Part shown: positions 1 to 64,000 of the stretch, piece by piece
Numbering within the stretch: the stretch's first letter is position 1
Layout: each line of letters begins with the position of its first letter
Source: Halorubrum aethiopicum
GTDB taxonomy: Archaea > Halobacteriota > Halobacteria > Halobacteriales > Haloferacaceae
Direction of reading: 5' to 3'
Length of the DNA: 64,000 nt
Assembly (NCBI RefSeq): GCF_001542905.1
Contig: NZ_LOAJ01000001.1
Coordinates: 2,108,001-2,172,000 of the forward strand
Notes under the pieces: generated by a model
Database searches by the model: none
What the model was told of the DNA's origin: nothing
What the model saw: only the letters and a program-made list of their open reading frames with translations
Program-made: the position numbers and the translations under genes

Positions 1-356
1 CCGTCGTCGATCAGCGTCTGGAACGTCTCGTACAGCGCCTGCTTGCCGCCGGGGGTGACGATCACCTCGTCGGCGCTCGCGTCGATCCCGTCGCCGCGGA
101 GCTTGGCGGCGATCGCCTCCCGGAGCGGCGGGATCCCGTTCGAGGAGGTGTAGCCGGTGTGGCCGGCGTCGAGGGCGTCCTTCCCCGCCTCGACGACGTT
201 CTCGGGCGTGTCGAAGTCGGGTTCGCCGACCGAGAGGTCGACGACGTCCGCTCCCTCGGCCTCCTTCTCCGCGGCCAGGTTCGATATCGCCAGCGTCGCG
301 CTGGGCTCTACGCGTCCGATCCGGTCGGAGTAGTCGTAGTCGTGTGCGTCGGTCAT
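1..356 (-). CDS. Pyridoxal-phosphate aminotransferase (class I/II), N-terminal part only
   Basis: The first ~118 codons of a PLP-dependent class I/II aminotransferase, related to archaeal aspartate aminotransferases. The start is the ATG at 356 (protein begins MTDAHDYDYSDRI). Visible family signatures are the N-terminal SATLAISNLAAE helix, the VVDLSVGEPDFDTP segment that helps form the substrate pocket, GHTGYTSSNGIPPLREAIA, and VTPGGKQALY, which begins the cofactor-binding part. The PLP lysine lies outside the window. It sits 17 bases after ribH on the same strand, so the two are probably cotranscribed. Substrate cannot be fixed from this fragment; aspartate or another amino donor is likely. 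Confidence 0.85.
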   Translation of the reverse strand, partial: MTDAHDYDYSDRIGRVEPSATLAISNLAAEKEAEGADVVDLSVGEPDFDTPENVVEAGKDALDAGHTGYTSSNGIPPLREAIAAKLRGDGIDASADEVIVTPGGKQALYETFQTLIDD

Positions 357-373
357 TGTGTTCCGTTGGTCGG

Positions 374-778
374 TCAGTCGAGTTCCTCCGCGAGGTCGAC
401 GGCGGCGTTCGCGGCCTCCGCGCCCTTGTCGATCCGCTCGCGGGCCTCCGCGCCCGACATCCCCGGCCCGCTCACGCCGAAGGTGACGGGGGTGTCGCGG
501 TCGAGGCTCACGTCGGTGAGCTTCTCCGCGGTCGCGTTCGCGATGACGCGGTCGTGATCGGTGTCGCCGGTGACGATGGCGCCGACGACGGCGACCGCGT
601 CGACGTCCTCGCGCCGCGCCAGGCGGTCAGCCGCGAGCGGGCTGTCGTACGCGCCCGGCACGCTCACTTCGTCGACGACGACCGCGTCGCGCTCGGCGGC
701 CGCCTCCCTAGCGGCCTCGGCCATCGGCTCCGTGACGGAGTCGTTGAACCGCGCCACCACCAGTCCCAGCGAGACCAT
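374..778 (-). CDS. ribH: 6,7-dimethyl-8-ribityllumazine synthase
   Basis: Lumazine synthase, which condenses the ribityl-uracil intermediate with a four-carbon phosphate in riboflavin biosynthesis. The protein has 134 residues, the short archaeal form. Recognisable parts are the N-terminal VARFNDSVT strand-loop, the VPGAYDSPLAA substrate loop (around residue 42), and VVGAIVTGDTDHDRVIANA, which carries the histidine-containing active-site segment of the family. The ATG at 778 leaves no long leader. The aminotransferase follows 17 bases downstream. Nothing unusual is visible. Confidence 0.93.
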   Translation of the reverse strand: MVSLGLVVARFNDSVTEPMAEAAREAAAERDAVVVDEVSVPGAYDSPLAADRLARREDVDAVAVVGAIVTGDTDHDRVIANATAEKLTDVSLDRDTPVTFGVSGPGMSGAEARERIDKGAEAANAAVDLAEELD

Positions 779-861
779 ACCACGGCTCGGAGGGGGGGCG
801 GCAAAGGTCTACCGTTCGGCGACGACGCCCGGCGCGCTCGACCGAGGTCGCTCGGAGGGTG

Positions 862-867
862 TTTAAG
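862..867 (+). promoter_or_regulatory. TATA element for msrA
   Basis: TTTAAG lies 25-30 bases before the msrA ATG at 892. That spacing puts transcription start at or very near the start codon (leaderless), the usual haloarchaeal arrangement. Confidence 0.6.
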
Positions 868-891
868 AGGTTCGCGCCCGTACCGGAGGAC

Positions 892-1428
892 ATGACGGAC
901 CACCTCGAAACGGCGACGTTCGGCGGCGGCTGCTTCTGGTGTATCGAGGCGGCGCTCGAGGAGCTCTCGGGCGTCGAGTCGGTGACCTCCGGCTACGCCG
1001 GGGGCCACACGGAGAACCCGACGTACCGGGAGGTCTGTTCCGGCGAGACGGGCCACGCGGAGGTCGTCCAGGTGGAGTACGACCCCGGCGTAGTCGGCTA
1101 CGACGACCTGCTGGAGGTCTTCTTCACGATCCACGACCCGACGCAGCTCAACCGGCAGGGCCCCGACGTGGGGAGCCAGTACCGGTCGATCGTCTTAACG
1201 CACGACGAGGACCAGCGCGAGCGGGCCGCGGCGTACATCGAGGCGCTCGACGAGGAGTACGACGACGAGGTCGTGACCGAACTCGAGCCACTGGAGACGT
1301 TCTACCGCGCCGAGGAGAAACACCAGGACTACTTCGCGAAGAACCCCGACGACGCCTACTGTACCTTCCACGCGCAGCCGAAGGTCGAGAAGGTGCGAGA
1401 GACGTTCGAGGCGAAGCTCGCGAAGTAG
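892..1428 (+). CDS. msrA: Peptide-methionine (S)-S-oxide reductase
   Basis: MsrA reduces the S-epimer of methionine sulfoxide in oxidised proteins. The diagnostic catalytic motif GGGCFWC is at residues 10-16, followed by SGYAGGHTENPTY, the CSGETGHAEVVQVEYDP block, and HDPTQLNRQGPDVGSQYRS. All are standard MsrA signatures. I placed the start at the ATG at 892 (MTDHLETATF), 178 residues, because the TATA-like element at 862-867 lies inside the longer reading frame that begins at 859. A C-terminal resolving cysteine is less clear; YCTFHAQPK near the end is the typical terminal block. It stands as a single gene between divergent ribH and the rhomboid gene. Confidence 0.95.
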   Translation: MTDHLETATFGGGCFWCIEAALEELSGVESVTSGYAGGHTENPTYREVCSGETGHAEVVQVEYDPGVVGYDDLLEVFFTIHDPTQLNRQGPDVGSQYRSIVLTHDEDQRERAAAYIEALDEEYDDEVVTELEPLETFYRAEEKHQDYFAKNPDDAYCTFHAQPKVEKVRETFEAKLAK

Positions 1429-1476
1429 CCGTAGCGACTGCGACGGCGCGCCGGCGGCGACGGAGAGCCAAACCGC

Positions 1477-1482
1477 TTTAGG
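1477..1482 (+). promoter_or_regulatory. TATA element for the rhomboid gene
   Basis: TTTAGG lies 23-28 bases before the ATG at 1505. A small inverted repeat (gcccc ... ggggc, 1484-1500) sits between it and the start codon and would overlap the initiation region; its role is unknown. Confidence 0.5.
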
Positions 1483-1504
1483 AGCCCCGCCGTAAGGGGC
1501 GGTA

Positions 1505-2461
1505 ATGGCGACGTGCGAGGAGTGCGGGGAGTACGAGAACCTCCCGTACCAGTGTCGACGGTGTGGGCGGACGTTCTGTGCGGACCACCGCCTGCCGGAG
1601 AACCACGACTGTCCGGGGCTCGCCGAGTGGAACGACCCCGGCGGCGTCTTCGACAGCGGCTTCGACGACGGCGTCGAGGGCGGGAACCGCGCCGACGCCG
1701 ACGACGGCGTCGCGAGTCGGGTGAAACGGCGGATCGAGCGCGAGACGGGGACCGGCGGCCTGCTCGGGTACTTCCGCGGGAACGCGACGTACGTGTTGCT
1801 CGCGCTGATGTGGCTCACCTTCGTCGCGCAGTGGGCGGTGACGCTCACGCTGGGCGAGGCGGCCCACAGCCAGATCTTCGTGTTGCGGTCGGACGCGATC
1901 GGAAACGTCTGGACGTGGGTCACCTCCGTCTTCTCGCACTCGCGGGGCGGGCTGTACCACATCCTCGGAAACAGCATCGTGCTGTTCTTCTTCGGCCCGC
2001 TCGTCGAGCGTGCGGTCGGATCGCGGAAGTTCCTCGGCTTCTTCCTCGTCTCGGGGATCCTCGCCGGGCTCGGCCACGTGCTGTTCGTGCTCGCGACCGG
2101 CGGGCTCGTCGGCGTGCTCGGAGCCAGCGGCGCGACGTTCGCGATCCTCGGCGTCCTGACGGTGTGGCGGCCGAACCTCGAGATCCTGTTGTTCTTCGTG
2201 ATCCCGATGAAGCTCAAGTACCTCACCTGGGGCGTGGCGCTGATCTCCGCGTTCCTCGTGGTCTCGACGGGCGCGGGCGGCGTCGGCGGCATCGCCCACG
2301 TCGCCCACCTGATCGGGTTCGCGATCGGCCTGGCGTTCGGCACGCGCAACCGCGACCTCGCGAGCCGCGCGGGCGGTGCCGGCGGGGTCTCGATGGGCGG
2401 CGGTCGCGTCCGCGGTCCGGGCGGTCCCGGCGGACCGGGCGGTCCCGGCGGGAGGTTCTGA
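1505..2461 (+). CDS. Rhomboid intramembrane serine protease with AN1-type zinc finger
   Basis: A membrane protease that cleaves substrates within the bilayer. Residues 4-36 carry Cys and His spaced C-x2-C-x9-C-x2-C-x4-C-x2-H-x5-H-x-C, matching an AN1 zinc finger, which may recruit substrate or partner. After a polar linker, a rhomboid domain of about six membrane helices begins near residue 95: HILGNSIVLFFFGPLVE, then the serine in GASGATFAILG (Ser208) and the histidine in AHLIGFAIG (His268), which form the catalytic dyad. The tail is a Gly/Pro run (GPGGPGG repeats). The stop codon directly abuts the ATG of the endonuclease V gene, so the two are probably translationally coupled. Confidence 0.9.
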   Translation: MATCEECGEYENLPYQCRRCGRTFCADHRLPENHDCPGLAEWNDPGGVFDSGFDDGVEGGNRADADDGVASRVKRRIERETGTGGLLGYFRGNATYVLLALMWLTFVAQWAVTLTLGEAAHSQIFVLRSDAIGNVWTWVTSVFSHSRGGLYHILGNSIVLFFFGPLVERAVGSRKFLGFFLVSGILAGLGHVLFVLATGGLVGVLGASGATFAILGVLTVWRPNLEILLFFVIPMKLKYLTWGVALISAFLVVSTGAGGVGGIAHVAHLIGFAIGLAFGTRNRDLASRAGGAGGVSMGGGRVRGPGGPGGPGGPGGRF

Positions 2462-3391
2462 ATGTCGCCCCCGGGGCGGTCGCCCTCGCGGACGCCCTCC
2501 GTCGACGCCGACGCCCTCGCACGCCCGGAGTTCCTGCCCGACCCGGACCGGTCGCGCGAGGAGATGGAGTCGCTCCAGCGCGAGCTGGCGGCGGCGGCGA
2601 CGTTCGCGGACGACCTCGGATTCGCGCCCGACGCCGTCGCGATCGACGAGCCCGCGAACCTCTCGACTGGGCTGCCGCCCGCGAGACCCGAACCGCTCGG
2701 GGACATCGCAACTCCTGACGGGGACGCCGACTCCGACGCCCCCGTCGTCGTCGGGATCGACCAGGCGTTCCGTCCCGAGCGCGACGAGGCGATATCGGCC
2801 GCGGTCGCGATCCGCGGCGGGCGCGTGATCGAGTACGCGGACGCGGTCACGCCGCTCTCGATCCCGTATATTCCGGGACTGTTGGCGTTCCGCGAGGGCG
2901 GACCGATCCTCGCCGCGCTCGAGGACCTCTCCGTCACGCCCGACCTCGTCGTCTGTGACGGCTCCGGCCGGATCCACTTCCGACAGGCCGGGATCGCGAC
3001 CCACGTCGGCGTGATCCGCGACCTGCCGAGCGTCGGCGTCGCGAAGAGCCTCCTCTGTGGCGAACCCGACGAGCCGGTCGGGGAGCGCCCCGAGGACTGG
3101 TCGACCCCGATCCGCGCCGACGACTCGGTCGAGCGGGTCGAGGGGGCCGGCTCGCCGAAGGGCGATCCCGACGCCGACCCGCCCGTCATCGGGCACGCGT
3201 ACCAGTCGCGGCAGTACCCGAACAGCCGACGGGTGAACCCGCTGTACGTGAGTCCCGGTCACCGCATGTCCGCGGAGACGGCCGTCGATCTCGTCGCGGC
3301 GCTGTGTGCCGGCTACAAGCTGCCGGAGCCGACCCGGCTCGCGGACGCGCACGCGGATCGGGTCAAGCGTCGGCTCGACGCCGACGAGTGA
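2462..3391 (+). CDS. nfi: Endonuclease V (deoxyinosine-specific)
   Basis: Endonuclease V nicks DNA near deaminated adenine (deoxyinosine) and starts its repair; some homologues cut inosine in RNA. The core shows the family's conserved acidic strand in VVGIDQAF (about residue 95), the wedge-type PYIPGLLAFRE segment, and the CDGSGRIHFRQAGIATHVG block, which holds the second catalytic aspartate and product-recognition residues. At 309 residues it is longer than the bacterial ~225, because of a ~90-residue N-terminal extension and an acidic insertion after the SLLCG segment, as often seen in haloarchaea. The start directly follows the rhomboid stop. Confidence 0.9.
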   Translation: MSPPGRSPSRTPSVDADALARPEFLPDPDRSREEMESLQRELAAAATFADDLGFAPDAVAIDEPANLSTGLPPARPEPLGDIATPDGDADSDAPVVVGIDQAFRPERDEAISAAVAIRGGRVIEYADAVTPLSIPYIPGLLAFREGGPILAALEDLSVTPDLVVCDGSGRIHFRQAGIATHVGVIRDLPSVGVAKSLLCGEPDEPVGERPEDWSTPIRADDSVERVEGAGSPKGDPDADPPVIGHAYQSRQYPNSRRVNPLYVSPGHRMSAETAVDLVAALCAGYKLPEPTRLADAHADRVKRRLDADE

Positions 3392-3474
3392 TCGGCGCGA
3401 CCCCTCCAACCCCTCCGGCTCTTCCGGACCCTCGCGGCTCGGATCCCGGTCCTCCGGACTCGGATCTTCAAGGC

Positions 3475-3480
3475 TTTAAG
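3475..3480 (+). promoter_or_regulatory. TATA element for adk
   Basis: TTTAAG lies 23-28 bases before the adk ATG at 3503, the leaderless spacing seen at other genes in this window. Confidence 0.6.
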
Positions 3481-3502
3481 CGCGCGGAGTGACCGCCCCG
3501 AT

Positions 3503-4126
3503 ATGAGCCACCGGATCCTGCTTTTGGGCGCGCCGGGCGCGGGCAAGGGGACACAGAGCGCGAAACTCGCCGAGGAGTACGGGATCGACCACGTCACCAC
3601 CGGCGACGCGCTCCGGGCGAACAAGGACATGGAGACGGAGTACGGGACGCCCCGATCGTTCATGGAGGCGGGCGAGCTCGTCCCGGACCCGGTCGTCAAC
3701 GAGATCGTGAAGACGGCCCTGGAGAACGCCGACGGGTTCGTGCTCGACGGCTACCCGCGGAACCTCGAGCAGGCCGAGTACCTCTCCGGGATCACGGACC
3801 TCGACGCAGTCGTCCTCCTCGACGTCGACGACGAGGTGCTCGTCGACCGGCTCACCGGCCGCAGAGTGTGTACCGAGTGCGGCGCGAACTACCACGTCGA
3901 CTTCCAGCCCCCCGAGGAGGCGGGAGTCTGTGACGAGTGCGGCGGCGAGCTGATCCAGCGCGACGACGACACCGAGGAGACCGCGCGCGAGCGGCTCGAG
4001 GTGTTCGCCGAGAACACCGAGCCCGTGATCGACCACTTCCGCGAGGAGGGCGTCCTCGAGGAGGTCGACGGCGAGGCGACTCCCGACGAGGTCTTCGACC
4101 GGATCCGCGGCGTCGTCGAGGAGTGA
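3503..4126 (+). CDS. adk: Adenylate kinase with zinc-type lid
   Basis: Catalyses ATP + AMP = 2 ADP. The P-loop GAPGAGKGT is at residues 9-17, the AMP-binding TTGDALRAN at 32-40, and the DGYPRNLEQ signature at 82-90. The lid carries four cysteines (123, 126, 143, 146), as in zinc-stabilised lids of many bacterial and archaeal enzymes. At 207 residues the length is normal for a long-lid enzyme. Its neighbour downstream is the DUF106 membrane protein, the usual haloarchaeal order. Confidence 0.96.
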
Positions 4127-4193
4127 TCGGCGGGTCGTCACGGCGCGATCGCGGCCGTCGTCCCGAAGCGATCGCGACGACGATCCTACAAGG

Positions 4194-4200
4194 TTCTTAA
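4194..4200 (+). promoter_or_regulatory. TATA-like element for the DUF106 gene
   Basis: TTCTTAA lies 25-31 bases before the ATG at 4225, suggesting the DUF106 gene has its own leaderless promoter although it follows adk on the same strand. Confidence 0.45.
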
Positions 4201-4224
4201 CCGTCGACCGCTAACCGGTCGATA

Positions 4225-5139
4225 ATGAGTAAGGTCGAACGGCGGGTCCGCTCGCTCGTCACGGAGGACGGCGAGATGCGGGACGCGCTCGAAACCGTCC
4301 TCGACCGCGCCACCGACGGCGAGGTCCAGTGGGTCGACGTCCGCGACGAGATCACGAGCGGACAGTGGGGACGGCTCATCGAGAAGGAGATCCTCGTCGA
4401 CGGCGAACGCGGGTTCGCGCTCGCCGATCGCGACGGCATCGAGGCGGGACTGACCGACGACGACGCGACCGGCGGGGGCGGCGGCGACGTCGAGACCCCG
4501 GAGACCACCTCGTGGACGAAGTGGGACAAGCTGGCGGCGCTGGCGACGGTCGGCGCGTTCGTCGGCTACGCGGTCGGTCCGGTCCGGAACGTCATCGCCG
4601 GCGGGATCGATCTGGTGTTGGGACCGCTCGTCGAACTCGTCCCCTTCTACGTCATCATCATGGTGATCGCGTTGGGGACCGGGCTCTACTCCACGCTGTT
4701 GCGCGCGGGACTGATGGACATGGAGAAGATGAGCCAGTACCAGGACCGCATGAAGGACATCCAGGAGCGGCGCAAGGAGGCCAAAGAGCGCGACGACCAG
4801 GAGGCGCTCGACGCGATCCAACAGGAGCAGATGGACGCGATGGGCGACCAGCTCGGGATGTTCAAAGAGCAGTTCCGCCCGATGGTGTGGATCATGTTCC
4901 TGACCATCCCGGCGTTCCTCTGGATGTTCTGGGTCATCGGCTACCGCGGCTCCGACCCGGCGTACCCCGCCATCGCCGCCCAGGAGCTCGTCGTCCCCCT
5001 CGCCGGTACGGTCACCTGGGACGCCGGCCTCGTCGGCCCCATCCAGATGTGGATCGTCTGGTACTTCCTCTGCTCGATGGCGTTCACCCAGCTGGTCCAG
5101 AAGAGCCTCAACATCTCGATGTCGCCGTCCTCGTCGTAG
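4225..5139 (+). CDS. DUF106 membrane protein (archaeal EMC3/YidC-superfamily insertase)
   Basis: A member of the archaeal DUF106 family, related to EMC3, TMCO1/Get1 and YidC, which insert membrane proteins. An N-terminal soluble helical region (about residues 1-95, with a Gly/Asp-rich stretch near 88) precedes the membrane part. Hydrophobic segments are visible near residues 104-120, 131-155, 218-240 and 270-290. Between the second and third is a highly charged cytosolic helical hairpin (MSQYQDRMKDIQERRKEAKE onward), the coiled insert typical of this superfamily. The length of 304 residues is typical for haloarchaea. It usually sits between adk and cmk; here cmk does not follow. Confidence 0.85.
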   Translation: MSKVERRVRSLVTEDGEMRDALETVLDRATDGEVQWVDVRDEITSGQWGRLIEKEILVDGERGFALADRDGIEAGLTDDDATGGGGGDVETPETTSWTKWDKLAALATVGAFVGYAVGPVRNVIAGGIDLVLGPLVELVPFYVIIMVIALGTGLYSTLLRAGLMDMEKMSQYQDRMKDIQERRKEAKERDDQEALDAIQQEQMDAMGDQLGMFKEQFRPMVWIMFLTIPAFLWMFWVIGYRGSDPAYPAIAAQELVVPLAGTVTWDAGLVGPIQMWIVWYFLCSMAFTQLVQKSLNISMSPSSS

Positions 5140-5249
5140 ACGGCGCGTCGGGGTCCGCCCGTCCACGGTGTGACCGTCCGCGGCGTGGACCCCTCGGATC
5201 GTGAGTCGTCCGCGGAGCGATCCCTCGCGGACGTCGTCTTCCCCCTCGT

Positions 5250-6506
5250 CTACTGGTCGTCGTCGGCGACCGCCTCGTCGGCCTCGTCGGCCTCGACCTC
5301 CTCCGCGACCGCCTCGAAGGCCGCGAGGATCACGCGTTTACACGCCTGTCCCTCCGTCGTCCAGTGGTGGGCGTAATCCAGCATGTCGTCGTAGATGTCG
5401 GGTTTACACCCCGCCGCCTGCGGATGGCCGCCGCCGTTCACCCTCCCGGCGACCTCGTGGGCGTGTCTGAATCCATCGGAGCCGCGGATCGACGCCGACC
5501 CCGCCGGCTTGACGATGACGGCGGCGTCGGCTCCACGCTCGCGAAGTTCCTCGGCCACCTCGTTCTGTGAACACCGGCCGTACGTCACCGCGACGTGCCA
5601 GTCGCCGACCTCGTGGGTGGCGGCGCGCTCGACGGCGGCGTCGATCCGCGCGGCCTTCTCGACCCGGCGCGACTCGACGTACTCGCGGACGACCTCGGGG
5701 AGGTCCGCGCCGTACGCGCCGATCACGGTCGCGTACTCCTCGCCGCCGGACCAGTAGGAGTAGTCGGCCAAGTCGTCCGACCGCGGGTCCTCCTTGATCC
5801 AGAGGTCGTGGTCACGGGTCACGGCGGCGAGTTCGCTCCAGCGCTCGTCGAAGGAGTGATCCAGCGTTCGGAGGGTCACGTCGGCGGTACACTCCTCTTC
5901 GGAGTCGCCGACGACGAGGTCGACGCCGCGCTCGCGGACGGCCGCCGCGACCGCGTCATCCCACTGGTGGTGGTCGAACCACCGGATCGACGCACACGAC
6001 GCCGAGAGCGCGTCCAGGGCCTCCTCGATCGGCTCGAACTCGTCGGGACAGAGGTCACAGACGTAGAGGTCGATCCCGTCGTCCGCGTACGCGACGACGC
6101 GCTTGAGGGCGGTGTCGAGCGAGTACGGCCCGGCCGAGATCAGTCCCACCGGCGACTGCGTGTGGGCGTCCGCCGTGGGGTCGTCGGATTCGCCGTCAGC
6201 GTCGTCGCCGTCGACGACGCCGACCCCCCGGTCCTCGCCGTCCTCGGCGGTTCGCTCCGCGATGGCGGCCTCGAAGTCGGCCACATCGAGGGCGGCGTCG
6301 TACGTCTCGCGGATCATCGCCGCGCAGGCGAGGCCGTCGGCGTCGCCGTCGGCGATCACGACGGCCTCGCTGCCCTCGACCGTCTCGCGGGCGCGCCGCT
6401 CCGCGCGTTCGTCGTCGAGCGAGTCCGGATAGAAGAACCCCGTTCCGGGGAGTTTGGTGTACCGAGACAGGGGACTCCCCGCCTCGTCGATGAGATCGTC
6501 GTCCAT
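5250..6506 (-). CDS. DHH/DHHA1 family phosphoesterase (RecJ-like)
   Basis: A manganese-dependent phosphoesterase of the DHH superfamily, which includes RecJ exonucleases and nanoRNases. Motif I is ADGDADGLACAAM (around residue 50), the DHH motif is in WFDHHQWDDAV, and the C-terminal DHHA1 RNA/DNA-binding domain has the GGGHPQAAG signature. An acidic insertion (GVVDGDDADGESDD region) interrupts the N-terminal domain. I chose the ATG at 6506 (MDDDLIDEAG) over a longer upstream frame, whose extra 37 residues are Arg/Ser-rich and unlike haloarchaeal protein; this gives 418 residues. All catalytic motifs look intact, unlike the DHH-like protein at 12073. Whether it trims DNA, RNA or nucleotides is not decidable here. 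Confidence 0.85.
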   Translation of the reverse strand: MDDDLIDEAGSPLSRYTKLPGTGFFYPDSLDDERAERRARETVEGSEAVVIADGDADGLACAAMIRETYDAALDVADFEAAIAERTAEDGEDRGVGVVDGDDADGESDDPTADAHTQSPVGLISAGPYSLDTALKRVVAYADDGIDLYVCDLCPDEFEPIEEALDALSASCASIRWFDHHQWDDAVAAAVRERGVDLVVGDSEEECTADVTLRTLDHSFDERWSELAAVTRDHDLWIKEDPRSDDLADYSYWSGGEEYATVIGAYGADLPEVVREYVESRRVEKAARIDAAVERAATHEVGDWHVAVTYGRCSQNEVAEELRERGADAAVIVKPAGSASIRGSDGFRHAHEVAGRVNGGGHPQAAGCKPDIYDDMLDYAHHWTTEGQACKRVILAAFEAVAEEVEADEADEAVADDDQ

Positions 6507-6646
6507 ACCCGCAGGCCGGGCGGCAGCGGGAAAACTCCGCCGCTCCACGGCGGAGCGGCACCGGCCCGGGGGCGTCGACCTGTCCCGGCCCGATCCCGCG
6601 GCCGAGGACCGAACCATCTAACCCCCCGCCGACCCGTTCGGGGAGC

Positions 6647-7564
6647 GTGAACGAGCGCGACGCCCTCCGGAGACTCGCGGCCGGCCTGTCTCACGCCGGC
6701 AACGACGCGGCGGTCGTGGACGGCACCGTCATCACCACGGACATGCTCCACGAGCGGACCGACTTCCCGCCGGGGACGACCCGGTACACGGCTGGGTGGC
6801 GCGCGGTCGGCGCGTCGCTGTCGGACGTGGCGGCGATGGGCGCGGAGGCGACCGCCGCCGTGGCGGTGTACGCCGACGAGTCGTTCGATCCCGACGAGCT
6901 CGACGAGTTCGTCGCCGGCGCGGTCGACGTCTGTGCGGCGGTCGACGCCGAGTACGTCGGCGGCGACCTCGACGCCCACGCGGAGTTCACGACCGCGACG
7001 ACCGCGATCGGGAGCGTCGTCGACTCCGACTCCGACACCGGCACCGGCACCGGTGCGGTCACCCGGTCCGGCGCGTCGCCCGGCGAGGCGCTCTGTGTCA
7101 CCGGCGAGTGGGGGCGGTCGGCGGCGGCGCTCCGGCTCTTCGAGCGAGGGACCGAGACCGCCGTCGACCGGGCGAACGACCTCTTCCGGTTCACGCCGCG
7201 GGTCGCTGACGGCCGCGCGCTCGGGGGGAGCGCGACGGCCATGATGGACTCCTCGGACGGGCTCGCGCGGTCGCTCCACCAGCTCGCGGAGGCGAGCGGG
7301 GTCGGGTTCGCGCTCGACCGCGACGCGCTCCCCGTTCACCCCGCCGTCGACGACGTGGCCGACGACGAGGGGGAGCGGTTCGAGCTCGCCGCACACTTCG
7401 GCGAGGACTTCGAGCTCGCGTGTACGGTTCCGGAGCCGGCCCTTGAGCGGGTCCGGGAGGCGTGTCCGGCCGGGCTCGTCCGCGTCGGATCGGTCCGCGA
7501 GGCGGACGCCGGCGTCACCGTCGACGGCGAGCCGCTGCCGGACCGCGGGTACACCCACGGGTGA
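6647..7564 (+). CDS. thiL: Thiamine-monophosphate kinase
   Basis: ThiL phosphorylates thiamine phosphate to thiamine diphosphate, the active cofactor. It has the PurM-like fold with NDAAVVDG near residue 22 (ATP/Mg2+ binding), TTDMLHERTDFP, GWRAVGASLSDVAAMGA, the DLDAHAEFTTATTAIG block, and MDSSDGLARSLHQLA. The C-terminal AHFGEDFELACTVP matches the family's closing motif. The start is a GTG at 6647; the resulting N-terminus (NERDALRRLAAGL) fits known haloarchaeal ThiL proteins. At 305 residues it is normal to slightly short. It is divergent from the DHH gene. Confidence 0.9.
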   Translation: MNERDALRRLAAGLSHAGNDAAVVDGTVITTDMLHERTDFPPGTTRYTAGWRAVGASLSDVAAMGAEATAAVAVYADESFDPDELDEFVAGAVDVCAAVDAEYVGGDLDAHAEFTTATTAIGSVVDSDSDTGTGTGAVTRSGASPGEALCVTGEWGRSAAALRLFERGTETAVDRANDLFRFTPRVADGRALGGSATAMMDSSDGLARSLHQLAEASGVGFALDRDALPVHPAVDDVADDEGERFELAAHFGEDFELACTVPEPALERVREACPAGLVRVGSVREADAGVTVDGEPLPDRGYTHG

Positions 7565-7595
7565 GTCGACGTCGACGGGACGCGTAGAAGGGCCC

Positions 7596-8483
7596 TCAGC
7601 TGCGCTGTTCGTCCGCGTTGGTCTCGGACTCCTCGAGCTCCTCGAGGTCGACTTCGACGTCCTCCTCGGCGAGATCCTCCTCGAGGTCCGCGCCGTCGAT
7701 GTCGGCCTGGATATCGTCGAGTTCGGCGTCGATCTCCTCGTCCGTGCTCTCGGCCTCGGCGTCGGCGTCGCCGCTCGAGGCGTCGGCCTTGCCGAGCTCG
7801 CCCTTGAGCGTCTCCAGTTCGGCGTCGACCTCGCTGTCCGTCGAGAGCTCCTCCAGCTCGCGGTCGATGTTGTCCTTGTCCGAGAGCGCGTCCTCGAACG
7901 CGCCGGTCTCCTCGAGCTCGTCCATCGCCTCCGCGCGCGCCTCCATCTCCTCGGTGCGCTCCTCGGCCCGCTCGATCGATCGGCTCACGTCCTCCATCTC
8001 GTCGCCGACGCCCGTCATCGCCTCCGAGACGCGCGAGGAGGCCTCCGCCGCCTCGTAGCGGGCCTTCATCGTCTCCTTCTTCGTCCGGAACTCCTCGATG
8101 CGGTTCTGGAGCTTGTTCTTCTTCTCGACGAGCTGCTCCTGGGTGTCGTTCAGCTTCGCGATCTGTCCCTCCAGCTCCTCGATCTGGGTCATCTTCGACT
8201 TCTTCTTCTCTAAGGCCTTCCGCGCGAGGTCGTCGCGGTCCTGCTGGACCGCCTCCCGAGCCTGTCGGTTGTGCTTCTCGACGTTCTCCTCGAGCTTGCG
8301 TTTCTGGATCTCCAGGCGCTTCTTCTGGGTCGTGAGGTCCGCGATCCCCTGTTTGACGTCCTGAAGCTCGTCGCGCATCTGCTCGTAGGAGTAGTCGAGC
8401 GACTCGGTCGGGTCCTCGGCCCGATTGAGGAGGGCGTTCACCTTTGAGCGGATGACGTAGGAGGCGCGCGAGAGGATTCCCAT
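7596..8483 (-). CDS. PspA/IM30 family coiled-coil protein
   Basis: PspA/Vipp1/ESCRT-III superfamily protein, expected to bind and remodel the cytoplasmic membrane under stress. The N-terminal MGILSRASYVIRSKVNALLN forms the usual amphipathic membrane helix, followed by AEDPTESLDYSYEQM, a typical PspA segment, and a long coiled coil rich in Lys/Glu/Gln (about residues 30-190). The C-terminal ~90 residues are very acidic (DAEAESTDEEIDAELDD), a haloarchaeal extension. I start at the ATG at 8483 (MGILSR), not the one nine bases upstream, because PspA proteins begin at this helix. About 295 residues. Confidence 0.88.
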   Translation of the reverse strand: MGILSRASYVIRSKVNALLNRAEDPTESLDYSYEQMRDELQDVKQGIADLTTQKKRLEIQKRKLEENVEKHNRQAREAVQQDRDDLARKALEKKKSKMTQIEELEGQIAKLNDTQEQLVEKKNKLQNRIEEFRTKKETMKARYEAAEASSRVSEAMTGVGDEMEDVSRSIERAEERTEEMEARAEAMDELEETGAFEDALSDKDNIDRELEELSTDSEVDAELETLKGELGKADASSGDADAEAESTDEEIDAELDDIQADIDGADLEEDLAEEDVEVDLEELEESETNADEQRS

Positions 8484-8506
8484 GGGCGTCATACACGCTC
8501 CATCCG

Positions 8507-8512
8507 TTAAAA
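8507..8512 (-). promoter_or_regulatory. TATA element for the PspA-like gene
   Basis: On the minus strand this reads TTTTAA, 24-29 bases before the ATG at 8483, supporting that start and a leaderless transcript. Confidence 0.5.
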
Positions 8513-8590
8513 CCTCATGTGGTTCTCCTCCGGACTCAGGTGGTCCTCTCCCGGAGCGCCGGCGTCGACGGGGCGACCGTATCCTAAAGA

Positions 8591-8598
8591 TTTATTCG
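8591..8598 (+). promoter_or_regulatory. TATA element for isomerase/dehydrogenase cassette A
   Basis: TTTATTCG lies 23-30 bases before the ATG at 8621. Similar placement is seen before the paralogous cassette at 44696. Confidence 0.55.
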
Positions 8599-8620
8599 AG
8601 ATGTAGTTAGATTCGATACC

Positions 8621-9592
8621 ATGGACATCGGCGTACTGACCGTTCCGTTCGGTGGAGAATCGATCGAGGACGCGTTCGCGTACCTCTCGGGACTCGACGT
8701 CGACGCGGTCGAACTCGGCGTCGGCGGCTTCCCCGGCGAGGACCACGTCGACCGCGAGGCGTACCTCGCCGACGAGTCGAAGCGGGCGGCGCTCGCCGAC
8801 CTGCTCGACGCACACGACCTGCGCGTCTCCGCGCTGGCGACCCACAACAACCCGCTCCATCCCGACGACGAGCGCGCCGCGGAGGCGGACCGGGAACTGC
8901 GCGAGGCGATCGAGTTGGCCGACCTGCTCGGCGTCGACACCGTCACCTGCTTCTCCGGACTGCCCGCGGGCGCACCCGGCGACTCGACGCCCAACTGGAT
9001 CACGGCTCCGTGGCCGACGGAGCACGCGGAGGCCCACGAGTACCAGTGGGAGGAGGTCGCGATCCCGTACTGGAGCGATCTCGCCGAACACGCCGAACAC
9101 CACGGCGTCGACGTCGCCATCGAGATGCACCCGAACATGCTGGTGTACGAGCCGACCGGCATGCTCGCGCTCCGGGAGGCGACGAACGACCGAGTGGGCG
9201 CGAACTTCGATCCTTCCCACCTCTACTGGCAGGGGATCGACGTCACCGAGGCGATCCGCTTCCTGGGCGAGCGGGACGCGATCCACCACGTTCACGCGAA
9301 GGACACGAAGGTCTACGAGTCGAACGCCCGCGTAAAGGGCGTTCTCGACACGGCCGACTACACCGAGGAGCCGGACCGCTCGTGGCTGTTCCGCTCGATC
9401 GGGTACGGGCATGGGGAGGCCCACTGGAAGGACGTGGTCTCGACGCTCCGGATGGTCGGCTACGAGGGTGCGCTCTCGATCGAACACGAGGACTCGCTTA
9501 CCTCCCCGCGCGAGGGGTTGGAGAAGGCCGTCGACGTGCTCTCGCGGGCCGTCTTCGAGACCCAACCGGGCGACGCCTACTGGGCGGAGTGA
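8621..9592 (+). CDS. Sugar phosphate isomerase/epimerase-type TIM barrel protein (cassette A)
   Basis: A xylose-isomerase-like TIM barrel of 323 residues. Metal and substrate ligands expected of the fold are visible: HNNPLHPDDE (about residue 74), EMHPNMLVYEP (about 168), GANFDPSHLYWQ (about 195), HHVHAKDTKVYE (about 225) and ALSIEHEDSL near the C-terminus. It is the paralogue of the protein at 44727; the C-terminal halves are almost identical while the N-terminal halves differ clearly. The Gfo/Idh dehydrogenase starts 11 bases later, so both act together, probably as ketose epimerase and sugar dehydrogenase. The actual sugar is unknown. Confidence 0.85.
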   Translation: MDIGVLTVPFGGESIEDAFAYLSGLDVDAVELGVGGFPGEDHVDREAYLADESKRAALADLLDAHDLRVSALATHNNPLHPDDERAAEADRELREAIELADLLGVDTVTCFSGLPAGAPGDSTPNWITAPWPTEHAEAHEYQWEEVAIPYWSDLAEHAEHHGVDVAIEMHPNMLVYEPTGMLALREATNDRVGANFDPSHLYWQGIDVTEAIRFLGERDAIHHVHAKDTKVYESNARVKGVLDTADYTEEPDRSWLFRSIGYGHGEAHWKDVVSTLRMVGYEGALSIEHEDSLTSPREGLEKAVDVLSRAVFETQPGDAYWAE

Positions 9593-9603
9593 GAACCCGA
9601 ACG

Positions 9604-10737
9604 ATGACCGACGACCCACTGAAGATCGGCGTTCTGGGGTATCGATTCATGGGCAAAGCGCACGCGAACGCGCTGGCGCGGCTTCCGATGTTCTTCCCCG
9701 ACGCGCCCGCCATCGAGCGGCACACGCTCGTCGGGCGCGACGAGGAGGCGCTCGCGGCGGCGGCCGACCGGTTCGGCTTCGCCCACACCGAGACCGACTG
9801 GGCCGACGCCATCGAGGCGGTCGACGTCTTCTACAACCTCGGGCCGAACCACGTCCACGTCGAGCCGTCGGTCGCCGCGCTGGAGGCGGGCGTCCCCGTC
9901 CTCTGTGAGAAGCCGCTCGCGCCCACCCTCGAGGGGGCCGAACGGATGTGCGAGGCGGCCGCGGACGCCGACGTTCCCGCCGGCTGCGCGTTCAACTACC
10001 GGTTCGTCCCGGCGATCCGGCACGCGCGGGACCTGATCGCGGACGGCGAGATCGGCGAGGTCCGACACGTCCGCGGGCGGTACCTCCAGGACTGGCTCGC
10101 CGACCCCGACGCGCCCTGGGCGTGGCGGCTGGACGCCGACCTCGCCGGCTCGGGCGCGCTCGGCGATCTCGGCGCGCACTCGATCGACCTCGCGCAGTTC
10201 CTCGTCGGGGACGCCGTCGACGGGATCGACCGCGTCTCCGGTCACCTCGAGACGTTCGTCGCGGAGCGCCCCGTCCTCGACGACGACGGGGCCGTCGAGG
10301 AGTACCGCGACGTGACCGTCGACGACGCGTTCTCGGCGCAGGTCGCCTACGAGTCCGGCGCGATGGGCACCTTCGAGGCGTCGCGGTTCGCGACGGGACA
10401 CAAGAACGACCACACGATCGAGGTCCACGGATCGGCGGGCAGCCTGCGGTTCTCGCTCGAGCGGCTGAACGAACTGGAGGTGCTCCGCGAGGGGGACCGC
10501 GGCTACGAGACGGTGCTCGTCACCGACGAGTCGGATCCGTACGTCGACCGCTGGTGGCCGCCGGGCCACGTGCTCGGCTGGGAGCACACGTTCGTCCACG
10601 AGAACTACGAGTTCCTCTCCGCGGTCGCCGAGGGCGGCGAGTTCTCGCCGTCGTTCGAGGAGGGATATCGAGTCCAGCGCACCCTCGACGCGATCGAACG
10701 GTCCGACGAGCGCCGCGAGTGGGTCTCGGTGGAGTAG
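9604..10737 (+). CDS. Gfo/Idh/MocA-family sugar dehydrogenase (cassette A)
   Basis: An NAD(P)-dependent oxidoreductase of the glucose-fructose oxidoreductase/inositol dehydrogenase family, 377 residues. The N-terminal Rossmann motif is GVLGYRFMGKAHANAL, followed by VDVFYNLGPNHVHVEPS, the catalytic-lysine block CEKPLAP (about residue 103), AFNYRFVPAIRHARD, and the GSGALGDLGAHSIDLAQFL substrate-side segment with the expected Asp/His. The start at 9604 gives MTDDPLKIGVLGY. It shares most of its sequence with the dehydrogenase at 45700, strongest in the first ~50 residues. It is cotranscribed with the isomerase-like gene. Substrate unknown. Confidence 0.88.
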   Translation: MTDDPLKIGVLGYRFMGKAHANALARLPMFFPDAPAIERHTLVGRDEEALAAAADRFGFAHTETDWADAIEAVDVFYNLGPNHVHVEPSVAALEAGVPVLCEKPLAPTLEGAERMCEAAADADVPAGCAFNYRFVPAIRHARDLIADGEIGEVRHVRGRYLQDWLADPDAPWAWRLDADLAGSGALGDLGAHSIDLAQFLVGDAVDGIDRVSGHLETFVAERPVLDDDGAVEEYRDVTVDDAFSAQVAYESGAMGTFEASRFATGHKNDHTIEVHGSAGSLRFSLERLNELEVLREGDRGYETVLVTDESDPYVDRWWPPGHVLGWEHTFVHENYEFLSAVAEGGEFSPSFEEGYRVQRTLDAIERSDERREWVSVE

Positions 10738-10776
10738 CCCGCCTGCCCACCTCATCGCGGGCGGGACGAGGGCCCT

Positions 10777-11241
10777 TCACGCCGCGACCGGCGCGGCTTC
10801 CGCGCCGTTCTCCTCCGCCCACTCGTCGATCGCGGAGTCTTCCTCGGGCTCGTAGCTGCCGAGCGTCTCGCTCCGGTCGAACGCGACCGGCTCCCAGACG
10901 ACCTCCACGGTCTCGTCGCCGGTGGCGTTCGGCACCGTCACCCGGTCTCCCGGGCGGACGACGCCCTCGCCGGGCCAGCCGCCGAAGGTCACGGAGTCGT
11001 CGGGATCCTCCCCGCGGACGTACAGCTCCTCGGCCGGGATCGGATCCGGACCGACCGCGGTGACGACGAGGCTCTCGTTTTCCCGGTCGACCTCGAACTC
11101 CGCGTCCGGCGGGGCGACGCCGTCGATGAGTCCGAACACCGCCGCGCCGACGACCGCCAGCACCAACACCACGATCCCGACGAGGATCCCGGTCCCCGCC
11201 ATCGGCGCGAACCCCCGTTCGTCCTCTCGGTACCCGCTCAT
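10777..11241 (-). CDS. Type IV pilin-like membrane-anchored protein
   Basis: A 154-residue protein with an archaeal pilin-like N-terminus: a short charged leader (MSGYREDERG), then FAPMAGTGILVGIVVLVLAV, a single hydrophobic helix preceded by Arg-Gly, where a prepilin peptidase would cut. The rest is an acidic extracytoplasmic domain with beta-rich sequence (EFEVDRENESLVVTAVGPDP, VRPGDRVTVPNA). It may be a minor pilin or pilin-fold surface protein. The helix departs from the canonical haloarchaeal SPVIGVILMVAIT, so the family call is moderate. It stands alone, opposite to the YIP1 gene. Confidence 0.6.
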   Translation of the reverse strand: MSGYREDERGFAPMAGTGILVGIVVLVLAVVGAAVFGLIDGVAPPDAEFEVDRENESLVVTAVGPDPIPAEELYVRGEDPDDSVTFGGWPGEGVVRPGDRVTVPNATGDETVEVVWEPVAFDRSETLGSYEPEEDSAIDEWAEENGAEAAPVAA

Positions 11242-11362
11242 TCGTCCCTCCCTCCGCCACGGGCGGTATAAGGGTTTGCCCGCCGGCTATCAGTCGGGAT
11301 AACGGGAGAGAGCGGCGGTTCGAACCGGAACCCCGTTATCCGAGGGAGCCCTATCCGACCCC

Positions 11363-11977
11363 GTGAACTCGTGGATCGAGAACCCGGAGGGCGGGCGGGA
11401 CCGCGGTCTCCGGGCGCTGGGACGCGCGTGGGTCGAGGTGCTCGTTCGACCGCGACGCTTCTTCGCCAACGGGGTCGCTCCGGGCGACCAGGCTCCCGGG
11501 CTGACGTTCGCGGCGGCCGTCGCCGCCGTCTTCGTCACCGGATGGGTCGCGACCGAGCCGACCGTGGTGCCGGGGATCGCCGAGAGCGCGGCGCTCTCCG
11601 CGGCCGTCGTCGTGTTGCTCGTCACGGCGCTCGCGGCCCCCGTCGGACTCCACCTGACCGCCGCGCTCGCGACGGTATCGCTCGTGATCGCCAGCCTACA
11701 GATCGACGACGGGCTCTCGTTTCGCGAGCGCGGCGGCGTGAGCGAGACGGTACAGGTGGTCGCGTACGCGAGCGCGCCGATGGCGCTCGCCGGCCCGCCG
11801 ATCCCGGCCCTCCGGGTCGTCTGCGGCGGATACGCGACGCTGTTGTTGCTGTTGGGCGTCCACGCGGTCCACGGGACCTCCCCGCTCCGGACGCTGCTCG
11901 CCGGACTTCCGGCGGCGACGTTCGGGTACGGGATCGGCTACCGGGTCGTGGCCGCGGCGCGGACGCTTCTGGGCTGA
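11363..11977 (+). CDS. YIP1-family multi-spanning membrane protein
   Basis: A 204-residue integral membrane protein. The N-terminal segment WVEVLVRPRRFFANGVAPGDQAPG is typical of haloarchaeal YIP1-domain proteins, and about five hydrophobic segments follow (near residues 49-65, 73-95, 95-115, 135-160, 175-190). The start is a GTG at 11363, chosen because the N-terminus then matches the usual form. The biochemical role is unknown; eukaryotic Yip1 proteins work in vesicle traffic but archaeal members are uncharacterised. Confidence 0.7.
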   Translation: MNSWIENPEGGRDRGLRALGRAWVEVLVRPRRFFANGVAPGDQAPGLTFAAAVAAVFVTGWVATEPTVVPGIAESAALSAAVVVLLVTALAAPVGLHLTAALATVSLVIASLQIDDGLSFRERGGVSETVQVVAYASAPMALAGPPIPALRVVCGGYATLLLLLGVHAVHGTSPLRTLLAGLPAATFGYGIGYRVVAAARTLLG

Positions 11978-12042
11978 CCCGCCGACCGACTCGCGGCGTG
12001 ACGGATGTTACTCATCCGCATCCGAACGCCTTTCGACAACCG

Positions 12043-12048
12043 TTTTAG
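12043..12048 (+). promoter_or_regulatory. TATA element for the S1/OB/DHH-like gene
   Basis: TTTTAG lies 25-30 bases before the ATG at 12073, the leaderless spacing used elsewhere in this window. Confidence 0.55.
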
Positions 12049-12072
12049 GCGTGAGGCACTCGAGACACGCAA

Positions 12073-14292
12073 ATGGGATCCTGTATCATCTGTGGCGTCG
12101 ACGTGGACGGCGGCGGCCGTATCTGCCGCTCACACCAAGAGGACGTGGTCTTCGACTTCCGCGGCGACAGCCCGGACCAGCTCGTCGCGAACCGCTTCTA
12201 CCGCGGCGTCGTCGACGGCTACGCCGAGTTCGGCGTGTTCATCGACCTCGCGCCGGGAGTCACGGGACTGCTCCACCGCTCGGAGCTCGACAGGCGGCTC
12301 GACAGCCTCGAGTGGGAGCCGGGCGACGACGTGTTCGTCCAGGTGAAAGGCGTCCGTGACAACGGGAACATCGACCTCTCGTGGTCGATCCGGCAGGCCG
12401 ACCGCGAGTTCCGCGGGGCGCTCGTCCAGGACGGCGAGACCGAGTACGTGCCCGGCGAGGACGCCGACGAGGACGAAACCGCGGACGACGCCGACGAGGA
12501 GCCGGAGGCGACCCCCGACGCCGCGGGAAATGAGCGCTCCGAGGAGACCGACGCGGCCGTCGCAGCCGCCGTGTCGGGATCCTCGGGCAACTCGGACGAC
12601 TCGGACGACACCGAGGTGAACGCGGACGAGACGGCCGCGGACGAAACGACCGCCGAGGAAACGGACGCGAACGAAACGACCGCCGAGGAAACGGACGCGA
12701 ACGAAACGACTACCGAGGAGACGGAAGCGGACGAAACGGCCGCCGACGAGACGACCGTCGAGGGGAGCGACGAGGCCGACGACGCCGACGCGGAGTACGA
12801 GCGCGTCGATATCGAGACCCTTCCCGATCTCGTCGACGAGACGGTCCGGTTGGAGGGCGAGGTCGTGAGCACGCGCCAGACGGGCGGCCCGACCATCTTC
12901 GAGCTCCGCGACGCGACCGGCGTCGTCGACGCGGCCGCCTTCGTCGAGCCCGGCGTCCGAGCGTACCCCGAGGTCGAGGTCGGCGACGCGATCCGGATCG
13001 ACGGCGAGGTCGAGCGCCGCCGCGGCGACATCCAGGTGGAGACGGAGGCGCTCGCGGTGCTCGAGGGCGAGGAGGCCGAGGCGGTCCGCCGCCGGCTCGC
13101 CGAGGCGCTCACCGCGAAGGCCCGCCCTGAGGGGCTCCAGCCGCTCGCGGGCGACGAGGCCGTCGCCGAACTCGGCGAGGGACTGCTCGACGCCGCCGAG
13201 GCGGTCCGGCGGGCGGTCCTCGAGTCGCGACCCGTCGTGGTGCGTCACCCGGCCACCGCAGACGGCTACGTCGCCGGCGCGGCCGTCGAGCGCGCCGTGC
13301 TCCCGCTGATTCGCGACGAGCACGCGAAAAGCGACGCGGAGTACCACTACTTCACCCGCCGACCGACGGAGGAGCCGGTGTACGACATGGACGCGGCGAC
13401 GAACGACGTCACCCGCATGCTCCAGGACCGCGACCGGCACGACGAGAAGCTCCCGCTCTTCTTGCTCGTCGGCACCGGCTCGACCGTCGAGTCCGCCGAC
13501 GGGCTCGACCTGCTCTCCGTCTACGACGTGGAGGCGGTGGTCGTCGACGCCGCGGTCGCGGACCCCGAGACGCGCGAGCAGGTCGACACGCTCGTGTCGC
13601 CGGAGCTCGCCGACGTCGACGACGACCTCTCGACGGGCGCGCTCGCCGCCTCGCTCGCCTCGGCGATCAACGACGAGATCCGCTCCGACCTCGTCCACCT
13701 GCCCGCCGTGAGCTACTGGGCGGACGCGCCGGACCGGTACGTCGACCTCGCGCGCGACGCGGGGTACGACCGCGAGCGCATCGCGGAGCTCCGCGAGGCG
13801 GTGGCGCTCGAGGCGTACTACCAGTCGTACCAGGACAAACGCGAGCTCATCGCCGACCTGCTGTTCGAGGACGGCGGCGACCTCGCCGCGCACGTCTCCG
13901 AGCAGTTCCGCGAGAAGCTCGAGACCGAGATCGAGACCGCGAGCGCCAACGTCGTCACGGAGTCCGTCGACGGCGTCGAGTTCGCGCTGCTCGACACCGA
14001 CGAGTACACCCACCGGTTCGACTTCCCGCCGACGCCGCTGCTCCTGGACGACCTCCACCGGCGGCGCGCGAACGGCGACGCGTTCGCCACGGTCGGCATC
14101 GGCACCGACGAGCTGTACGTCCGGTCGACCGCGGACCTGTCGGTGCGGGAGGTCGCCGCCCGCGCGGACGAGATCGCCCCCGCCGCGGACGTCTCGACCG
14201 CCGGGCTCCGCGAGGGGAAGATCGGCTTCCTCTCGGGCGAGCGCGACGCCGTCGAGGACGCCGTCGTCGCCGCAATCGCCGAGCAGTTCTAG
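12073..14292 (+). CDS. RecJ-like nucleic-acid-binding protein: zinc motif, S1, OB and degenerate DHH domains
   Basis: A 739-residue protein built from nucleic-acid-binding modules. Residues 4-21 have a C-x2-C-x10-C-x2-H zinc-like motif. An S1 domain follows (about 33-105: GVVDGYAEFGVFIDLAPGVT), then a very acidic low-complexity linker (about 130-245) with a 10-residue tandem repeat, an OB fold (about 250-330: VRLEGEVVSTRQTGGPTIFE), and a C-terminal RecJ-like region from about 340. In the DHH region the expected DxDG motif appears as TADGYVAG and I see no DHH triplet (VVVDAAVADPE is in its place), so nuclease activity is probably lost. Haloarchaea have several RecJ paralogues; inactive ones can serve as replisome scaffolds, as Cdc45 does. 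That role is inference. Confidence 0.75.
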   Translation: MGSCIICGVDVDGGGRICRSHQEDVVFDFRGDSPDQLVANRFYRGVVDGYAEFGVFIDLAPGVTGLLHRSELDRRLDSLEWEPGDDVFVQVKGVRDNGNIDLSWSIRQADREFRGALVQDGETEYVPGEDADEDETADDADEEPEATPDAAGNERSEETDAAVAAAVSGSSGNSDDSDDTEVNADETAADETTAEETDANETTAEETDANETTTEETEADETAADETTVEGSDEADDADAEYERVDIETLPDLVDETVRLEGEVVSTRQTGGPTIFELRDATGVVDAAAFVEPGVRAYPEVEVGDAIRIDGEVERRRGDIQVETEALAVLEGEEAEAVRRRLAEALTAKARPEGLQPLAGDEAVAELGEGLLDAAEAVRRAVLESRPVVVRHPATADGYVAGAAVERAVLPLIRDEHAKSDAEYHYFTRRPTEEPVYDMDAATNDVTRMLQDRDRHDEKLPLFLLVGTGSTVESADGLDLLSVYDVEAVVVDAAVADPETREQVDTLVSPELADVDDDLSTGALAASLASAINDEIRSDLVHLPAVSYWADAPDRYVDLARDAGYDRERIAELREAVALEAYYQSYQDKRELIADLLFEDGGDLAAHVSEQFREKLETEIETASANVVTESVDGVEFALLDTDEYTHRFDFPPTPLLLDDLHRRRANGDAFATVGIGTDELYVRSTADLSVREVAARADEIAPAADVSTAGLREGKIGFLSGERDAVEDAVVAAIAEQF
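12631..12750 (+). repeat. 30-bp in-frame tandem repeat in the acidic linker
   Basis: Four consecutive 30-bp units encode ten-residue repeats of the pattern T-x-A-x-E-T-T-x-E-E. Units two and one share most bases; units three and four have drifted. The tract keeps the reading frame and lengthens a disordered Thr/Glu-rich linker between the S1 and OB domains, so unit number may vary between strains. Confidence 0.85.
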
Positions 14293-14333
14293 GCCGTCGC
14301 CGCCCGTCGCCGGTCCCCGTCACGCCGCCGTTT

Positions 14334-14996
14334 TCACTCCGAGGTCGCCCGCCGGAACGGACCGGGCGGCAGCCGCAGCTCGTCCAGTTCGGGGAGGTGT
14401 TTGACGTTGAAGACGACCTTCAGCTCGTCGGAGAGCGGGTAGCCGTTACACGAGAGCCGGAAGCCGCGCTCGGCGTGCTCCTCCGAGAGGATGTGGTTCG
14501 CGGGCTGGGAGAGCTCGCCCTCGGCGAGGTAGACGGCGCAGTTCGCGCACGCGCCGCCGCGACACGAGAAGGGCCAGGAGAACCCGCGGTTCTCGGCGGC
14601 CTCGAGCAGGCTCTCGTCGGGTTCGACGAGGAGGCGGCCGTGGTCGGCCGGCGCGAGGTCGGCGTCGGCCGCCCTCGCGAAGAGGTCGTCGTCGGTGAGG
14701 TCCCACCCGCGGTCGGCGATGACCTCGTAATCGAGGAACTCCACCCGGATCGAGCCGGTTCCCTCCTCTTCCGTGAGGTCGATGTCGGCGGGATCGTCGC
14801 TGTCGGTCCCGTTCGTTCCCGCGCCGTTCAGGTCGCGCTCGGAGAGTTCCCGGTACGCCCGCCTGACCAGTTGGAACTCCTCCACCGACCCGCCCGTGTC
14901 GGGATGCGCCTCCTTCACGCGCTCGCGGTAGGCCCGTTCGACGTCGGCGTCGTCCGCGTCCTCCTCGAGGTCCAACACGTCGAACGGGGAGACCAT
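14334..14996 (-). CDS. J-domain/2Fe-2S ferredoxin fusion protein
   Basis: A 220-residue protein joining two domains. Residues 3-52 form a DnaJ-type J domain (FDVLDLEEDADDADVERAYR with HPD at 31-33), which in other proteins stimulates Hsp70 ATPase. After an acidic linker (55-80), residues 83-210 form a plant-type ferredoxin with cysteines 145, 150, 153 and 183 (C-x4-C-x2-C-x29-C) binding a [2Fe-2S] cluster. The acidic insertion before the cluster loop resembles halophilic ferredoxins. The fusion suggests an electron carrier whose maturation or delivery involves DnaK, possibly in Fe-S cluster transfer; this is inference. It is convergent with the RecJ-like gene. Confidence 0.88.
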   Translation of the reverse strand: MVSPFDVLDLEEDADDADVERAYRERVKEAHPDTGGSVEEFQLVRRAYRELSERDLNGAGTNGTDSDDPADIDLTEEEGTGSIRVEFLDYEVIADRGWDLTDDDLFARAADADLAPADHGRLLVEPDESLLEAAENRGFSWPFSCRGGACANCAVYLAEGELSQPANHILSEEHAERGFRLSCNGYPLSDELKVVFNVKHLPELDELRLPPGPFRRATSE

Positions 14997-15162
14997 TCGG
15001 TGTCAGTCCTAACCGATCGAGACACATAAACGTCTCACAAGCGCCGTTCGCCGCCGGTATCCCGAGGGATATGCCTCGGGAGCGCCGCGAGCGTCGCGCC
15101 CGCCTCGAGGATCCGATCGATCGATCGTTTCATGCCCGCGGCACGGCTGGGTACGAGTACGC

Positions 15163-16332
15163 ATGCCACGCGACGATCGGATCCCCGTCACCGTCCTCAG
15201 CGGGTACCTCGGTGCCGGGAAGACGACGCTCGTGAACCACCTGTTGGAGAACCCGGGCGACCGGAGGATCGCGGTGATCTTGAACGACATGGGCGAGGTG
15301 AACGTCGACGCGGAACTCATCGCGCGCGAGAACGACGAGGAGGGCGTGATCGACCTCTCGAACGGCTGTATCTGCTGTCGGCTCCAGGACGACCTGTTGA
15401 CCGAGGCGACCGCGCTCGCGGACTCCCGCGAGTTCGACTACCTCCTCGTCGAGTCGTCGGGGATCTCCGAACCGGTGCCGGTCGCGCGGGCGTTCCTCGA
15501 GGGGACGGAGGGGTCGTCGATCGACCCGACCGACCGGTTCCGGCTGGACACGATGGTGACCGTCCTCGACACGTACGGCTTCTGGAAGGAGTTCGACGCG
15601 GGCGCGGACCTGCCCGGCGGCGCGAACGCCGGCGCTGGCGCGGACCGACCGCTCGCCGACGTGCTCGTCGAGGGGATCGAGTTCTGTGACGTCCTGCTGT
15701 TGAACAAGACCGACATGGTCCCCGACGACGTGCTGGACCGGATCGAGTCGGTGGCCGAACGGCTCGGCCCGCGCGCCGAGCGGGTCCGGACGACCTACTC
15801 CGCGGTCGACCCCGAGCGCGTGCTCGACACGGGCCGGTTCGACTTCGAGGCGGCGAAGCGCTCGGCCGGCTGGAAGCGCGCGATCGCCGAGAGCGAGGAC
15901 GCGGACGGGACCGAAGAGGAACACGGCGACGCCGACCACGGCCACGCGGACCGCGGTCACGCGCACGACCACGCCGAGGGCGCGGCCGCGGCCCACGGTG
16001 TCGACTCGTTCGTCTACCGGAACGACGACCCGTTCGCGCCGGGGGCGTTCGCGGACTGGCTCGACGACTGGGACGGCGCCGTGATCCGCGCGAAGGGGTT
16101 CGTCGCGGTCGCGGGCTCGGACGAGGTGATCGGCGTGAGCCAGGCCGGCCCGTCGGTCCAGGCCGGCCCGATCGGCGAGTGGGACCCCGACGACGACCGC
16201 CGCACGCGGCTCGTCCTCATCGGCGAGGACATGGACGAACCCCGGCTGCGGGCGGAACTCGACGACCTCACGGCCGCGGCCGGGTCTGACGAGGACGACG
16301 ACCGGACCGCCGAGGAGGTCTTCCCAATCTGA
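15163..16332 (+). CDS. CobW/COG0523-family GTPase (metallochaperone)
   Basis: A G3E GTPase of 389 residues that probably delivers zinc or another metal to target enzymes. The Walker A GYLGAGKTT is at residues 14-22, the metal-binding CICC at 69-72 (in NGCICCRL), VESSGISEPVPVA is the switch region, and LLNKTDMV gives guanine specificity. Between the GTPase and C-terminal CobW_C domains lies a His/Asp-rich loop (about residues 250-275) typical of metal-storing members. The C-terminal domain has FVYRNDDPFAPGAF and IRAKGFVAVAG. The start at 15163 gives MPRDDRIPVTVLSG. No zinc-responsive operator is recognisable. Confidence 0.9.
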   Translation: MPRDDRIPVTVLSGYLGAGKTTLVNHLLENPGDRRIAVILNDMGEVNVDAELIARENDEEGVIDLSNGCICCRLQDDLLTEATALADSREFDYLLVESSGISEPVPVARAFLEGTEGSSIDPTDRFRLDTMVTVLDTYGFWKEFDAGADLPGGANAGAGADRPLADVLVEGIEFCDVLLLNKTDMVPDDVLDRIESVAERLGPRAERVRTTYSAVDPERVLDTGRFDFEAAKRSAGWKRAIAESEDADGTEEEHGDADHGHADRGHAHDHAEGAAAAHGVDSFVYRNDDPFAPGAFADWLDDWDGAVIRAKGFVAVAGSDEVIGVSQAGPSVQAGPIGEWDPDDDRRTRLVLIGEDMDEPRLRAELDDLTAAAGSDEDDDRTAEEVFPI

Positions 16333-16354
16333 GAGCGATCGGCGTCCCTCCCGA

Positions 16355-17365
16355 TCACCACGGCCATCGGTCGAGCAGCCCGGCGTAATCGGCGATGATC
16401 CCGTCGACCCCGACCGCCGCGAGCAACCGGGCCTCGTACCACGTCTCGACCGTCCAGACGTTCACCTCACGACCCTCGGCGTGGGCGGTCTCAACGAGGT
16501 CGACGCCTCCCGTCACCTCGTCGGCGGCGAAGGGCGTTCCGCGGACCAGATCGATCGGCGGGTGGACCGCCTCGGCGTCGTGCTCGCGAGCGATCTCCAG
16601 ACCGTCCTCGACCGACCCGGACAGGATCGGCGCGACCGGGTACGACGAGACCTCGCGGCTCGCCGCCAGCGCGCCCTCGCAGAACGACGAGAGGAGGACC
16701 GCGTTGTCGTGGTCGTCGAGGATCCCCACGACGCGCTCGACGAACGGCCGCCAGACCGCGGTTCGCTCCGCCAACTCCGCTCCCGAGAGCTTCTCTCCGG
16801 ATCGCAGGTCCGTGCGCCCGGGGTTCTTCAACTCGACGTTCACCCCCACGTCGGCGGGCACCGCCGCGAGCACGTCCGCTAAGAGCGGGACCGTCTCGCC
16901 GCTTCCGAGCACCTCGGCGTCCGTGACGGTCTCCGTGTCCGTCTCCCACACGACCCCCTCGGCGTCGGTGAGCCCGAGCGCGCCGCCGGCGCGCCCCGCC
17001 AGCCGGTCGTCGTGAAAGGCGACGACGTCGCCGTCGGCGGTCGGGACGGCGTCGACCTCGACGAGGTCCGCTCGCCGGGAGTCGGGAACGTCGCGGCCAG
17101 CGGCGGCCGAGGCGGCCGCCACCGTGTTCTCGGGGTTCTCGCCGGCGAACCCGCGGTGCGCGATGAGCGTGGGGTCGGCGTCGAGGTCCGGTTCGGGCGG
17201 CTCGAAGGCGTCCGTCGGGATCCCGCCGTCGGTGTACGCGAGGCCGAGCGCGCCCGTCGCGGCGAGGCCGGCGGTCCCCGCGAGGAGGGTTCGCCGCCGC
17301 GCGCGAGGTCGCCTCGCGGTCGCGGACGATGCGTCGGCAGGCGAGTCGTCGTCGGATCGGGTCAT
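16355..17365 (-). CDS. Glycerophosphodiester phosphodiesterase, Tat-exported
   Basis: GDPD-family enzyme hydrolysing glycerophosphodiesters to glycerol phosphate and an alcohol. The catalytic motifs HRGFAGENPENT (about residue 69) and LVEVDAVPTADGDVVAFHDD (about 95) supply the general acid/base histidines and the metal-binding Glu/Asp. The N-terminus has an Arg-rich stretch with twin arginines (PRARRRTLLAGTAGLA) followed by a hydrophobic run, a Tat signal, so it acts outside the membrane. I begin at the ATG at 17365 (MTRSDDD), giving 336 residues; the upstream extension in frame has non-haloarchaeal composition. The C-terminal WTVETWYEARLLAAVGVDGI is the typical end of the barrel. Confidence 0.88.
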   Translation of the reverse strand: MTRSDDDSPADASSATARRPRARRRTLLAGTAGLAATGALGLAYTDGGIPTDAFEPPEPDLDADPTLIAHRGFAGENPENTVAAASAAAGRDVPDSRRADLVEVDAVPTADGDVVAFHDDRLAGRAGGALGLTDAEGVVWETDTETVTDAEVLGSGETVPLLADVLAAVPADVGVNVELKNPGRTDLRSGEKLSGAELAERTAVWRPFVERVVGILDDHDNAVLLSSFCEGALAASREVSSYPVAPILSGSVEDGLEIAREHDAEAVHPPIDLVRGTPFAADEVTGGVDLVETAHAEGREVNVWTVETWYEARLLAAVGVDGIIADYAGLLDRWPW

Positions 17366-17505
17366 GCGTCGTGGCTGCCGCGTCGCGGGCATAGGGTCTG
17401 CTATGAGGGCTCCGGAGGGATTCGTACCGGGACGTACCGACTCGGGCCGTGTCATCGCCGTCGCGTCGGCCGCTCGGTGCTCCGTCGCGGCCGCGAGCGT
17501 CCCGA

Positions 17506-17685
17506 TCAGATCCCGAGTTCCGCCTGGAGGTCGTCCCAGTCCTCGTGGAAGCCGTGGGTGGACTCCGTCTCGGCACCGACGGCGGACTGGTACACCTCGT
17601 CGTACTGGAGCAGTTCGCCCCACCCGTCGTGGAACGCCCAGTTACAGTATTGGCACATGTATCGGCGAACGCGCCGGTCGGCCAT
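17506..17685 (-). CDS. Small cysteine-pair protein (59 residues)
   Basis: A short gene between the phosphodiesterase and the dehydrogenase, ATG at 17685. The product begins MADRRVRRYMCQYCNWAFHD and ends acidic (HEDWDDLQAELGI). A single CxxC pair (CQYC) followed by conserved-looking Trp/His residues suggests a zinc-binding microprotein, of which haloarchaea have many with unknown function. Codon use and acidic tail fit a real gene. It is 63 bases from the stop of the dehydrogenase upstream on the same strand. Confidence 0.65.
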   Translation of the reverse strand: MADRRVRRYMCQYCNWAFHDGWGELLQYDEVYQSAVGAETESTHGFHEDWDDLQAELGI

Positions 17686-17748
17686 AAGCGTTGGCGAGGT
17701 CGAAAAAACGGGAGAACGGTGCGGCGTCGCGTCGGCGTGGCGGCCGAT

Positions 17749-18918
17749 TCAGGGCTCGAGCAGGACCTTCGTGACGCCCTCCTCGCGAGCGTCGAACGCC
17801 TCGTACATCTCGGGGGCGTCCTCGAGGTCGACGCGGTGAGAGACGACCCAGGACGGGTCGGCGCGTCCCTCGATGATCATGTCGCGCAGGTACCGGTTGT
17901 ACGCCTTCACGTTACACTGGCCGGTCCCGCACTTCAGCCCCTTCTCGAAGAACTTCCCGAAGTCGATGCCGAGCCGCCCCTGCGCGGCCATGTCGTCGGG
18001 CGCGCCGGGGTCCTCGGGCACGTACAGGCCGGGGATCCCGAGCTGGCCCGTCGGCCGGACGACCCGGATCAGGTTGTTGATCACGACCGCCGGGTTCTCC
18101 TTGGCGGGCTGATAGGAGTAGTCCTCCGTCTCGGTGTCGACGTCGTCGGGGTCCGTCGCCTGGTACCCGACCGCGTCGACGCCCTTGTCGACCATCCCGC
18201 CGTGCTCCTCGAGGATCTGGTCGACCGGGTCGCCCTCGGAGAAGTCGATCGCGTGGGCGTCACAGTGCTCCTCGGCCAGCTCGAGCCGGCTCGGCACCTG
18301 GTCGACCACGTAGATCTCCGCCGCGCCCTTGATCTTGGCGCTGTAGGCGGCCATCAGCCCGACCGGACCGGCCCCGAAGATCGCGACCGACTCGCCGGGC
18401 TGGAGGTCCGCCAGCTCGGTGCCGTGCCATCCTGTCGGGAAGATGTCGGCGAGGAGCGAGAACGCGTCCTCGTGCTCGCGGCCCTCGGGCAGCTTCAGCG
18501 CGTTGTGGTCCGCGTACGGGACGCGGAGCTTCTCCGCCTGTCCGCCGGGGTACGGCCCCATGGCGACGTAGCCGTACGCGCCGCCCGCGAAGCCGGGGTT
18601 GACGTTGGTACAGAAGCCGGTGTACCCCTCCTCGCAGTTCTGACAGAAGCCACAGGAGACGTTGAAGGGCATCACCACGCGGTCGCCCTCCTCCAGCGTC
18701 GAGACGGCCTCGCCGACCTCGCTTACGATCCCCATGTTCTCGTGGCCGAAGACGATCCCCTCCTCGGCCGCGGTTCGGCCCTCGTACATGTGGAGGTCCG
18801 ACCCGCAGATACACGACGTCGTGATGTCCACGACCACGTCGTTCGGGTGCTCGATCTCCGGTTCCTCCACGTCCTCGACAGCGACCTCGTACGGTCCCTG
18901 ATACACTACTGCTTTCAC
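17749..18918 (-). CDS. Zinc-dependent alcohol dehydrogenase, glutathione-independent formaldehyde dehydrogenase type
   Basis: A 389-residue medium-chain dehydrogenase. The catalytic zinc site uses the Cys in CICGSDLHMY (about residue 38) and GHENMG (about 59), the structural zinc site CGFCQNCEEGYTGFC (about 90-104), and the NAD motif GAGPVGLMAA (about 172). Features of the formaldehyde-dehydrogenase (FdhA) subgroup are the AYGYVAMGPYPGGQAE block, FPTGWHGTELA, the long insertion containing DAVGYQATDP, and IPGLYVPEDPGA. The family oxidises formaldehyde or other aldehydes with tightly bound NAD. With formate dehydrogenase and formate-folate ligase downstream, a one-carbon role is plausible but inferred; a general alcohol dehydrogenase is the alternative. 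Confidence 0.82.
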   Translation of the reverse strand: MKAVVYQGPYEVAVEDVEEPEIEHPNDVVVDITTSCICGSDLHMYEGRTAAEEGIVFGHENMGIVSEVGEAVSTLEEGDRVVMPFNVSCGFCQNCEEGYTGFCTNVNPGFAGGAYGYVAMGPYPGGQAEKLRVPYADHNALKLPEGREHEDAFSLLADIFPTGWHGTELADLQPGESVAIFGAGPVGLMAAYSAKIKGAAEIYVVDQVPSRLELAEEHCDAHAIDFSEGDPVDQILEEHGGMVDKGVDAVGYQATDPDDVDTETEDYSYQPAKENPAVVINNLIRVVRPTGQLGIPGLYVPEDPGAPDDMAAQGRLGIDFGKFFEKGLKCGTGQCNVKAYNRYLRDMIIEGRADPSWVVSHRVDLEDAPEMYEAFDAREEGVTKVLLEP

Positions 18919-19113
18919 GAGTGATCCATGAGAAGGGTAGGCAGCATATGACGTAAGTCTATTTACAGGTCAGTTACCCTTAACAATTCCATAACGATCG
19001 ATAGCAATAGTTTCTCGAGACGGATCAAGCGCGAGACGCTCCCGCCGAGAGGTTCAAACCCGTCGAGCACGTCCGTGTGGACGTATGGCACACAGACGGG
19101 AGCCGGGGATTTC

Positions 19114-19281
19114 ATGGTGACCTACCGACGGGGCGGTTACGTTCAGAGCGGCGACGACGCCGTGGAGCGAGGCTGTGACCACTGCGGGTGGCACGCCGTC
19201 GCCGACTCCTATCCGGAACTGATCGCCGCCTACCAGCGACACCTCCGGGAGGACCACCCGAAGGCGTGGCTCAGGGCGTGA
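19114..19281 (+). CDS. Small zinc-finger-like protein (55 residues)
   Basis: Starts at the ATG at 19114 (MVTYRRGGYVQSGDD) rather than an in-frame GTG at 19075, because upstream residues look non-coding. It contains CDHCGWHAVADS and, 20 residues later, YQRHLREDHPKAW, so two Cys and two His could bind zinc in a C2H2-like knuckle. Haloarchaea carry many such small proteins; the function is unknown. It converges on the gene at 19289. Confidence 0.6.
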   Translation: MVTYRRGGYVQSGDDAVERGCDHCGWHAVADSYPELIAAYQRHLREDHPKAWLRA

Positions 19282-19288
19282 GACCGAG

Positions 19289-19867
19289 TCACGGCTCGGC
19301 GCGTTCCGTCCGACGACGCCAGACCAGCATGTACACCTCCCACGGGTCGATCCCGTAGCGGTCCGCGAGCTCGTCGCACGCCGCGAGGTAGTCGTCGTAC
19401 TCGTCGATCGACGGCGGGTCAGGGTACGGCCCCTCGAGCGCCGTCAGGTCGCGCACGGTCCCCCACGTGTGCGGGCCGACGACGACGAACCGGTCCGGGT
19501 GGAGGAACGCGAGGAACGCCGAGGCGACCGGGAGGTCGACGCCCGGCAGCGCGGTCAGCGCGTCGATCGCGTCCCCGTACGCCTCCCGGTCCGCCTCGAT
19601 CGCGGCCGCGATCGCGTCGCGGACCGCCTCGAAGTCGGCCCCCTCGAAGGCGTCCTCGCGCCGGCTCCGGTCCTCCCCCGGCGGCTCGTCGCCGAGGTAC
19701 CGGCGGCCGTACCACCGCACCACCCACTGGGCGTCGCGACGGCCGTACTCGCCGCTTTGGAACGCGTCCGGCAGGGTCTCGACGGCCTCGGACTCGACCG
19801 TGTACAGCGGCTCCGTCGACCGGTACGCCTCAAGCGCCGCCTCCACGTCGGCTCGCGAGGGGTCCAT
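19289..19867 (-). CDS. Conserved haloarchaeal protein, helix-hairpin-helix-like
   Basis: A 192-residue acidic protein I do not recognise as a named family. The central ALTALPGVDLPVASAFLAFLHPDRFVVV resembles the helix-hairpin-helix region of base-excision DNA glycosylases (LPGV-A pattern), and the HTWGTVRDL segment follows. The N-terminal half (YGRRDAQWVVRWYGRRYLG) is helical. No catalytic residue set can be assigned. The C-terminus WEVYMLVWRRRTERAEP is basic. A DNA-binding role is possible from the HhH-like segment only. Confidence 0.6.
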   Translation of the reverse strand: MDPSRADVEAALEAYRSTEPLYTVESEAVETLPDAFQSGEYGRRDAQWVVRWYGRRYLGDEPPGEDRSRREDAFEGADFEAVRDAIAAAIEADREAYGDAIDALTALPGVDLPVASAFLAFLHPDRFVVVGPHTWGTVRDLTALEGPYPDPPSIDEYDDYLAACDELADRYGIDPWEVYMLVWRRRTERAEP

Positions 19868-20004
19868 GTCGTCGCGGTCGGTCGCCGCACACCTAACGCT
19901 TCCGTGCGGCCGCCTGAAGCGGTCCCCGAGAGAACCACCGACACACTCATGGAACTAGCGGCATAGATCGTGACACATGAACACGCTTCGAGCGGGTGAT
20001 CGAT

Positions 20005-22155
20005 ATGTCCAGTGAGGGTGACGACGCGGTGAAGACGATCTGCCCGTACTGCGGCGTGGGCTGCGGGATCCAGATCCAGCAGGGGGAGGACCGCGGCGAC
20101 GTGAACTTCAGGCCGTGGGGCGACGCCCCGGTCAACGAGGGACGGATCTGTATCAAGGGGGGCGCGGCGACGCAGGTCGTCGACCACGAGGACCGGCTCA
20201 CGGAACCCTTGATAAAGGAGGACGGCGAGTTCCGCGAGGCGACGTGGGAGGAGGCGTACGACCGGATCGTCTCTGAGATGGAGCGGATCCGCGAGGAGCA
20301 CGGCCCCGACGGCATGGGCTTTTACGGCTCCTCGAAGACGATGAACGAGGAGAACTACCTCCTCCAGAAGCTCGCGCGCCGGTACGGCACCAACAACGTC
20401 GACAACTGTACCCGGATGTGTCACGCCTCCACTGTCTGGGCGCTCCGGACCAGCCTCGGCGCGGGCGCGATGACGAACAGCATGGAGGACTTGGAGGAGG
20501 CCGCGGACGTGTTCTGGATCCAGGGCGCGAACCCGGGCGAGCAGCACCCGATCGCCAACAGCCAGTACTTCCGGCAGGCCGTCCTGGAGGGCGCGACCGT
20601 CATCCAGGTCGACCCCCACGCCAACAAGACCACGCGGTCGTTCGACATCGGGGAGACCGACCGCCACATGCACCTCCAGTTGAACCCCGGTGCCGACATC
20701 CCCCTCCTGAACGTCGTGCTCAAGACGATCCTCGAGAGACACGAGGCGGAGCCCGACGCGGGGTGGATCGACGAGGACTTCATCGAGGAGCGGACCGAGG
20801 GGTTCGAGCACCTGAAGGAGACCCTCGCGGACTTCGACAAGGAGGAGGCCGCGGAGGAGGCGGGCGTCCCGCTCGAGGACATCGAGCTCGCCGCGGAGAA
20901 GTACGCGATGGCGAACAACGCGGCCATCTTCACCGGGATGGGGATGAGCCAGCACACCTGCGGCGTCGACAACGTCCAGAACGAGATCAACCTCGCGCTG
21001 ATCACGGGCAACCTCGGCAAGCCCGGGACCGGCGTCAACCCGCTCCGCGGCCAGAACAACGTCCAGGGGACGAGCGACGTGGGCGCGATGCCGAACGTGT
21101 TGCCCGGCTACCAGCTCGTCGACGACGACGAGGCCCGCGAGTCGGTCGAGGAGGTGTGGGGCTTCGAGGTGCCCGACGAGCCCGGCCTCACCAACGTCGA
21201 GATCTCCCACGAGGCGGGCAAGTCCGTCCACGGGCTCTACGTGATGGGCGAGAACCCCGTGATGAGCGAGCCCGACGGCAACGTGGTCGAGGAGCGGCTG
21301 AAGTCGCTCGAGTTCATGGTGGCACAGGACATCTTCATGACCGAGACCGCCGAGTTCGCGGACGTCGTCCTCCCGGCGACGACGTGGGCCGAACGCGGCG
21401 GCACGGTCACCAACACCGACCGGCGCGTCCAGCGGATGCGCGGCGTCGAGAAGGTCCACGAGAACACGAAACACGACCTCGACATCCTGATGGAGGTCGG
21501 CAGCCGCCTCTTCAGCGAGGAGGAGTTCCGCTTCGACGACGTGGAGGCCGTCTTCGAGGAACTGCGTGAGGTCTGTCCGATCTACCACGGCATGACCTAC
21601 GACGGCCTCGGCGAGGAGGGGCTCCACTGGCCCTGCTACGAGGAGGGCGACGAGGGCGACCAGTTCCTCTACGAGGACTCCTTCGACACCGAGAACGGCC
21701 TCGGACGGATCGAGGGGGTTCGCCACCAGCCGCCGGCGGAGGTCCCGGACGAGGAGTACCCGCTCATCCTCACCACTGCCCGCCTCGAGGAGCACTACAA
21801 CACGGGGACGATGAGCCGGCGCTCGCCCACGCTCTCGCGACAGCACCCGGAGAACTTCGTCGACGTCCACCCGAACGACGCCGATCACTACGGCATCGAG
21901 GACGGCGACGTCGTCACGCTCCGGTCGCGACGCGGCGAGATAGAGGTGAAAGCGCAGGTGACGGAGGACATCAAGGAGGGCGTCGTCTGGACGACGCCGC
22001 ACTTCGCGGCCGCCTCCGCGAACCGGCTCACGAACGACGTGTTGGACGACCGCGCGAAGATCCCCGAGTACAAGGCCGCGGCCGCCGACATCGCGGTGAC
22101 CGTCTCCGACGGCGGCGAGCCGGCCGGCGACGACCCCGAGCCCGCCGACGACTGA
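20005..22155 (+). CDS. Molybdenum formate dehydrogenase, catalytic (alpha) subunit, Cys type
   Basis: An FdhF/assimilatory-type oxidoreductase of 716 residues with bis-pterin molybdenum cofactor. An N-terminal [4Fe-4S] site uses C13, C16, C20 and C49. The molybdenum ligand is Cys139 in TRMCHASTV, the position occupied by selenocysteine 140 in E. coli FdhF; the histidine after it and the preceding DNCTRM match formate dehydrogenases rather than nitrate reductases. Cofactor segments follow (FWIQGANPGEQHP, GNLGKPGTGVNPLRGQNNVQG, VLPATTWAERGGTVTNTDRR, and a C-terminal molydopterin-binding domain from about 575). I used the ATG at 20005; a GTG three codons earlier is possible. No beta subunit is adjacent, so the electron acceptor is unknown. 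FTHFS and moaC follow. Confidence 0.85.
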   Translation: MSSEGDDAVKTICPYCGVGCGIQIQQGEDRGDVNFRPWGDAPVNEGRICIKGGAATQVVDHEDRLTEPLIKEDGEFREATWEEAYDRIVSEMERIREEHGPDGMGFYGSSKTMNEENYLLQKLARRYGTNNVDNCTRMCHASTVWALRTSLGAGAMTNSMEDLEEAADVFWIQGANPGEQHPIANSQYFRQAVLEGATVIQVDPHANKTTRSFDIGETDRHMHLQLNPGADIPLLNVVLKTILERHEAEPDAGWIDEDFIEERTEGFEHLKETLADFDKEEAAEEAGVPLEDIELAAEKYAMANNAAIFTGMGMSQHTCGVDNVQNEINLALITGNLGKPGTGVNPLRGQNNVQGTSDVGAMPNVLPGYQLVDDDEARESVEEVWGFEVPDEPGLTNVEISHEAGKSVHGLYVMGENPVMSEPDGNVVEERLKSLEFMVAQDIFMTETAEFADVVLPATTWAERGGTVTNTDRRVQRMRGVEKVHENTKHDLDILMEVGSRLFSEEEFRFDDVEAVFEELREVCPIYHGMTYDGLGEEGLHWPCYEEGDEGDQFLYEDSFDTENGLGRIEGVRHQPPAEVPDEEYPLILTTARLEEHYNTGTMSRRSPTLSRQHPENFVDVHPNDADHYGIEDGDVVTLRSRRGEIEVKAQVTEDIKEGVVWTTPHFAAASANRLTNDVLDDRAKIPEYKAAAADIAVTVSDGGEPAGDDPEPADD

Positions 22156-22240
22156 TTTCTCCCCGAACTCTTCGAGGCCCCGCTTTCACGCGACCGGAAC
22201 GACCTCCAACGCTCTTGACCCGTGCCCGAGAAGGGCCGAT

Positions 22241-23953
22241 ATGGCCACGACCGACGCCGATATCGAAGACGGAGCGCCCGAATCCGACCTCGCCGTCGCG
22301 CGCGCGACCGACACGCGGCCGATCGAGGAGGTCGCCGCCGACCTCGGCTTGACGCCCGACGACATCGAACCGCGCGGGGCGGGCGTCGCGAAGCTCACGG
22401 GCGAGGCGGTTCGGTCGGCGACCGCGGGCGACGCCGACGGGACGACCGTCCTCGTGACGGGGATGACGCCGACGCCGAAAGGGGAGGGGAAGACGGTGAC
22501 CACCGTCGGGCTCGGCCAGGGGCTGGCGGCGCTCGGGGAGTCCGCGGCGGTCGCGATCCGCGAGCCCTCGCTCGGGCCGGTGTTCGGGATCAAGGGCGGC
22601 GCGGCCGGCGGCGGCTACTCGCAGGTGCTGCCGATGGAGGAGATAAACCTCCACTTCACCGGCGACATCCACGCGCTGACGGCCGCACACGACCTGATCG
22701 CCGCGGCGCTCGACAACCACCTCCACCAGGGGAACGAGCTCGAGATCGACGCGCGCCGGATTGACTGGCCGCGCGCGCTCGACGTCAACGACCGCGCGCT
22801 CCGCGAGACGGTGGTCGGACTCGGCGGCCCCACGCGCGGCGTCCCGCGCGAGGACGAGTTCGTCATCACCGCGGCATCCGAGCTGACGGCCGTGCTCGGG
22901 CTCGCGACCGACCTCGAGGACCTCAAGGCGCGGATCGGCCGGATCGTCCTCGCGCAGGACGCCGACGGCGACCCGGTGACCCCGTCGGATCTGGGCGTCA
23001 CGGGCGCGGTCGCGGCGCTGCTCCGCGACGCGTTCCGCCCGAACCTCGTCCAGACCGTCGAGGGCGTCCCGGCGCTCGTCCACGGCGGCCCGTTCGCGAA
23101 CATCGCGCACGGCACCAACACCCTCGTGGCCGACCGCGTCGCCGCGTCGCTCTCGGAGTACCTCGTCACGGAGGCGGGTTTCGGCGCGGACCTCGGCGCG
23201 GAGAAGTTCGCCCACATCGTCGCCCGCGAGGGGATCGTCCCGGACGTCGCGGTCGTCGTCGCGACGATTCGCGGGGCCAAACGCCACGGCCTGGAGATGT
23301 GGCCGACCGACTTCGGCGCGCTCGCCGAGCCGGATCCGGAGGCGGTGCGTGCGGGGGTCGACAACCTCCGCCGCCACGTCGAGATCGTCGAGTCGTTCGG
23401 GATCCCCGCGGTCGTCGCGATCAACGTCTTCCCCGACGACACGGAGGCGGAGCTCGCGGCGCTCGAGGCGGAGCTCGCCGAGGACGGGATCGCGGTCGCC
23501 CGCTCGACGGCGTACCGCGACGGCGGCGAGGGGGCGATCGACCTCGCCGAGCGGGTCCGGGAGCTGGCCGGAACCGGGGAGTTCGCGCCGCTGTACGACG
23601 TGAACGAGCCGGTACGCGAGAAGATCGAGACGGTCGCCCGCGAGGTGTACGGCGCGGACGGCGTGGAGTACGTCGACGGGGCGGACGACGACGTGGACCG
23701 CCTCGAGGAGTGGGGGTACGGCGACCTCCCGGTCTGTCTCTCGAAGACGCCGTACTCCTTCGCCGACGACCCCTCGCTGACGGGCGTCCCGGAGGGGTGG
23801 ACGCTCACCGTTAGAGAGGTGACGCCCTCGGCGGGGGCCGGGTTCCTCGTGGCCAAGACCGCGGACGTGATGACGATGCCGGGGCTGCCCGCCGAGCCGG
23901 CCGCCGAGGGGATCGACGTCGACGCCGACGGCGACATCTCCGGGCTGTTCTAG
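22241..23953 (+). CDS. fhs: Formate-tetrahydrofolate ligase
   Basis: FTHFS activates formate with ATP onto tetrahydrofolate, giving 10-formyl-THF for purine and one-carbon metabolism. The P-loop is TPTPKGEGKTVTTVGL (about residue 76), followed by REPSLGPVFGIKGGAAGGGYSQV (family signature), FTGDIHALTAAH, HGGPFANIAHGTNTL, and the C-terminal VAKTADVMTMPGLP. The 570-residue length is normal. It lies 85 bases downstream of the formate dehydrogenase gene, on the same strand, so formate produced or consumed by one can feed the other. Confidence 0.96.
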   Translation: MATTDADIEDGAPESDLAVARATDTRPIEEVAADLGLTPDDIEPRGAGVAKLTGEAVRSATAGDADGTTVLVTGMTPTPKGEGKTVTTVGLGQGLAALGESAAVAIREPSLGPVFGIKGGAAGGGYSQVLPMEEINLHFTGDIHALTAAHDLIAAALDNHLHQGNELEIDARRIDWPRALDVNDRALRETVVGLGGPTRGVPREDEFVITAASELTAVLGLATDLEDLKARIGRIVLAQDADGDPVTPSDLGVTGAVAALLRDAFRPNLVQTVEGVPALVHGGPFANIAHGTNTLVADRVAASLSEYLVTEAGFGADLGAEKFAHIVAREGIVPDVAVVVATIRGAKRHGLEMWPTDFGALAEPDPEAVRAGVDNLRRHVEIVESFGIPAVVAINVFPDDTEAELAALEAELAEDGIAVARSTAYRDGGEGAIDLAERVRELAGTGEFAPLYDVNEPVREKIETVAREVYGADGVEYVDGADDDVDRLEEWGYGDLPVCLSKTPYSFADDPSLTGVPEGWTLTVREVTPSAGAGFLVAKTADVMTMPGLPAEPAAEGIDVDADGDISGLF

Positions 23954-23978
23954 GCCGTCGCCCGCCGGACCGCTCCCG

Positions 23979-24461
23979 TCAGACCTCGCGTTTCTCCTTC
24001 GAGACGACCTCCACGTCCGCGATCCGCGTGTCCGGGTACTCCCCGTCGGCGTCCTTCTCCGCGGCCTTCACCATGTCCCAGACGACGTTGAGCCCGGTCG
24101 TGACGCCCTCGAGCGCCTCCATCTCGCAGCCGGTCTTGCCGGTCGTCTCCACCGCGACGCGCAACTCGACCCGGTCGTCGCCGACCGCGAACTCCGTGTC
24201 GACGTTCGTGATCGGGATCTGGTGACACATCGGGATCGTCTCCCAGGTGTGCTTGACGGCCTGTATCGCCCCGATCCGGGCGGTCGCGAGCACGTCGCCC
24301 TTCCCGATCCCGTCGGCGCGGATCGCCTCGATCGTGGAGGGCGTGAGCCGGATCTCCCCGCGGGCGACCGCCCGCCGGGCCGTGTCGGGTTTCGCGCCCA
24401 CGTCGACCATCTGGACGTCGCCGTCGGCGGTCGTGTGGGTCAGTTCGTCCTGGTCACTCAT
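23979..24461 (-). CDS. moaC: Cyclic pyranopterin monophosphate synthase
   Basis: MoaC forms the cyclic pyranopterin phosphate in molybdenum cofactor synthesis. The conserved MCHQIPITNVD and KTGCEMEALEGVTTGLNVVWDMVKA blocks carry the active-site residues; the VDVGAKPDTARRAVARGEI start is standard. 160 residues. Its ATG overlaps the stop region of the NAD(P)HX repair gene by 8 bases, so the two are translationally coupled. Location near the molybdenum formate dehydrogenase fits the cofactor demand. Confidence 0.95.
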   Translation of the reverse strand: MSDQDELTHTTADGDVQMVDVGAKPDTARRAVARGEIRLTPSTIEAIRADGIGKGDVLATARIGAIQAVKHTWETIPMCHQIPITNVDTEFAVGDDRVELRVAVETTGKTGCEMEALEGVTTGLNVVWDMVKAAEKDADGEYPDTRIADVEVVSKEKREV

Positions 24462-25965
24462 CGTACAGCGCGTGCGGGAGCCGGTCGATTAAGTCCGTCG
24501 CCACGAGCCCGTGTCCGTTCGCCTCGGCGGCCGCGTCGCCCGCGAGCCCGTTCACGTACGCGCCCGCGGCCGCCGCCTGGAACGGGTCCGTTCGGCCCGT
24601 CTTCGGGGCTTTTTGTGTCGTTCGCGGATCCGTTTGAGCCGTTCGCGGATCCGTTTGAGCCGCGAGCGCGCCGACCGTCCCCGCGAGCACGTCCCCGGTA
24701 CCGCCGACGGTCATGCCCGGATTGCCGGTGCGGTTCTGTCGGACCCGCTCCCCGTCGTCGCTCGCGATCACGTCGTACCGCCCCTTCACGAGGATCGTGT
24801 GACCCACCTCGGCGGCGAACGCCCTGACGAGATCCGCCCGCTCGGTCGGGTCCTCGGCGGTCTCGCCGCCCATTCCCCGGAGCTCGCCCTGGTGTGGCGT
24901 ACAGATCAGCTCGGCCTCCGTCTCGACCTCGGGGACGACCCGGAGCGCGTCGGCGTCGACGACCGCCCGGCCGGAGAAGTCGGCGAGGAACCGCCGAACG
25001 AACTCGACCGACACCTCCGCGTCCCCCATCCCGGGACCGATCACGACGACGTCCCGGTCGGCGGCGAGGTCGGCGACCCGCTCGAGGTGATCGGGCGAGA
25101 GCCGCTCTCCGGGAAGTCCTCGGACGATGAGGTCCGCCGAGTACCCCTGAACCTCGTCGGCGACGTTCGCCGGGCAGGCCACCCTGACGAGGTCGGCACC
25201 GGCTCGGAGCGCGGCCCGCGCTGACAGCGCCGGCGCGCCGGTGTAGGGCCCGCCGCCGACGACGAGGACCTCCCCGTTCTCGCCCTTGTGCGAGTCCGGG
25301 TCCCGGCCGAACCCGAGCAGGTCGCCCGGCCCGGTGTACCGCTCCGCGGCCGCCGGGATACCGATGTCGGCCACGGTCACGCCCGCGTCGAGCCGGTCGA
25401 GTCCCGGCTTTCCGTCGTGGAACGTCACGACGCGGTCCGCCTCGACGGCGACCGCTCCCTCCCCCCCGGTCGGATCCGCCGTGTCGGCGTCGACGCCCGA
25501 GGGCACGTCGACGGCGATCACGGTCGCGTCGAGCGAGTTCACCGCCTCGGCCGCGGTCCGTTCCGGCTCACGGAGCGCGCCGGAGACCCCGGTGCCGAGC
25601 ATCGCGTCGACGACGACGTCCGGCGACCCGAGATCGAGGTCGGCGGAGTCGGCGACGGTCTCGGTCGGGACCTCGGCCGCGCGGAGCGCCTCCCAGTTCT
25701 CGCGGGCGATGTCGGTCCCGATCGACTCCGGTCGCCCGAGCAGATGAACCGTCACGTCGCGGTCGGCGAGGAAGCGCGCCGCGACGAACGCGTCCCCGCC
25801 GTTGTTCCCGCGGCCGCAGACGAGCGCGACCGCGTCTCCGGGGTCGCTCGCCGCCCGGACCTCCCGGGCGACCGCGTTGCCGGACGACTCCATCAGCTGT
25901 TTCCGCGGGACGCCGAGGGCGGCCGCGTTCGCGTCGACGGCCGCCATCCGATCGCTCGAGATCAT
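24454..25965 (-). CDS. nnrD: Bifunctional NAD(P)HX epimerase/dehydratase
   Basis: A 503-residue fusion repairing hydrated NADH/NADPH. The N-terminal YjeF_N epimerase domain (about 1-210) has CGRGNNGGDAFVAARFL and the VDAMLGTGVSGALREP block. The C-terminal ADP-dependent dehydratase domain (about 225-500) has VVGGGPYTGAPALSARAAL, VIGPGMGDAEVS, the TPHQGEL segment, and NPGMTVGGTGDVLAG, which binds ADP. Near residue 445 is an unusual Thr/Asp/Pro insertion (QTDPRTAQTDPRTTQKAPKT) encoded by a 21-bp tandem repeat. The gene overlaps moaC by 8 bases. Confidence 0.9.
   Translation of the reverse strand: MISSDRMAAVDANAAALGVPRKQLMESSGNAVAREVRAASDPGDAVALVCGRGNNGGDAFVAARFLADRDVTVHLLGRPESIGTDIARENWEALRAAEVPTETVADSADLDLGSPDVVVDAMLGTGVSGALREPERTAAEAVNSLDATVIAVDVPSGVDADTADPTGGEGAVAVEADRVVTFHDGKPGLDRLDAGVTVADIGIPAAAERYTGPGDLLGFGRDPDSHKGENGEVLVVGGGPYTGAPALSARAALRAGADLVRVACPANVADEVQGYSADLIVRGLPGERLSPDHLERVADLAADRDVVVIGPGMGDAEVSVEFVRRFLADFSGRAVVDADALRVVPEVETEAELICTPHQGELRGMGGETAEDPTERADLVRAFAAEVGHTILVKGRYDVIASDDGERVRQNRTGNPGMTVGGTGDVLAGTVGALAAQTDPRTAQTDPRTTQKAPKTGRTDPFQAAAAGAYVNGLAGDAAAEANGHGLVATDLIDRLPHALYDE
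24620..24661 (-). repeat. 21-bp tandem duplication inside the NAD(P)HX repair gene
   Basis: Two adjacent identical 21-bp units occupy 24620-24640 and 24641-24661. The frame is kept, and the repeat adds TDPRTAQ-type residues to a surface loop of the dehydratase domain. It looks like recent replication slippage. Confidence 0.85.
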
Positions 25966-26136
25966 ACCGGCGATCCGTGGGTGACGGCCATAACGGTGAT
26001 GGCATGACGAGACTCGCCTTCCCCGGCGTCGATTCGCTGCGTGGCGCTTTCACGCCTACCCGAACACGGAGACGATCGACGGAAGGGGAACATCTTCGGT
26101 GGTATCCTCAGGTGTGCGGAGCACGTATCCGGCTCC

Positions 26137-27495
26137 ATGGGTGCCATCCCGGGGAACATCGAGACGGACCGACAGCCCCCGATGACGGTCCCGTTACGAC
26201 ACTTCGTCGTCGGACTCGCCTTTCTCGTCGCCGGGGTCGGGCTCGGGATCGGCGTCCGCCTGAACGCCGTTCCCGGACTGGCGCGGCTCGCTCACGTCCA
26301 CCTCCTGTTGGCCGGATGGGTCTGCGTCACGATCATGGGAGCGATGACGCAGTTCGTGCCCGTGTGGTCGGGGGTTACTCTCCACTCGCGACGGCTCGCG
26401 AACGTCCAGTTGGGGCTGGTCGTCGCCGGCCTCTCCGGGTTCGTCGCCGCGTTTCTCTCGGTCGAGACGGCGTGGCTGATCCCGTTCGCGGCGCTCATGC
26501 TCGTCGGTTTCTGGGTCTTCGCGTACAACGTCGCCCGGACGCTCGGCACGGTCGAGGGGTACGACGTCACCGAACGGCACTTCCTCGGCGCGCTCGGCTT
26601 CCTCCTCGCGTTGACCGTCCTCGGTCTCCTCCTCGCGATCGATCTCACGGTGCCGACGTTCCCGCGGGTCGGCGTCAGCCGGTCCGGAGCGGTGGGAGCC
26701 CACGCGACCCTCGGGGTCTTCGGTGCCGTTCTCACGACGGTGTACGGGGCACTCTACCAGCTCGGAACGATGTTCACGCAGACGAAGCTCCACGGGATCG
26801 ACCACCGCCTTCGGTCTCTCGAGGAGGTGGCACATCCCGTCGGGGTGGTCGCGCTCGCTCTCGGTCGACTCGCGGCCAACGCCCCTCTCGCGCGAGTCGG
26901 CGGCCTGTCGATCCTGGTCGCCGCGTCGGCGTTCTGTCTCGTTTTGACGCGGAAACTGTACGAGATGCGGGTCGAACGCACGCCGATGCACACGCGGTAC
27001 GTCGTGGCGGCGGGCGCGCTGGCGCTGTGGATCGTCGTCTCGGCGCCCGCGTGGTTATCTGATCCGTTGACTCGGAACCACCTGCTCGGCGCGGCGAACG
27101 CCGGCCACCTGCTGTTGTTGGGAGCGATCGGGTTCGTCGTCGTGGGCACGCTCTATCACGTCATCCCCTTCGTGATCTGGGTCAACCGGTACAGCGATCT
27201 GTTGGGACTGGAGGACGTGCCGATGATCGACGACCTCTACGACGACCGGGTCGCCGCGGTCGACGGGGTGTTCCTCGCGGGCGGAAGCGGACTGATCGTC
27301 GGCTCGAACCTGCTCGGGCTCACCGGCCTCCCGGCGCTTCTCGGCGGGGTGCTGGTGACCGTCGGTGTCGCGGCGTTCGTGGTCAACATGGGCCTCGTGT
27401 TGGTCCGTCACAGCCCCCACTCGCTCGATCGGATCGTCCTGGGAGCGTTCTCGCCACGTCGGTCGCGCGCCCCCGACGAGACGGTCGAGGAGTGA
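26137..27495 (+). CDS. Polytopic heme-type membrane protein, cbb3 oxidase subunit I/NnrS-like
   Basis: A ~452-residue protein with about 12 hydrophobic segments. Histidines sit in helix positions as in heme-copper oxidase subunit I relatives: LAHVHLLLAGWV (near residue 51), GAHATLGVFGAV, NAGHLLLLGAIGFVV, and TLYHVIPFVIWVNRYSDLLG. I see no full set of copper-B ligands, so a degenerate or heme-only function is more likely than oxygen reduction. The ATG at 26137 was chosen; earlier codons read through non-coding-like sequence. A soluble protein gene follows 120 bases later. Confidence 0.6.
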   Translation: MGAIPGNIETDRQPPMTVPLRHFVVGLAFLVAGVGLGIGVRLNAVPGLARLAHVHLLLAGWVCVTIMGAMTQFVPVWSGVTLHSRRLANVQLGLVVAGLSGFVAAFLSVETAWLIPFAALMLVGFWVFAYNVARTLGTVEGYDVTERHFLGALGFLLALTVLGLLLAIDLTVPTFPRVGVSRSGAVGAHATLGVFGAVLTTVYGALYQLGTMFTQTKLHGIDHRLRSLEEVAHPVGVVALALGRLAANAPLARVGGLSILVAASAFCLVLTRKLYEMRVERTPMHTRYVVAAGALALWIVVSAPAWLSDPLTRNHLLGAANAGHLLLLGAIGFVVVGTLYHVIPFVIWVNRYSDLLGLEDVPMIDDLYDDRVAAVDGVFLAGGSGLIVGSNLLGLTGLPALLGGVLVTVGVAAFVVNMGLVLVRHSPHSLDRIVLGAFSPRRSRAPDETVEE

Positions 27496-27615
27496 GCGAA
27501 TCGGACTCGCGGGCTCGCCGAACGGAGCGCCGACCGAGCGGACGCGTCCGGAGCGACGAGCCGATCGAACATGTACGGGGTCAGGGGTACCACTCCCGGC
27601 CTCGAACACGCGCGT

Positions 27616-28239
27616 ATGCCCAGCTTTCCGTCTCCGTTCGGCTCCGACGACGGCGACCTCTTCGACGGGTACGACGAGTTCGTCGCGGATCACCTCCCGA
27701 GGCCGGGGGAGTTCCTCGAGCCTCACGACCCGCTCACCGGAGCCGACCACGTCGCGTTTCACCGCCTCACTCGCGACTGCTTCGAGGATCGGAAGGTGTA
27801 CGACATGACGTTCGACTACAACCTCGCCCGCCTGAACCTCGACACTCGCCACGAGAACGCCGGTTACCGCTACGCCGTCGAACGTGACGACGCCGACGAC
27901 GCCGTCGAGGCGGGAGACGTCGACCGCGTGCTCCGCGCGGAGTTCACGCCGACGACCCCGTTCTGTCCGCAGACTCACACGCTGACGATCGGATCGTTCC
28001 GGGCGTGGAACGGCCTCACGGATCGACACGAGTACGACCTGATCCGCGTCCGTGCGGCACCGATGCACCAACGGAGCGAGGCGATCAACGAGCGGCTCGC
28101 GGAACTCGAGAAGAGCTACCTGGAGACGGGAGACGTGACCGCCGACCCGGAGGGCGGTACCGAGAGCGGCTCGAACCTCACGGAGCGCTCGACGGGGAAC
28201 GAGGAGCGGCCTCGCGGATCGACGGACGCGCCGTTCTGA
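27616..28239 (+). CDS. Uncharacterised acidic haloarchaeal protein
   Basis: A 207-residue soluble protein whose central segment (AEFTPTTPFCPQTHTLTIGS) recalls the TxTxPxCP motif of MIP18/PaaD/SufT-family iron-sulfur assembly proteins; I am not sure of the family. The flanks (FFDGYDEF-type acidic N-terminus, Ser/Glu-rich C-terminus) are disordered-looking. The ATG at 27616 (MPSFPSPFGSDD) is preferred over an upstream ATG at 27571. It follows the polytopic membrane protein on the same strand and may belong with it, for example in metal or heme handling; that is inference. Confidence 0.55.
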   Translation: MPSFPSPFGSDDGDLFDGYDEFVADHLPRPGEFLEPHDPLTGADHVAFHRLTRDCFEDRKVYDMTFDYNLARLNLDTRHENAGYRYAVERDDADDAVEAGDVDRVLRAEFTPTTPFCPQTHTLTIGSFRAWNGLTDRHEYDLIRVRAAPMHQRSEAINERLAELEKSYLETGDVTADPEGGTESGSNLTERSTGNEERPRGSTDAPF

Positions 28240-29190
28240 GAGGACGTCGACGCCACCGATCCGACACCGGCGGTGTGTCGCGAGAGAGCCCGGCTCCGGT
28301 GATCCTGCCGTCCCGGATCCGCGCGGTCAGCGACCGCCGAGAAGAGAATCGATTCGTGTCTTCCGTTCGATTCATCCGTTCCGAATCGAGACCGGCACTG
28401 ATCCCCCACGACGGCTTCCTCTCGCGTACGGTTGCGAAATATCCCGGGATTTCACGGCGGCGTTCGGATACGGATCGAAAGCTGGGCCACTGTGTTTTCG
28501 AGTGATCGATAGCCGGAAACGACCGCCTCGGTGTCCTACGGACGAGACCGATGGCGCTCGTGGAGCGCGAAAACGCCGAAGCCGTTGATGACGCTCGGAA
28601 TTCAGTACCCTGCCAGACTTATCGGCTTCAAATATAACCTTGTTTATTGATATTTCTATCGTTAACGGTATCGATCCGCAGTTCACGACTGGATGCAGGA
28701 GGCGGATCTCCACGCTCGGTGGAGCAGATCTCGTTCACACCTCGGTTGAGGAAACGGTGATCCGACTCACTCGAGAGCGATTCTAGCCGTATGATTCGGA
28801 TTATATCGTAACGAAAAATTTATCTTGCCGTATTAAAATCAAAAAAAAAATGAAATATTAGAGAATTTTACCTTGGTTTCTGGGAGAACCCCTCGCCGAC
28901 GATGAAGTCCCTCTCTCGTCGATGATCCGCCGTGGTTACCGGCGTTCTGAAACGGTCACGTGCTCCGGTTCCGACGTGCGTATCGCGAGAACCGGACCGA
29001 TACTACTTATTTCTCATCAAGTAAGTCGATAAACTACTCATATTTCAAATATATCGGAACACGTCGAGACGAGTACCGCTGACGATCGCTCGCGAGCCCT
29101 TGCCTCCGCACGGGATCGGCGTGTCTACACGCGGCTCCCGACAGAAACACAAACCTATATGGTAACCACGTGAGAACGTCACCTGCTAAC
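28240..29190. other. Gene-free AT-rich interval
   Basis: No reading frame here has haloarchaeal composition. From about 28600 to 29165 base composition falls well below the surrounding sequence, with A/T runs near 28836-28860 and a TATA-like AACCTATATG at 29152-29161, about 30 bases before the cupin ATG at 29191. The interval marks the left edge of the accessory transport locus and may be a former insertion boundary. Confidence 0.5.
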
Positions 29191-29601
29191 ATGACAACCA
29201 ACGAGCGGTTCGTCGATCCCGAGGACGTCGAGACGATCCAACTGGATTGGGGGCGGATAAAGTGGATGAACACCCCGTCGGTCACCGGGTCGTCGGGATT
29301 CAGCGCGGGGGTCGTGGTCCTCGAGCCCGGTAAGGGCCACGAGACGCACACACACCCCGACAGCGAGGAGATCCTGTACTTCCTGAGCGGGGAGGGGAAA
29401 CAGACCATCGCGGACGAGGAGCGGACGGTCGGGGCGGGCGAGATGGTGTACATCCCGAGCGGCGTCGAACACAGCACGATAAACACGTCGTGGGAGCCGC
29501 TTCGGTTCCTCGCGGCGTACTGCCCGCCCGGACCGGAGGCCGTGATCCGCGACGACGACGAGGCCACGGTGTTCCCGCCGGGAGCGTTCCCGGACGTCTG
29601 A
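29191..29601 (+). CDS. Cupin-domain protein
   Basis: A 136-residue single-cupin protein. The metal-binding motif is HETHTHPDSEEILYFLSG (His, His, Glu) with the second motif IPSGVEHSTIN (His), so a divalent metal is likely bound. Homologues act as sugar-acid or dioxygenase-like enzymes or as ligand sensors; no specific function is decidable. The start is the ATG at 29191. The PEP-hydrolase-family gene lies 160 bases downstream and both face the transporter operon. Confidence 0.8.
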   Translation: MTTNERFVDPEDVETIQLDWGRIKWMNTPSVTGSSGFSAGVVVLEPGKGHETHTHPDSEEILYFLSGEGKQTIADEERTVGAGEMVYIPSGVEHSTINTSWEPLRFLAAYCPPGPEAVIRDDDEATVFPPGAFPDV

Positions 29602-29725
29602 CTCCCGTAGGACTCCCTTGCCGATCGGGCTCGAGCGATCGGTCGGGGTCGGAACGCCCCGGTCGTCGGAGCCGAAGAGCCCCCGGAGTGTGCCGGACGG
29701 CGCGAGGATCGTGGGATTCTATCCC

Positions 29726-29735
29726 AAATAATTAT
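29726..29735 (+). promoter_or_regulatory. AT-rich promoter element for the PEP-hydrolase-family gene
   Basis: AAATAATTAT lies 29-38 bases before the ATG at 29764 in otherwise GC-rich sequence, a likely TATA region giving a short or no leader. Confidence 0.45.
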
Positions 29736-29763
29736 GTTGCTGTGTGGTGTCGCGTGATCTGGA

Positions 29764-30597
29764 ATGAAATACAGCCGTGCGGAATCCCTCGAGCGGTTAG
29801 AATCGACTATCGACGCCGGCGATCCGGTGATCGGTGCCGGTGCCGGCACCGGCATCTCCGCGAAGTTCGCCGAGCGGGGCGGCGTCGATCTGCTCATCAT
29901 CTACAACTCCGGGCGATACCGAATGAACGGTCGCGGCTCCCTCGCGGGGCTCCTCCCGTACGGCGACGCGAACGAGATCGTCGTCGAGATGGGCCACGAG
30001 GTCATCCCGGTCGTCGAGGACACGCCGGTGCTCGCCGGCGTCAACGGGACCGACCCGTTCCGGGAGATGGAGGTGTTCCTCGAGGACCTGCGTCGCCGCG
30101 GGTTCTCCGGGGTCCAGAACTTCCCCACGGTCGGGCTCATCGACGACGACAGCACGTTCCGACGGAACCTCGAGGAGACGAACATGGGGTACGACAAGGA
30201 GGTCGAGATGATCCGCGAGGCCAGCGACCAGGGGATGTTGACCTGCCCGTACGTGTTCACCGAGGAGCAGGCGGTGGCGATGACCGAGGCGGGAGCCGAC
30301 GTGATCGTCTCGCACATGGGGCTCACGACCTCCGGCGACATCGGCGCGGAGACGGCGCTCGACCTCGACGACGCCGCCGAGCGCGTTCAGGCGCATCACG
30401 ACGCCGCCAAGTCGGTCCGCGACGACGTCCACGTCATCTGTCACGGCGGCCCGATCGCCTGGCCGGACGACGCCGAGTACGTGTTGAACGAGACGGAGGG
30501 GATCGTCGGCTTCTTCGGCGCGTCGAGCATCGAACGGCTCGCGACAGAGGAGGCGATCGAGAACCAGACGCGCAAGTTCAAGTCGATCGAGTTCTGA
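29764..30597 (+). CDS. PEP-hydrolase-family TIM barrel protein (Tm-1 C-terminal-domain homologue)
   Basis: A 277-residue TIM barrel of the PEP_hydrolase family (PF09370-type), relatives of isocitrate lyase/PEP mutase barrels. Segments typical of the family are VIGAGAGTGISAKFAERGG (about residue 22), LLIIYNSGRYRMNGRGSLAG (about 43), GVQNFPTVGLIDDDSTFR (about 117), DVIVSHMGLTTSGDIG (about 178) and ICHGGPIAWPDDAEYV (about 222). In tomato Tm-1 and in many fungi and bacteria this domain is fused to a UPF0261 domain; here the UPF0261 partner is the separate gene at 37224. The substrate is unknown. Its 3' end faces the PQQ-propeller gene 21 bases away. Confidence 0.82.
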   Translation: MKYSRAESLERLESTIDAGDPVIGAGAGTGISAKFAERGGVDLLIIYNSGRYRMNGRGSLAGLLPYGDANEIVVEMGHEVIPVVEDTPVLAGVNGTDPFREMEVFLEDLRRRGFSGVQNFPTVGLIDDDSTFRRNLEETNMGYDKEVEMIREASDQGMLTCPYVFTEEQAVAMTEAGADVIVSHMGLTTSGDIGAETALDLDDAAERVQAHHDAAKSVRDDVHVICHGGPIAWPDDAEYVLNETEGIVGFFGASSIERLATEEAIENQTRKFKSIEF

Positions 30598-30618
30598 TCC
30601 CGGAGTCCGGCCGTCTTC

Positions 30619-31878
30619 CTACTCGAGCGCGTACACCGTCCCGTCCGTGCCGCCGAAGTAGAGGGTGCCGTCGACGAGCGCCGGACTGGAGCCGACGCCG
30701 CGGCCCCCGATCTCCATGAACCACTCCTCCTCGCCGTCGGTCGTGAGCGCGTGTAATCCGACCTCGCTGCTTCCGCCCTCGGTCTGGCGGTGGCTGCCGA
30801 CGTACAGCCGGTCCGCGGTCAGGGCGGGGCTGCTCCCGATCTCCAGCGCCGAGGTCTCGACGGCCCACGCCTCCTCGCCGGTCTCGCGGTCGAACCGGAA
30901 CACCTTCGCGTAGTTGGTCGTCGGATCGTCGAGGGTGTTGTACGGCGTGTGGCCGACGTACACCCCCTCCTCGCCGACGGCGACCGATCCGGAGATGTAT
31001 CGGCCGGCGGTGTCGGCGAGCCACCGCTCCTCGCCCGACTCGGCGTCAACGGCGTGGACGTTCCCGTTCCAGTCGGCGAAGAACACCGTGCCGAACGCGA
31101 CCGCCGGGCTCGACCAGATCATGTCCCGCGTCTCGTAGGTCCACAGGACCTCGCCGGAGTCGGGGTCCAGCGCGTAGAGGTTCCCGTCGGAGGCTCCGAC
31201 GTACGCGGTTCCGCCGGCGACCGCCGGAGTGCTCACGACCTCGTCCCCGATCTCGACCCGCCAGTCGGTCTCTCCGGTCTCGGCGTCGAACGAGTAGATC
31301 CAGCCGTTCTCCGGCACGTCGGTCTCTCCGGCGTACCACGCGCACGCGAGGTTGAGACAGCCGACGCCGACGATCACCGACCCGTTCCACGGGGTCGCGC
31401 TCCCCCGGATCAGCGCGCCGAACGACCGCGACCACCGCTCCTCGCCCGACTCGGCGTCGACGGCGTAGAGGCTCCCGTCGTACGACCCGACGTACACGGT
31501 GCCGTCGCCGTAGGCCGGCGTCGCCTCGATGCGGTGGTCCGCCGAGAACCGCCACGCCTCGTCGCCGCTCCCCGCGTCGAGCGCGTACAGCGCGTTGTCC
31601 GCGCTGCCGATGAACACCTTCCCGTCGGCGACGGCCGGGCTCCCCCAGAACGCTCCCTCGGCGTCGTAGGTCCACGCGGTCGAGAACCCCTCCCCGGGGC
31701 CGGAGGCGTCGCCTGCGTAGCCGGTGTTGTGTCGCCCGCCGCGGAACGTCGGCCATGAGGAGACCGGGTCCGAGACGGGATGGCTCCCGGACGCCGCCCG
31801 GGACCCGCAGCCCGCGGCGAGCGCGAGCCCGGACGCCGTGACTCCAGCGAGGAACTGCCGCCGAGTGTGGTTCGCCAT
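30619..31878 (-). CDS. PQQ-type beta-propeller lipoprotein, Tat-exported
   Basis: A 419-residue surface protein. The N-terminus has a twin-arginine signal with lipobox (RRQFLAGVTASGLALAAGCG), so the mature protein is anchored outside the membrane through Cys24. The rest is about seven repeats of the PQQ-propeller type (for example ALDAGSGDEAWRFSA, YAVDAESGEERWSRSF, ALDPDSGEVLWTYETR), each with a Trp near the blade end. No PQQ cofactor ligands can be assigned, so it may be a binding scaffold like BamB. It is the last gene of the transporter operon (59 bases after livF). Confidence 0.8.
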   Translation of the reverse strand: MANHTRRQFLAGVTASGLALAAGCGSRAASGSHPVSDPVSSWPTFRGGRHNTGYAGDASGPGEGFSTAWTYDAEGAFWGSPAVADGKVFIGSADNALYALDAGSGDEAWRFSADHRIEATPAYGDGTVYVGSYDGSLYAVDAESGEERWSRSFGALIRGSATPWNGSVIVGVGCLNLACAWYAGETDVPENGWIYSFDAETGETDWRVEIGDEVVSTPAVAGGTAYVGASDGNLYALDPDSGEVLWTYETRDMIWSSPAVAFGTVFFADWNGNVHAVDAESGEERWLADTAGRYISGSVAVGEEGVYVGHTPYNTLDDPTTNYAKVFRFDRETGEEAWAVETSALEIGSSPALTADRLYVGSHRQTEGGSSEVGLHALTTDGEEEWFMEIGGRGVGSSPALVDGTLYFGGTDGTVYALE

Positions 31879-31937
31879 CTACCGATCTCTGGGCCGTCGC
31901 GAAAATAATAGTATCGACCGTGTGCGTCGGCGGCCGC

Positions 31938-32681
31938 CTAGACGACGAGGTACTCGTCTAGGTCCTCCTCGCGCAGCTGCGCCGCCGTCCCCTCGAACAC
32001 GATGTCCCCCTGGTCGAGGACGTAGCCCCGGTCCGCGATCCGCAGCGCCTCCCGGACGTTCTGCTCGATGAGCAGCACCGTCAGCCCGCGGTCGGCGATC
32101 TCCTCGACGGAGTCGCCGACGGCGGTGACGATCTGCGGAGCGAGCCCCTCCGTGGGCTCGTCCAAGAGCAGCAGGTCGAGGTCGGGAAGCCGAAGCGTCC
32201 GCGCGATCGAGAGCATCTGCTGTTCGCCGCCCGAGAGGGTGCCAGCCGCCTGCGACCGTCGCTCCTCCAGTCGGGGGAACAGGTCGTAGAGCTCGTCGAT
32301 CCCCATCGTGCTCTCGCCGTCGGTGGCGGTGCGGCGGCGGACCGTGTTCCACCAGCTGCGGGTGATCGTCGACAGTTCGAGGTTCTCCTCGACGGTCAGC
32401 TCCGTGAACAGCCGCCGGCCCTCGGGCACGACGCCGATCCCGCCCATGGCGATGTCGTCGGCGGGCCAGTCGGTGATGTCCGTCCCCTCGAACCGGACCG
32501 TCCCCGACCGGATCTCGGGCGGTTCGGTGCCGGCGATGCTGCGGACGGTCGTCGTCTTCCCGGCCCCGTTCCGGCCGAGCAGGGTGACGACCTCCCCCTC
32601 GTCGATCGAAAAGGAGAGGCCGCGGAGGATGTGGCTGGGTCCGTAGTAGGAGTGAACGTCCTCCAGTTCGAGCAGGCTCAT
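31938..32681 (-). CDS. livF: Branched-chain-amino-acid-type ABC transporter ATPase LivF
   Basis: ATP-binding subunit, 247 residues: Walker A LLGRNGAGKTTTVR (about residue 35), signature LSGGEQQMLSIARTL, Walker B LLLLDEPTEGLAPQ. The LivF group is recognised by YYGPSHILRGLSF at the N-terminus and the LIEQNVREALRIADRGYVL region. Its ATG overlaps the livG stop by 4 bases. The transporter family imports branched-chain amino acids, urea or aromatic acids; here context suggests a different substrate. Confidence 0.93.
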   Translation of the reverse strand: MSLLELEDVHSYYGPSHILRGLSFSIDEGEVVTLLGRNGAGKTTTVRSIAGTEPPEIRSGTVRFEGTDITDWPADDIAMGGIGVVPEGRRLFTELTVEENLELSTITRSWWNTVRRRTATDGESTMGIDELYDLFPRLEERRSQAAGTLSGGEQQMLSIARTLRLPDLDLLLLDEPTEGLAPQIVTAVGDSVEEIADRGLTVLLIEQNVREALRIADRGYVLDQGDIVFEGTAAQLREEDLDEYLVV

Positions 32682-33436
32682 TCGCCCTCACCCCCGAGGT
32701 AGGCCTCGCGGACCGCCGGGTGGTCCCTGATCTCGCTCGGCGTGCCCTTCGCGATGAGTTCGCCCCTGTGGAGCGTGAAGATCCGGTCCGAGACGTCGAA
32801 GACGATGTCCATGTCGTGTTCGACGAGGAAGATCGTCATCCCCCACTCCGACAGGAGGTCGTCGATGAGGTTCACCGTCATCTCGGTCTCCGCCGGCGAC
32901 ATCCCCGCCGTCGGTTCGTCCATGAAGAGGAGGTCCGGGTCGGTCGCGAGTCCGATCGCGACCTCCAGTCGCCGTTTGTCGCCGTACGGCAGCGACGCGG
33001 CCTCCGTCTCCGCCGCGTCGTCGAGTCCGATCGTTTCGAGGGTCTCGTCGGTCCGCCGCTGGACGTCGTCGAACGAGTCCCGGCGGCTGAGGAAGTTCAC
33101 CCTGAACGAGCCGTGTTCGGCCGCGAACGCCGCGACCTGGACGTTCTCGCGGACGGTGAGCTCGGGCAGGATCGAGGCGGTCTGGAACGTCCGTCCCACC
33201 CCGAGCTGGGCGATCTCGAAGGGATCCATCCCCACCAGATCGGTCCCCGAGTACGTGATGTCGCCGCGAGTCGGCGTCAGCCGCCCGGTGATCGTGTTGA
33301 TGAGCGTCGACTTCCCGGCCCCGTTCGGGCCGATGAGCGACACCAACTCCCCCTCCTCGACGTCGATGTCGACGTCCTCCAGCGCCGTGAGGCCGCCGAA
33401 CTCCTTCGTCAGCCCTTGCGTTTCGAGCAGCGTCAC
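32678..33436 (-). CDS. livG: Branched-chain-amino-acid-type ABC transporter ATPase LivG
   Basis: ATP-binding subunit, 252 residues: Walker A LIGPNGAGKSTLINTI, the LivG-type signature ASLPYGDKRRLEVAIGL in place of LSGGQ, and Walker B LLFMDEPTAGMSPAET. The C-terminal RDHPAVREAYLGGEG is the usual LivG tail. Stop and start overlaps of 4 bases with livM and livF indicate translational coupling in one operon. Confidence 0.93.
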   Translation of the reverse strand: MTLLETQGLTKEFGGLTALEDVDIDVEEGELVSLIGPNGAGKSTLINTITGRLTPTRGDITYSGTDLVGMDPFEIAQLGVGRTFQTASILPELTVRENVQVAAFAAEHGSFRVNFLSRRDSFDDVQRRTDETLETIGLDDAAETEAASLPYGDKRRLEVAIGLATDPDLLFMDEPTAGMSPAETEMTVNLIDDLLSEWGMTIFLVEHDMDIVFDVSDRIFTLHRGELIAKGTPSEIRDHPAVREAYLGGEGE

Positions 33437-34590
33437 GACCGATCACCTCCCTCGGACTCCTCGGCGTTCGAGCCGTCGACACCCTGGCCCGTGACCTTCG
33501 CGACGAGCCCCTCCGGATCGCGGAGCTCCCGTGTGGCCGCCGTGATCAGTCCCCAGATCCCGTCCGGGTAGACCCACACCACGGTGGTGAACGAGAGCGC
33601 CAACAGCAGCAGCCAGTAGTTCCCGATCGTCGGCATCCCGTTGACGATCCCCTCGAAGTAGAACCACACGAACGCGCCGATGACCGGCCCGGCGATCGTC
33701 CCGAGACCGCCGAGGACCGCCATCACGACGACGTCGCCGCTGACGGCCCAGTAGAGGCGCTCGACGCCCGCGAACTGCGTGTGAACGACCATCAGTCCGC
33801 CGGCGAGTCCGGTGATCGCTCCCGAGATGACGAACGCGGCGAACTTGTAGCGCCAGACGTCGAGCCCCACGAACGTCGACCGCGTCTCGTTCTCGCGGAT
33901 CGCCTTGAAGATGAGCCCGTACGGGGACTTGCGGATCCGGACGACGAGCGCGACGACGCCGACGAAGAAGGCCCCGATGAAGAGGTAGAGGTTGTTCACC
34001 ACGAGCTCGCCGAGGAGGCCGCCGTACTGGTGGTCGAGTTCGACGATCCCGAGGACCGGCTCCCGGGACACGCTGAGCCCGTTTATCCCCCTCGTGATGG
34101 GTTCGAGGGGGTTGTTGGCGAGGAAGTACAGGAACTGGCCGATCGCCAGGGTGACGATCGCGAAGTACACGGTGTGGAGCCGCAGGAGGATCACCGCCGC
34201 GACCGCGCCGAGGGCGGTCGCGGTCAGCGTCCCGAAGAGCACGATCACGAGCGGGTCATTGAACACGTGGATCGCGAACAGCGCGGTCGCGTAGCTCGCG
34301 GTGCCGAAGAACATCGCGTGGCCGAACGAGAGCAGCCCCGTCCGTCCCAGGAGGAGGTTGAATCCGAGCGCGAAGATGGCCCAGATGAGGACGGTCATCG
34401 TGAGCCCGTGATACCCGCGTAGCACGTCCGAGACCACGGGCGCGCGGCCGAACAGGTACGAGAACAGGAGCACGAAACACGCCGATGCGAGGACGATGAA
34501 CCGCTCGGTGTGTTTGATCCGGTCCCACGTTGCCAGACTGAATCGAGACGATCCCTCGTCGACGTCGGATTGAACGTTGTCGGTGCTCAT
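33433..34590 (-). CDS. livM: Branched-chain-amino-acid-type ABC transporter permease LivM
   Basis: Membrane subunit, 385 residues with a soluble acidic N-terminus of about 30 residues, then about ten membrane helices. Family markers are LGFNLLLGRTGLLSFGHAMF (about residue 75), FAIVTLAIGQFLYFL, KSPYGLIFKAIRENE (the cytosolic coupling loop) and GLGTIAGPVIGAFVW. The start is the ATG at 34590 (MSTDNVQSD); the longer upstream frame has an Arg-rich run and is not protein-like. It overlaps livH by 4 bases. Confidence 0.9.
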   Translation of the reverse strand: MSTDNVQSDVDEGSSRFSLATWDRIKHTERFIVLASACFVLLFSYLFGRAPVVSDVLRGYHGLTMTVLIWAIFALGFNLLLGRTGLLSFGHAMFFGTASYATALFAIHVFNDPLVIVLFGTLTATALGAVAAVILLRLHTVYFAIVTLAIGQFLYFLANNPLEPITRGINGLSVSREPVLGIVELDHQYGGLLGELVVNNLYLFIGAFFVGVVALVVRIRKSPYGLIFKAIRENETRSTFVGLDVWRYKFAAFVISGAITGLAGGLMVVHTQFAGVERLYWAVSGDVVVMAVLGGLGTIAGPVIGAFVWFYFEGIVNGMPTIGNYWLLLLALSFTTVVWVYPDGIWGLITAATRELRDPEGLVAKVTGQGVDGSNAEESEGGDRS

Positions 34591-35528
34591 TGTCCTATCT
34601 CCGCGGAGGGGTAGATGCCGCTCGGTCTGATCGTCAACACGACGATGGCGAGCAGGTAGATGCTCGCTTGCGTCATGCTCGGGTTGACGACGGTGGCGAC
34701 CGCGAACACGATCCCGGCGAGCAGCGAGCCGACGACGGTTCCGCGGAGGCTTCCGACGCCGCCCATGATCACGATCACCAGAGAGGGGATGATGATCTCC
34801 ATGCCGATCCCCGAGGTGACGTTGAACAACGACCCGCCGAGCACGCCGGCGAGCCCCGCGTACGCGGCTCCGAGCGCGAATATCAACAGGAACGGCCGGT
34901 CGACCCGGATGCCGAGCATCCGTGCCATCTCGGCGTCCTCGGTCCCCGCGCGCACCGCCAGCCCGTAGTCGGTGTACTTGAAGAAGGCGAAGATGACGCC
35001 CACGAGCAACAGCGTGAGCGTCACCACGAGGACGCGTATCGACGACGCCGCGGCCATCCCCGGCGGCGTCCCGATCACGGGCAACGAGATCGCCCCCGAG
35101 AGCCACTCGGGCCGGGGGTAGATGGTCCCGGTTCTCCCGAAGACGATGGCGACGACCTCCTGTGCGGCGATCAGGACGCCGAACGTGACAAGCAGCTGGT
35201 CGAGCAGGTCCCTGTCGTAGAACGGCTTCGCCAGGAGCCGTTCCATGGCCACCCCGAGGACGAAGATAACGACCGGCGTCAGGATCAGGGCCGGAACGAA
35301 TCCCCACCCGAGGCCGACCGCGCCGGCGTCGGAGAGCAGTCCGCCGAACTGCTCTTCGGACGCGATGAGGAGCCCGACGTACGCCCCCCCGAGGTAGAGA
35401 ACACCATGAGCCATGTTCACGTACTTGAGCGATCCGAACACGATGGACAGACCGATCGCGACCAGCAGATACAGCGACGCGACGCTCAGGGCGATGAAGA
35501 CGAACCCGACGACCGAGCCGAGCGTCAT
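34587..35528 (-). CDS. livH: Branched-chain-amino-acid-type ABC transporter permease LivH
   Basis: Membrane subunit, 313 residues, about eight to nine helices. Markers: GLSIVFGSLKYVNMAHGVLYLGGAY-type N-terminal segment, GLAVRAGTEDAEMARMLGI (EAA-like coupling loop), and GGVGSLRGTVVGSLLAGI. The ATG at 35528 (MTLGSVVG) was chosen over a GTG three codons upstream. It is preceded by the solute-binding-protein gene after a 232-base gap that holds no other gene. Confidence 0.9.
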   Translation of the reverse strand: MTLGSVVGFVFIALSVASLYLLVAIGLSIVFGSLKYVNMAHGVLYLGGAYVGLLIASEEQFGGLLSDAGAVGLGWGFVPALILTPVVIFVLGVAMERLLAKPFYDRDLLDQLLVTFGVLIAAQEVVAIVFGRTGTIYPRPEWLSGAISLPVIGTPPGMAAASSIRVLVVTLTLLLVGVIFAFFKYTDYGLAVRAGTEDAEMARMLGIRVDRPFLLIFALGAAYAGLAGVLGGSLFNVTSGIGMEIIIPSLVIVIMGGVGSLRGTVVGSLLAGIVFAVATVVNPSMTQASIYLLAIVVLTIRPSGIYPSAEIGQ

Positions 35529-35760
35529 CCGAACCACCCCATTGGAGCCGTAAGTGGCGATCTCATGGGTAACACGATCGTTGATGATCGCTTCGGTACG
35601 TTAATCTTGTGATCCGCTGACTCGTACCGAGCCAGCCGTTCACGGGACGGTCGGAACGGCGAGCGGGCGACGCCGCCGTCGTCCCGCGAGGGAGGCGTAT
35701 CCAGAAGGGAACGCGGTGCCACGAGCCGCACGTGGTACCGTGAGTCGGCCGGCGACGGGA

Positions 35761-37119
35761 CTACTCGTCGCCGTATTCGTTCTCGCCCATCGCGCATTCG
35801 GACGCCGGGAACTCGTCGGCGCCGTAGATGAGCGGGTCGGTCGTCTCGACGACCTCGGTGCGGATGCCGAGCTCCTCGGCCCTGTCGTCGCCGACGCCTT
35901 GGACGAGGTACCAGGGGCGCTCGACCTGGTGGTCTGCCTCGCGGAAGACCGAGTCGCCCCACGCGAGGCTCCACTCGAACTCCTCGAGCGTCCGAACCAC
36001 CGTCGGCGGGTGGAACGTCCCCGCCTCCTCGACGGCGGCGGCGTAGACCATCATCGACTCGTAGGTGTGGAGCGAGCTCTGGTTCGGCGTCTCGTCGTAC
36101 TCGTCCTGGTACGCCTCGACGAACACGCTGCTCGCCTCGTTGTCCGCGGCGGGGTTCCACGGCTCCATGCCGAGGACGCCCTCGGCGTCGGCCCCGAGCG
36201 GGTCGAGCGTGAACGCGCTGACGTGCGGGATGATGACGTCGATCTCGTCGGTCAACCCGGCGTCGCGCATCTGCGAGAGGCCGCTGGCTGCGAAGCCGCC
36301 GAAGCTGGAGAAGTACAGCGTGTCCGCGCCGGACTCCTCGAGCGCCTGGATCTGGGAGCTGTGGTCGTTCTCCCCCTCGGCGATGGCGGCCTCGCCGGCG
36401 TCCTCCCACGGGCCGTTCTCCGTGAGGTACTTTCGGGCCGCGTCCCGGTTCGACTGTCCGTACGAGTAGTCCATGTAGATGTGGAACAGCGACCGGTCCT
36501 CGCCGAGGACCGAGGGCGCGGCGTCGCCCATCGCCATCCCGATGATCTCCGCGTGGAACGTCGGGTGGAAGTAGTAGCGCGAGCAGTTCTCCCCCGAGAT
36601 GCTGGCCGACGTGGAGTTCCCGCCCATGAACGGGACCTTCTCCCGCTGGGCGACGTCCTGCATCGCCATCGTCACGGTGCTGGACATGCCGCCGGTCCAG
36701 AACTGGATGTTGTCCCGCTGGATCATCCGGTCGATGTTGTCCTGGGCCGTGTCCGCGCTACCGGCCGTGTCCGCCTTCGTCGGCTCGACCTCGTAGCCCA
36801 TGATGCCGTCGCCGCTCAGTCGGTCCCAGTAGTCGACGAGCCCGCCGCCCTCGTTGAGGTGCTGGACCGCGAGGTCGAACCCCGCCTCCTGGTCCTGGCC
36901 GTCTGGACCCAGCGCGCCCGAGGTGGGCCCGTTGAATCCGATCGCCACGGTCTCGCCCTCGGGCGGGAAGTTCCCGATGGGATCGTACTCGTCGCCGCCG
37001 CCGCCACCGCCGCCGTCGCCGCCGGTACAACCGGCGAATCCGCCCGCGAGGCCGGTCGCGCCGATCGCTTTCAGATAGCGTCGCCTGGAGCTGTCGGTTG
37101 GAGATTGCTTGTCTGTCAT
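35761..37119 (-). CDS. ABC transporter solute-binding lipoprotein (LivK/Leu-binding type)
   Basis: The extracytoplasmic ligand-binding protein of the LivHMGF system, about 452 residues. A Tat signal with lipobox (RRRYLKAIGATGLAGGFAGC) anchors it by Cys near residue 33, followed by a Gly-rich linker. The receptor domain has the type-I periplasmic-binding fold: IGFNGPTSGALGPDGQDQEA (about residue 60), FWTGGMSSTVTMAM, IYMDYSYGQSN, and SGADTLYFSSFGGFAASG. The start is the ATG at 37119 (MTDKQSP); the upstream ATG at 37146 adds a poor N-terminus. Ligand unknown. Confidence 0.88.
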   Translation of the reverse strand: MTDKQSPTDSSRRRYLKAIGATGLAGGFAGCTGGDGGGGGGGDEYDPIGNFPPEGETVAIGFNGPTSGALGPDGQDQEAGFDLAVQHLNEGGGLVDYWDRLSGDGIMGYEVEPTKADTAGSADTAQDNIDRMIQRDNIQFWTGGMSSTVTMAMQDVAQREKVPFMGGNSTSASISGENCSRYYFHPTFHAEIIGMAMGDAAPSVLGEDRSLFHIYMDYSYGQSNRDAARKYLTENGPWEDAGEAAIAEGENDHSSQIQALEESGADTLYFSSFGGFAASGLSQMRDAGLTDEIDVIIPHVSAFTLDPLGADAEGVLGMEPWNPAADNEASSVFVEAYQDEYDETPNQSSLHTYESMMVYAAAVEEAGTFHPPTVVRTLEEFEWSLAWGDSVFREADHQVERPWYLVQGVGDDRAEELGIRTEVVETTDPLIYGADEFPASECAMGENEYGDE

Positions 37120-37159
37120 GGATTTTCGGAACGTTCGTAGAGACATGGTGTCATCCAGT

Positions 37160-37167
37160 AATTAAAT
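37160..37167 (-). promoter_or_regulatory. AT-rich element upstream of the solute-binding protein gene
   Basis: On the minus strand this reads ATTTAATT, about 41-48 bases before the ATG at 37119. It may give the transporter genes a promoter independent of the Tm-1-like gene upstream. Confidence 0.4.
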
Positions 37168-37223
37168 CTTTTGGTGCGATCGGTTCGGACGACGAGCCGG
37201 CGTCCACCCGGACCGGTCGGATC

Positions 37224-38423
37224 TCACATGTACCGGTCGATCCGCTCGGCGAGCGCCAGCGCGAACTCCTCGTCGTTGACGTGCGCGTCCGTCTCGATCA
37301 GTTCCACGTCGTCGTCGAGGTGCGCACGCAGGGCGTCGAACAGCGCCTCGTCGGCTTCCGGGTCGTGGAACTCCTCGCCCGGCGCGTCGAGCATGGAGAC
37401 GCCGCCGAGCGGCAACATCAGCGTGGTCGGCCCGGTGGCCGCGTTGAGCTTCTCGGCGATGATCCGACCGAGCTCGGCGTTCTCCTCGGGAGTGGTTCGC
37501 ATGAGGGTCACCTGCGGGTTGTGAACGTGGAACTTGCGACCCTCGAACTCCTCCGGGACGGACGACCTCGGCCCGAAGTTAACCATGTCGAGCGCGCCGA
37601 CCGACACCACCTGCGGGATCCCCGCCTTCCCGGCCGCCTCGAGTCGGTCCGGCCCGGCGGAGAGCACGCCGCCCACGAGTTCGTCGGCCCACTCCGTCGT
37701 CGTGACGTCGAGCACGGCGTCGATGACGCCCTCCTCGATCAGCGACTCCATCGCGCGGCCGCCGGTCCCCGTCGCGTGGAAGACGATCGTCTCGTAGCCG
37801 CGCTCCTCCAGCCAGTCGCGGGCCGCCTGTACGCAGGGCGTGGTGACGCCGAACATCGTCATGCCGATCGTCGGTTTCTCCGCGGTCTCCACGTCGGGCT
37901 CCGAGTCGACCATGCCGACGATCGCGAGCGCCGCGTTGGCTATCACCGTCCGCGAGAGCTGGTTCAGTCCCTCGATGTCGGCGACGGAGTACATCATCGC
38001 GATGTCCGAGTACTCCACGTACGGCTCCGTGTCGCCCGACGCGACCGTCGAGACCATGAACTTCGGAACGCCGACCGGGAGCGCCCGCATCGCCGCGGTC
38101 GCCATGGAGGTGTTCCCCGAGCCGCCCAGACCGAGGATCCCGTCCAGCCGGCCCTCCTCGTGGGCTCGGGACACGATCGCCGCGGCCCCCTCGCCCATGG
38201 CCTCGACGGCCGCGCCGCGGTCGCCGGCCTCGCGGAGCGACTCGAGGTCCGTCCCGCCCGCCGCCGCGACCGTGGCGGCGTCCGTGTCCGGTTCGATCTC
38301 CGGATCGCCCATCACGCCGACGTCGACGAGGTGAACGTCGATCCCCTCGGCCTCGATCACGTCCCGGGCGAAACCGATCTCCTCGCCTTTCGTATCCAGC
38401 GTCCCGACGATGTAGACGCTCAT
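37224..38423 (-). CDS. Tm-1-like ATP-binding protein (UPF0261)
   Basis: A 399-residue member of the UPF0261/Tm-1 N-terminal family. The start MSVYIVGTLDTKGEEIGFAR is the family's typical opening. Nucleotide-binding segments are visible: ILGLGGSGNTSMATAAMRALPVG-type glycine loop (about residue 108), FMVSTVASGDTEPYVE (about 132), GMTMFGVTTPCVQAARD (about 195), and FHATGTGGRAMESLI (about 224). TTTEWADELVGGVLSAGPDRL and SVGALDMVNFGP follow. In tomato, Tm-1 blocks tobamovirus replication; bacterial homologues are unfused and uncharacterised. It is the first gene of the transporter operon and pairs with the TIM barrel at 29764. Confidence 0.85.
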   Translation of the reverse strand: MSVYIVGTLDTKGEEIGFARDVIEAEGIDVHLVDVGVMGDPEIEPDTDAATVAAAGGTDLESLREAGDRGAAVEAMGEGAAAIVSRAHEEGRLDGILGLGGSGNTSMATAAMRALPVGVPKFMVSTVASGDTEPYVEYSDIAMMYSVADIEGLNQLSRTVIANAALAIVGMVDSEPDVETAEKPTIGMTMFGVTTPCVQAARDWLEERGYETIVFHATGTGGRAMESLIEEGVIDAVLDVTTTEWADELVGGVLSAGPDRLEAAGKAGIPQVVSVGALDMVNFGPRSSVPEEFEGRKFHVHNPQVTLMRTTPEENAELGRIIAEKLNAATGPTTLMLPLGGVSMLDAPGEEFHDPEADEALFDALRAHLDDDVELIETDAHVNDEEFALALAERIDRYM

Positions 38424-38622
38424 CGTTGCCCCGTCGCCGGCCCTGAGTGGTACCGCGTCCCTACTTGTTTCATGGGTTACGAACGTGACAACACCACAAA
38501 CCGTAATGAATATTCGGGTTGGTTTTGGCTCGATCGCGTCCGTATCCCGAGAACGGTGTTCTCTATGATAGAACAGGCGCGTCCGGGACGTGAGGCGGAA
38601 CGGGGGATCGGCGGCATGAGGA

Positions 38623-38628
38623 TTTATG
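38623..38628 (+). promoter_or_regulatory. TATA element for the PAS-GAF gene
   Basis: TTTATG lies 30-35 bases before the ATG at 38658. The Tm-1-like operon starts 235 bases away on the other strand, so this is a divergent control region. Confidence 0.45.
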
Positions 38629-38657
38629 GTGGCTTCCTCGCTACTGGCTGGTAATTC

Positions 38658-39569
38658 ATGTCCAACGCGCCAGACTGGAGCCAAACGACCGCGTCGCGTT
38701 CGTTCCCGGTCGCGTTAGACCGCCGGACGCCGGAGATGATCGCGAGCCTCCAGCGCCTCACGGGGATCGGGGTCTGGTCGTACGACGTCCCGCGGGACGA
38801 GGTGTGGTTGAGTGACGAGACGAAGCGGATCCATGACATCGACGTCGACGACGACCCGACGGTCTCCGACGTTATCGACCGGTACGTGGAGACCGACCGA
38901 CGCGAAGTGCTCGACTCGCTCTCCGCTGCGGTCGAGTACGGGGAGCCGTTCTCGGTCGACGTGAACTACGCCAGCGAGCGAACCACTGAACGGACGATCC
39001 GGCTCGGCTGCGATCCGGTCGTGGACGACGGGACCGTCGCGCTTTACGGGGTCCTCAGGGACGTGACCGACCTGAAGCGGCAGGAGCAACGCATCGAGAT
39101 CCTCCGGCAGACGAGCCAGGAGCTCCGGAAGGCCAGCTCGAAGGACGAGGTCGCGGGGATACTTGCCGACGCGGCGAAGAACGTCCTCGGCCTGGTGAAC
39201 ACCACCGTCCGCCTCGTCGACGAGAACCGGAACGTGCTCGAAACGATCGAGGCGACCGAGGAGTGTCTGGAGCGCGCCGGCGACCGCCCGAACTACGCGG
39301 TCACCGAGGACACCCCGGCTGCGAAGACGTATCGGACCGGGGAGCCGGTGATACACGCGAACCACGAGTTCACGGACGACGATCACAGTCGGGGTGCCCT
39401 CCAGTCGGGCCTGTACGTTCCGATCGGAAGCCACGGCGTCTTAAGCGCCGGCGACGTCGTCGTCGACGCCTTCGCGGAGCACGACCTCGAGGCGGCGAGC
39501 CTGCTCGGCGAACTCGGCGCTGAAGCGATCACCCGGATCGGCTGGGTGAAGCGGTCACGGGCGATCTGA
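38658..39569 (+). CDS. PAS-GAF sensory protein without an output domain
   Basis: A 303-residue soluble protein. Residues about 30-130 form a PAS domain (IGVWSYDVPRDEVWLSDETK, then PFSVDVNYAS and GVLRDVTDLKRQEQ), and about 150-300 a GAF domain (LADAAKNVLGLVNTTVRLVDE, GLYVPIGSHGVLSAG). No kinase, HTH or methyl-accepting region is present. Haloarchaeal bacterio-opsin-activator-type proteins have PAS-GAF plus a C-terminal HTH; this one ends at the GAF, so it may be a truncated relative or act through a partner such as the IclR regulator that starts 48 bases later. No membrane segment. Confidence 0.7.
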   Translation: MSNAPDWSQTTASRSFPVALDRRTPEMIASLQRLTGIGVWSYDVPRDEVWLSDETKRIHDIDVDDDPTVSDVIDRYVETDRREVLDSLSAAVEYGEPFSVDVNYASERTTERTIRLGCDPVVDDGTVALYGVLRDVTDLKRQEQRIEILRQTSQELRKASSKDEVAGILADAAKNVLGLVNTTVRLVDENRNVLETIEATEECLERAGDRPNYAVTEDTPAAKTYRTGEPVIHANHEFTDDDHSRGALQSGLYVPIGSHGVLSAGDVVVDAFAEHDLEAASLLGELGAEAITRIGWVKRSRAI

Positions 39570-39656
39570 GCGCCGAACGCGGTCGAACGACGGTCGTCCG
39601 CGGCATCGATTCGCATTATGAAAACAACTATCACGGATTATAACGATCATGCGCGT

Positions 39657-40418
39657 ATGATCGGAAACGTGACCGGGCGACGGCTCAAGACGACGGAGAC
39701 CTCGCTGGAGATACTGCGGCTCGTCCTCGAACGCGACGGCCTGACGCTCGACGAGTTGGACGGGTTAGTCGACAGTTCGAAGAGCTCCATCTGTAGCCAC
39801 CTCAACACGCTCTTGGACGGCCGGTATCTCGTCAAGGAAGGCGGGACCTATCACGTCAGTTTCCGGGTGGTGCTGCTGGGTGAGCGGGCGAGATACAGGT
39901 ATCCGACGGGGGAGGACGTCCGCGCGGTGATCGACCGATTGGCGAACGAGACGGGGCGGGAAGCCAACTTCACCGTCTTCGAGCACGGCCGCCTCCTCGC
40001 GTGTTACGGCACGTCGACGGACGAAGCGACGGACGGGTCGAACGTTCAGTACCGGTCGGAGTACCACCTCCACAACACCGCCGCGGGAAAGGCGATCCTC
40101 GCCGAACTCGACCGGGACGAGGTCGAGGCGATACTGGATCACTGGGGACTCCCGCGGGAGTCGGAGGCGACGATCACGGACCGCGACAGGCTGTTCGAGG
40201 CGCTCGACGAGATCGGGTCGCAGGGGTACGCCGTCGTCGACGAGGAGTTCGCCCCGAACCTGGTCTCGATCGGAGCCCCGGTTCACGACGCGGACGGGGG
40301 CGTCGTCGGCGGCGTGAGCGTCGGAGGCCCGAAGTACCAGGTCGGGGTGACCCAGCTGGAACGCGAGTGCGTCGCCGACCTGCTGGACGCCACCGAGGAG
40401 ATCGAATCGCTGCTTTGA
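39657..40418 (+). CDS. IclR-family transcriptional regulator
   Basis: A 253-residue regulator: N-terminal winged HTH (LKTTETSLEILRLVLERDGL ... SSKSSICSHLNTLLD, about residues 8-55) and C-terminal IclR effector-binding domain (RSEYHLHNTAAGKAILAELD, GYAVVDEEFAPNLVSIGAPV). I start at the ATG at 39657 (MIGNVTGRR); an in-frame ATG at 39618 would add 13 residues but lies within an AT-rich stretch that looks like the promoter. Its closest visible neighbours are the PAS-GAF gene and the divergent Tm-1/transporter operon, so it probably controls that locus. Confidence 0.85.
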   Translation: MIGNVTGRRLKTTETSLEILRLVLERDGLTLDELDGLVDSSKSSICSHLNTLLDGRYLVKEGGTYHVSFRVVLLGERARYRYPTGEDVRAVIDRLANETGREANFTVFEHGRLLACYGTSTDEATDGSNVQYRSEYHLHNTAAGKAILAELDRDEVEAILDHWGLPRESEATITDRDRLFEALDEIGSQGYAVVDEEFAPNLVSIGAPVHDADGGVVGGVSVGGPKYQVGVTQLERECVADLLDATEEIESLL

Positions 40419-40767
40419 TCCCCGACTCGCGTCCGATCCGCGATCGATCCCCGTCGGCTCCACCGATTCACATAATGAAAAACTGTCGAATGTCACCACT
40501 TCACAAGGTATGTTTCACGCGCTCGTCGGAGAAGACATTACACCAGTACAACTGTAATGGATACTGGCGAGAAACGCGGACGAACCAGCGTATTTACGAT
40601 ATGTGAATTCACGTGACCGAAGAAGCGAGCGTTCGACGATCGACCGACACGGATGCCGGTCGGTCGGAGCGACCGCCTCGACCGCGGGCCGGGACTTCCG
40701 TTCCGAACTCTCGAGACGTCGTTCCCTACACCGGAACGCTTATTCGAGAGATACACGATCGATCGGT
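40419..40767 (+). promoter_or_regulatory. Intergenic control region between the two IclR genes
   Basis: No gene is visible in these 349 bases. A sequence near 40464-40487 (gattcacataatgaaaa) resembles the region just before the first IclR gene (39607-39630). The palindrome cattaca-N10-tgtaatg sits at 40536-40559, a size typical of IclR operators. A TATA-like CTTATTCG occurs at 40739-40746, 22-29 bases before the ATG at 40768. Confidence 0.45.
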
Positions 40768-41523
40768 ATGGAACCGAAAAACCCGGTGCGCACCACCGAG
40801 AAAACCCTCGCGCTGATCGAGGAGCTGATGGCGAAAGAGCCCTGTGGCGTGAGCGAACTGGCGAGCGGTCTCGAGATGGGCAAGAGCGCGGTTCACAACC
40901 ACCTGAGCACGCTGCGAACGCAGGGGTACGTCCTGAAGGAGGGGGACGACTACCGCCTCGGGTTGAAGTTCCTCGAAGTCGGGGGACACAGCCGGAAGTC
41001 GATGGAGATCTATCAGGTCGCGGAACCCGAGGTGAAGTCGCTCGCGGCCGAGACGGGGGAGCTGGCGAACCTCCTCGTCGAAGAGCAGGGAATGGGCGTC
41101 TATCTGATGCGGGCCAAGGGTGACGAAGCCGTCGACCTGGACACGCACGCGGGGCTGCGAACGAACCTCCACACGACGGCGCTCGGGAAGGCGATCCTCG
41201 CGAACCTCTCCGAGGAACGGGTCGAGACGATAGTCGAGAGACACGGGCTCGACCGGAAGACGCCACGGACCGTCGGCACCCACGAGGAGCTGTTCGACGC
41301 GCTGGCGGAGATCCGCGAGCGGGGCTACGCGATCGACGACGGTGAACGCCTCGAGGGACTCCGATGTGTCGCCTCGGCGATCACGTCCTCGAGCGGCGAG
41401 GTCCTCGGCGCGGTCAGCGTCTCCGCGCCCGCCAACCGGGTCAGCGACGAAGCCCTCCACGGCACTCTCCCGGAGCGCGTTCTCAGCGCGGCGAACGTGA
41501 TCGAGTTGAACATCAACTACTGA
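40768..41523 (+). CDS. xacR: IclR-family regulator, XacR-like
   Basis: A 251-residue IclR protein: winged HTH ([20 protein letters not shown], then [19 protein letters not shown]) and effector domain ([40 protein letters not shown]). It is beside xacF and xacD, the position of XacR in Haloferax volcanii, which activates the pentose genes in response to xylose or arabinose metabolites. The symbol rests on that context and family, not on direct alignment. It is convergent with xacF. Confidence 0.75.
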
Positions 41524-41526
41524 CGT

Positions 41527-41543
41527 GTTCCGTGTCTCGGAAC
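41527..41543 (+). terminator. Hairpin after the IclR gene
   Basis: gttccg-tgtct-cggaac forms a six-base-pair stem with five-base loop four bases after the stop at 41521-41523. There is no following T-run, so a terminator role is uncertain. Confidence 0.3.
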
Positions 41544-41760
41544 GTCGATACGACGGCGGCGAAGCCGCGTCGACGCGGCTCCTGCGGCCGGATCGTCCGT
41601 GATCCCGTCGTCCGTTACGCCCGTATTCATGTAACGTCCAACGTCCCACTGTACAATATCCGCGCTCGGTAGCGTGTTCCGAAATGGAGAACGGAGGACC
41701 GCCGCGCGAATCGGGCGGAGGATCCACTCGACCGCCGAAGCCGTCGCGAGCGTCGTCGTT

Positions 41761-43209
41761 TCAGTAGCCGTCGTAGACCGTCTTCTCGATGGTGTAAAAC
41801 CGGAGGCCCGCGTCGCCTTGCTCGCGCCACGTCTCCGAGGAGGAGCGCTTGAAGCCGCCGAAGGGGACGTGGAGTTCGAGCCCGGTCGTCTTCTCGTTGA
41901 CCTTCGCCACGCCGGCCTCGATCGCGTCGACGAATCGGTTCGCCTCCGCGTGGTCGTCCGTGACCACGCTCGCCGAGAGGCCGTACTCCACGTCGTTGGC
42001 GACGGCGAGCCCCTCCTCGAAGTCGGCGACCTCGATGACGCCGACGACGGGGCCGAACACCTCCTCCTGGGCGATCCGCATGTCGGGCTCCACGTCGGTG
42101 AACACCGTCGGCTGGACGAAGTGACCGGTTTCGACCGCGTCGCCGTCGGGAACGCCGCCGCCCGCCGCGAGCGTCGCGCCCTCGTTCGAGGCGACGTCGA
42201 TGTACTCGAGGGTGGACGACAGCTCCGCCTCGCTGACCTGCGGGCCCATCTCGTGCTCGAGTCCGGGACCGACGTCGATCGACTCCGCGCGGTCGACCAG
42301 CTCCGCGACGAACTCGTCGTGGACGGCCTCGTGGACCACGGCCCGCGAGCACGCGGTACACGACTGCCCGGTCGTGCCGAACCCGCCGGACGCGACGATG
42401 TCGGCGGCCTCGGCGGGGTCCGCCGACTCGGCCACGAGCGTCGGGTTCTTCCCGCCCATCTCGGTCTGGACGCGCTTGCCCTCGTCGGTGGCCTGTTCGT
42501 ACACCATCTCGCCGACCTCGCTGCTGCCGGTGAAGGAGACGAGGTCCGTCCCCTCGCTCGTGATGAACTCGTCGCCGACGGTGCTCCCCGGCCCGGTGAC
42601 CAGATTGAAGACGCCGTCAGGGAGTCCCGCCTCGTCGAGCGCCCGCGCGAGCTCGATCGCGACGCCCGGCGCGAGGGAGGCCGGCTTGAGGACCACCGTG
42701 TTCCCCGCGACGAGGGCCGGAGCGAGCTTCCAGGCCGGGATCGCGATCGGGTAGTTCCACGGCGTGACGAGCGCCGCGACGCCGACGGGCTCCCGGCGGA
42801 TGTAGAGGTTCGTGTCGCGGCCGCTCGACGCCTTCCGAGTGCCCGCGAGGTCAGACGCCTTCCCCGCGAAGTAGTGGAAGATGTCGATCGCCCGCTGGAC
42901 CTCGCCGGCGGCCTCCGGACGGGCCTTCCCCTCCTCGGCCACGAGGGTCTCCGTGATCTCCGCTTTCCGTCCGGCGAGGATCGTCCCCGCCTCCCGCAGG
43001 ATCCGACCGCGCTCCGGCCCGGGCGTGTCCCGCCAGTCCGCCTCGGCCGCGACCGCGGCGTCGACCGCGGCGGCGGCGTCCCGCTCGTCCGACCGCGGGT
43101 AGGTCGCGACGACCTCGTCCGGGTTCGCCGGGTTCCGGACCTCGATCGTCTCTCCCGTCTCCGAGTCTCGCCATTCGCCGTCCACGTAGTTCGTTGTGGG
43201 CTCCGACAT
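41761..43209 (-). CDS. xacF: 2,5-dioxopentanoate (alpha-ketoglutarate semialdehyde) dehydrogenase
   Basis: NAD(P)-dependent aldehyde dehydrogenase of 482 residues that completes pentose oxidation by making 2-oxoglutarate. Family motifs: TPWNYPIAIPAWKLAPALVA, VFNLVTGPGSTVGDEF, FTGSSEVGEMVYEQ, the catalytic Glu in EMGGKNPTLVAESA, and the catalytic Cys in GTTGQSCTACSR. I start at the ATG at 43209 (MSEPTTNYVDGEW), the usual ALDH opening; an ATG at 43239 would add ten residues. The xacF identity comes from the neighbouring xacD, xacA, xacE and IclR gene. Confidence 0.82.
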   Translation of the reverse strand: MSEPTTNYVDGEWRDSETGETIEVRNPANPDEVVATYPRSDERDAAAAVDAAVAAEADWRDTPGPERGRILREAGTILAGRKAEITETLVAEEGKARPEAAGEVQRAIDIFHYFAGKASDLAGTRKASSGRDTNLYIRREPVGVAALVTPWNYPIAIPAWKLAPALVAGNTVVLKPASLAPGVAIELARALDEAGLPDGVFNLVTGPGSTVGDEFITSEGTDLVSFTGSSEVGEMVYEQATDEGKRVQTEMGGKNPTLVAESADPAEAADIVASGGFGTTGQSCTACSRAVVHEAVHDEFVAELVDRAESIDVGPGLEHEMGPQVSEAELSSTLEYIDVASNEGATLAAGGGVPDGDAVETGHFVQPTVFTDVEPDMRIAQEEVFGPVVGVIEVADFEEGLAVANDVEYGLSASVVTDDHAEANRFVDAIEAGVAKVNEKTTGLELHVPFGGFKRSSSETWREQGDAGLRFYTIEKTVYDGY

Positions 43210-43358
43210 CGGGTCGTACGTCAACGGTCGCACACTCATGTCTTTTGGTCGCCGCGTCTCGTCGTCGGTCCGCGATCGGCCGCGGCTCGTCAGTGGCGGC
43301 TCGACGGCGGCGGTTCGACGGCGGCGTGACTCGTCGAGTTCCCATAGGCTTTTGTAGC

Positions 43359-43374
43359 GTGTCGTCGGAGACAC
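43359..43374. promoter_or_regulatory. Inverted repeat between xacF and xacD
   Basis: gtgtc-gtcgga-gacac lies immediately before the xacD start at 43382 and in the divergent xacF upstream region. It is a candidate operator for the pentose regulator; I cannot confirm the XacR motif from memory. Confidence 0.35.
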
Positions 43375-43381
43375 GGTCGTC

Positions 43382-44620
43382 ATGGTCGATCACGCGAAGC
43401 TTCGCGACCCGAACGCGGAGTACACGATGCGAGACCTGTCGAGGGAGACGATGGATCTCACGAAGCCGCGGGGCGGCGTCCGCGACGCGGAGATCACGGA
43501 CGTCCAGACCACGATGGTCGACGGGAACTACCCGTGGATCCTCGTGCGCGTCTACACCGACGCGGGCGTCGTCGGCACCGGCGAGGCCTACTGGGGCGGC
43601 GGCGACACCGCGATAATCGAGCGGATGAAGCCCTTCCTCGTGGGGGAGAACCCGCTCGACATCGACCGCCTGTACGAGCACCTGATCCAGAAGATGTCCG
43701 GCGAGGGGTCGATCTCGGGGAAGGTCGTCTCGGCCATCTCCGGGATCGAGATCGCGCTCCACGACGCCGCCGGGAAGCTCCTCGACGTGCCGGCCTACCA
43801 GCTCGTTGGCGGCAAGTACCGCGACGACGTCCGGATCTACTGCGACCTCCACACGGAGAACGAGGCGGACCCGGAGGCCTGCGCCGAGGAGGGAGTCCGC
43901 GTCGTCGAGGAGCTCGGCTACGACGCGATCAAGTTCGACCTCGACGTGCCCTCGGGCCACGAGAAGGACCGCGCGAACCGCCACCTCCGCGACCCCGAGA
44001 TCGACCACAAGGTCGAGATCGTCGAGGCCGTGACGGAGGCGGTCGGCGACCGCGCCGACGTCGCCTTCGACTGCCACTGGTCGTACGCGGCCGGCAGCGC
44101 GAAGCGGCTCGCGGCGGCGGTCGAGGAGTACGACGTGTGGTGGCTCGAGGACCCCGTCCCGCCGGAGAACCACGACGTCCAGCGGCGCGTCACGGAGTCG
44201 ACGACGACCCCCATCGCGGTCGGCGAGAACGTCTACCGGACGTTCGGCCAGCGAACCCTGCTCGAGCCGGGGGCGGTCGACATCGTCGCGCCGGACCTCC
44301 CGCGGGTCGGCGGCATGCGCGAGACCCGCAAGATCGCCGATCTGGCCGACCTGTTCTACATCCCCGTGGCGATGCACAACGTCTCCTCGCCGATCGGGAC
44401 GATGGCGTCCGCGCAGGTGGCCGCAGCCATCCCGAACTCGCTCGCCGTCGAGTACCACTCCTACGAGCTCGGCTGGTGGGAGGACCTCGTCGAGGAGGAC
44501 GACCTCATCCAGGAGGGTCGAATGGAGATCCCCGAGGAGCCGGGACTCGGCCTCACGCTCGACCTCGACGCCGTCGAGGAACACATGGTCGAGGGCGAGG
44601 AGCTGTTCGACGAGGCGTAA
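43382..44620 (+). CDS. xacD: Xylonate/pentonate dehydratase, enolase superfamily
   Basis: A 412-residue mandelate-racemase/enolase-superfamily dehydratase that converts D-xylonate (and probably L-arabinonate) to 2-keto-3-deoxypentonate. Metal ligands fit the family: Asp in AFDCHWSY (about residue 225), Glu in WWLEDPVPPEN, Glu in VGENVYRT; Lys in IKFDLDVPSGHEKD and His in AMHNVSSP act in catalysis. The sequence closely resembles what I know of Haloferax XacD, including the opening MVDHAKLRDPNAEYTM-type segment. Divergent from xacF; the isomerase/dehydrogenase cassette follows 106 bases later. Confidence 0.92.
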   Translation: MVDHAKLRDPNAEYTMRDLSRETMDLTKPRGGVRDAEITDVQTTMVDGNYPWILVRVYTDAGVVGTGEAYWGGGDTAIIERMKPFLVGENPLDIDRLYEHLIQKMSGEGSISGKVVSAISGIEIALHDAAGKLLDVPAYQLVGGKYRDDVRIYCDLHTENEADPEACAEEGVRVVEELGYDAIKFDLDVPSGHEKDRANRHLRDPEIDHKVEIVEAVTEAVGDRADVAFDCHWSYAAGSAKRLAAAVEEYDVWWLEDPVPPENHDVQRRVTESTTTPIAVGENVYRTFGQRTLLEPGAVDIVAPDLPRVGGMRETRKIADLADLFYIPVAMHNVSSPIGTMASAQVAAAIPNSLAVEYHSYELGWWEDLVEEDDLIQEGRMEIPEEPGLGLTLDLDAVEEHMVEGEELFDEA

Positions 44621-44695
44621 GCCGAAGTCGAGCTCGATAGACGAGCGGAGCGAAACCGAGCGCGGAGATCCCCGATCGCCGCGGTCCGCCCATAG

Positions 44696-44702
44696 TTTTA
44701 TT
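44696..44702 (+). promoter_or_regulatory. TATA element for isomerase/dehydrogenase cassette B
   Basis: A T-rich TTTTATT tract lies 25-31 bases before the ATG at 44727, so cassette B has its own promoter within the pentose cluster. Confidence 0.5.
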
Positions 44703-44726
44703 TTCTGACGGAACGACCGAAGGCGC

Positions 44727-45695
44727 ATGGACGTAGGAGTCCTGACAGTTGTACTCGGTGACGAACCGCTCGAGGAAGCGCTCGATTACCTCTCCGGACT
44801 CGGCGTCGGCACGGTCGAACTCGGCTGCGGCGGGTTCGTCGGCGACGACCACCTCGATCGGGAGGCGTACCTCGACGACGAGGCGGCACAGCGCGAGCTG
44901 CTGGAGCTGGTCGAGGAGCACGACCTCGAGATCAGCGCGCTCTCGACGCACAACAACCCGCTCCACCCCGACGACGAGCGCGCCGAGCGCGCGGCGACGG
45001 AGATCCGAGAGGCGGTCCGGCTCGCCGACCAGCTTGGCGTGGACGCCGTCAACACCTTCTCCGGGCTGCCGGCGGGGGGACCGAACGGCGAGGTCCCCAA
45101 CTGGATCACGGCCCCGTGGCCGCCCGAACACGCCGACGCGCTGGAGTACCAGTGGGAGGAGGTCGCGATCCCGACGTGGACCGCGCTCGCGGAGCACGCG
45201 GACGACCACGGCGTCGACATCGGCATCGAGATGCACCCGAACATGCTGGTGTACGAGCCGACGGGCATGATGCGCCTCCGAGAGGCGACGAACGAGCGCG
45301 TGGGCGCGAACTTCGATCCCTCCCACCTCTACTGGCAGGGGATCGACGTCACCGAGGCGATCCGCTTCCTGGGCGAACGCGACGCGATCCACCACGTCCA
45401 CGCGAAGGACACGAAGGTCTACGAGTCGAACGCTCGGATCAAGGGCGTCCTCGACACCGAGCCGTACACGGCCGAGCCGGACCGCTCGTGGCTGTTCCGC
45501 TCGATCGGCTACGGGCACGGCGAGGCCCACTGGAAGGACGTGGTCTCGACGCTCCGGATGGTCGGCTACGAGGGCGCGCTCTCGATCGAACACGAGGACT
45601 CGCTCACGTCGGGCCGCGAGGGGCTAGAGAAGGCCGTCGACGTGCTCCAGCGAGCCGTCTTCGAAACGCAGCCGGGCGACGCCTACTGGGCCTGA
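44727..45695 (+). CDS. Sugar phosphate isomerase/epimerase-type TIM barrel protein (cassette B)
   Basis: A 322-residue paralogue of the protein at 8621 with the same ligand segments: THNNPLHPDDERAE, EMHPNMLVYEPTGMM, VGANFDPSHLYWQGIDV, HHVHAKDTKVYESN and ALSIEHEDSL. Its N-terminal half differs throughout (for example MDVGVLTVVLGDEPLEEALD), whereas residues from about 190 on are nearly identical. It lies between xacD and xacA and overlaps no gene, five bases before the dehydrogenase. A role in a side branch of pentose or related sugar use is likely but unproven. Confidence 0.85.
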   Translation: MDVGVLTVVLGDEPLEEALDYLSGLGVGTVELGCGGFVGDDHLDREAYLDDEAAQRELLELVEEHDLEISALSTHNNPLHPDDERAERAATEIREAVRLADQLGVDAVNTFSGLPAGGPNGEVPNWITAPWPPEHADALEYQWEEVAIPTWTALAEHADDHGVDIGIEMHPNMLVYEPTGMMRLREATNERVGANFDPSHLYWQGIDVTEAIRFLGERDAIHHVHAKDTKVYESNARIKGVLDTEPYTAEPDRSWLFRSIGYGHGEAHWKDVVSTLRMVGYEGALSIEHEDSLTSGREGLEKAVDVLQRAVFETQPGDAYWA

Positions 45696-45699
45696 TACC

Positions 45700-46845
45700 A
45701 TGAGCCTGACAGTCGGATTCCTCGGCTACCGGTTCATGGGCAAGGCGCACGCGAACGCGCTGGCGCGGCTCCCGATGTTCTTCCCCGACGCGCCCGCCGT
45801 CGAGCGCGACGTCCTCGTCGGGCGCGACGAGGAGGCGCTCGCGGACGCGGTCGACCGGCTCGGATTCGATCGGTACGTGACCGATTGGCGGGACGCCGTC
45901 GACGACGTCGACGTGTTCTACAACCTCGGGCCGAACAGCCTCCACCCGGAGCCGTCGATCGCGGCGCTCGAGGCGGGTGCCCACGCGTTCTGTGAGAAGC
46001 CGCTCGCCCACGACCTCGAGGCGGCCGAGCGGATGGCGGACGCGGCGCGCGAGAGCGACGCGGTCACCGCCACCGCGTTCAACTACCGATTCATCCCTGC
46101 GATCCAGTACGCGAGAGACCTCGTCGAGAGCGGCGCGATCGGCGAGGTACGGCACGTCCGCGCGCGGTACCTCCAGGACTGGCTGGTCGATCCCCAGGCG
46201 CCCTGGAGCTGGCGGAACTCGGCGGAGGTGGCGGGATCGGGCGCGCTCGGCGATCTGGGCGCGCACTCGATCGACCTCGCGCAGTTCCTCCTCGGATCGC
46301 GGATCGACCGCGTCTCGGGGCACCTGCGGACGTTCGTCGACGAGCGACCCGTGCCCGGCGGGGGCGACGGCGACGCCCTCTCTGCGTCCGGGTCCGACAG
46401 CCGGGAGACGAGGGCCGTCACGGTCGACGACGCGTACACCGCGCAGGCCGCGTTCGCGGACGGGACCATGGGCCTCTTCGAGGCCTCGCGGTTCGCCACG
46501 GGACACAAGAACGGGAACACGATCGAGCTCAACGGGTCGGAGGGGTCGATCCGGTTCGACCTGGAGCGGCTCAACGAACTCGAGGTCCTCCGGGGAGACG
46601 GTCGGGGCTTCGAGACGATCCACGTCACCGACGAGTCGGACCCGTACGGGGACCGGTGGTGGCCGGCGGGTCACAACGTCGGCTGGGAGCACGCGCTCGT
46701 CCACGAGAACTACGAGTTCCTCTCGGCGGTCGCGAACGGCGGGAGCTACGAGCCGGACTTCGAGACGGGACTCGCGGTCCAGGAGGTCCTCGACGCGATC
46801 GAGCGGAGCGACGAGCGCGGCGAGTGGGTCGACGTACGGACCTGA
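45700..46845 (+). CDS. Gfo/Idh/MocA-family sugar dehydrogenase (cassette B)
   Basis: A 381-residue paralogue of the dehydrogenase at 9604: Rossmann segment VGFLGYRFMGKAHANALA, CEKPLAHDLEAAER with the catalytic lysine, AFNYRFIPAIQYARD, GSGALGDLGAHSIDLAQFL, and a C-terminal FEASRFATGHKNGNTIELNG. A Gly/Ser-rich insertion (PVPGGGDGDALSASGSDS, about residues 220-237) is absent from copy A. It begins four bases after the isomerase stop and is therefore cotranscribed. xacA is the same superfamily but only distantly similar, so the two act on different sugars or steps. Confidence 0.88.
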   Translation: MSLTVGFLGYRFMGKAHANALARLPMFFPDAPAVERDVLVGRDEEALADAVDRLGFDRYVTDWRDAVDDVDVFYNLGPNSLHPEPSIAALEAGAHAFCEKPLAHDLEAAERMADAARESDAVTATAFNYRFIPAIQYARDLVESGAIGEVRHVRARYLQDWLVDPQAPWSWRNSAEVAGSGALGDLGAHSIDLAQFLLGSRIDRVSGHLRTFVDERPVPGGGDGDALSASGSDSRETRAVTVDDAYTAQAAFADGTMGLFEASRFATGHKNGNTIELNGSEGSIRFDLERLNELEVLRGDGRGFETIHVTDESDPYGDRWWPAGHNVGWEHALVHENYEFLSAVANGGSYEPDFETGLAVQEVLDAIERSDERGEWVDVRT

Positions 46846-46890
46846 CCCGAGCGCGGGCGCCGGGGTCTCCCCCGACCCGGCCGGACCGGG

Positions 46891-47985
46891 TCAGGCGCTC
46901 TCGACTTCGACGTCGCTTCCGCGCTCGGCCGCGGCGTAGATCGCGTCCATCGCGCGCATGTCGACGAGCGCGTGATCGCCGTCGGGATGGGGATCGGTCC
47001 CCGTCAACAGGCAGTGTGCGAAGTAGTCGAACTCCTCGGTCATCTGGTCGACTCGGTCGAAGTCGTAGTCGACGGACTGGGAGCCGACCGACAGCCGGAA
47101 CCCCCGATTCTGTCGGTTGTAGAACGCCGGGTCGAGGGTGACCTCGCCCTCCGTTCCCGTCACGCGGAGGAAGCTCGACTGGACGGCCGACTGGCTGGCG
47201 GTACACGCCGCGAGCGTCCCGTCGTCGAAGTCGACGCCGAAACTGACGTGTTCGTCGCCGACCGCGTCGAACGGCTCGGACTCGACGACCGCTCGAGCCC
47301 GGACGCGGACCGGGTCGGCGTCGAGGACGAACCGGGCGGTGTTCAGCGGGTACAGGCCGATGTCCATGACCGTCGCGCCGCCCGACAGCCCCGGATCGAG
47401 CCGCCACTGGTCCGGATCGGGAACGACCTCGTCGAGGAGTCGCTGGGACATGTGCCCGTGGACGACGACGGGCTCGCCGATCGCGCCGCTCTCGACGACC
47501 TCTCTGGCCCGTCGCACCGCCGGTTCGGTCTGCATCCGGTAGGCGACCATCAGGGGAACGTCGGCGTCCCCGCAGGCCTCGACGAGCCGCTCGGCGCGCT
47601 CGACGGACGCCTCCAGCGGCTTCTCACAGAGGACCGCCTTCCCGAGGTCGGCGGCCGTCTCGACGTACGGCAGATGGGCACCGTTCGGCGTGACGACGTA
47701 CACGGCGTCGTAGGCGTCGGCCGCGACCCCGTCGTGGAACTCCTCGTAGGTGAGCCCGTGCGCGATCGAGTCCGCGAGGTCGGTCGCCGACCTGACCTTC
47801 TCCGCGGAGCCGCTGACGACCGCAGTCGTCTCACAGAAGTCGGACGCCGCGACCGCGGGGATGGCCTGCTCGCGCGTCCACCAGCCCAGCCCGACCATCG
47901 CGACCCTGATCGTTCCCGTCGTCTCCCCCGACTGCCAGTCGCGGCGGGTGAACCCGTCGAGCGAGGGGAGGGGGTCGTCGGTCAT
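46891..47985 (-). CDS. xacA: D-xylose 1-dehydrogenase (NADP+)
   Basis: A 364-residue Gfo/Idh/MocA dehydrogenase oxidising pentoses to lactones at the start of the oxidative pathway. Motifs: [69 protein letters not shown], and [20 protein letters not shown]. Much of the sequence, including [20 protein letters not shown], agrees with my memory of Haloferax volcanii XacA (HVO_B0028). Its ATG overlaps the xacE stop by 4 bases, so the two are coupled. Confidence 0.92.
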
Positions 47986-48851
47986 ACCGAGACCACGCCG
48001 TTCGAGAGCGTTCCGATCTCCTCGATGGTGATGTCGACCCGATCACCTTCCTGTAGGTCGAAGGATCCCTCGGGGACGAGCGAGGTTCCGGTCAGAAGCA
48101 CCGACAGCTCCGGCACGGCGTTATGGCGGGTGAAGTACGAGACGAGCTCCTCACAGGAGCGGACCATCCCGCTCGTGTTCGTGGCGTCCTCGTAGACGAC
48201 GTCCCCGTCCCGCTCGATGGTCATCTCCATGTCGAGGTCGTGCGGGTCGTCGACGCGATCCCGCGAGACCACGCACGGACCGAGCGAACAGCTCCGGTCG
48301 TACACCTTCGCCTGGGGGAGGTACAGCGGGTTCGCGCCCTCGATGGACCGGCTGCTCACGTCGTTGCCGATCGTGAAGCCGACTATCTCGCCGCGATGGA
48401 GGACGATCCCCAGCTCCGGCTCGGGGACGTTCCACGTCGAGTCCTCCCTGACCCCGACGGGCTCTCGGTTGCCGACCGTCCGCGACGGCGTGGCCTTGAA
48501 GAACAGCTCCGGCCGCTCCGCGTCGTAGACGTCGAGGTAGATGTCCGGCATCGAGCTCTCGTCCTCCCTGGCCTGTTCGCTGATCTCGTAAGTCACGCCG
48601 GCCGCCCAGACCTCCGACGCGTCTACCGGAACCATCGCGTTCTCCTCCACTACCGAGGGATCGAGGGTCTCGGCCTCGTCGAGCAACCTCGTGGCGACGT
48701 GGTCGATCGATTCCCCGTCGGCACTCGCCGCCCTCGCCACGTCTCCGAACGAACGGAGGTCCGCGTCGGCACTCGTGAGATCGTACGTTTCGGACCGTCG
48801 AGTCACCGCGACACGTCTGTTTCCCGATAGGTTGAGCTGACTATATCGCAT
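47982..48851 (-). CDS. xacE: 2-keto-3-deoxyxylonate dehydratase, FAH family
   Basis: A 289-residue fumarylacetoacetate-hydrolase-fold dehydratase producing alpha-ketoglutarate semialdehyde from 2-keto-3-deoxypentonate. FAH signatures are [15 protein letters not shown] (about residue 113), [20 protein letters not shown] with metal-binding Glu residues, and [20 protein letters not shown] (about 159). The ATG at 48851 has a TATA element 26-31 bases upstream. It is the first gene of the xacE-xacA operon; assignment as xacE follows from fold plus cluster context. Confidence 0.88.
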
Positions 48852-48876
48852 TCGTCCGCATGTCGTTGGGGCCTAG

Positions 48877-48882
48877 TATAAA
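48877..48882 (-). promoter_or_regulatory. TATA element for xacE-xacA
   Basis: On the minus strand TTTATA lies 26-31 bases before the ATG at 48851, embedded in a short AT-rich run (CTTTTATACT). A leaderless transcript is expected. Confidence 0.6.
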
Positions 48883-49049
48883 AGTACGGCCGGGAGACGG
48901 ATCACTCGTTTCCGGTCCCTGTGCCGCTCTGAAATCGGGGAGAAACCGGTAGCGCTGCGTCTCACGGACTACCTCGGTCGAGGAGACGTCACTCGATTTC
49001 GACCTCATCCGGACACGCCGATGCCGTCTCTCCCCTCGATCTCGATAGG

Positions 49050-49104
49050 CATTCGGACGACATTCGGACGACATTCGGACGACATTCGGACGATATTCGA
49101 TCGA
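49050..49104 (+). repeat. Phased 11-bp direct repeats (cattcggacga)
   Basis: Four exact copies of CATTCGGACGA occupy 49050-49060, 49061-49071, 49072-49082 and 49083-49093, with a degenerate fifth (TATTCGATCGA) at 49094-49104. The 11-base period is close to one DNA turn, so all copies would face the same side, as expected for a regulator or initiator binding array. It directly precedes an AT-rich segment and the SMC-related gene. Confidence 0.9.
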
Positions 49105-49281
49105 GACTTGAGCGAGATCAAGAAATATAAGAAAAATTAGTAGTAATACATACTAATTCTTATATATATTACGAATATATTCCGTGTTTTATGCCCATCT
49201 GTGTCCTATAAATAAGAAATCCAATACGTTACGATCGGCTGGAACCGGTATTGAGCGGTCCCCCGTCAACTGCCGACCGCC
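49105..49281. promoter_or_regulatory. AT-rich segment upstream of the SMC-related gene
   Basis: From about 49120 to 49215 the sequence is strikingly AT-rich for this genome, with an inverted repeat (aattagta at 49135-49142, tactaatt at 49151-49158) and a TATATATATT run. It could hold the promoter of the SMC-rdfA pair or a melting element. The 430-base gap 48852-49281 contains no convincing gene. Confidence 0.5.
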
Positions 49282-51261
49282 ATGAGCACATTTAATGAGT
49301 GGGATCATCATTATCAGGGTGTGTCGGCAGAACAATTCAACGAACCACGGGCGCGAATCGACGTTCGAAACATCGGAGGGATCGACGACGCCGAGGTCAC
49401 CGTTCCACCCGGTGTCTCGGTGCTGACCGGACGAAACGCGACGAACCGGACGTCCTTTCTGAAGGCGCTCATGGCGGCGCTCGGCAGCGAAAAGGCCTCG
49501 CTCAAGGGCGACGCCGAGGAGGGTTCGGTCACCCTCGAGATCGACGGACAAACCTATACCCGAACGCTGACGCGGCAGGGAGAGACGGTCGCGTTCGGCG
49601 GCGATCCCTATCTCGACGATCCCGAACTCGCCGACCTGTTCGCCTTCCTGCTCGAGAACAACGAGGCGCGCCGCACCGTCGCCCGCGGTGACGACCTCCG
49701 AGAGCTCATCATGCGGCCGATCGATACGGACCGCATCGATGCCGAGATCGAGTCGTGTAAACGCGAGCGCGAAGAGATCGACGAGGAGATCGAACGACTC
49801 GAACGGATCGAGCGCGAACTCCCCGAACTTCAGGAGGAACGGCGCGAGAAACGGGCGGAACTCGAGGAGGCGCGAGACGAGTTGGCGACCGTTCAATCCG
49901 AACTCGAGGAGCTTGAAACGGACGTCGAACAGAGCCGCTCGCGAAAGCGAGAACTCGAGGAGGCGTTTCAGCGCGTCCGGGACGCCCGCTCGGAACTGGA
50001 CGACCTCGAGTTCGACCTCGAAACCGAGCGGACGACTCTCTCCGAACTCGAATCCGAGCGCGACGAGCTCGAGGAAACGCTCGCCGAGGCGGAGCCGTTC
50101 GAGACGGAGCCGGACCGGCTCGCGGGACGCGTTGAAGAGCTTCGGAACCGCAAGCGAGCGCTCGACGACACGATCAGCAACCTCACGAGCGTCGTCAGCT
50201 TCAACGAGGACATGCTCGAAGGGGAGACGCTCGGTCTCGAAGGGACCGACGCCGACGAGTCGACGGAGCTGACCGACGCGCTGACGGCGAACGACGAGAC
50301 GACCTGTTGGACCTGTGGGTCGACCGTCGCGACCGAACAGATCGAAGGAACGCTCGACCGGCTCCGCGAGCTGCGCTCGGAGAAGCTCGAGGAGCGGAAC
50401 GACATCGAGTCCGAGATCACCGAACTCACGGAGAAACGATCGGAACTCCGCAGCAAGCGTCGGGAGATCGAGCGAGCCGAGGACGGACTCGCCGAGGTCG
50501 AAGCGGAGATCGAGACCACGAACGAGCGTATCGCGGATCTCGAGGACCGCATCGAGGAGAAACGAACCGAGATCGCGGACCTCGAGGCCGAAGCCGAAGC
50601 GATCGAGGTCGGAGACCACGACGACGTGCTCGAACTCCACCGGGAGTCCAACGAACTCGAACTCCGCGTCGAACGGCTCGAGGACGACCTCGACGCGATA
50701 GACGAGGAGATCGCGAACCGTGAGGAGACGCTCGAGGACCGTGACGACCTCGAGGCCGAACGCGAAGAGCTCACCGAGCGGCTCACGGACCTCCGGACCC
50801 GCGTCGAGCGCATCGAGAAGGACGCCGTGACGGCGTTCAACGACCACATGGAGACGGTGCTCGACATCTTGGAGTACGACAATCTCGATCGGATCTGGAT
50901 CGAACGCCGCCGGGAGGAGGCACGTGAGGGGCGCCGAAAGGTGACGAGGACGCGGTTCGAGTTACACATCGTCCGCTCCGCCGCGGACGGGTCCGCGTAC
51001 GAGGACACGATCGACCACCTCTCGGAGAGCGAACGCGAGGTGACCGGGCTCGTCTTCGCGCTCGCCGGTTACCTCGTTCACGACGTCCACGAGGTCGTTC
51101 CGTTCGTCGTCCTCGATTCGCTGGAAGCGATCGATTCGGACCGGATCGGACGCCTCGTCGACTACTTCCGCACACACGCGGAGTATCTCGTCGCTGCGTT
51201 ACTGCCCGAAGACGCCGAGGCCCTCTCGAGCGAGTACACGTACGTGACGAGCATCGACTAG
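49282..51261 (+). CDS. Archaea-specific SMC-related protein (Sph3-like)
   Basis: A 659-residue Rad50/SMC-like protein. The N-terminal P-loop region is LTGRNATNRTSFLKAL (residues 49-64): the lysine of the Walker A is replaced by Arg56 and the preceding glycine by Asn. Two long coiled coils (about 130-325 and 350-520) flank a zinc-hook CWTCG (Cys342, Cys345). The C-terminal ATPase part has HLSESEREVTGLVFALAGYL (signature-like) and FVVLDSLEAIDSD (Walker B-like, Asp612, Glu replaced by Ser). Such proteins are large, DNA-associated ATPase relatives found with rdfA in haloarchaea. The rdfA gene follows 101 bases later. Start ATG at 49282. Confidence 0.88.
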   Translation: MSTFNEWDHHYQGVSAEQFNEPRARIDVRNIGGIDDAEVTVPPGVSVLTGRNATNRTSFLKALMAALGSEKASLKGDAEEGSVTLEIDGQTYTRTLTRQGETVAFGGDPYLDDPELADLFAFLLENNEARRTVARGDDLRELIMRPIDTDRIDAEIESCKREREEIDEEIERLERIERELPELQEERREKRAELEEARDELATVQSELEELETDVEQSRSRKRELEEAFQRVRDARSELDDLEFDLETERTTLSELESERDELEETLAEAEPFETEPDRLAGRVEELRNRKRALDDTISNLTSVVSFNEDMLEGETLGLEGTDADESTELTDALTANDETTCWTCGSTVATEQIEGTLDRLRELRSEKLEERNDIESEITELTEKRSELRSKRREIERAEDGLAEVEAEIETTNERIADLEDRIEEKRTEIADLEAEAEAIEVGDHDDVLELHRESNELELRVERLEDDLDAIDEEIANREETLEDRDDLEAEREELTERLTDLRTRVERIEKDAVTAFNDHMETVLDILEYDNLDRIWIERRREEAREGRRKVTRTRFELHIVRSAADGSAYEDTIDHLSESEREVTGLVFALAGYLVHDVHEVVPFVVLDSLEAIDSDRIGRLVDYFRTHAEYLVAALLPEDAEALSSEYTYVTSID

Positions 51262-51362
51262 GCTCAGCGGGACGATGGACCGTTGGACGGGTCGTCGTTT
51301 CGGATCTCCCGAGGAGGGCATGACACCAGTAAGTTTGTAACGGTCGCTCCGCTAGCGGACGT

Positions 51363-51974
51363 ATGAGCGACGGTACGCGGAGTCGCGGAACGAAGGTTGC
51401 ACGGCTCATCGACGAGTACGACCTGTCCGGAACGGGGGCACGACTCGAGGCGGCGTGGACGGGCACGTCCGGCGAGCGGACGAGCCTCCGAGACCTCGCC
51501 GACGAGTTCAACGAACGACTGCTCGAAGTGAGCCTTCGCGAGGCGAACGTCTCTCCTCGTGATTTCGAGGTCACCGGAACGTACGAGGCACTACGGGAGG
51601 GATCGAGTTCCGAGAGAACTCGCGCCCGGCGACGTCTCGAACGCGAAGGGATAGACGTGGAGGCGCTCTCGAGCGATTTCGTGACACACCAGGCGATACA
51701 CACGTACCTGAGAAAGGACCGCGAGGCACGTCTCCCGGACGAGGACGAGGACGTAGTCGAACGAAAGATCGAGACGCTCGAGAAACTCCAAGGGCGGGTC
51801 GCCGTCGTCACGGAGACGACGATCGAGTCGCTCGCTTCGGCCGAGGAGCTCGACCACCCGGAGTACGACATCCTGGTGGACGTCCAGGCCATCTGCTCGA
51901 AGTGCGGATCGAACCACTCCGTCGGTGAGCTATTCCGTCAGGGTGGCTGTCAATGTGAAGTCTTGTCTGATTAA
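51363..51974 (+). CDS. rdfA: RdfA-family rod-determining factor
   Basis: A 203-residue protein of the RdfA family, named after a Haloferax volcanii factor needed for rod-shaped cells. The N-terminal KVARLIDEYDLSGTGARLEAAW-type segment, SLRDLADEFNERLLEVSL, the RRRLEREGIDVEALSSDFVTHQAIHTYLR block and a C-terminal cysteine cluster (AICSKCGSNHSVGELFRQGG followed by C-x-C) fit that family as I know it. The cysteines could bind zinc. It follows the SMC-related gene on the same strand, the known arrangement. Direct mechanism is unknown. An AT-rich stretch begins just after the stop. Confidence 0.82.
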   Translation: MSDGTRSRGTKVARLIDEYDLSGTGARLEAAWTGTSGERTSLRDLADEFNERLLEVSLREANVSPRDFEVTGTYEALREGSSSERTRARRRLEREGIDVEALSSDFVTHQAIHTYLRKDREARLPDEDEDVVERKIETLEKLQGRVAVVTETTIESLASAEELDHPEYDILVDVQAICSKCGSNHSVGELFRQGGCQCEVLSD

Positions 51975-52196
51975 ATATACGTATGCGACCCCACACAAAT
52001 GCGTAAAACCAAACAGACAGATAATAGATAATTAAACCGTCATATGCTCGCTAATCGACGGCCTAGTCGAACGGTCTCAAGAACCATGGCAGTCTCGATA
52101 CAGACGCTCCGTGAGAGATCGTCGTAGAGACCGATACCGCCGGGGAGACTGAGCGTGATGGAGACCGACCTGATTCGCTGCCGATCCGGGGCGCGG
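51975..52196. other. AT-rich spacer after rdfA
   Basis: 222 bases with no gene. The first ~70 bases (to about 52045) are AT-rich (for example agataatagataattaaacc), mirroring the AT-rich block on the other side of the SMC-rdfA pair; the remainder is ordinary GC-rich sequence. Confidence 0.5.
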
Positions 52197-53090
52197 CTAC
52201 GAGAGATGACGGACGAGCGCGTCCGTCACCGCTTCGCGCTCGTGGTGGACCCAGTGTGAGGCGTCGGGGAACGTTCGGAGACGGGCGTCATCGCAGTACC
52301 CGACGCTGTCCTCGGCCATCGAGGGGAGGAGCGCGACGTCGTCTTCTCCCCAACAGATCAGCGTCGACGGGGAGACGACGTCCGCCGACGGGGGTTCGGA
52401 CCGGCGGAACCCCCGGTACCAGTTGACCCTGGGCTCGACGCCCGTGTGCCGCCAGGCGGCCCGGTAGCGTTCGATCGTCTCCTCGTCGAACGTTCCGGGT
52501 TTCGACGTCACCTCGAGCGATTCGACCATGTTGGCCATGTCGTTCCGCCCCAACGCCCACTCGGGGAGCGCCGGCAGCTGATAGAACCACACGTACCAGC
52601 TCCGGAGGACCTGTCGGAGGCTGGACCGCAAGGTCTCTCGATACACCGTCGGGTGGGGGACGTTGAGTATCCCGAGCCGATCGACGACGGCGGGCCGACG
52701 GAGCGCCACGTTCCAGGCGACGAACCCGCCGAAGTCGTGCCCGACGACGTGAGCCGACTCTCGGCCCTCGCTACGGATCAGTTCACGGACGTCGGCCGTG
52801 AGCTCGGAGAGCCGATAGGCGTCGATCCCGTCGGGTGCCTCGCTCAGATTACACCCCCGCTGGTCCGGGACGAGCACGCGAAACCCCGCCTCGACGAGCG
52901 GGCCGATCTGATCGCGCCACCCGTACCAGAAGTCCGGATGACCGTGTAACAGGACGACCAGCGGGGCGTCGGGGTCGCCGGCGGTCACGACGTGTAGCCT
53001 GACGCCGTTCACGTCCCGGTAGTCGGATTCGACGTCCGGGTCGGTCAGCAGCGATGTGTCGGTGTCGATGCGCGTCTCGGTGGGTGACAT
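52197..53090 (-). CDS. Alpha/beta hydrolase, epoxide-hydrolase-like
   Basis: A 297-residue alpha/beta hydrolase. The oxyanion motif LLHGHPDFWYGWRDQI (about residue 47), nucleophile Asp in VVGHDFGGFVAWNVALRRP (about 114), Asp in CWGEDDVALLP and His in FPDASHWVHHE near the end form a catalytic set typical of epoxide hydrolases and dehalogenases. A cap region lies between (about 145-215). The start is the ATG at 53090 (MSPTETRID). Substrate unknown. A 22-bp tandem repeat lies upstream. Confidence 0.82.
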   Translation of the reverse strand: MSPTETRIDTDTSLLTDPDVESDYRDVNGVRLHVVTAGDPDAPLVVLLHGHPDFWYGWRDQIGPLVEAGFRVLVPDQRGCNLSEAPDGIDAYRLSELTADVRELIRSEGRESAHVVGHDFGGFVAWNVALRRPAVVDRLGILNVPHPTVYRETLRSSLRQVLRSWYVWFYQLPALPEWALGRNDMANMVESLEVTSKPGTFDEETIERYRAAWRHTGVEPRVNWYRGFRRSEPPSADVVSPSTLICWGEDDVALLPSMAEDSVGYCDDARLRTFPDASHWVHHEREAVTDALVRHLS

Positions 53091-53247
53091 CGGTGGGTGC
53101 CTCCGGTGACGACCGCGTTCGACGTTCGTGTCACGAACGTGAACCGGCCTCTCGGACGAGTGATCGTAGACGACGAAGCCGCATACGACGACTGCCACAT
53201 CCGTGGGGTGACTTTTACGTCCGCGAACCGGCCGTACGACGGCGGCC

Positions 53248-53313
53248 CACGTCTCGGACGGCGGCACCCCACGTCACGGACGGCGGCGCCCCACGTCGCG
53301 GACGGCGGCCGAC
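53248..53313. repeat. Three 22-bp tandem repeats
   Basis: Units at 53248-53269, 53270-53291 and 53292-53313 share the pattern cacgtcNcggacggcggcNcc with one variable base at two positions. They end exactly before the stop codon of the HTH gene at 53314, in the 223-base gap upstream of the hydrolase. The gap has no other feature. Confidence 0.85.
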
Positions 53314-53970
53314 TCACCGAACGATCTCGCCGAACACGCGCTCTTCGACCTTGCGGAGGTGCTCTCCGACCGTCCCCGGAGCGATCCCGACGACCTCGCT
53401 GACGTCCTCCAGCGACGCCCGCCGGGGTTCGCTGTAGTAGCCGAGATCGACCGCCGTCTCGAGCACCTCCTCCTGGCGGGACGTGATCAGTCTGGTGAAC
53501 GACGAGCCGTCGGCCTCGTACGCTCCGGTCTCGAGGATCTCGACCGAGACGTACTCCGCCTCCTCGACGCGCGCGTACAGGTTCTTGAACGTCTCGTCGG
53601 TCCCCAGATACGTCACCTTCAGCCGGTCCTCGGAGGTGAACCGGATCGGCGTGTCGACCACGAGAAACGAGTCCCGTTGGAGCTCGAGCGCCCGGCGAAC
53701 CGGCTCGGTCGGCTCGAACTGGCTCACCGCCATCCAGCGGTCCGCGCCGGCGGTGAGGTAACTGATGACGTGGGGCGACTCCTCCATGATCCGCCTGTAC
53801 CGCTCCTGACTGCCGCTCGCCTCCGCGAACAACAGCACGGTATCGTCGGAGAGAAGCTCGACGTAGTGAATGGCCCGCCGTTCGATTTCGGGATCGTCCG
53901 TCAGCTTCCCCCCGAGCGGATGGAACGCGCCGCCCCCGCTCGGCTCGATCGACATCGTGAGATACCGCAT
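53314..53970 (-). CDS. Bacterio-opsin-activator-type (Bat-like) HTH regulator
   Basis: A 218-residue haloarchaeal transcription regulator. The C-terminal ~60 residues form the HTH_10 domain (SRQEEVLETAVDLGYYSEPR, then LEDVSEVVGIAPGTVGEHLR). The N-terminal part (about 1-150) is an uncharacterised Bat-type sensory region with RAIHYVELLSDDTVLLFAEA and VVDTPIRFTSEDRLKVTYLG. The start is the ATG at 53970 (MRYLTMSIEP). It is divergent from nuoCD, 112 bases away, and may control it. Confidence 0.85.
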   Translation of the reverse strand: MRYLTMSIEPSGGGAFHPLGGKLTDDPEIERRAIHYVELLSDDTVLLFAEASGSQERYRRIMEESPHVISYLTAGADRWMAVSQFEPTEPVRRALELQRDSFLVVDTPIRFTSEDRLKVTYLGTDETFKNLYARVEEAEYVSVEILETGAYEADGSSFTRLITSRQEEVLETAVDLGYYSEPRRASLEDVSEVVGIAPGTVGEHLRKVEERVFGEIVR

Positions 53971-54082
53971 ACGACGACGTAGCGCGTGTCGGACTAAACT
54001 CTCATGGACGGCCCTCTTATATTCCACCAGTGGTGAGGCAGCGTGCCTACCGCCCTCCGGCGATAATCGACTCCCGTGAACG

Positions 54083-55723
54083 ATGCAACGCCACGAACGC
54101 CCGCCCGCCGGCCGACCCGTGGAAGCGGCGGTCGCGACGCTTCCGGACGACGCGGTCGTCGACCGCGGATCGCACGAGAACGCGCCCGCGGTCGCCATCC
54201 GGGCCGATCGCGTCCGTGAGGTCCTCTCGACGCTTCGCTCGGAGGCGGGACTCGATCACTGCTCGTGCGTGACCGCACAGGAGCGCGAGGACCGCTTCGA
54301 GACCATATATCACCTCACCGACTACGACGACCGGACCCGGGAGCTGTCCGTCGTCGTCCCGACGGCGATCGACGACCCCGTCAGCGAGTCGGCCGCGGCG
54401 GTCCATCGAACGGCCGAGTGGCACGAACGGGAGGCCTACGACCTCGTCGGGATCGAGTACGACGACCACCCGGACCTCCGCCGGATCCTGCTTCCGGAGA
54501 CGTGGAAGGGCCACCCGCTCCGGGAGGAGTACGACCGGGACCGGCCGCAGATCGTGGCGCTTCGCGAGCACGCCAACCCGATCGGCGACGACCGTCGGGA
54601 GGGCGACACCATGTTCCTCAACGTCGGCCCCCACCATCCCTCGACGCACGGCGTCCTCCATCTCGAGGTCGTCCTCGACGGCGAGGAGGTGGTCGACGTG
54701 GAGCCGGACGTCGGCTACATCCACCGCTGTGAGGAGCAGATGTGTCAGGAGAGCACCTATCGCCACCAGATCATGCCGTATCCCGACCGGTGGGACTGGG
54801 GCGGCGCCGGCCTGCTCAACGAGTGGGCGTACGCCCGCGTCATCGAGGACCTCGCGGACGTCGAGGTCCCCGAGTACGCGCAGGTGATCCGGACGATGAG
54901 CGCCGAGCTGTCGCGCGTTCTCTCGCACCTGCTGTTCGTCGCGATGTACGCGCTGGACGTGAGCGGCGAGTTCACGGCCACCTTCATGTACGGCTTTCGA
55001 GATCGGGAGGCCGTCCAGGACGTCCTGGAGGCGTTGACCGGCCAGCGGATGATGTTCAACTACTTCCGGGTCGGCGGCGTGGCGTGGGACCTCCCCGAGC
55101 CCCGCGAGGAGTTCCTCCGGAGCGTGCGGTCCCTCACCGACGAGTTGCCGCGGAAGCTCGACGAGTACCACGACCTGCTGACGAGCAACGAGACCTTCCA
55201 GCTCCGGTGTGTCGATACCGGCGACCTGCCGCCCGACGTCGCGAAGGCGTACGGCGTCACCGGGCCGGTCGCCCGCGGGTCCGGCATCGATTACGACCTG
55301 CGACGGGACGACCCCTACGGCTACTACGACGAACTGGACTGGAACGTCGTCACCGAAGACGGCCGCGACAACTTCTCTCGGGTACTCGTCCGACTGCGGG
55401 AGATCGAGGAGTCGGCGGCCATCGTCGAGCAGTGCGTCGACCTCCTCGCGGACTGGCCGGACTCGGAGCGCGTCTGCCAGGCCAACGTTCCGCGGACGCT
55501 GAAGCCGTCCGGCGAGTGCTACAGGGCCGTCGAGGGCGCCAAGGGCGAACTCGGGATCTACGTCCGCGCCGACGGCACCGAGACCCCCGCACGGTTCAAG
55601 ATCCGCGGGCCGTCGTTCTCGAACCTCTCCGCGCTCCCGGCGATGGCGGAGGGCGAGTTCGTCGCCGACCTCGTCGCGACCCTCGGGAGCCTCGACACCA
55701 TCATGGGCGAGGTGGACCGATGA
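54083..55723 (+). CDS. nuoCD: NADH-dehydrogenase-like complex I subunit C/D fusion, isolated copy
   Basis: A 546-residue protein with an N-terminal NuoC part (about 1-165, including HEREAYDLVGIEYDDHPDLR and LPETWKGHPLREEY) and a NuoD part (LNVGPHHPSTHGVLHLEVVL, HRCEEQMCQESTYRHQIMPY, TGQRMMFNYFRVGGVAWD, and closing GSLDTIMGEVDR). The quinone-site histidines of the HHPSTHG motif are kept. In haloarchaea nuoCD is normally inside the large nuo operon; no other nuo gene is in this window, so this is probably a second copy. It overlaps the small zinc-protein gene by four bases. Confidence 0.9.
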   Translation: MQRHERPPAGRPVEAAVATLPDDAVVDRGSHENAPAVAIRADRVREVLSTLRSEAGLDHCSCVTAQEREDRFETIYHLTDYDDRTRELSVVVPTAIDDPVSESAAAVHRTAEWHEREAYDLVGIEYDDHPDLRRILLPETWKGHPLREEYDRDRPQIVALREHANPIGDDRREGDTMFLNVGPHHPSTHGVLHLEVVLDGEEVVDVEPDVGYIHRCEEQMCQESTYRHQIMPYPDRWDWGGAGLLNEWAYARVIEDLADVEVPEYAQVIRTMSAELSRVLSHLLFVAMYALDVSGEFTATFMYGFRDREAVQDVLEALTGQRMMFNYFRVGGVAWDLPEPREEFLRSVRSLTDELPRKLDEYHDLLTSNETFQLRCVDTGDLPPDVAKAYGVTGPVARGSGIDYDLRRDDPYGYYDELDWNVVTEDGRDNFSRVLVRLREIEESAAIVEQCVDLLADWPDSERVCQANVPRTLKPSGECYRAVEGAKGELGIYVRADGTETPARFKIRGPSFSNLSALPAMAEGEFVADLVATLGSLDTIMGEVDR

Positions 55724-56013
55724 CGGGGACCTCGATCCCGTGGAGGACCGACTCCGACCAGCGGGTGACCTGTATCGCCTGTGGCGAGACGGTCGACCGG
55801 GGGGACGCCCGCGAGTACGACAAACACGGCGACCGCTGGAGTCGCGAGGGCAAGACGTTCGAGTACCTCTGTAAACCGTGCGACCGCGACCGCTGTCACC
55901 AGAACCGCGACGGGCTCGAGGAGACGCTCGTGGCGGCCGGCGCCGGCCGCACGGACCGCGAGACGTTCCTCGAGCGGTACTGCGAGCTGACGATCGATGA
56001 CGACCACGACTGA
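55720..56013 (+). CDS. Small zinc-binding protein (97 residues) coupled to nuoCD
   Basis: The ATG at 55720 overlaps the nuoCD stop (ATGA). Cysteine pairs CIACGETVDR and, 30 residues later, CKPCDRDRC could bind one zinc. The rest is charged (YDKHGDRWSREGKTFEYL), and the C-terminus is acidic. The function is unknown; the coupling suggests it assists or accompanies the NuoCD protein. Confidence 0.75.
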   Translation: MTGTSIPWRTDSDQRVTCIACGETVDRGDAREYDKHGDRWSREGKTFEYLCKPCDRDRCHQNRDGLEETLVAAGAGRTDRETFLERYCELTIDDDHD

Positions 56014-56056
56014 CCGAAGTACCCACGATCGACGGACACTGACCACGACTGACCGA
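56002..56056 (+). repeat. 16-bp direct repeat across the zinc-protein/methyltransferase junction
   Basis: gaccacgactgaccga occurs at 56002-56017 and again at 56041-56056, 39 bases apart. The first copy includes the stop codon of the zinc protein and the second overlaps the first base of the methyltransferase ATG, suggesting a small duplication. Confidence 0.7.
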
Positions 56057-56745
56057 TGACACGGACGAGCACCCGCCACGACCACGACGAGACGGAGGCC
56101 GACCCGGCGTCGAACCGACCGATGTCGGTTTCGGCCATCAGGGAGTCGTACGACGAGTACGCCGACCGTATGTCCCGGTTCGAACCGGTCGACCGCGTCC
56201 TCCTCGGGCGCTATCGACGGGCCCGGTTCGGAGACGTCGACGGGCGAGTGTTGGACGTCGCCTGTGGCACCGGGACCAACTTTCGGTACCTGCCGGACGC
56301 GGTCGACCTCGTCGGGATAGACGTCACTCCCGAGATGTTGGCGAACGCCGAGGAGACGCTCGCCGACCTCGACAGGGACGGGACGCTCCGTCGAATGGAC
56401 GCCGGGGACCTCGAGTTCCCGGCCGACAGCTTCGACGCGGTGATCTCGGCGCTGTCGACGTGTACGTTTCCCGATCCCGTCGCCGCGCTTCGGGAGATGG
56501 ACCGGGTCTGTAGGCCGGACGGGACGATCCGTCTCGTCGAACACGGCCTGAGTGACGTGGGACCGATCGCCCGGTTCCAGGAGTGGCGGGCCGACGCGCA
56601 CTACGCGAAGAGCGGCTGTCGCTGGACCCAGGAACCGCGAGAGCTCGTCGAGAGCGCGGGCCTGCCGGTCGAGGACGTGTCGACCGGACCGTTCGGGATG
56701 ATCACCACCCTCGAGGTGACCCCGACTCGGAACGCCGAACCGTGA
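56056..56745 (+). CDS. SAM-dependent class I methyltransferase (UbiE/Methyltransf_11 type)
   Basis: A 229-residue methyltransferase: SAM site VLDVACGTGTNFRYLPDAVD (about residue 71) with acidic IDVTPEMLANA at the ribose-binding position, ISALSTCTFPDPVAALREMD, and RLVEHGLSDVGP. The N-terminus (SIRESYDEYADRMSRF) is typical of quinone/small-molecule methyltransferases. A start at 56122 (MSVSAIRESYDEY) is an alternative. It follows nuoCD and its zinc protein; a link to quinone chemistry is possible but inferred. Confidence 0.85.
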   Translation: MTRTSTRHDHDETEADPASNRPMSVSAIRESYDEYADRMSRFEPVDRVLLGRYRRARFGDVDGRVLDVACGTGTNFRYLPDAVDLVGIDVTPEMLANAEETLADLDRDGTLRRMDAGDLEFPADSFDAVISALSTCTFPDPVAALREMDRVCRPDGTIRLVEHGLSDVGPIARFQEWRADAHYAKSGCRWTQEPRELVESAGLPVEDVSTGPFGMITTLEVTPTRNAEP

Positions 56746-56866
56746 CGGGGCCGCCCGCCGGCGCGTCGGAACCGCTCGTCGCCGGTACCCCCGGCCGATC
56801 GCGGGGGTTCCGATCCGGGCTCCCGGTTCCGGATCGCTTTCGTGGATAGTGATAGTACGTTGACTC

Positions 56867-58321
56867 ATGACGGACCTCCTGATTCACGACGCGATCGTCG
56901 TGACGATGGATCGGGAGAACCGGGTCCTGGAGAACGGCTCGGTTCGGGTGAGCGACGGAACGGTTTCGTCGGTCGAACCGACCGACGCCGCGGACCGGGA
57001 CGCGACGGCGTCCCGCGTGATCGACGCCGACGGGAAGGTCGTGATGCCCGGCCTCGTTGACGCCCACCGCCACACCGACTTCACGCTCGTCCAGGGGCTG
57101 TTCAGCGAACTCGCCGGCGACGAGCTGCTCAAGGAGGCGCTCTCGTTGTACCACACCGCCGAGTCGGTCCTCAGGGAGTCGTTCTTCGAGGCGGGGTGGC
57201 GGCTCGCCTGTCTGCGTCAGCTGACACACGGCGTGACCACCGTCAACGCGATGGACTTCACGCCGGCTATCGGGGCGAAGGCGATCGGCGATGCCGGGCT
57301 ACGCGGCGTGATCGGACCGGAACTCGCGGACCTCCTCGACCCGGCGCCGGCGGACGAACAGATCGCCGATGCCCGGCGGTTCATCGAGACGTATCACGGC
57401 AGTCACGGAGGGCGCGTCACCGCGAGCATCGCGCCGGGCGGGGAGGCCGGCTGTTCGTGCGAGCTTTGGGAGGGCGTGGCCGACCTCCGGGCGGCGTATC
57501 CCGACCTGCGGCTCCATACACACCTGTACGACTCCGCCGCGGCCGACACGATGGCGGCCGGAAGCGGCGCTTCCGACCCGCTTGACCTGCTCGATCGGTA
57601 CGGCCTCCTCGACGAACGGACGCTGCTGACCCACCTGCTACACGCGGACCGGGACGACGCCAGACGGATCGCCGAGAGCGGCGCGCACGTGCTTCACTGT
57701 CCGACCGTGTACAGCTACTTCCGGTCCGGCAGGCGAAGCTGGTTCCCTCTCCCGTCGCTCTCGGAGTTCGGCGCGAACGTCGTCATCGGCCTGGACGACC
57801 CCTTCTGGTTCGACTCGTGGGATCTGATCCAGGAGGCCAAACACGCCCGGCTCCTGTCGAACTACGAGTACGGATCCCAGCAGTGGTCCTCCTACGACCT
57901 GCTCGAAGCGCTCACCGTCGACGCCGCACGCGCGCTCGGGCTCGACGACCGGATCGGGAGCCTCGAACCCGGCAAACGCGCCGACCTGATCGTCGTCGAC
58001 GTCGACACGCCGCGACACCGACCGTTCAGCAACCTCCCCTCGGTGCTCGTGAACACGGTCACCGCCGGGGACGTCGAGACGGTGGTCGTCGACGGCCGGG
58101 TCCTCATGGCCGACCGGTCGGTCGAATCGATGGACGTCGAAAGCGTCCGAGCGGCCGCGACGCGGGAACGGGAACGCCTCGAGAGCCGTACCGGCTGGGA
58201 GACCTCCCTGGCCGGCAGCACGCCACCGGACGAATCGATACTCCGACGGGTGTCGACGCGCGCCCTGCTGCGAGCGGCGAGGCAGTACGGGCGTGGAGCC
58301 GTCGCGAGCTGGATGCGGTAG
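56867..58321 (+). CDS. Amidohydrolase-family deaminase/hydrolase (cytosine/SAH-deaminase-like)
   Basis: A 484-residue metal-dependent amidohydrolase. N-terminal metal ligands are His67 and His69 in VDAHRHTDFTL; further ligands are in RLHTHLYDSAAAD, LTHLLHADRDD, HCPTVYSYFRSGRR, and the Asp in VIGLDDPFW. The C-terminal IGSLEPGKRADLIVVDVDTP is the usual closing beta sandwich of the atrazine-chlorohydrolase/cytosine-deaminase group. Substrate unknown. It is a single transcriptional unit after a short gap. Confidence 0.82.
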   Translation: MTDLLIHDAIVVTMDRENRVLENGSVRVSDGTVSSVEPTDAADRDATASRVIDADGKVVMPGLVDAHRHTDFTLVQGLFSELAGDELLKEALSLYHTAESVLRESFFEAGWRLACLRQLTHGVTTVNAMDFTPAIGAKAIGDAGLRGVIGPELADLLDPAPADEQIADARRFIETYHGSHGGRVTASIAPGGEAGCSCELWEGVADLRAAYPDLRLHTHLYDSAAADTMAAGSGASDPLDLLDRYGLLDERTLLTHLLHADRDDARRIAESGAHVLHCPTVYSYFRSGRRSWFPLPSLSEFGANVVIGLDDPFWFDSWDLIQEAKHARLLSNYEYGSQQWSSYDLLEALTVDAARALGLDDRIGSLEPGKRADLIVVDVDTPRHRPFSNLPSVLVNTVTAGDVETVVVDGRVLMADRSVESMDVESVRAAATRERERLESRTGWETSLAGSTPPDESILRRVSTRALLRAARQYGRGAVASWMR

Positions 58322-58474
58322 CCGGCCCTCACGGGAGGGACCGCTCGGCGACGAGATGGGGAGATTTTGTATCGCGATATATGGTTTACTAGATCGGGAT
58401 CGAACACGGGTTCGTCCCCCGACGGTCGCCGCCGACTCCGGAACGATTAGGGGGCCGCCGAAAGAGACCCACAC

Positions 58475-59308
58475 ATGACGCGTTCCGACTGGGGCGACTG
58501 GCTGCCGCACGCCGTCGCGGAGGCCGACCCCGAGACGGTGTCGCTGTGGTACCTCGGCTGTAACGGCTTCGCGATCAAGGGTCGCGACGGGACGGCCCTC
58601 TGGATCGACCCGTACGTGGGCACGGGAGACCCGCCGCGGACGGTCCGGATGATCCCGGTGCCGTTCGATCCCGAGGACGTCGACGTCGCCGACGCGGTGC
58701 TCGCCACCCACGAACACACGGACCACGTCCACGGCCCCTCACAGGCCCCGATCCTCGCGAACACGGGGTGTGAGTTCCTCGCGCCGGACGACTCGCTGTC
58801 GGTCGCCCGCGAGGAGGAGGCCTGGACCGACGAGTGGGACGTCGACGACGACCAGTTCACCGAGGTCCGCGAGGGCGACGAGCTCCGGATCGGCGAGTTC
58901 ACCGTCCACGTCGTCGAGACGCACGACGCGGACGCGACACACCCGGTCGGCTACGTCATCGATCACCCGACCGGGACGGTGTTCCACGCCGGCGATAGCA
59001 AGCCCTCGCCGACGTTCCCGTCCCTGGCCGACGAGTACGACATCGATCTCGGGATTCTCGCGTTCGGGTCGGTCGGCACGATCCCCGACAAGGAGACCGG
59101 CGAGCCGGTCCGGACCAAGTGGTACAGCGACGAGAACGAGGCGATAGAGGCCGCACACGACCTCGAACTCGATCGGCTCGTCCCGACTCACTGGGACATG
59201 TGGAAGGGACTCACTGCGGACCCGACGGCGCTTCACGACCACGCTCGAAGCTTCGAGTACCCGAAGCGGCTGGAGATAGTCGAGATCGGCGACCGGATCG
59301 AGCTGTAG
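58475..59308 (+). CDS. Metallo-beta-lactamase-fold hydrolase (UlaG-like)
   Basis: A 277-residue MBL-fold enzyme. The metal motif is ATHEHTDHVHGPS (HxHxDH, about residue 71), with further ligands in VVETHDADATHPVGY and FHAGDSKPSPTF, and DRLVPTHWDMWKG near the end. UlaG-type enzymes open the L-ascorbate-6-phosphate lactone; homologues are common in archaea with no known substrate. Because this window lacks a recognised pentonolactonase, it is a conceivable but weak candidate for that step. Confidence 0.8.
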   Translation: MTRSDWGDWLPHAVAEADPETVSLWYLGCNGFAIKGRDGTALWIDPYVGTGDPPRTVRMIPVPFDPEDVDVADAVLATHEHTDHVHGPSQAPILANTGCEFLAPDDSLSVAREEEAWTDEWDVDDDQFTEVREGDELRIGEFTVHVVETHDADATHPVGYVIDHPTGTVFHAGDSKPSPTFPSLADEYDIDLGILAFGSVGTIPDKETGEPVRTKWYSDENEAIEAAHDLELDRLVPTHWDMWKGLTADPTALHDHARSFEYPKRLEIVEIGDRIEL

Positions 59309-59369
59309 GCGGGACCTCGTCGCCGCCGCGTCGCGATCAGTTATCACGCCTGAGAGGTCGCCCGTGGAA

Positions 59370-59375
59370 TTTAAG
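59370..59375 (+). promoter_or_regulatory. TATA element for the coiled-coil gene
   Basis: TTTAAG lies 24-29 bases before the ATG at 59399, the leaderless spacing typical of this window. Confidence 0.6.
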
Positions 59376-59398
59376 CCCTGGCTTGCGGAGGGTAGCGT

Positions 59399-61036
59399 AT
59401 GAACGAACGGACGGCCGAAGCGACGACGACCGTCGAGGAGGACGGCGTTCGCGTCGAGAAGTCCTTCACCGACGACGCGTTTCCGGTACCCGCAGTGACA
59501 TTCGATCTCTCCTCCCGCCGCGAGGACGCGGTCCGGGTGCGGATCGTCGACCGGATTCCCGAGGAGTTCCCGATGGATCGGGTGGGATTCCACCCCGACT
59601 ACGAGAGCGAGAACTGGACGGCCTACAAGGACCACCGGGTGGAGTTCGAACGCGTCCTCGAGCCCGGCGAGTCCGTCGAGACGGTGTTCGGGATCCGCGA
59701 CGACGACCCCGACCTGGAGGGGTTCCTCGGGACTCCCGTCATCGAACACGTCCCCGTCGGCGAGGAGATCGGCGACGTCCTCGGAACCGGCGAGACCGAC
59801 GCGGTTCGGGAGGTGCTCTCCGGGGACCGAGCGACGCTGCCGGGAATGGAGGACTCGCCCGCCGAGGACTCCGCGACGGGCGCGGAGGAGGACGAATCCC
59901 CCGAAGAGGGGGCGGCGGACGACGCGGAGACCGGTCCGGAGCCGCGAACCGTCGACGCCGAGACGACGGCGGCGGTCACCCGGCGCGAGGACGCGTCGAC
60001 GGCGGAACCGACCGAAGATCGGGACGCGGACGAAGAAGACGCTGCCGACGAGGGCGAGTCGGAGAGCGAGGCCGAACCCGACGATTCGGACGCGGAACCC
60101 GAAGGTCCGGGTGCGGAACCCGACGTCGACGCGGTCTCGGCGTCCGCCGAGGGCGGGATCGCGGCCGCGCTCGCGGCGGAGATCCGGGCCGGAGCGGTCG
60201 ACGAGGACGACATGGAGGTCCTGCGGTCGGAGCTCGACGTTGGCGTCCCGCGAAGCGTCGACGTCCGGATCAACAGGCTCCAATCGAGCGTCGCCGATAT
60301 CGAGGCGTACGCCGACGCGCTCGCCGAGTTCATCGACGAGGAGGGGACCGCGAGGGAGATCCTCGACGGCCTCGACGCCCGGGTGGACGAGCTCGAGTCC
60401 ACGGTGGACGACGTCGACGCCCGGCTCGCGGCCGGCGAGCGGGCACACGGGGAGCTGGCGGACGACGTCCGGGCGGTCGAGACGACGGTCGACGAGGTGG
60501 AAACGTCCGTCGAGACCGTCGAATCGACGACCGACGAACTCTCCGAGACCGTCGAGACCGTCGAAAGCGACGTGGCGGCCGTCCGCGAGGACGTCGACGA
60601 GGTCGAGACGACCGTCGGGGATCTCGACGACGCCGTTTCGGCCGTTCAGGCGACGACACACGGGCTCGAGGAGACCGTGGAAGGCGTCGCGGGCGACGTG
60701 ACCGCGCTCGAGGCCGACCTCGCCGGCCTCGACGACGCGCTCGACGACGTCGACGACGACGTGGAGACGCTCTACGAGGAGGTCGACGACGCCGCGGCCG
60801 GGATCGAGCGGACGGACGGGCGGGTCGACGACGTGGAAGAGCGGATCGGTCGCTTCGACGAGGAGTTCGACGACCTGTGGGACGACCTCGCGGAGGTCGA
60901 CTCCCGGCTGACCGACATCGAGGGACGGCTCGGTGACGACTTCGAGGACGTCGAGGCCGAGTTGGAGGCGATACAGGACCACCTCGAGGAGCTCGAGGCC
61001 TTCCGGAAGCGACTCAACGAGGCGTTCGGCCCGTAG
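59399..61036 (+). CDS. Acidic coiled-coil protein of unknown function
   Basis: A 545-residue acidic protein. Residues about 1-115 are folded-looking (EKSFTDDAFPVPAVTFDLSS, IVDRIPEEFPMDRVGFHPDY), about 130-260 a disordered Glu/Asp/Pro-rich linker, and about 275-540 one long coiled coil made of repeated Val/Glu/Thr heptads (for example ETVESTTDELSETVETVESD). No signal peptide or membrane segment is visible. The coiled coil suggests a tether, scaffold or filament-forming role. Neighbours give no hint. Confidence 0.6.
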   Translation: MNERTAEATTTVEEDGVRVEKSFTDDAFPVPAVTFDLSSRREDAVRVRIVDRIPEEFPMDRVGFHPDYESENWTAYKDHRVEFERVLEPGESVETVFGIRDDDPDLEGFLGTPVIEHVPVGEEIGDVLGTGETDAVREVLSGDRATLPGMEDSPAEDSATGAEEDESPEEGAADDAETGPEPRTVDAETTAAVTRREDASTAEPTEDRDADEEDAADEGESESEAEPDDSDAEPEGPGAEPDVDAVSASAEGGIAAALAAEIRAGAVDEDDMEVLRSELDVGVPRSVDVRINRLQSSVADIEAYADALAEFIDEEGTAREILDGLDARVDELESTVDDVDARLAAGERAHGELADDVRAVETTVDEVETSVETVESTTDELSETVETVESDVAAVREDVDEVETTVGDLDDAVSAVQATTHGLEETVEGVAGDVTALEADLAGLDDALDDVDDDVETLYEEVDDAAAGIERTDGRVDDVEERIGRFDEEFDDLWDDLAEVDSRLTDIEGRLGDDFEDVEAELEAIQDHLEELEAFRKRLNEAFGP

Positions 61037-61056
61037 CCGGTCGAAAGCGCAACCCG

Positions 61057-61062
61057 TTTTAG
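61057..61062 (+). promoter_or_regulatory. TATA element for the HisG-like gene
   Basis: TTTTAG (starting about 61057) lies 23-28 bases before the ATG at 61085, consistent with a leaderless transcript. Confidence 0.5.
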
Positions 61063-61084
61063 CCGCCGCGTCCCATCACGGACA

Positions 61085-61990
61085 ATGACGCACCCGCTCT
61101 CGGTGGCCGTTCCCCGCAAGGGCCGTCCGCTGGAGGCCGTCCTCGAGCGGATCGCCGACGCCGGGCGCACCGACGAACTCGCCGCGCTCGCCGACCGCGT
61201 GAGCAACACGCTCCGCTACGAGAAGGCGGTGACGAAGGGGTCGGTGGAGGCCGACGACGGCCCCTACCGCCGGCTCGCGGAGTACTCCGACCCCGAGGAA
61301 CCGACCAACCCGGAGTTCACGCTGCTGCGTGACGACCGCGAGGGGAAGCCGCGCCGGATCGTCTTCGACGCCGCGACCGTGACCGTCGACGGCGTCGAAC
61401 TCAAACTCGTCGGGCGCGAGGAGCCGTTCCGGGCGCTTCGGACCCACGAGTTCGCGCTCGGGTTCGATTCGGCGGACCTCGTGTTGGAGGAGGTGGTCGG
61501 GATCCGGCCGACCGGGCTCGCCGGGCTCCAGGACGTCAACGACCGGATCGACCCGGTCGACACGGACGTCCGCGTCGTGAGCGGACTCGGGGACACCGTC
61601 TACCACACGCTGATGGGCCGCCCCGAGTCGCTCGCGCCCGGCGAGGAACTGGACCGGGCGTTCCTCGCGAGCTACGAGGGCCCGTTGTGTATCTCACCGC
61701 GGTACGAGCGGCTCGTCACCGCCGTGTTGGGGACCGACACGCTCGAGAACGTCGAGTTCGTCTATCCGGGTCCCGAGCGATCCGAGGAGGCGGCCATCGC
61801 GGACGCGGGGTTGGGCGTGTATCTCACCGTCACCGGATCGACGGCGCGGGATCACGGTCTCGTGCTCGGCGAACACCTGTTCCCGAGCGAGACCGTCGTG
61901 ATGCGCAACACCGCCGAGGATCACCCCGATCTGAAGCACGCGCTCGCGCTGTTCGACGGACTGAACGCCGAATCCGAACTCGCGGTCTGA
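61085..61990 (+). CDS. HisG-like protein (ATP phosphoribosyltransferase N-terminal-like), function unknown
   Basis: A 301-residue protein opening with VAVPRKGRPLEAVLERIADAGR, which resembles the first block of HisG (AxPxKGRL). VRVVSGLGDTVYHTLMGRPE and AIADAGLGVYLTVTGSTARD could be binding-fold segments. I see no convincing PRPP-binding motif, so ATP phosphoribosyltransferase activity is doubtful, and no other his gene is nearby. It may bind a nucleotide or phosphosugar. A paralogue of HisG rather than HisG itself is the better guess. Confidence 0.5.
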   Translation: MTHPLSVAVPRKGRPLEAVLERIADAGRTDELAALADRVSNTLRYEKAVTKGSVEADDGPYRRLAEYSDPEEPTNPEFTLLRDDREGKPRRIVFDAATVTVDGVELKLVGREEPFRALRTHEFALGFDSADLVLEEVVGIRPTGLAGLQDVNDRIDPVDTDVRVVSGLGDTVYHTLMGRPESLAPGEELDRAFLASYEGPLCISPRYERLVTAVLGTDTLENVEFVYPGPERSEEAAIADAGLGVYLTVTGSTARDHGLVLGEHLFPSETVVMRNTAEDHPDLKHALALFDGLNAESELAV

Positions 61991-62690
61991 CCGAACCCTC
62001 GAGCGGGCGATCCCGAACCGGCCCTCCACGACCCGAGACGACGTCTTCGTATCGCGGAATATGATTTATCCGTTCGGGCTCGGACGCCGACGAACCGTGG
62101 TCACACACCGCCACGTTCGGTCTACAGTTCCGAACGTCGAAAACGGGAGGTTCCGCCCATCCGACGGACGCCGTGGCGCGCCGCGTTCGGACCGTCGCCG
62201 CCGGACGAGACCCGGACCAACCCGGATCGAACGGTATCCCGCAGCGCGAACCGTCGTTTCGATCGACGGGATGTTTTCCGCGCATCGACCGCGCAGCGGT
62301 ACCAGGACGCCGCGCTACGCGCGCTTACGACGCCGTCGTTATTTCGGGGCCTCATCGTTTCCTTCGAACGCGGGGAGCGTGGCACGTCCGTCCTCGGTGT
62401 CTGGGGTAGGGAGACGATCGAACCGGTTCGAGGCGGCCGCCGCCGATCGACGTCTCGGAGTCCGGGCGGATCGAAGCGGCGCGGAGTTCGTGTATCCCGC
62501 CGATCGGCCAACGACCAAAGCGAGATATCTCAATGTCTGTGCCCATCGGCGATCGTAAACTTATCCGGATTCGTAGGGCGATATAATGCTTATCTAGAAT
62601 TGTAGGACCCTAATTGCGGCCAAATGCGGTTCCGGAATCCAGTATAAGGTCACTTATCCGTAACTCTGGGATAGATTCAAGGAGGCGCGG
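61991..62690. other. Gene-poor interval before the recombinase module
   Basis: No reading frame here has haloarchaeal amino-acid composition; the longest are Arg/Ser-rich. A motif near 62048-62069 (gtatcgcggaatatgattta) resembles 58370-58388 (gtatcgcgatatatggttta). From about 62550 the sequence turns AT-rich, with 'cttatc' occurring three times between 62561 and 62660. The region could contain a decayed gene or an attachment site for the recombinase, but neither is shown. Confidence 0.45.
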
Positions 62691-62707
62691 TGAGACGGAC
62701 GGCACGA

Positions 62708-63088
62708 ATGAGCGACGACCGCCGATCGGTGAAGACGTACGTGCCGGCCGATCAGAAGACGCGCTGGCAACGACACGCCGAGGAGCTCGGAATGTCACAG
62801 AGCGAGTTCGTCAGAACGATGGTACAGGCCGGCAGACGGGGGTTCACGCTTCCGGAGGAGAGTAGCCCCGAGGAGAGTCGATCTGAAGGGTCCGACCCCG
62901 GGGGTCACGACCTCGAGAGGCGGATCGAATCGGCTATCGCCGACGGTCACTCCTCGTGGGACGACCTCGTGGACGCGGTGTTCGCCGACTTCGAGGATCG
63001 ACTCGAAGAGGAGTTGGACTCGTTACAGGAACGCGACCGCGTCCGATACAGCGGGCGCGACGGAGGGTACACGCTCGTCGATGAGTAG
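62708..63088 (+). CDS. DUF5805-like small protein beside a recombinase
   Basis: A 126-residue protein with a short DNA-binding-like N-terminus (VKTYVPADQKTRWQRHAEEL, then MSQSEFVRTMVQAGRRGFTL, ribbon-helix-helix-like), a Ser/Glu-rich linker, and an acidic C-terminal helix (SWDDLVDAVFADFEDRLEEE). Such proteins commonly precede XerC-like recombinases in haloarchaea. I use the ATG at 62708 (MSDDRRSVK); a GTG at 62690 has an aaggagg ribosome-binding sequence just before it and is a serious alternative. It overlaps the recombinase gene by 8 bases. Confidence 0.75.
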   Translation: MSDDRRSVKTYVPADQKTRWQRHAEELGMSQSEFVRTMVQAGRRGFTLPEESSPEESRSEGSDPGGHDLERRIESAIADGHSSWDDLVDAVFADFEDRLEEELDSLQERDRVRYSGRDGGYTLVDE

Positions 63089-64000
63089 CACGGAGACGGC
63101 CGAGGACGTCGAGGATCCGGTGGGATACTTCATCGAGGACCTGCGGTACCACGGGAAGACGGGGAGAACGAGAGAGTCCTACGAGCGCGTTCTGAGGCGA
63201 TTCGAGACGTTTCTCGACGACGGGACCGTTCCCTCGACGGCGACGCATCGCGACTGTATGGCGTTCGTCCACTCGCTTCGAGGCGACGTCACGGAGAGCA
63301 CGGTCGCGACGTACGCGGCGTACCTCCACCGCTTTTACGGGTACATGACCGAGGTCGGCGTCTTCGACGGGAACCCGATGACGCTCGTGATGGAGGAGAT
63401 GGACGAGACGATAGACAAGGACCCCGCTCGCCGGGACGTCTCGATCCCGCGGATGCGGTCGTTCGTGGCCGGGATCACCCATCCGCTCCACCGCGCGCTC
63501 GTCTGTACGCTGTTGAAGACGGGCATGCGGGTGGGAGAGCTGTGTAACCTCGACCTCCGGGACCTGGCGATATCGGATCCCGAACTCGAGGCGGCGTACT
63601 CGATGGGCACGCGTCCGGCGCTCGCGGATCGGCCGAACTCGCTGTACGTGACCCCCCACGCGACGGTCGGCGAGGAGCTGAACGGGGAGGTCCGGACCGC
63701 CTCCAACAAGCGCAAACGCGAGACGGTGATACCCGTCGACGACGAGCTCCGAGCGGTTCTGAAACGCTGGCTCGCGATACGACCCGACGCCCCCTCCCCG
63801 GCCGAACCCCTCTTCGTCGGCACGTCGGAGGGCTGGGGCGAGCGGCTCGATCCGCAGGCCGTACGACACGTCGTCGAGCGGTACGCGCGCGAGGCGGGCT
63901 GGTACCGGACCGGCGGCGGGGCCGGCGAGAACGTCACGCCGCACTACTTCAGACACTTCTTCACGACGCATCTCCGGGATCGAACCGGCGATCGGGGCGT
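63081..64000 (+). CDS. Tyrosine recombinase/integrase (XerC/D-type), C-terminus beyond the window
   Basis: About 306 residues are visible. The N-terminal SAM-like DNA-binding domain (YFIEDLRYHGKTGRTRESYE, LRGDVTESTVATYAAYLHRF) is followed by the catalytic domain: Arg in LLKTGMRVGELCNLDLRDLA (about residue 150), Lys in ASNKRKRETVIPV, and HxxR in TPHYFRHFFTTHLRD near the window end. The tyrosine nucleophile lies beyond base 64000. The ATG at 63081 overlaps the preceding gene (ATGAGTAG), so the two are translationally coupled. It may be a chromosomal Xer-type protein or the integrase of an element. Confidence 0.9.
   Translation, partial: MSSTETAEDVEDPVGYFIEDLRYHGKTGRTRESYERVLRRFETFLDDGTVPSTATHRDCMAFVHSLRGDVTESTVATYAAYLHRFYGYMTEVGVFDGNPMTLVMEEMDETIDKDPARRDVSIPRMRSFVAGITHPLHRALVCTLLKTGMRVGELCNLDLRDLAISDPELEAAYSMGTRPALADRPNSLYVTPHATVGEELNGEVRTASNKRKRETVIPVDDELRAVLKRWLAIRPDAPSPAEPLFVGTSEGWGERLDPQAVRHVVERYAREAGWYRTGGGAGENVTPHYFRHFFTTHLRDRTGDRG

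Follow-up and report, generated by a model that had tools for sequence, protein, structure and literature searches.

The window, that is the 64,000-nucleotide stretch of Halorubrum aethiopicum DNA analyzed here, encodes an archaea-specific SMC-related protein (ASRP, Sph-type) and an RdfA-family protein in tandem on the same strand, ASRP first and with 101 bases between the two genes, an adjacency that is usual, not universal, for these families. The pair is preceded by a proximal promoter, an AT-rich stretch and an array of 11-bp direct repeats (Table 1). A preliminary description made from the sequence letters had listed four exact and one degenerate repeat copies, AT-rich DNA before and after the pair, an SMC-like gene and an rdfA-family gene. 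The repeat copies were recovered in the sequence and by Tandem Repeats Finder (TRF), AT-rich DNA was present at 49118-49235 and 51974-52100, and both gene families had been named correctly.

Table 1. Features of the ASRP-rdfA locus in window coordinates.
Feature	Position	Strand	Details
Variable island	26004..52180	.	Absent from the two nearest genomes (G128, G136); the pair is its right end
Divergent FAA-hydrolase gene	47982..48806	-	PF01557; longest-ORF ATG at 48851
11-bp direct-repeat array	49050..49104	.	CATTCGGACGA, four exact copies and one degenerate copy
AT-rich stretch	about 49118..49235	.	Best 60-base window 85% A+T
7-bp inverted repeat ATTAGTA/TACTAAT	49136-49142, 49151-49157		Inside the AT-rich stretch; read by eye
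Conserved proximal promoter	49287..49300	+	TATA box ATTTAA at 49290-49295
ASRP gene (Sph-type)	49321..51261	+	NF045487; GTG start, 646 aa
rdfA-family gene	51363..51974	+	PF21811; 203 aa, helical

The ASRP and RdfA proteins

The product of the first gene matched the NCBIfam model NF045487 with 691 bits against a cut-off of 300 and over positions 1-593 of 593. Its start was placed at the GTG at 49321 and the ATG at 49282, with which the longest ORF begins, was rejected, because orthologs align from 49321 and a conserved TATA box lies downstream of that ATG. In the predicted structure, hook strands (residues 326-337) are located between long helices that form two coiled-coil arms, and the best Foldseek match of the model was Rad50 (E 5.1e-16, probability 1.00). 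The zinc hook, C329-W-T-C332, was invariant in 99/99 aligned haloarchaeal ASRPs. Sequence and model together point to a Rad50/SMC-type fold and a coiled-coil molecule with a zinc hook. PDB sequence searches returned no match for either the ASRP or RdfA.

With its NF045487 match, coiled coil, zinc hook and N- and C-terminal ATPase motifs the protein corresponds to the ASRPs as described (PMC9389158), and it differs from them in two residues of the ATPase site. Walker A (49429-49455) reads GRNATNRTS, with Arg at the Lys position as in 99/99 haloarchaeal ASRPs (exact or near motif), and Walker B (51112-51135) reads LDSLEAID, in which the Ser after the Asp replaces the catalytic Glu as in 98/99 of these proteins. 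The canonical ATPase site of the SMC superfamily (Walker A Lys and Walker B catalytic Glu) is lacking in this ASRP, but this does not argue against membership in the family, since the noncanonical site is common to essentially all 99 haloarchaeal ASRPs, in which the signature LSESER and the zinc hook CWTC are retained. In the portion of the family-defining paper cited here, Walker A and B motifs are given as present in ASRPs and the Arg and Ser changes are not mentioned (PMC9389158). We treat the Arg/Ser site as a lead and make no claim about activity.

The second gene product matched the whole Pfam model PF21811 with 228 bits against a cut-off of 27, and the alignment revealed four invariant cysteines at its C-terminal end (C178, C181, C196 and C198). 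Its predicted model reached a pLDDT of 88, Foldseek gave nothing better than E 1.6 and the best VIA-align Z was 4.5, so no fold was assigned.

As the preliminary description had stated, the association of the two families is established in haloarchaea: among 24 genomes 42/54 RdfA-family proteins (78%) and 42/50 SMC-like proteins are encoded side by side (PMC10869688). The Sph3-RdfA pair of Haloferax volcanii (HVO_2175-HVO_2174) is required for rod formation, cells without either HVO_2174 (rdfA) or sph3 being disk-only and non-motile (PMC10869688), and the four Sph paralogs of this species have a role in gene conversion and influence shape in different ways (PMC11276520). The window encodes the same two adjacent families, a likeness at family level in which Sph2, Sph3 and Sph4 are not distinguished, and differs from the Haloferax pair in being an accessory copy with ASRP-then-rdfA order on a variable island, next to which no ddfA homolog was noticed among the genes read. 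The same families in the same annotated order are found in EO776_RS16455/RS16450 on the megaplasmid NZ_CP034941.1 of Halorubrum ezzemoulense Fb21, whose neighbors include an IclR regulator and a branched-chain ABC permease; this pair differs in its location on a plasmid and is about 66% identical over the matched half. The ASRP-rdfA pair is already known, and the window adds another copy.

Upstream DNA and the 11-bp array

The exact CATTCGGACGA units begin at 49050, 49061, 49072 and 49083 and are followed by the degenerate unit TATTCGATCGA at 49094; TRF reported the array as 49050-49099 with a period of 11, 4.5 copies, 97% match and a score of 93. Period 11 gave a self-match of 33/33 in the real sequence, whereas 300 Markov-shuffled versions of the gap reached at most 21 at any period between 6 and 30. 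Since no shuffle approached the real value, the array is not a chance string, and the zero mismatches among its four units point either to a recent origin or to a process that keeps the units alike.

About 185 bases separate the array from the conserved TATA box downstream of it. The promoter core is GATTTAACAC in most of the 23 aligned ortholog upstream regions, and the TATA box, about 30 bases before the GTG at 49321, is kept in position and sequence across orthologs that are without the array. Apart from this proximal TATA element no conserved sequence was found within the AT-rich patch across the clade, and the inverted repeat ATTAGTA/TACTAAT has a size expected by chance in such AT-rich DNA. 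AT-rich patches recur before ASRP genes (16/28 versus 19/72 long gaps, p = 0.005, with relatives not independent). In the gap 3' of rdfA the best 60-base window reaches 67% A+T.

The preliminary description had taken the array for a regulator or partition-type binding site specific to this locus, a proposal to be given up if the repeats occurred only in this strain with no conservation. This is what was observed. The exact CATTCGGACGA dimer had no second site in the whole genome besides the array at 49050, was found in 0 of 51 congeneric genomes (one genome per species) and was missing from the viral contigs searched, and the single unit had one stray copy elsewhere in the genome versus 1.1 expected. 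Upstream of 96 other ASRP genes no such array was present; these genes include the 85%-identical ortholog and the two further ASRP copies of this genome, one of which is the 79%-identical one. A locus-specific repeat motif was rejected on the basis of these searches, which covered the genome itself, 51 congeners, viral contigs and 97 ASRP upstream regions.

Other ASRP orthologs carry upstream tandem arrays of unrelated units (15, 18, 22 and 25 bp), and the recurrence of sequence-unrelated arrays appeared promising at first as an ASRP trait. It was rejected when arrays with a TRF score of at least 57 were counted in upstream gaps: 8/72 ASRP genes and 43/389 other genes had one (11.1% each, Fisher p = 1.0; genes called with a simple codon-usage caller, related genomes not independent). 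The CsmR operator TATCA-N4-TGATA was likewise discarded as a candidate, with 6/97 occurrences before ASRP genes (at most two mismatches) versus about 6 expected. A second, stronger tandem array of 22 bp (TRF score 107) is located in the window at 53238-53310 between two unrelated genes; its copy number is about 3.5 here, whereas G128 has about 1.9 copies and G136 about 1. Given the equal array rates and the varying copy number of the latter array, short tandem duplication is an ordinary intergenic feature here. The 11-bp array is most likely an ordinary, single-species tandem duplication rather than a conserved control site, and most likely neutral with no dedicated function.

A lineage-specific operator, with helically phased units through whose binding a regulator would control the accessory pair, is an unlikely reading. 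The spacing of 11 bp corresponds to about one helical turn, the units are exact and situated within the upstream region of the pair, and the regulator could possibly be RdfA, via its C-terminal zinc-ribbon-like part, or an IclR protein, as two regulators of this family are encoded in the island. However, no copy stands before the other rdfA/ASRP loci of the genome or any ortholog, the conserved TATA box is far from the array, arrays are just as common elsewhere and, as weak evidence, the RdfA model has no recognizable DNA-binding fold match. A young species-specific operator would look unconserved too, and the missing conservation is therefore compatible with one. We give very little credence to a newly arisen, species-specific binding site by which the accessory pair would regulate itself or on which the SMC-like protein would load; if true, the control of this pair would be separate from that of the second rdfA-ASRP pair in the genome.

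The variable island and further ASRP copies

In L168 (94-96% DNA identity) and L169 (91-93%), window positions 26003 and 52181 lie next to each other, separated by about 17 bases; the empty-site genomes, G128 and G136, are the nearest two examined. The empty site in these sister genomes argues for acquisition of the pair, and the island was probably gained here rather than lost in both relatives, a direction favored by the mixed ancestry of its parts. Acquisition had previously been proposed from the AT-rich flanks; the event itself stands, while AT-richness is weak evidence for it because the patch recurs upstream of ASRP genes generally.

Genes of the island encode a branched-chain-type ABC transporter, two IclR-type regulators, an aldehyde dehydrogenase, a mandelate-racemase-like enzyme, GFO/IDH oxidoreductases and the FAA hydrolase, the latter being part of a sugar-acid cluster that spans 41761-48890. 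Positions 42152-48890 are 87% identical to contig 107 of G134, in which the remaining 0.8 kb holds no pair, and the DNA homology of an 85%-identical ortholog is limited to 49318-51950, i.e. the pair. These separate extents of homology indicate that the catabolic genes and the pair had different histories before they became linked on the island.

The G134-like segment ends at 48890 and the homology of the pair begins at 49318. The array falls into the interval between these points, as would be expected if it were a footprint of the island insertion or of the event that linked the pair to the sugar-acid cluster, e.g. an attachment-site remnant. We consider this very improbable, since neither the CATTCGGACGA unit nor a direct repeat was seen at the island ends (26003 and 52181), no integrase or transposase was present among the Pfam-scanned island genes and the dimer is absent from the viral contigs. 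Iteron origins and centromere arrays share a general layout of direct repeats followed by AT-rich DNA. The array and the adjacent AT-rich stretch match this layout and could be regarded as a partition or replication site, an iteron- or centromere-like element for the SMC-like protein. This reading is barely credible: among the island genes scanned (26137-48806) there was no match to Orc1/Cdc6, Rep or ParA, the locus is on a 3.05 Mb contig, the two nearest genomes live without it and no other ASRP has such an array upstream.

The second rdfA copy that the preliminary description had suggested looking for was found at C1:765253-767863, in a pair with rdfA-ASRP order (ASRP 57% and RdfA 49% identical). 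A third ASRP gene (L011 6694-8631, contig C2 of G000), 79% identical to the window copy, lies in AT-rich DNA with no rdfA detected and ends 306 bases before the end of contig C2. At least seven congeners (L172, L173, L174, L177, L178, L179 and L180) have an ASRP gene, 69-70% identical, beside part of the sugar-acid set; there the ASRP gene lies on the opposite side of the FAA hydrolase, no rdfA was detected in its vicinity, and in L179 the ASRP gene is embedded in the sugar-acid cluster. The mandelate-racemase-like enzyme beside these congener ASRPs is about 91% identical where found.

Several other observations were made in the window. The island contains a 950-base gap without a convincing gene (28239-29190, best 60-base window 82% A+T), next to which two genes without a Pfam match are located (26137-28239). 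ARAGORN called a tRNA-Gly at 44205-44281, within the gene for the mandelate-racemase-like enzyme; this call is probably spurious. A NuoCD-like gene, identified by reading of the sequence, is located at 54119-55723 and has two further copies in the genome; the copy at this position is also found in G128 (98%) as well as G143, G038 and G151 (83-84%) and was not seen there in G136.

Interpretation of the locus

We interpret the locus, with a probability of roughly 80%, as an accessory Sph-RdfA shape pair on a variable island of about 26 kb, in which the array is a local tandem duplication and most likely functionless. The ASRP gene and rdfA would probably form one transcription unit behind the conserved TATA box, and the ASRP is predicted to make a Rad50-like coiled-coil molecule with a zinc hook. 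RdfA probably serves this ASRP as a dedicated partner, as suggested by the adjacency of the genes and by the disk-only deletion phenotype that the two share in Haloferax. By homology, the pair probably tunes rod/disk shape and, like the Haloferax Sph paralogs, probably affects gene conversion between genome copies. The array itself would be a duplication that arose in this lineage, most likely without a dedicated function, and its follow-up as a control site is not warranted without new evidence.

What the analysis adds is that the two shape genes travel together, on variable islands as well as on plasmids, and that a genome can carry several copies of them. The unusual ATPase site common to haloarchaeal Sph proteins is testable by mutation in Haloferax.
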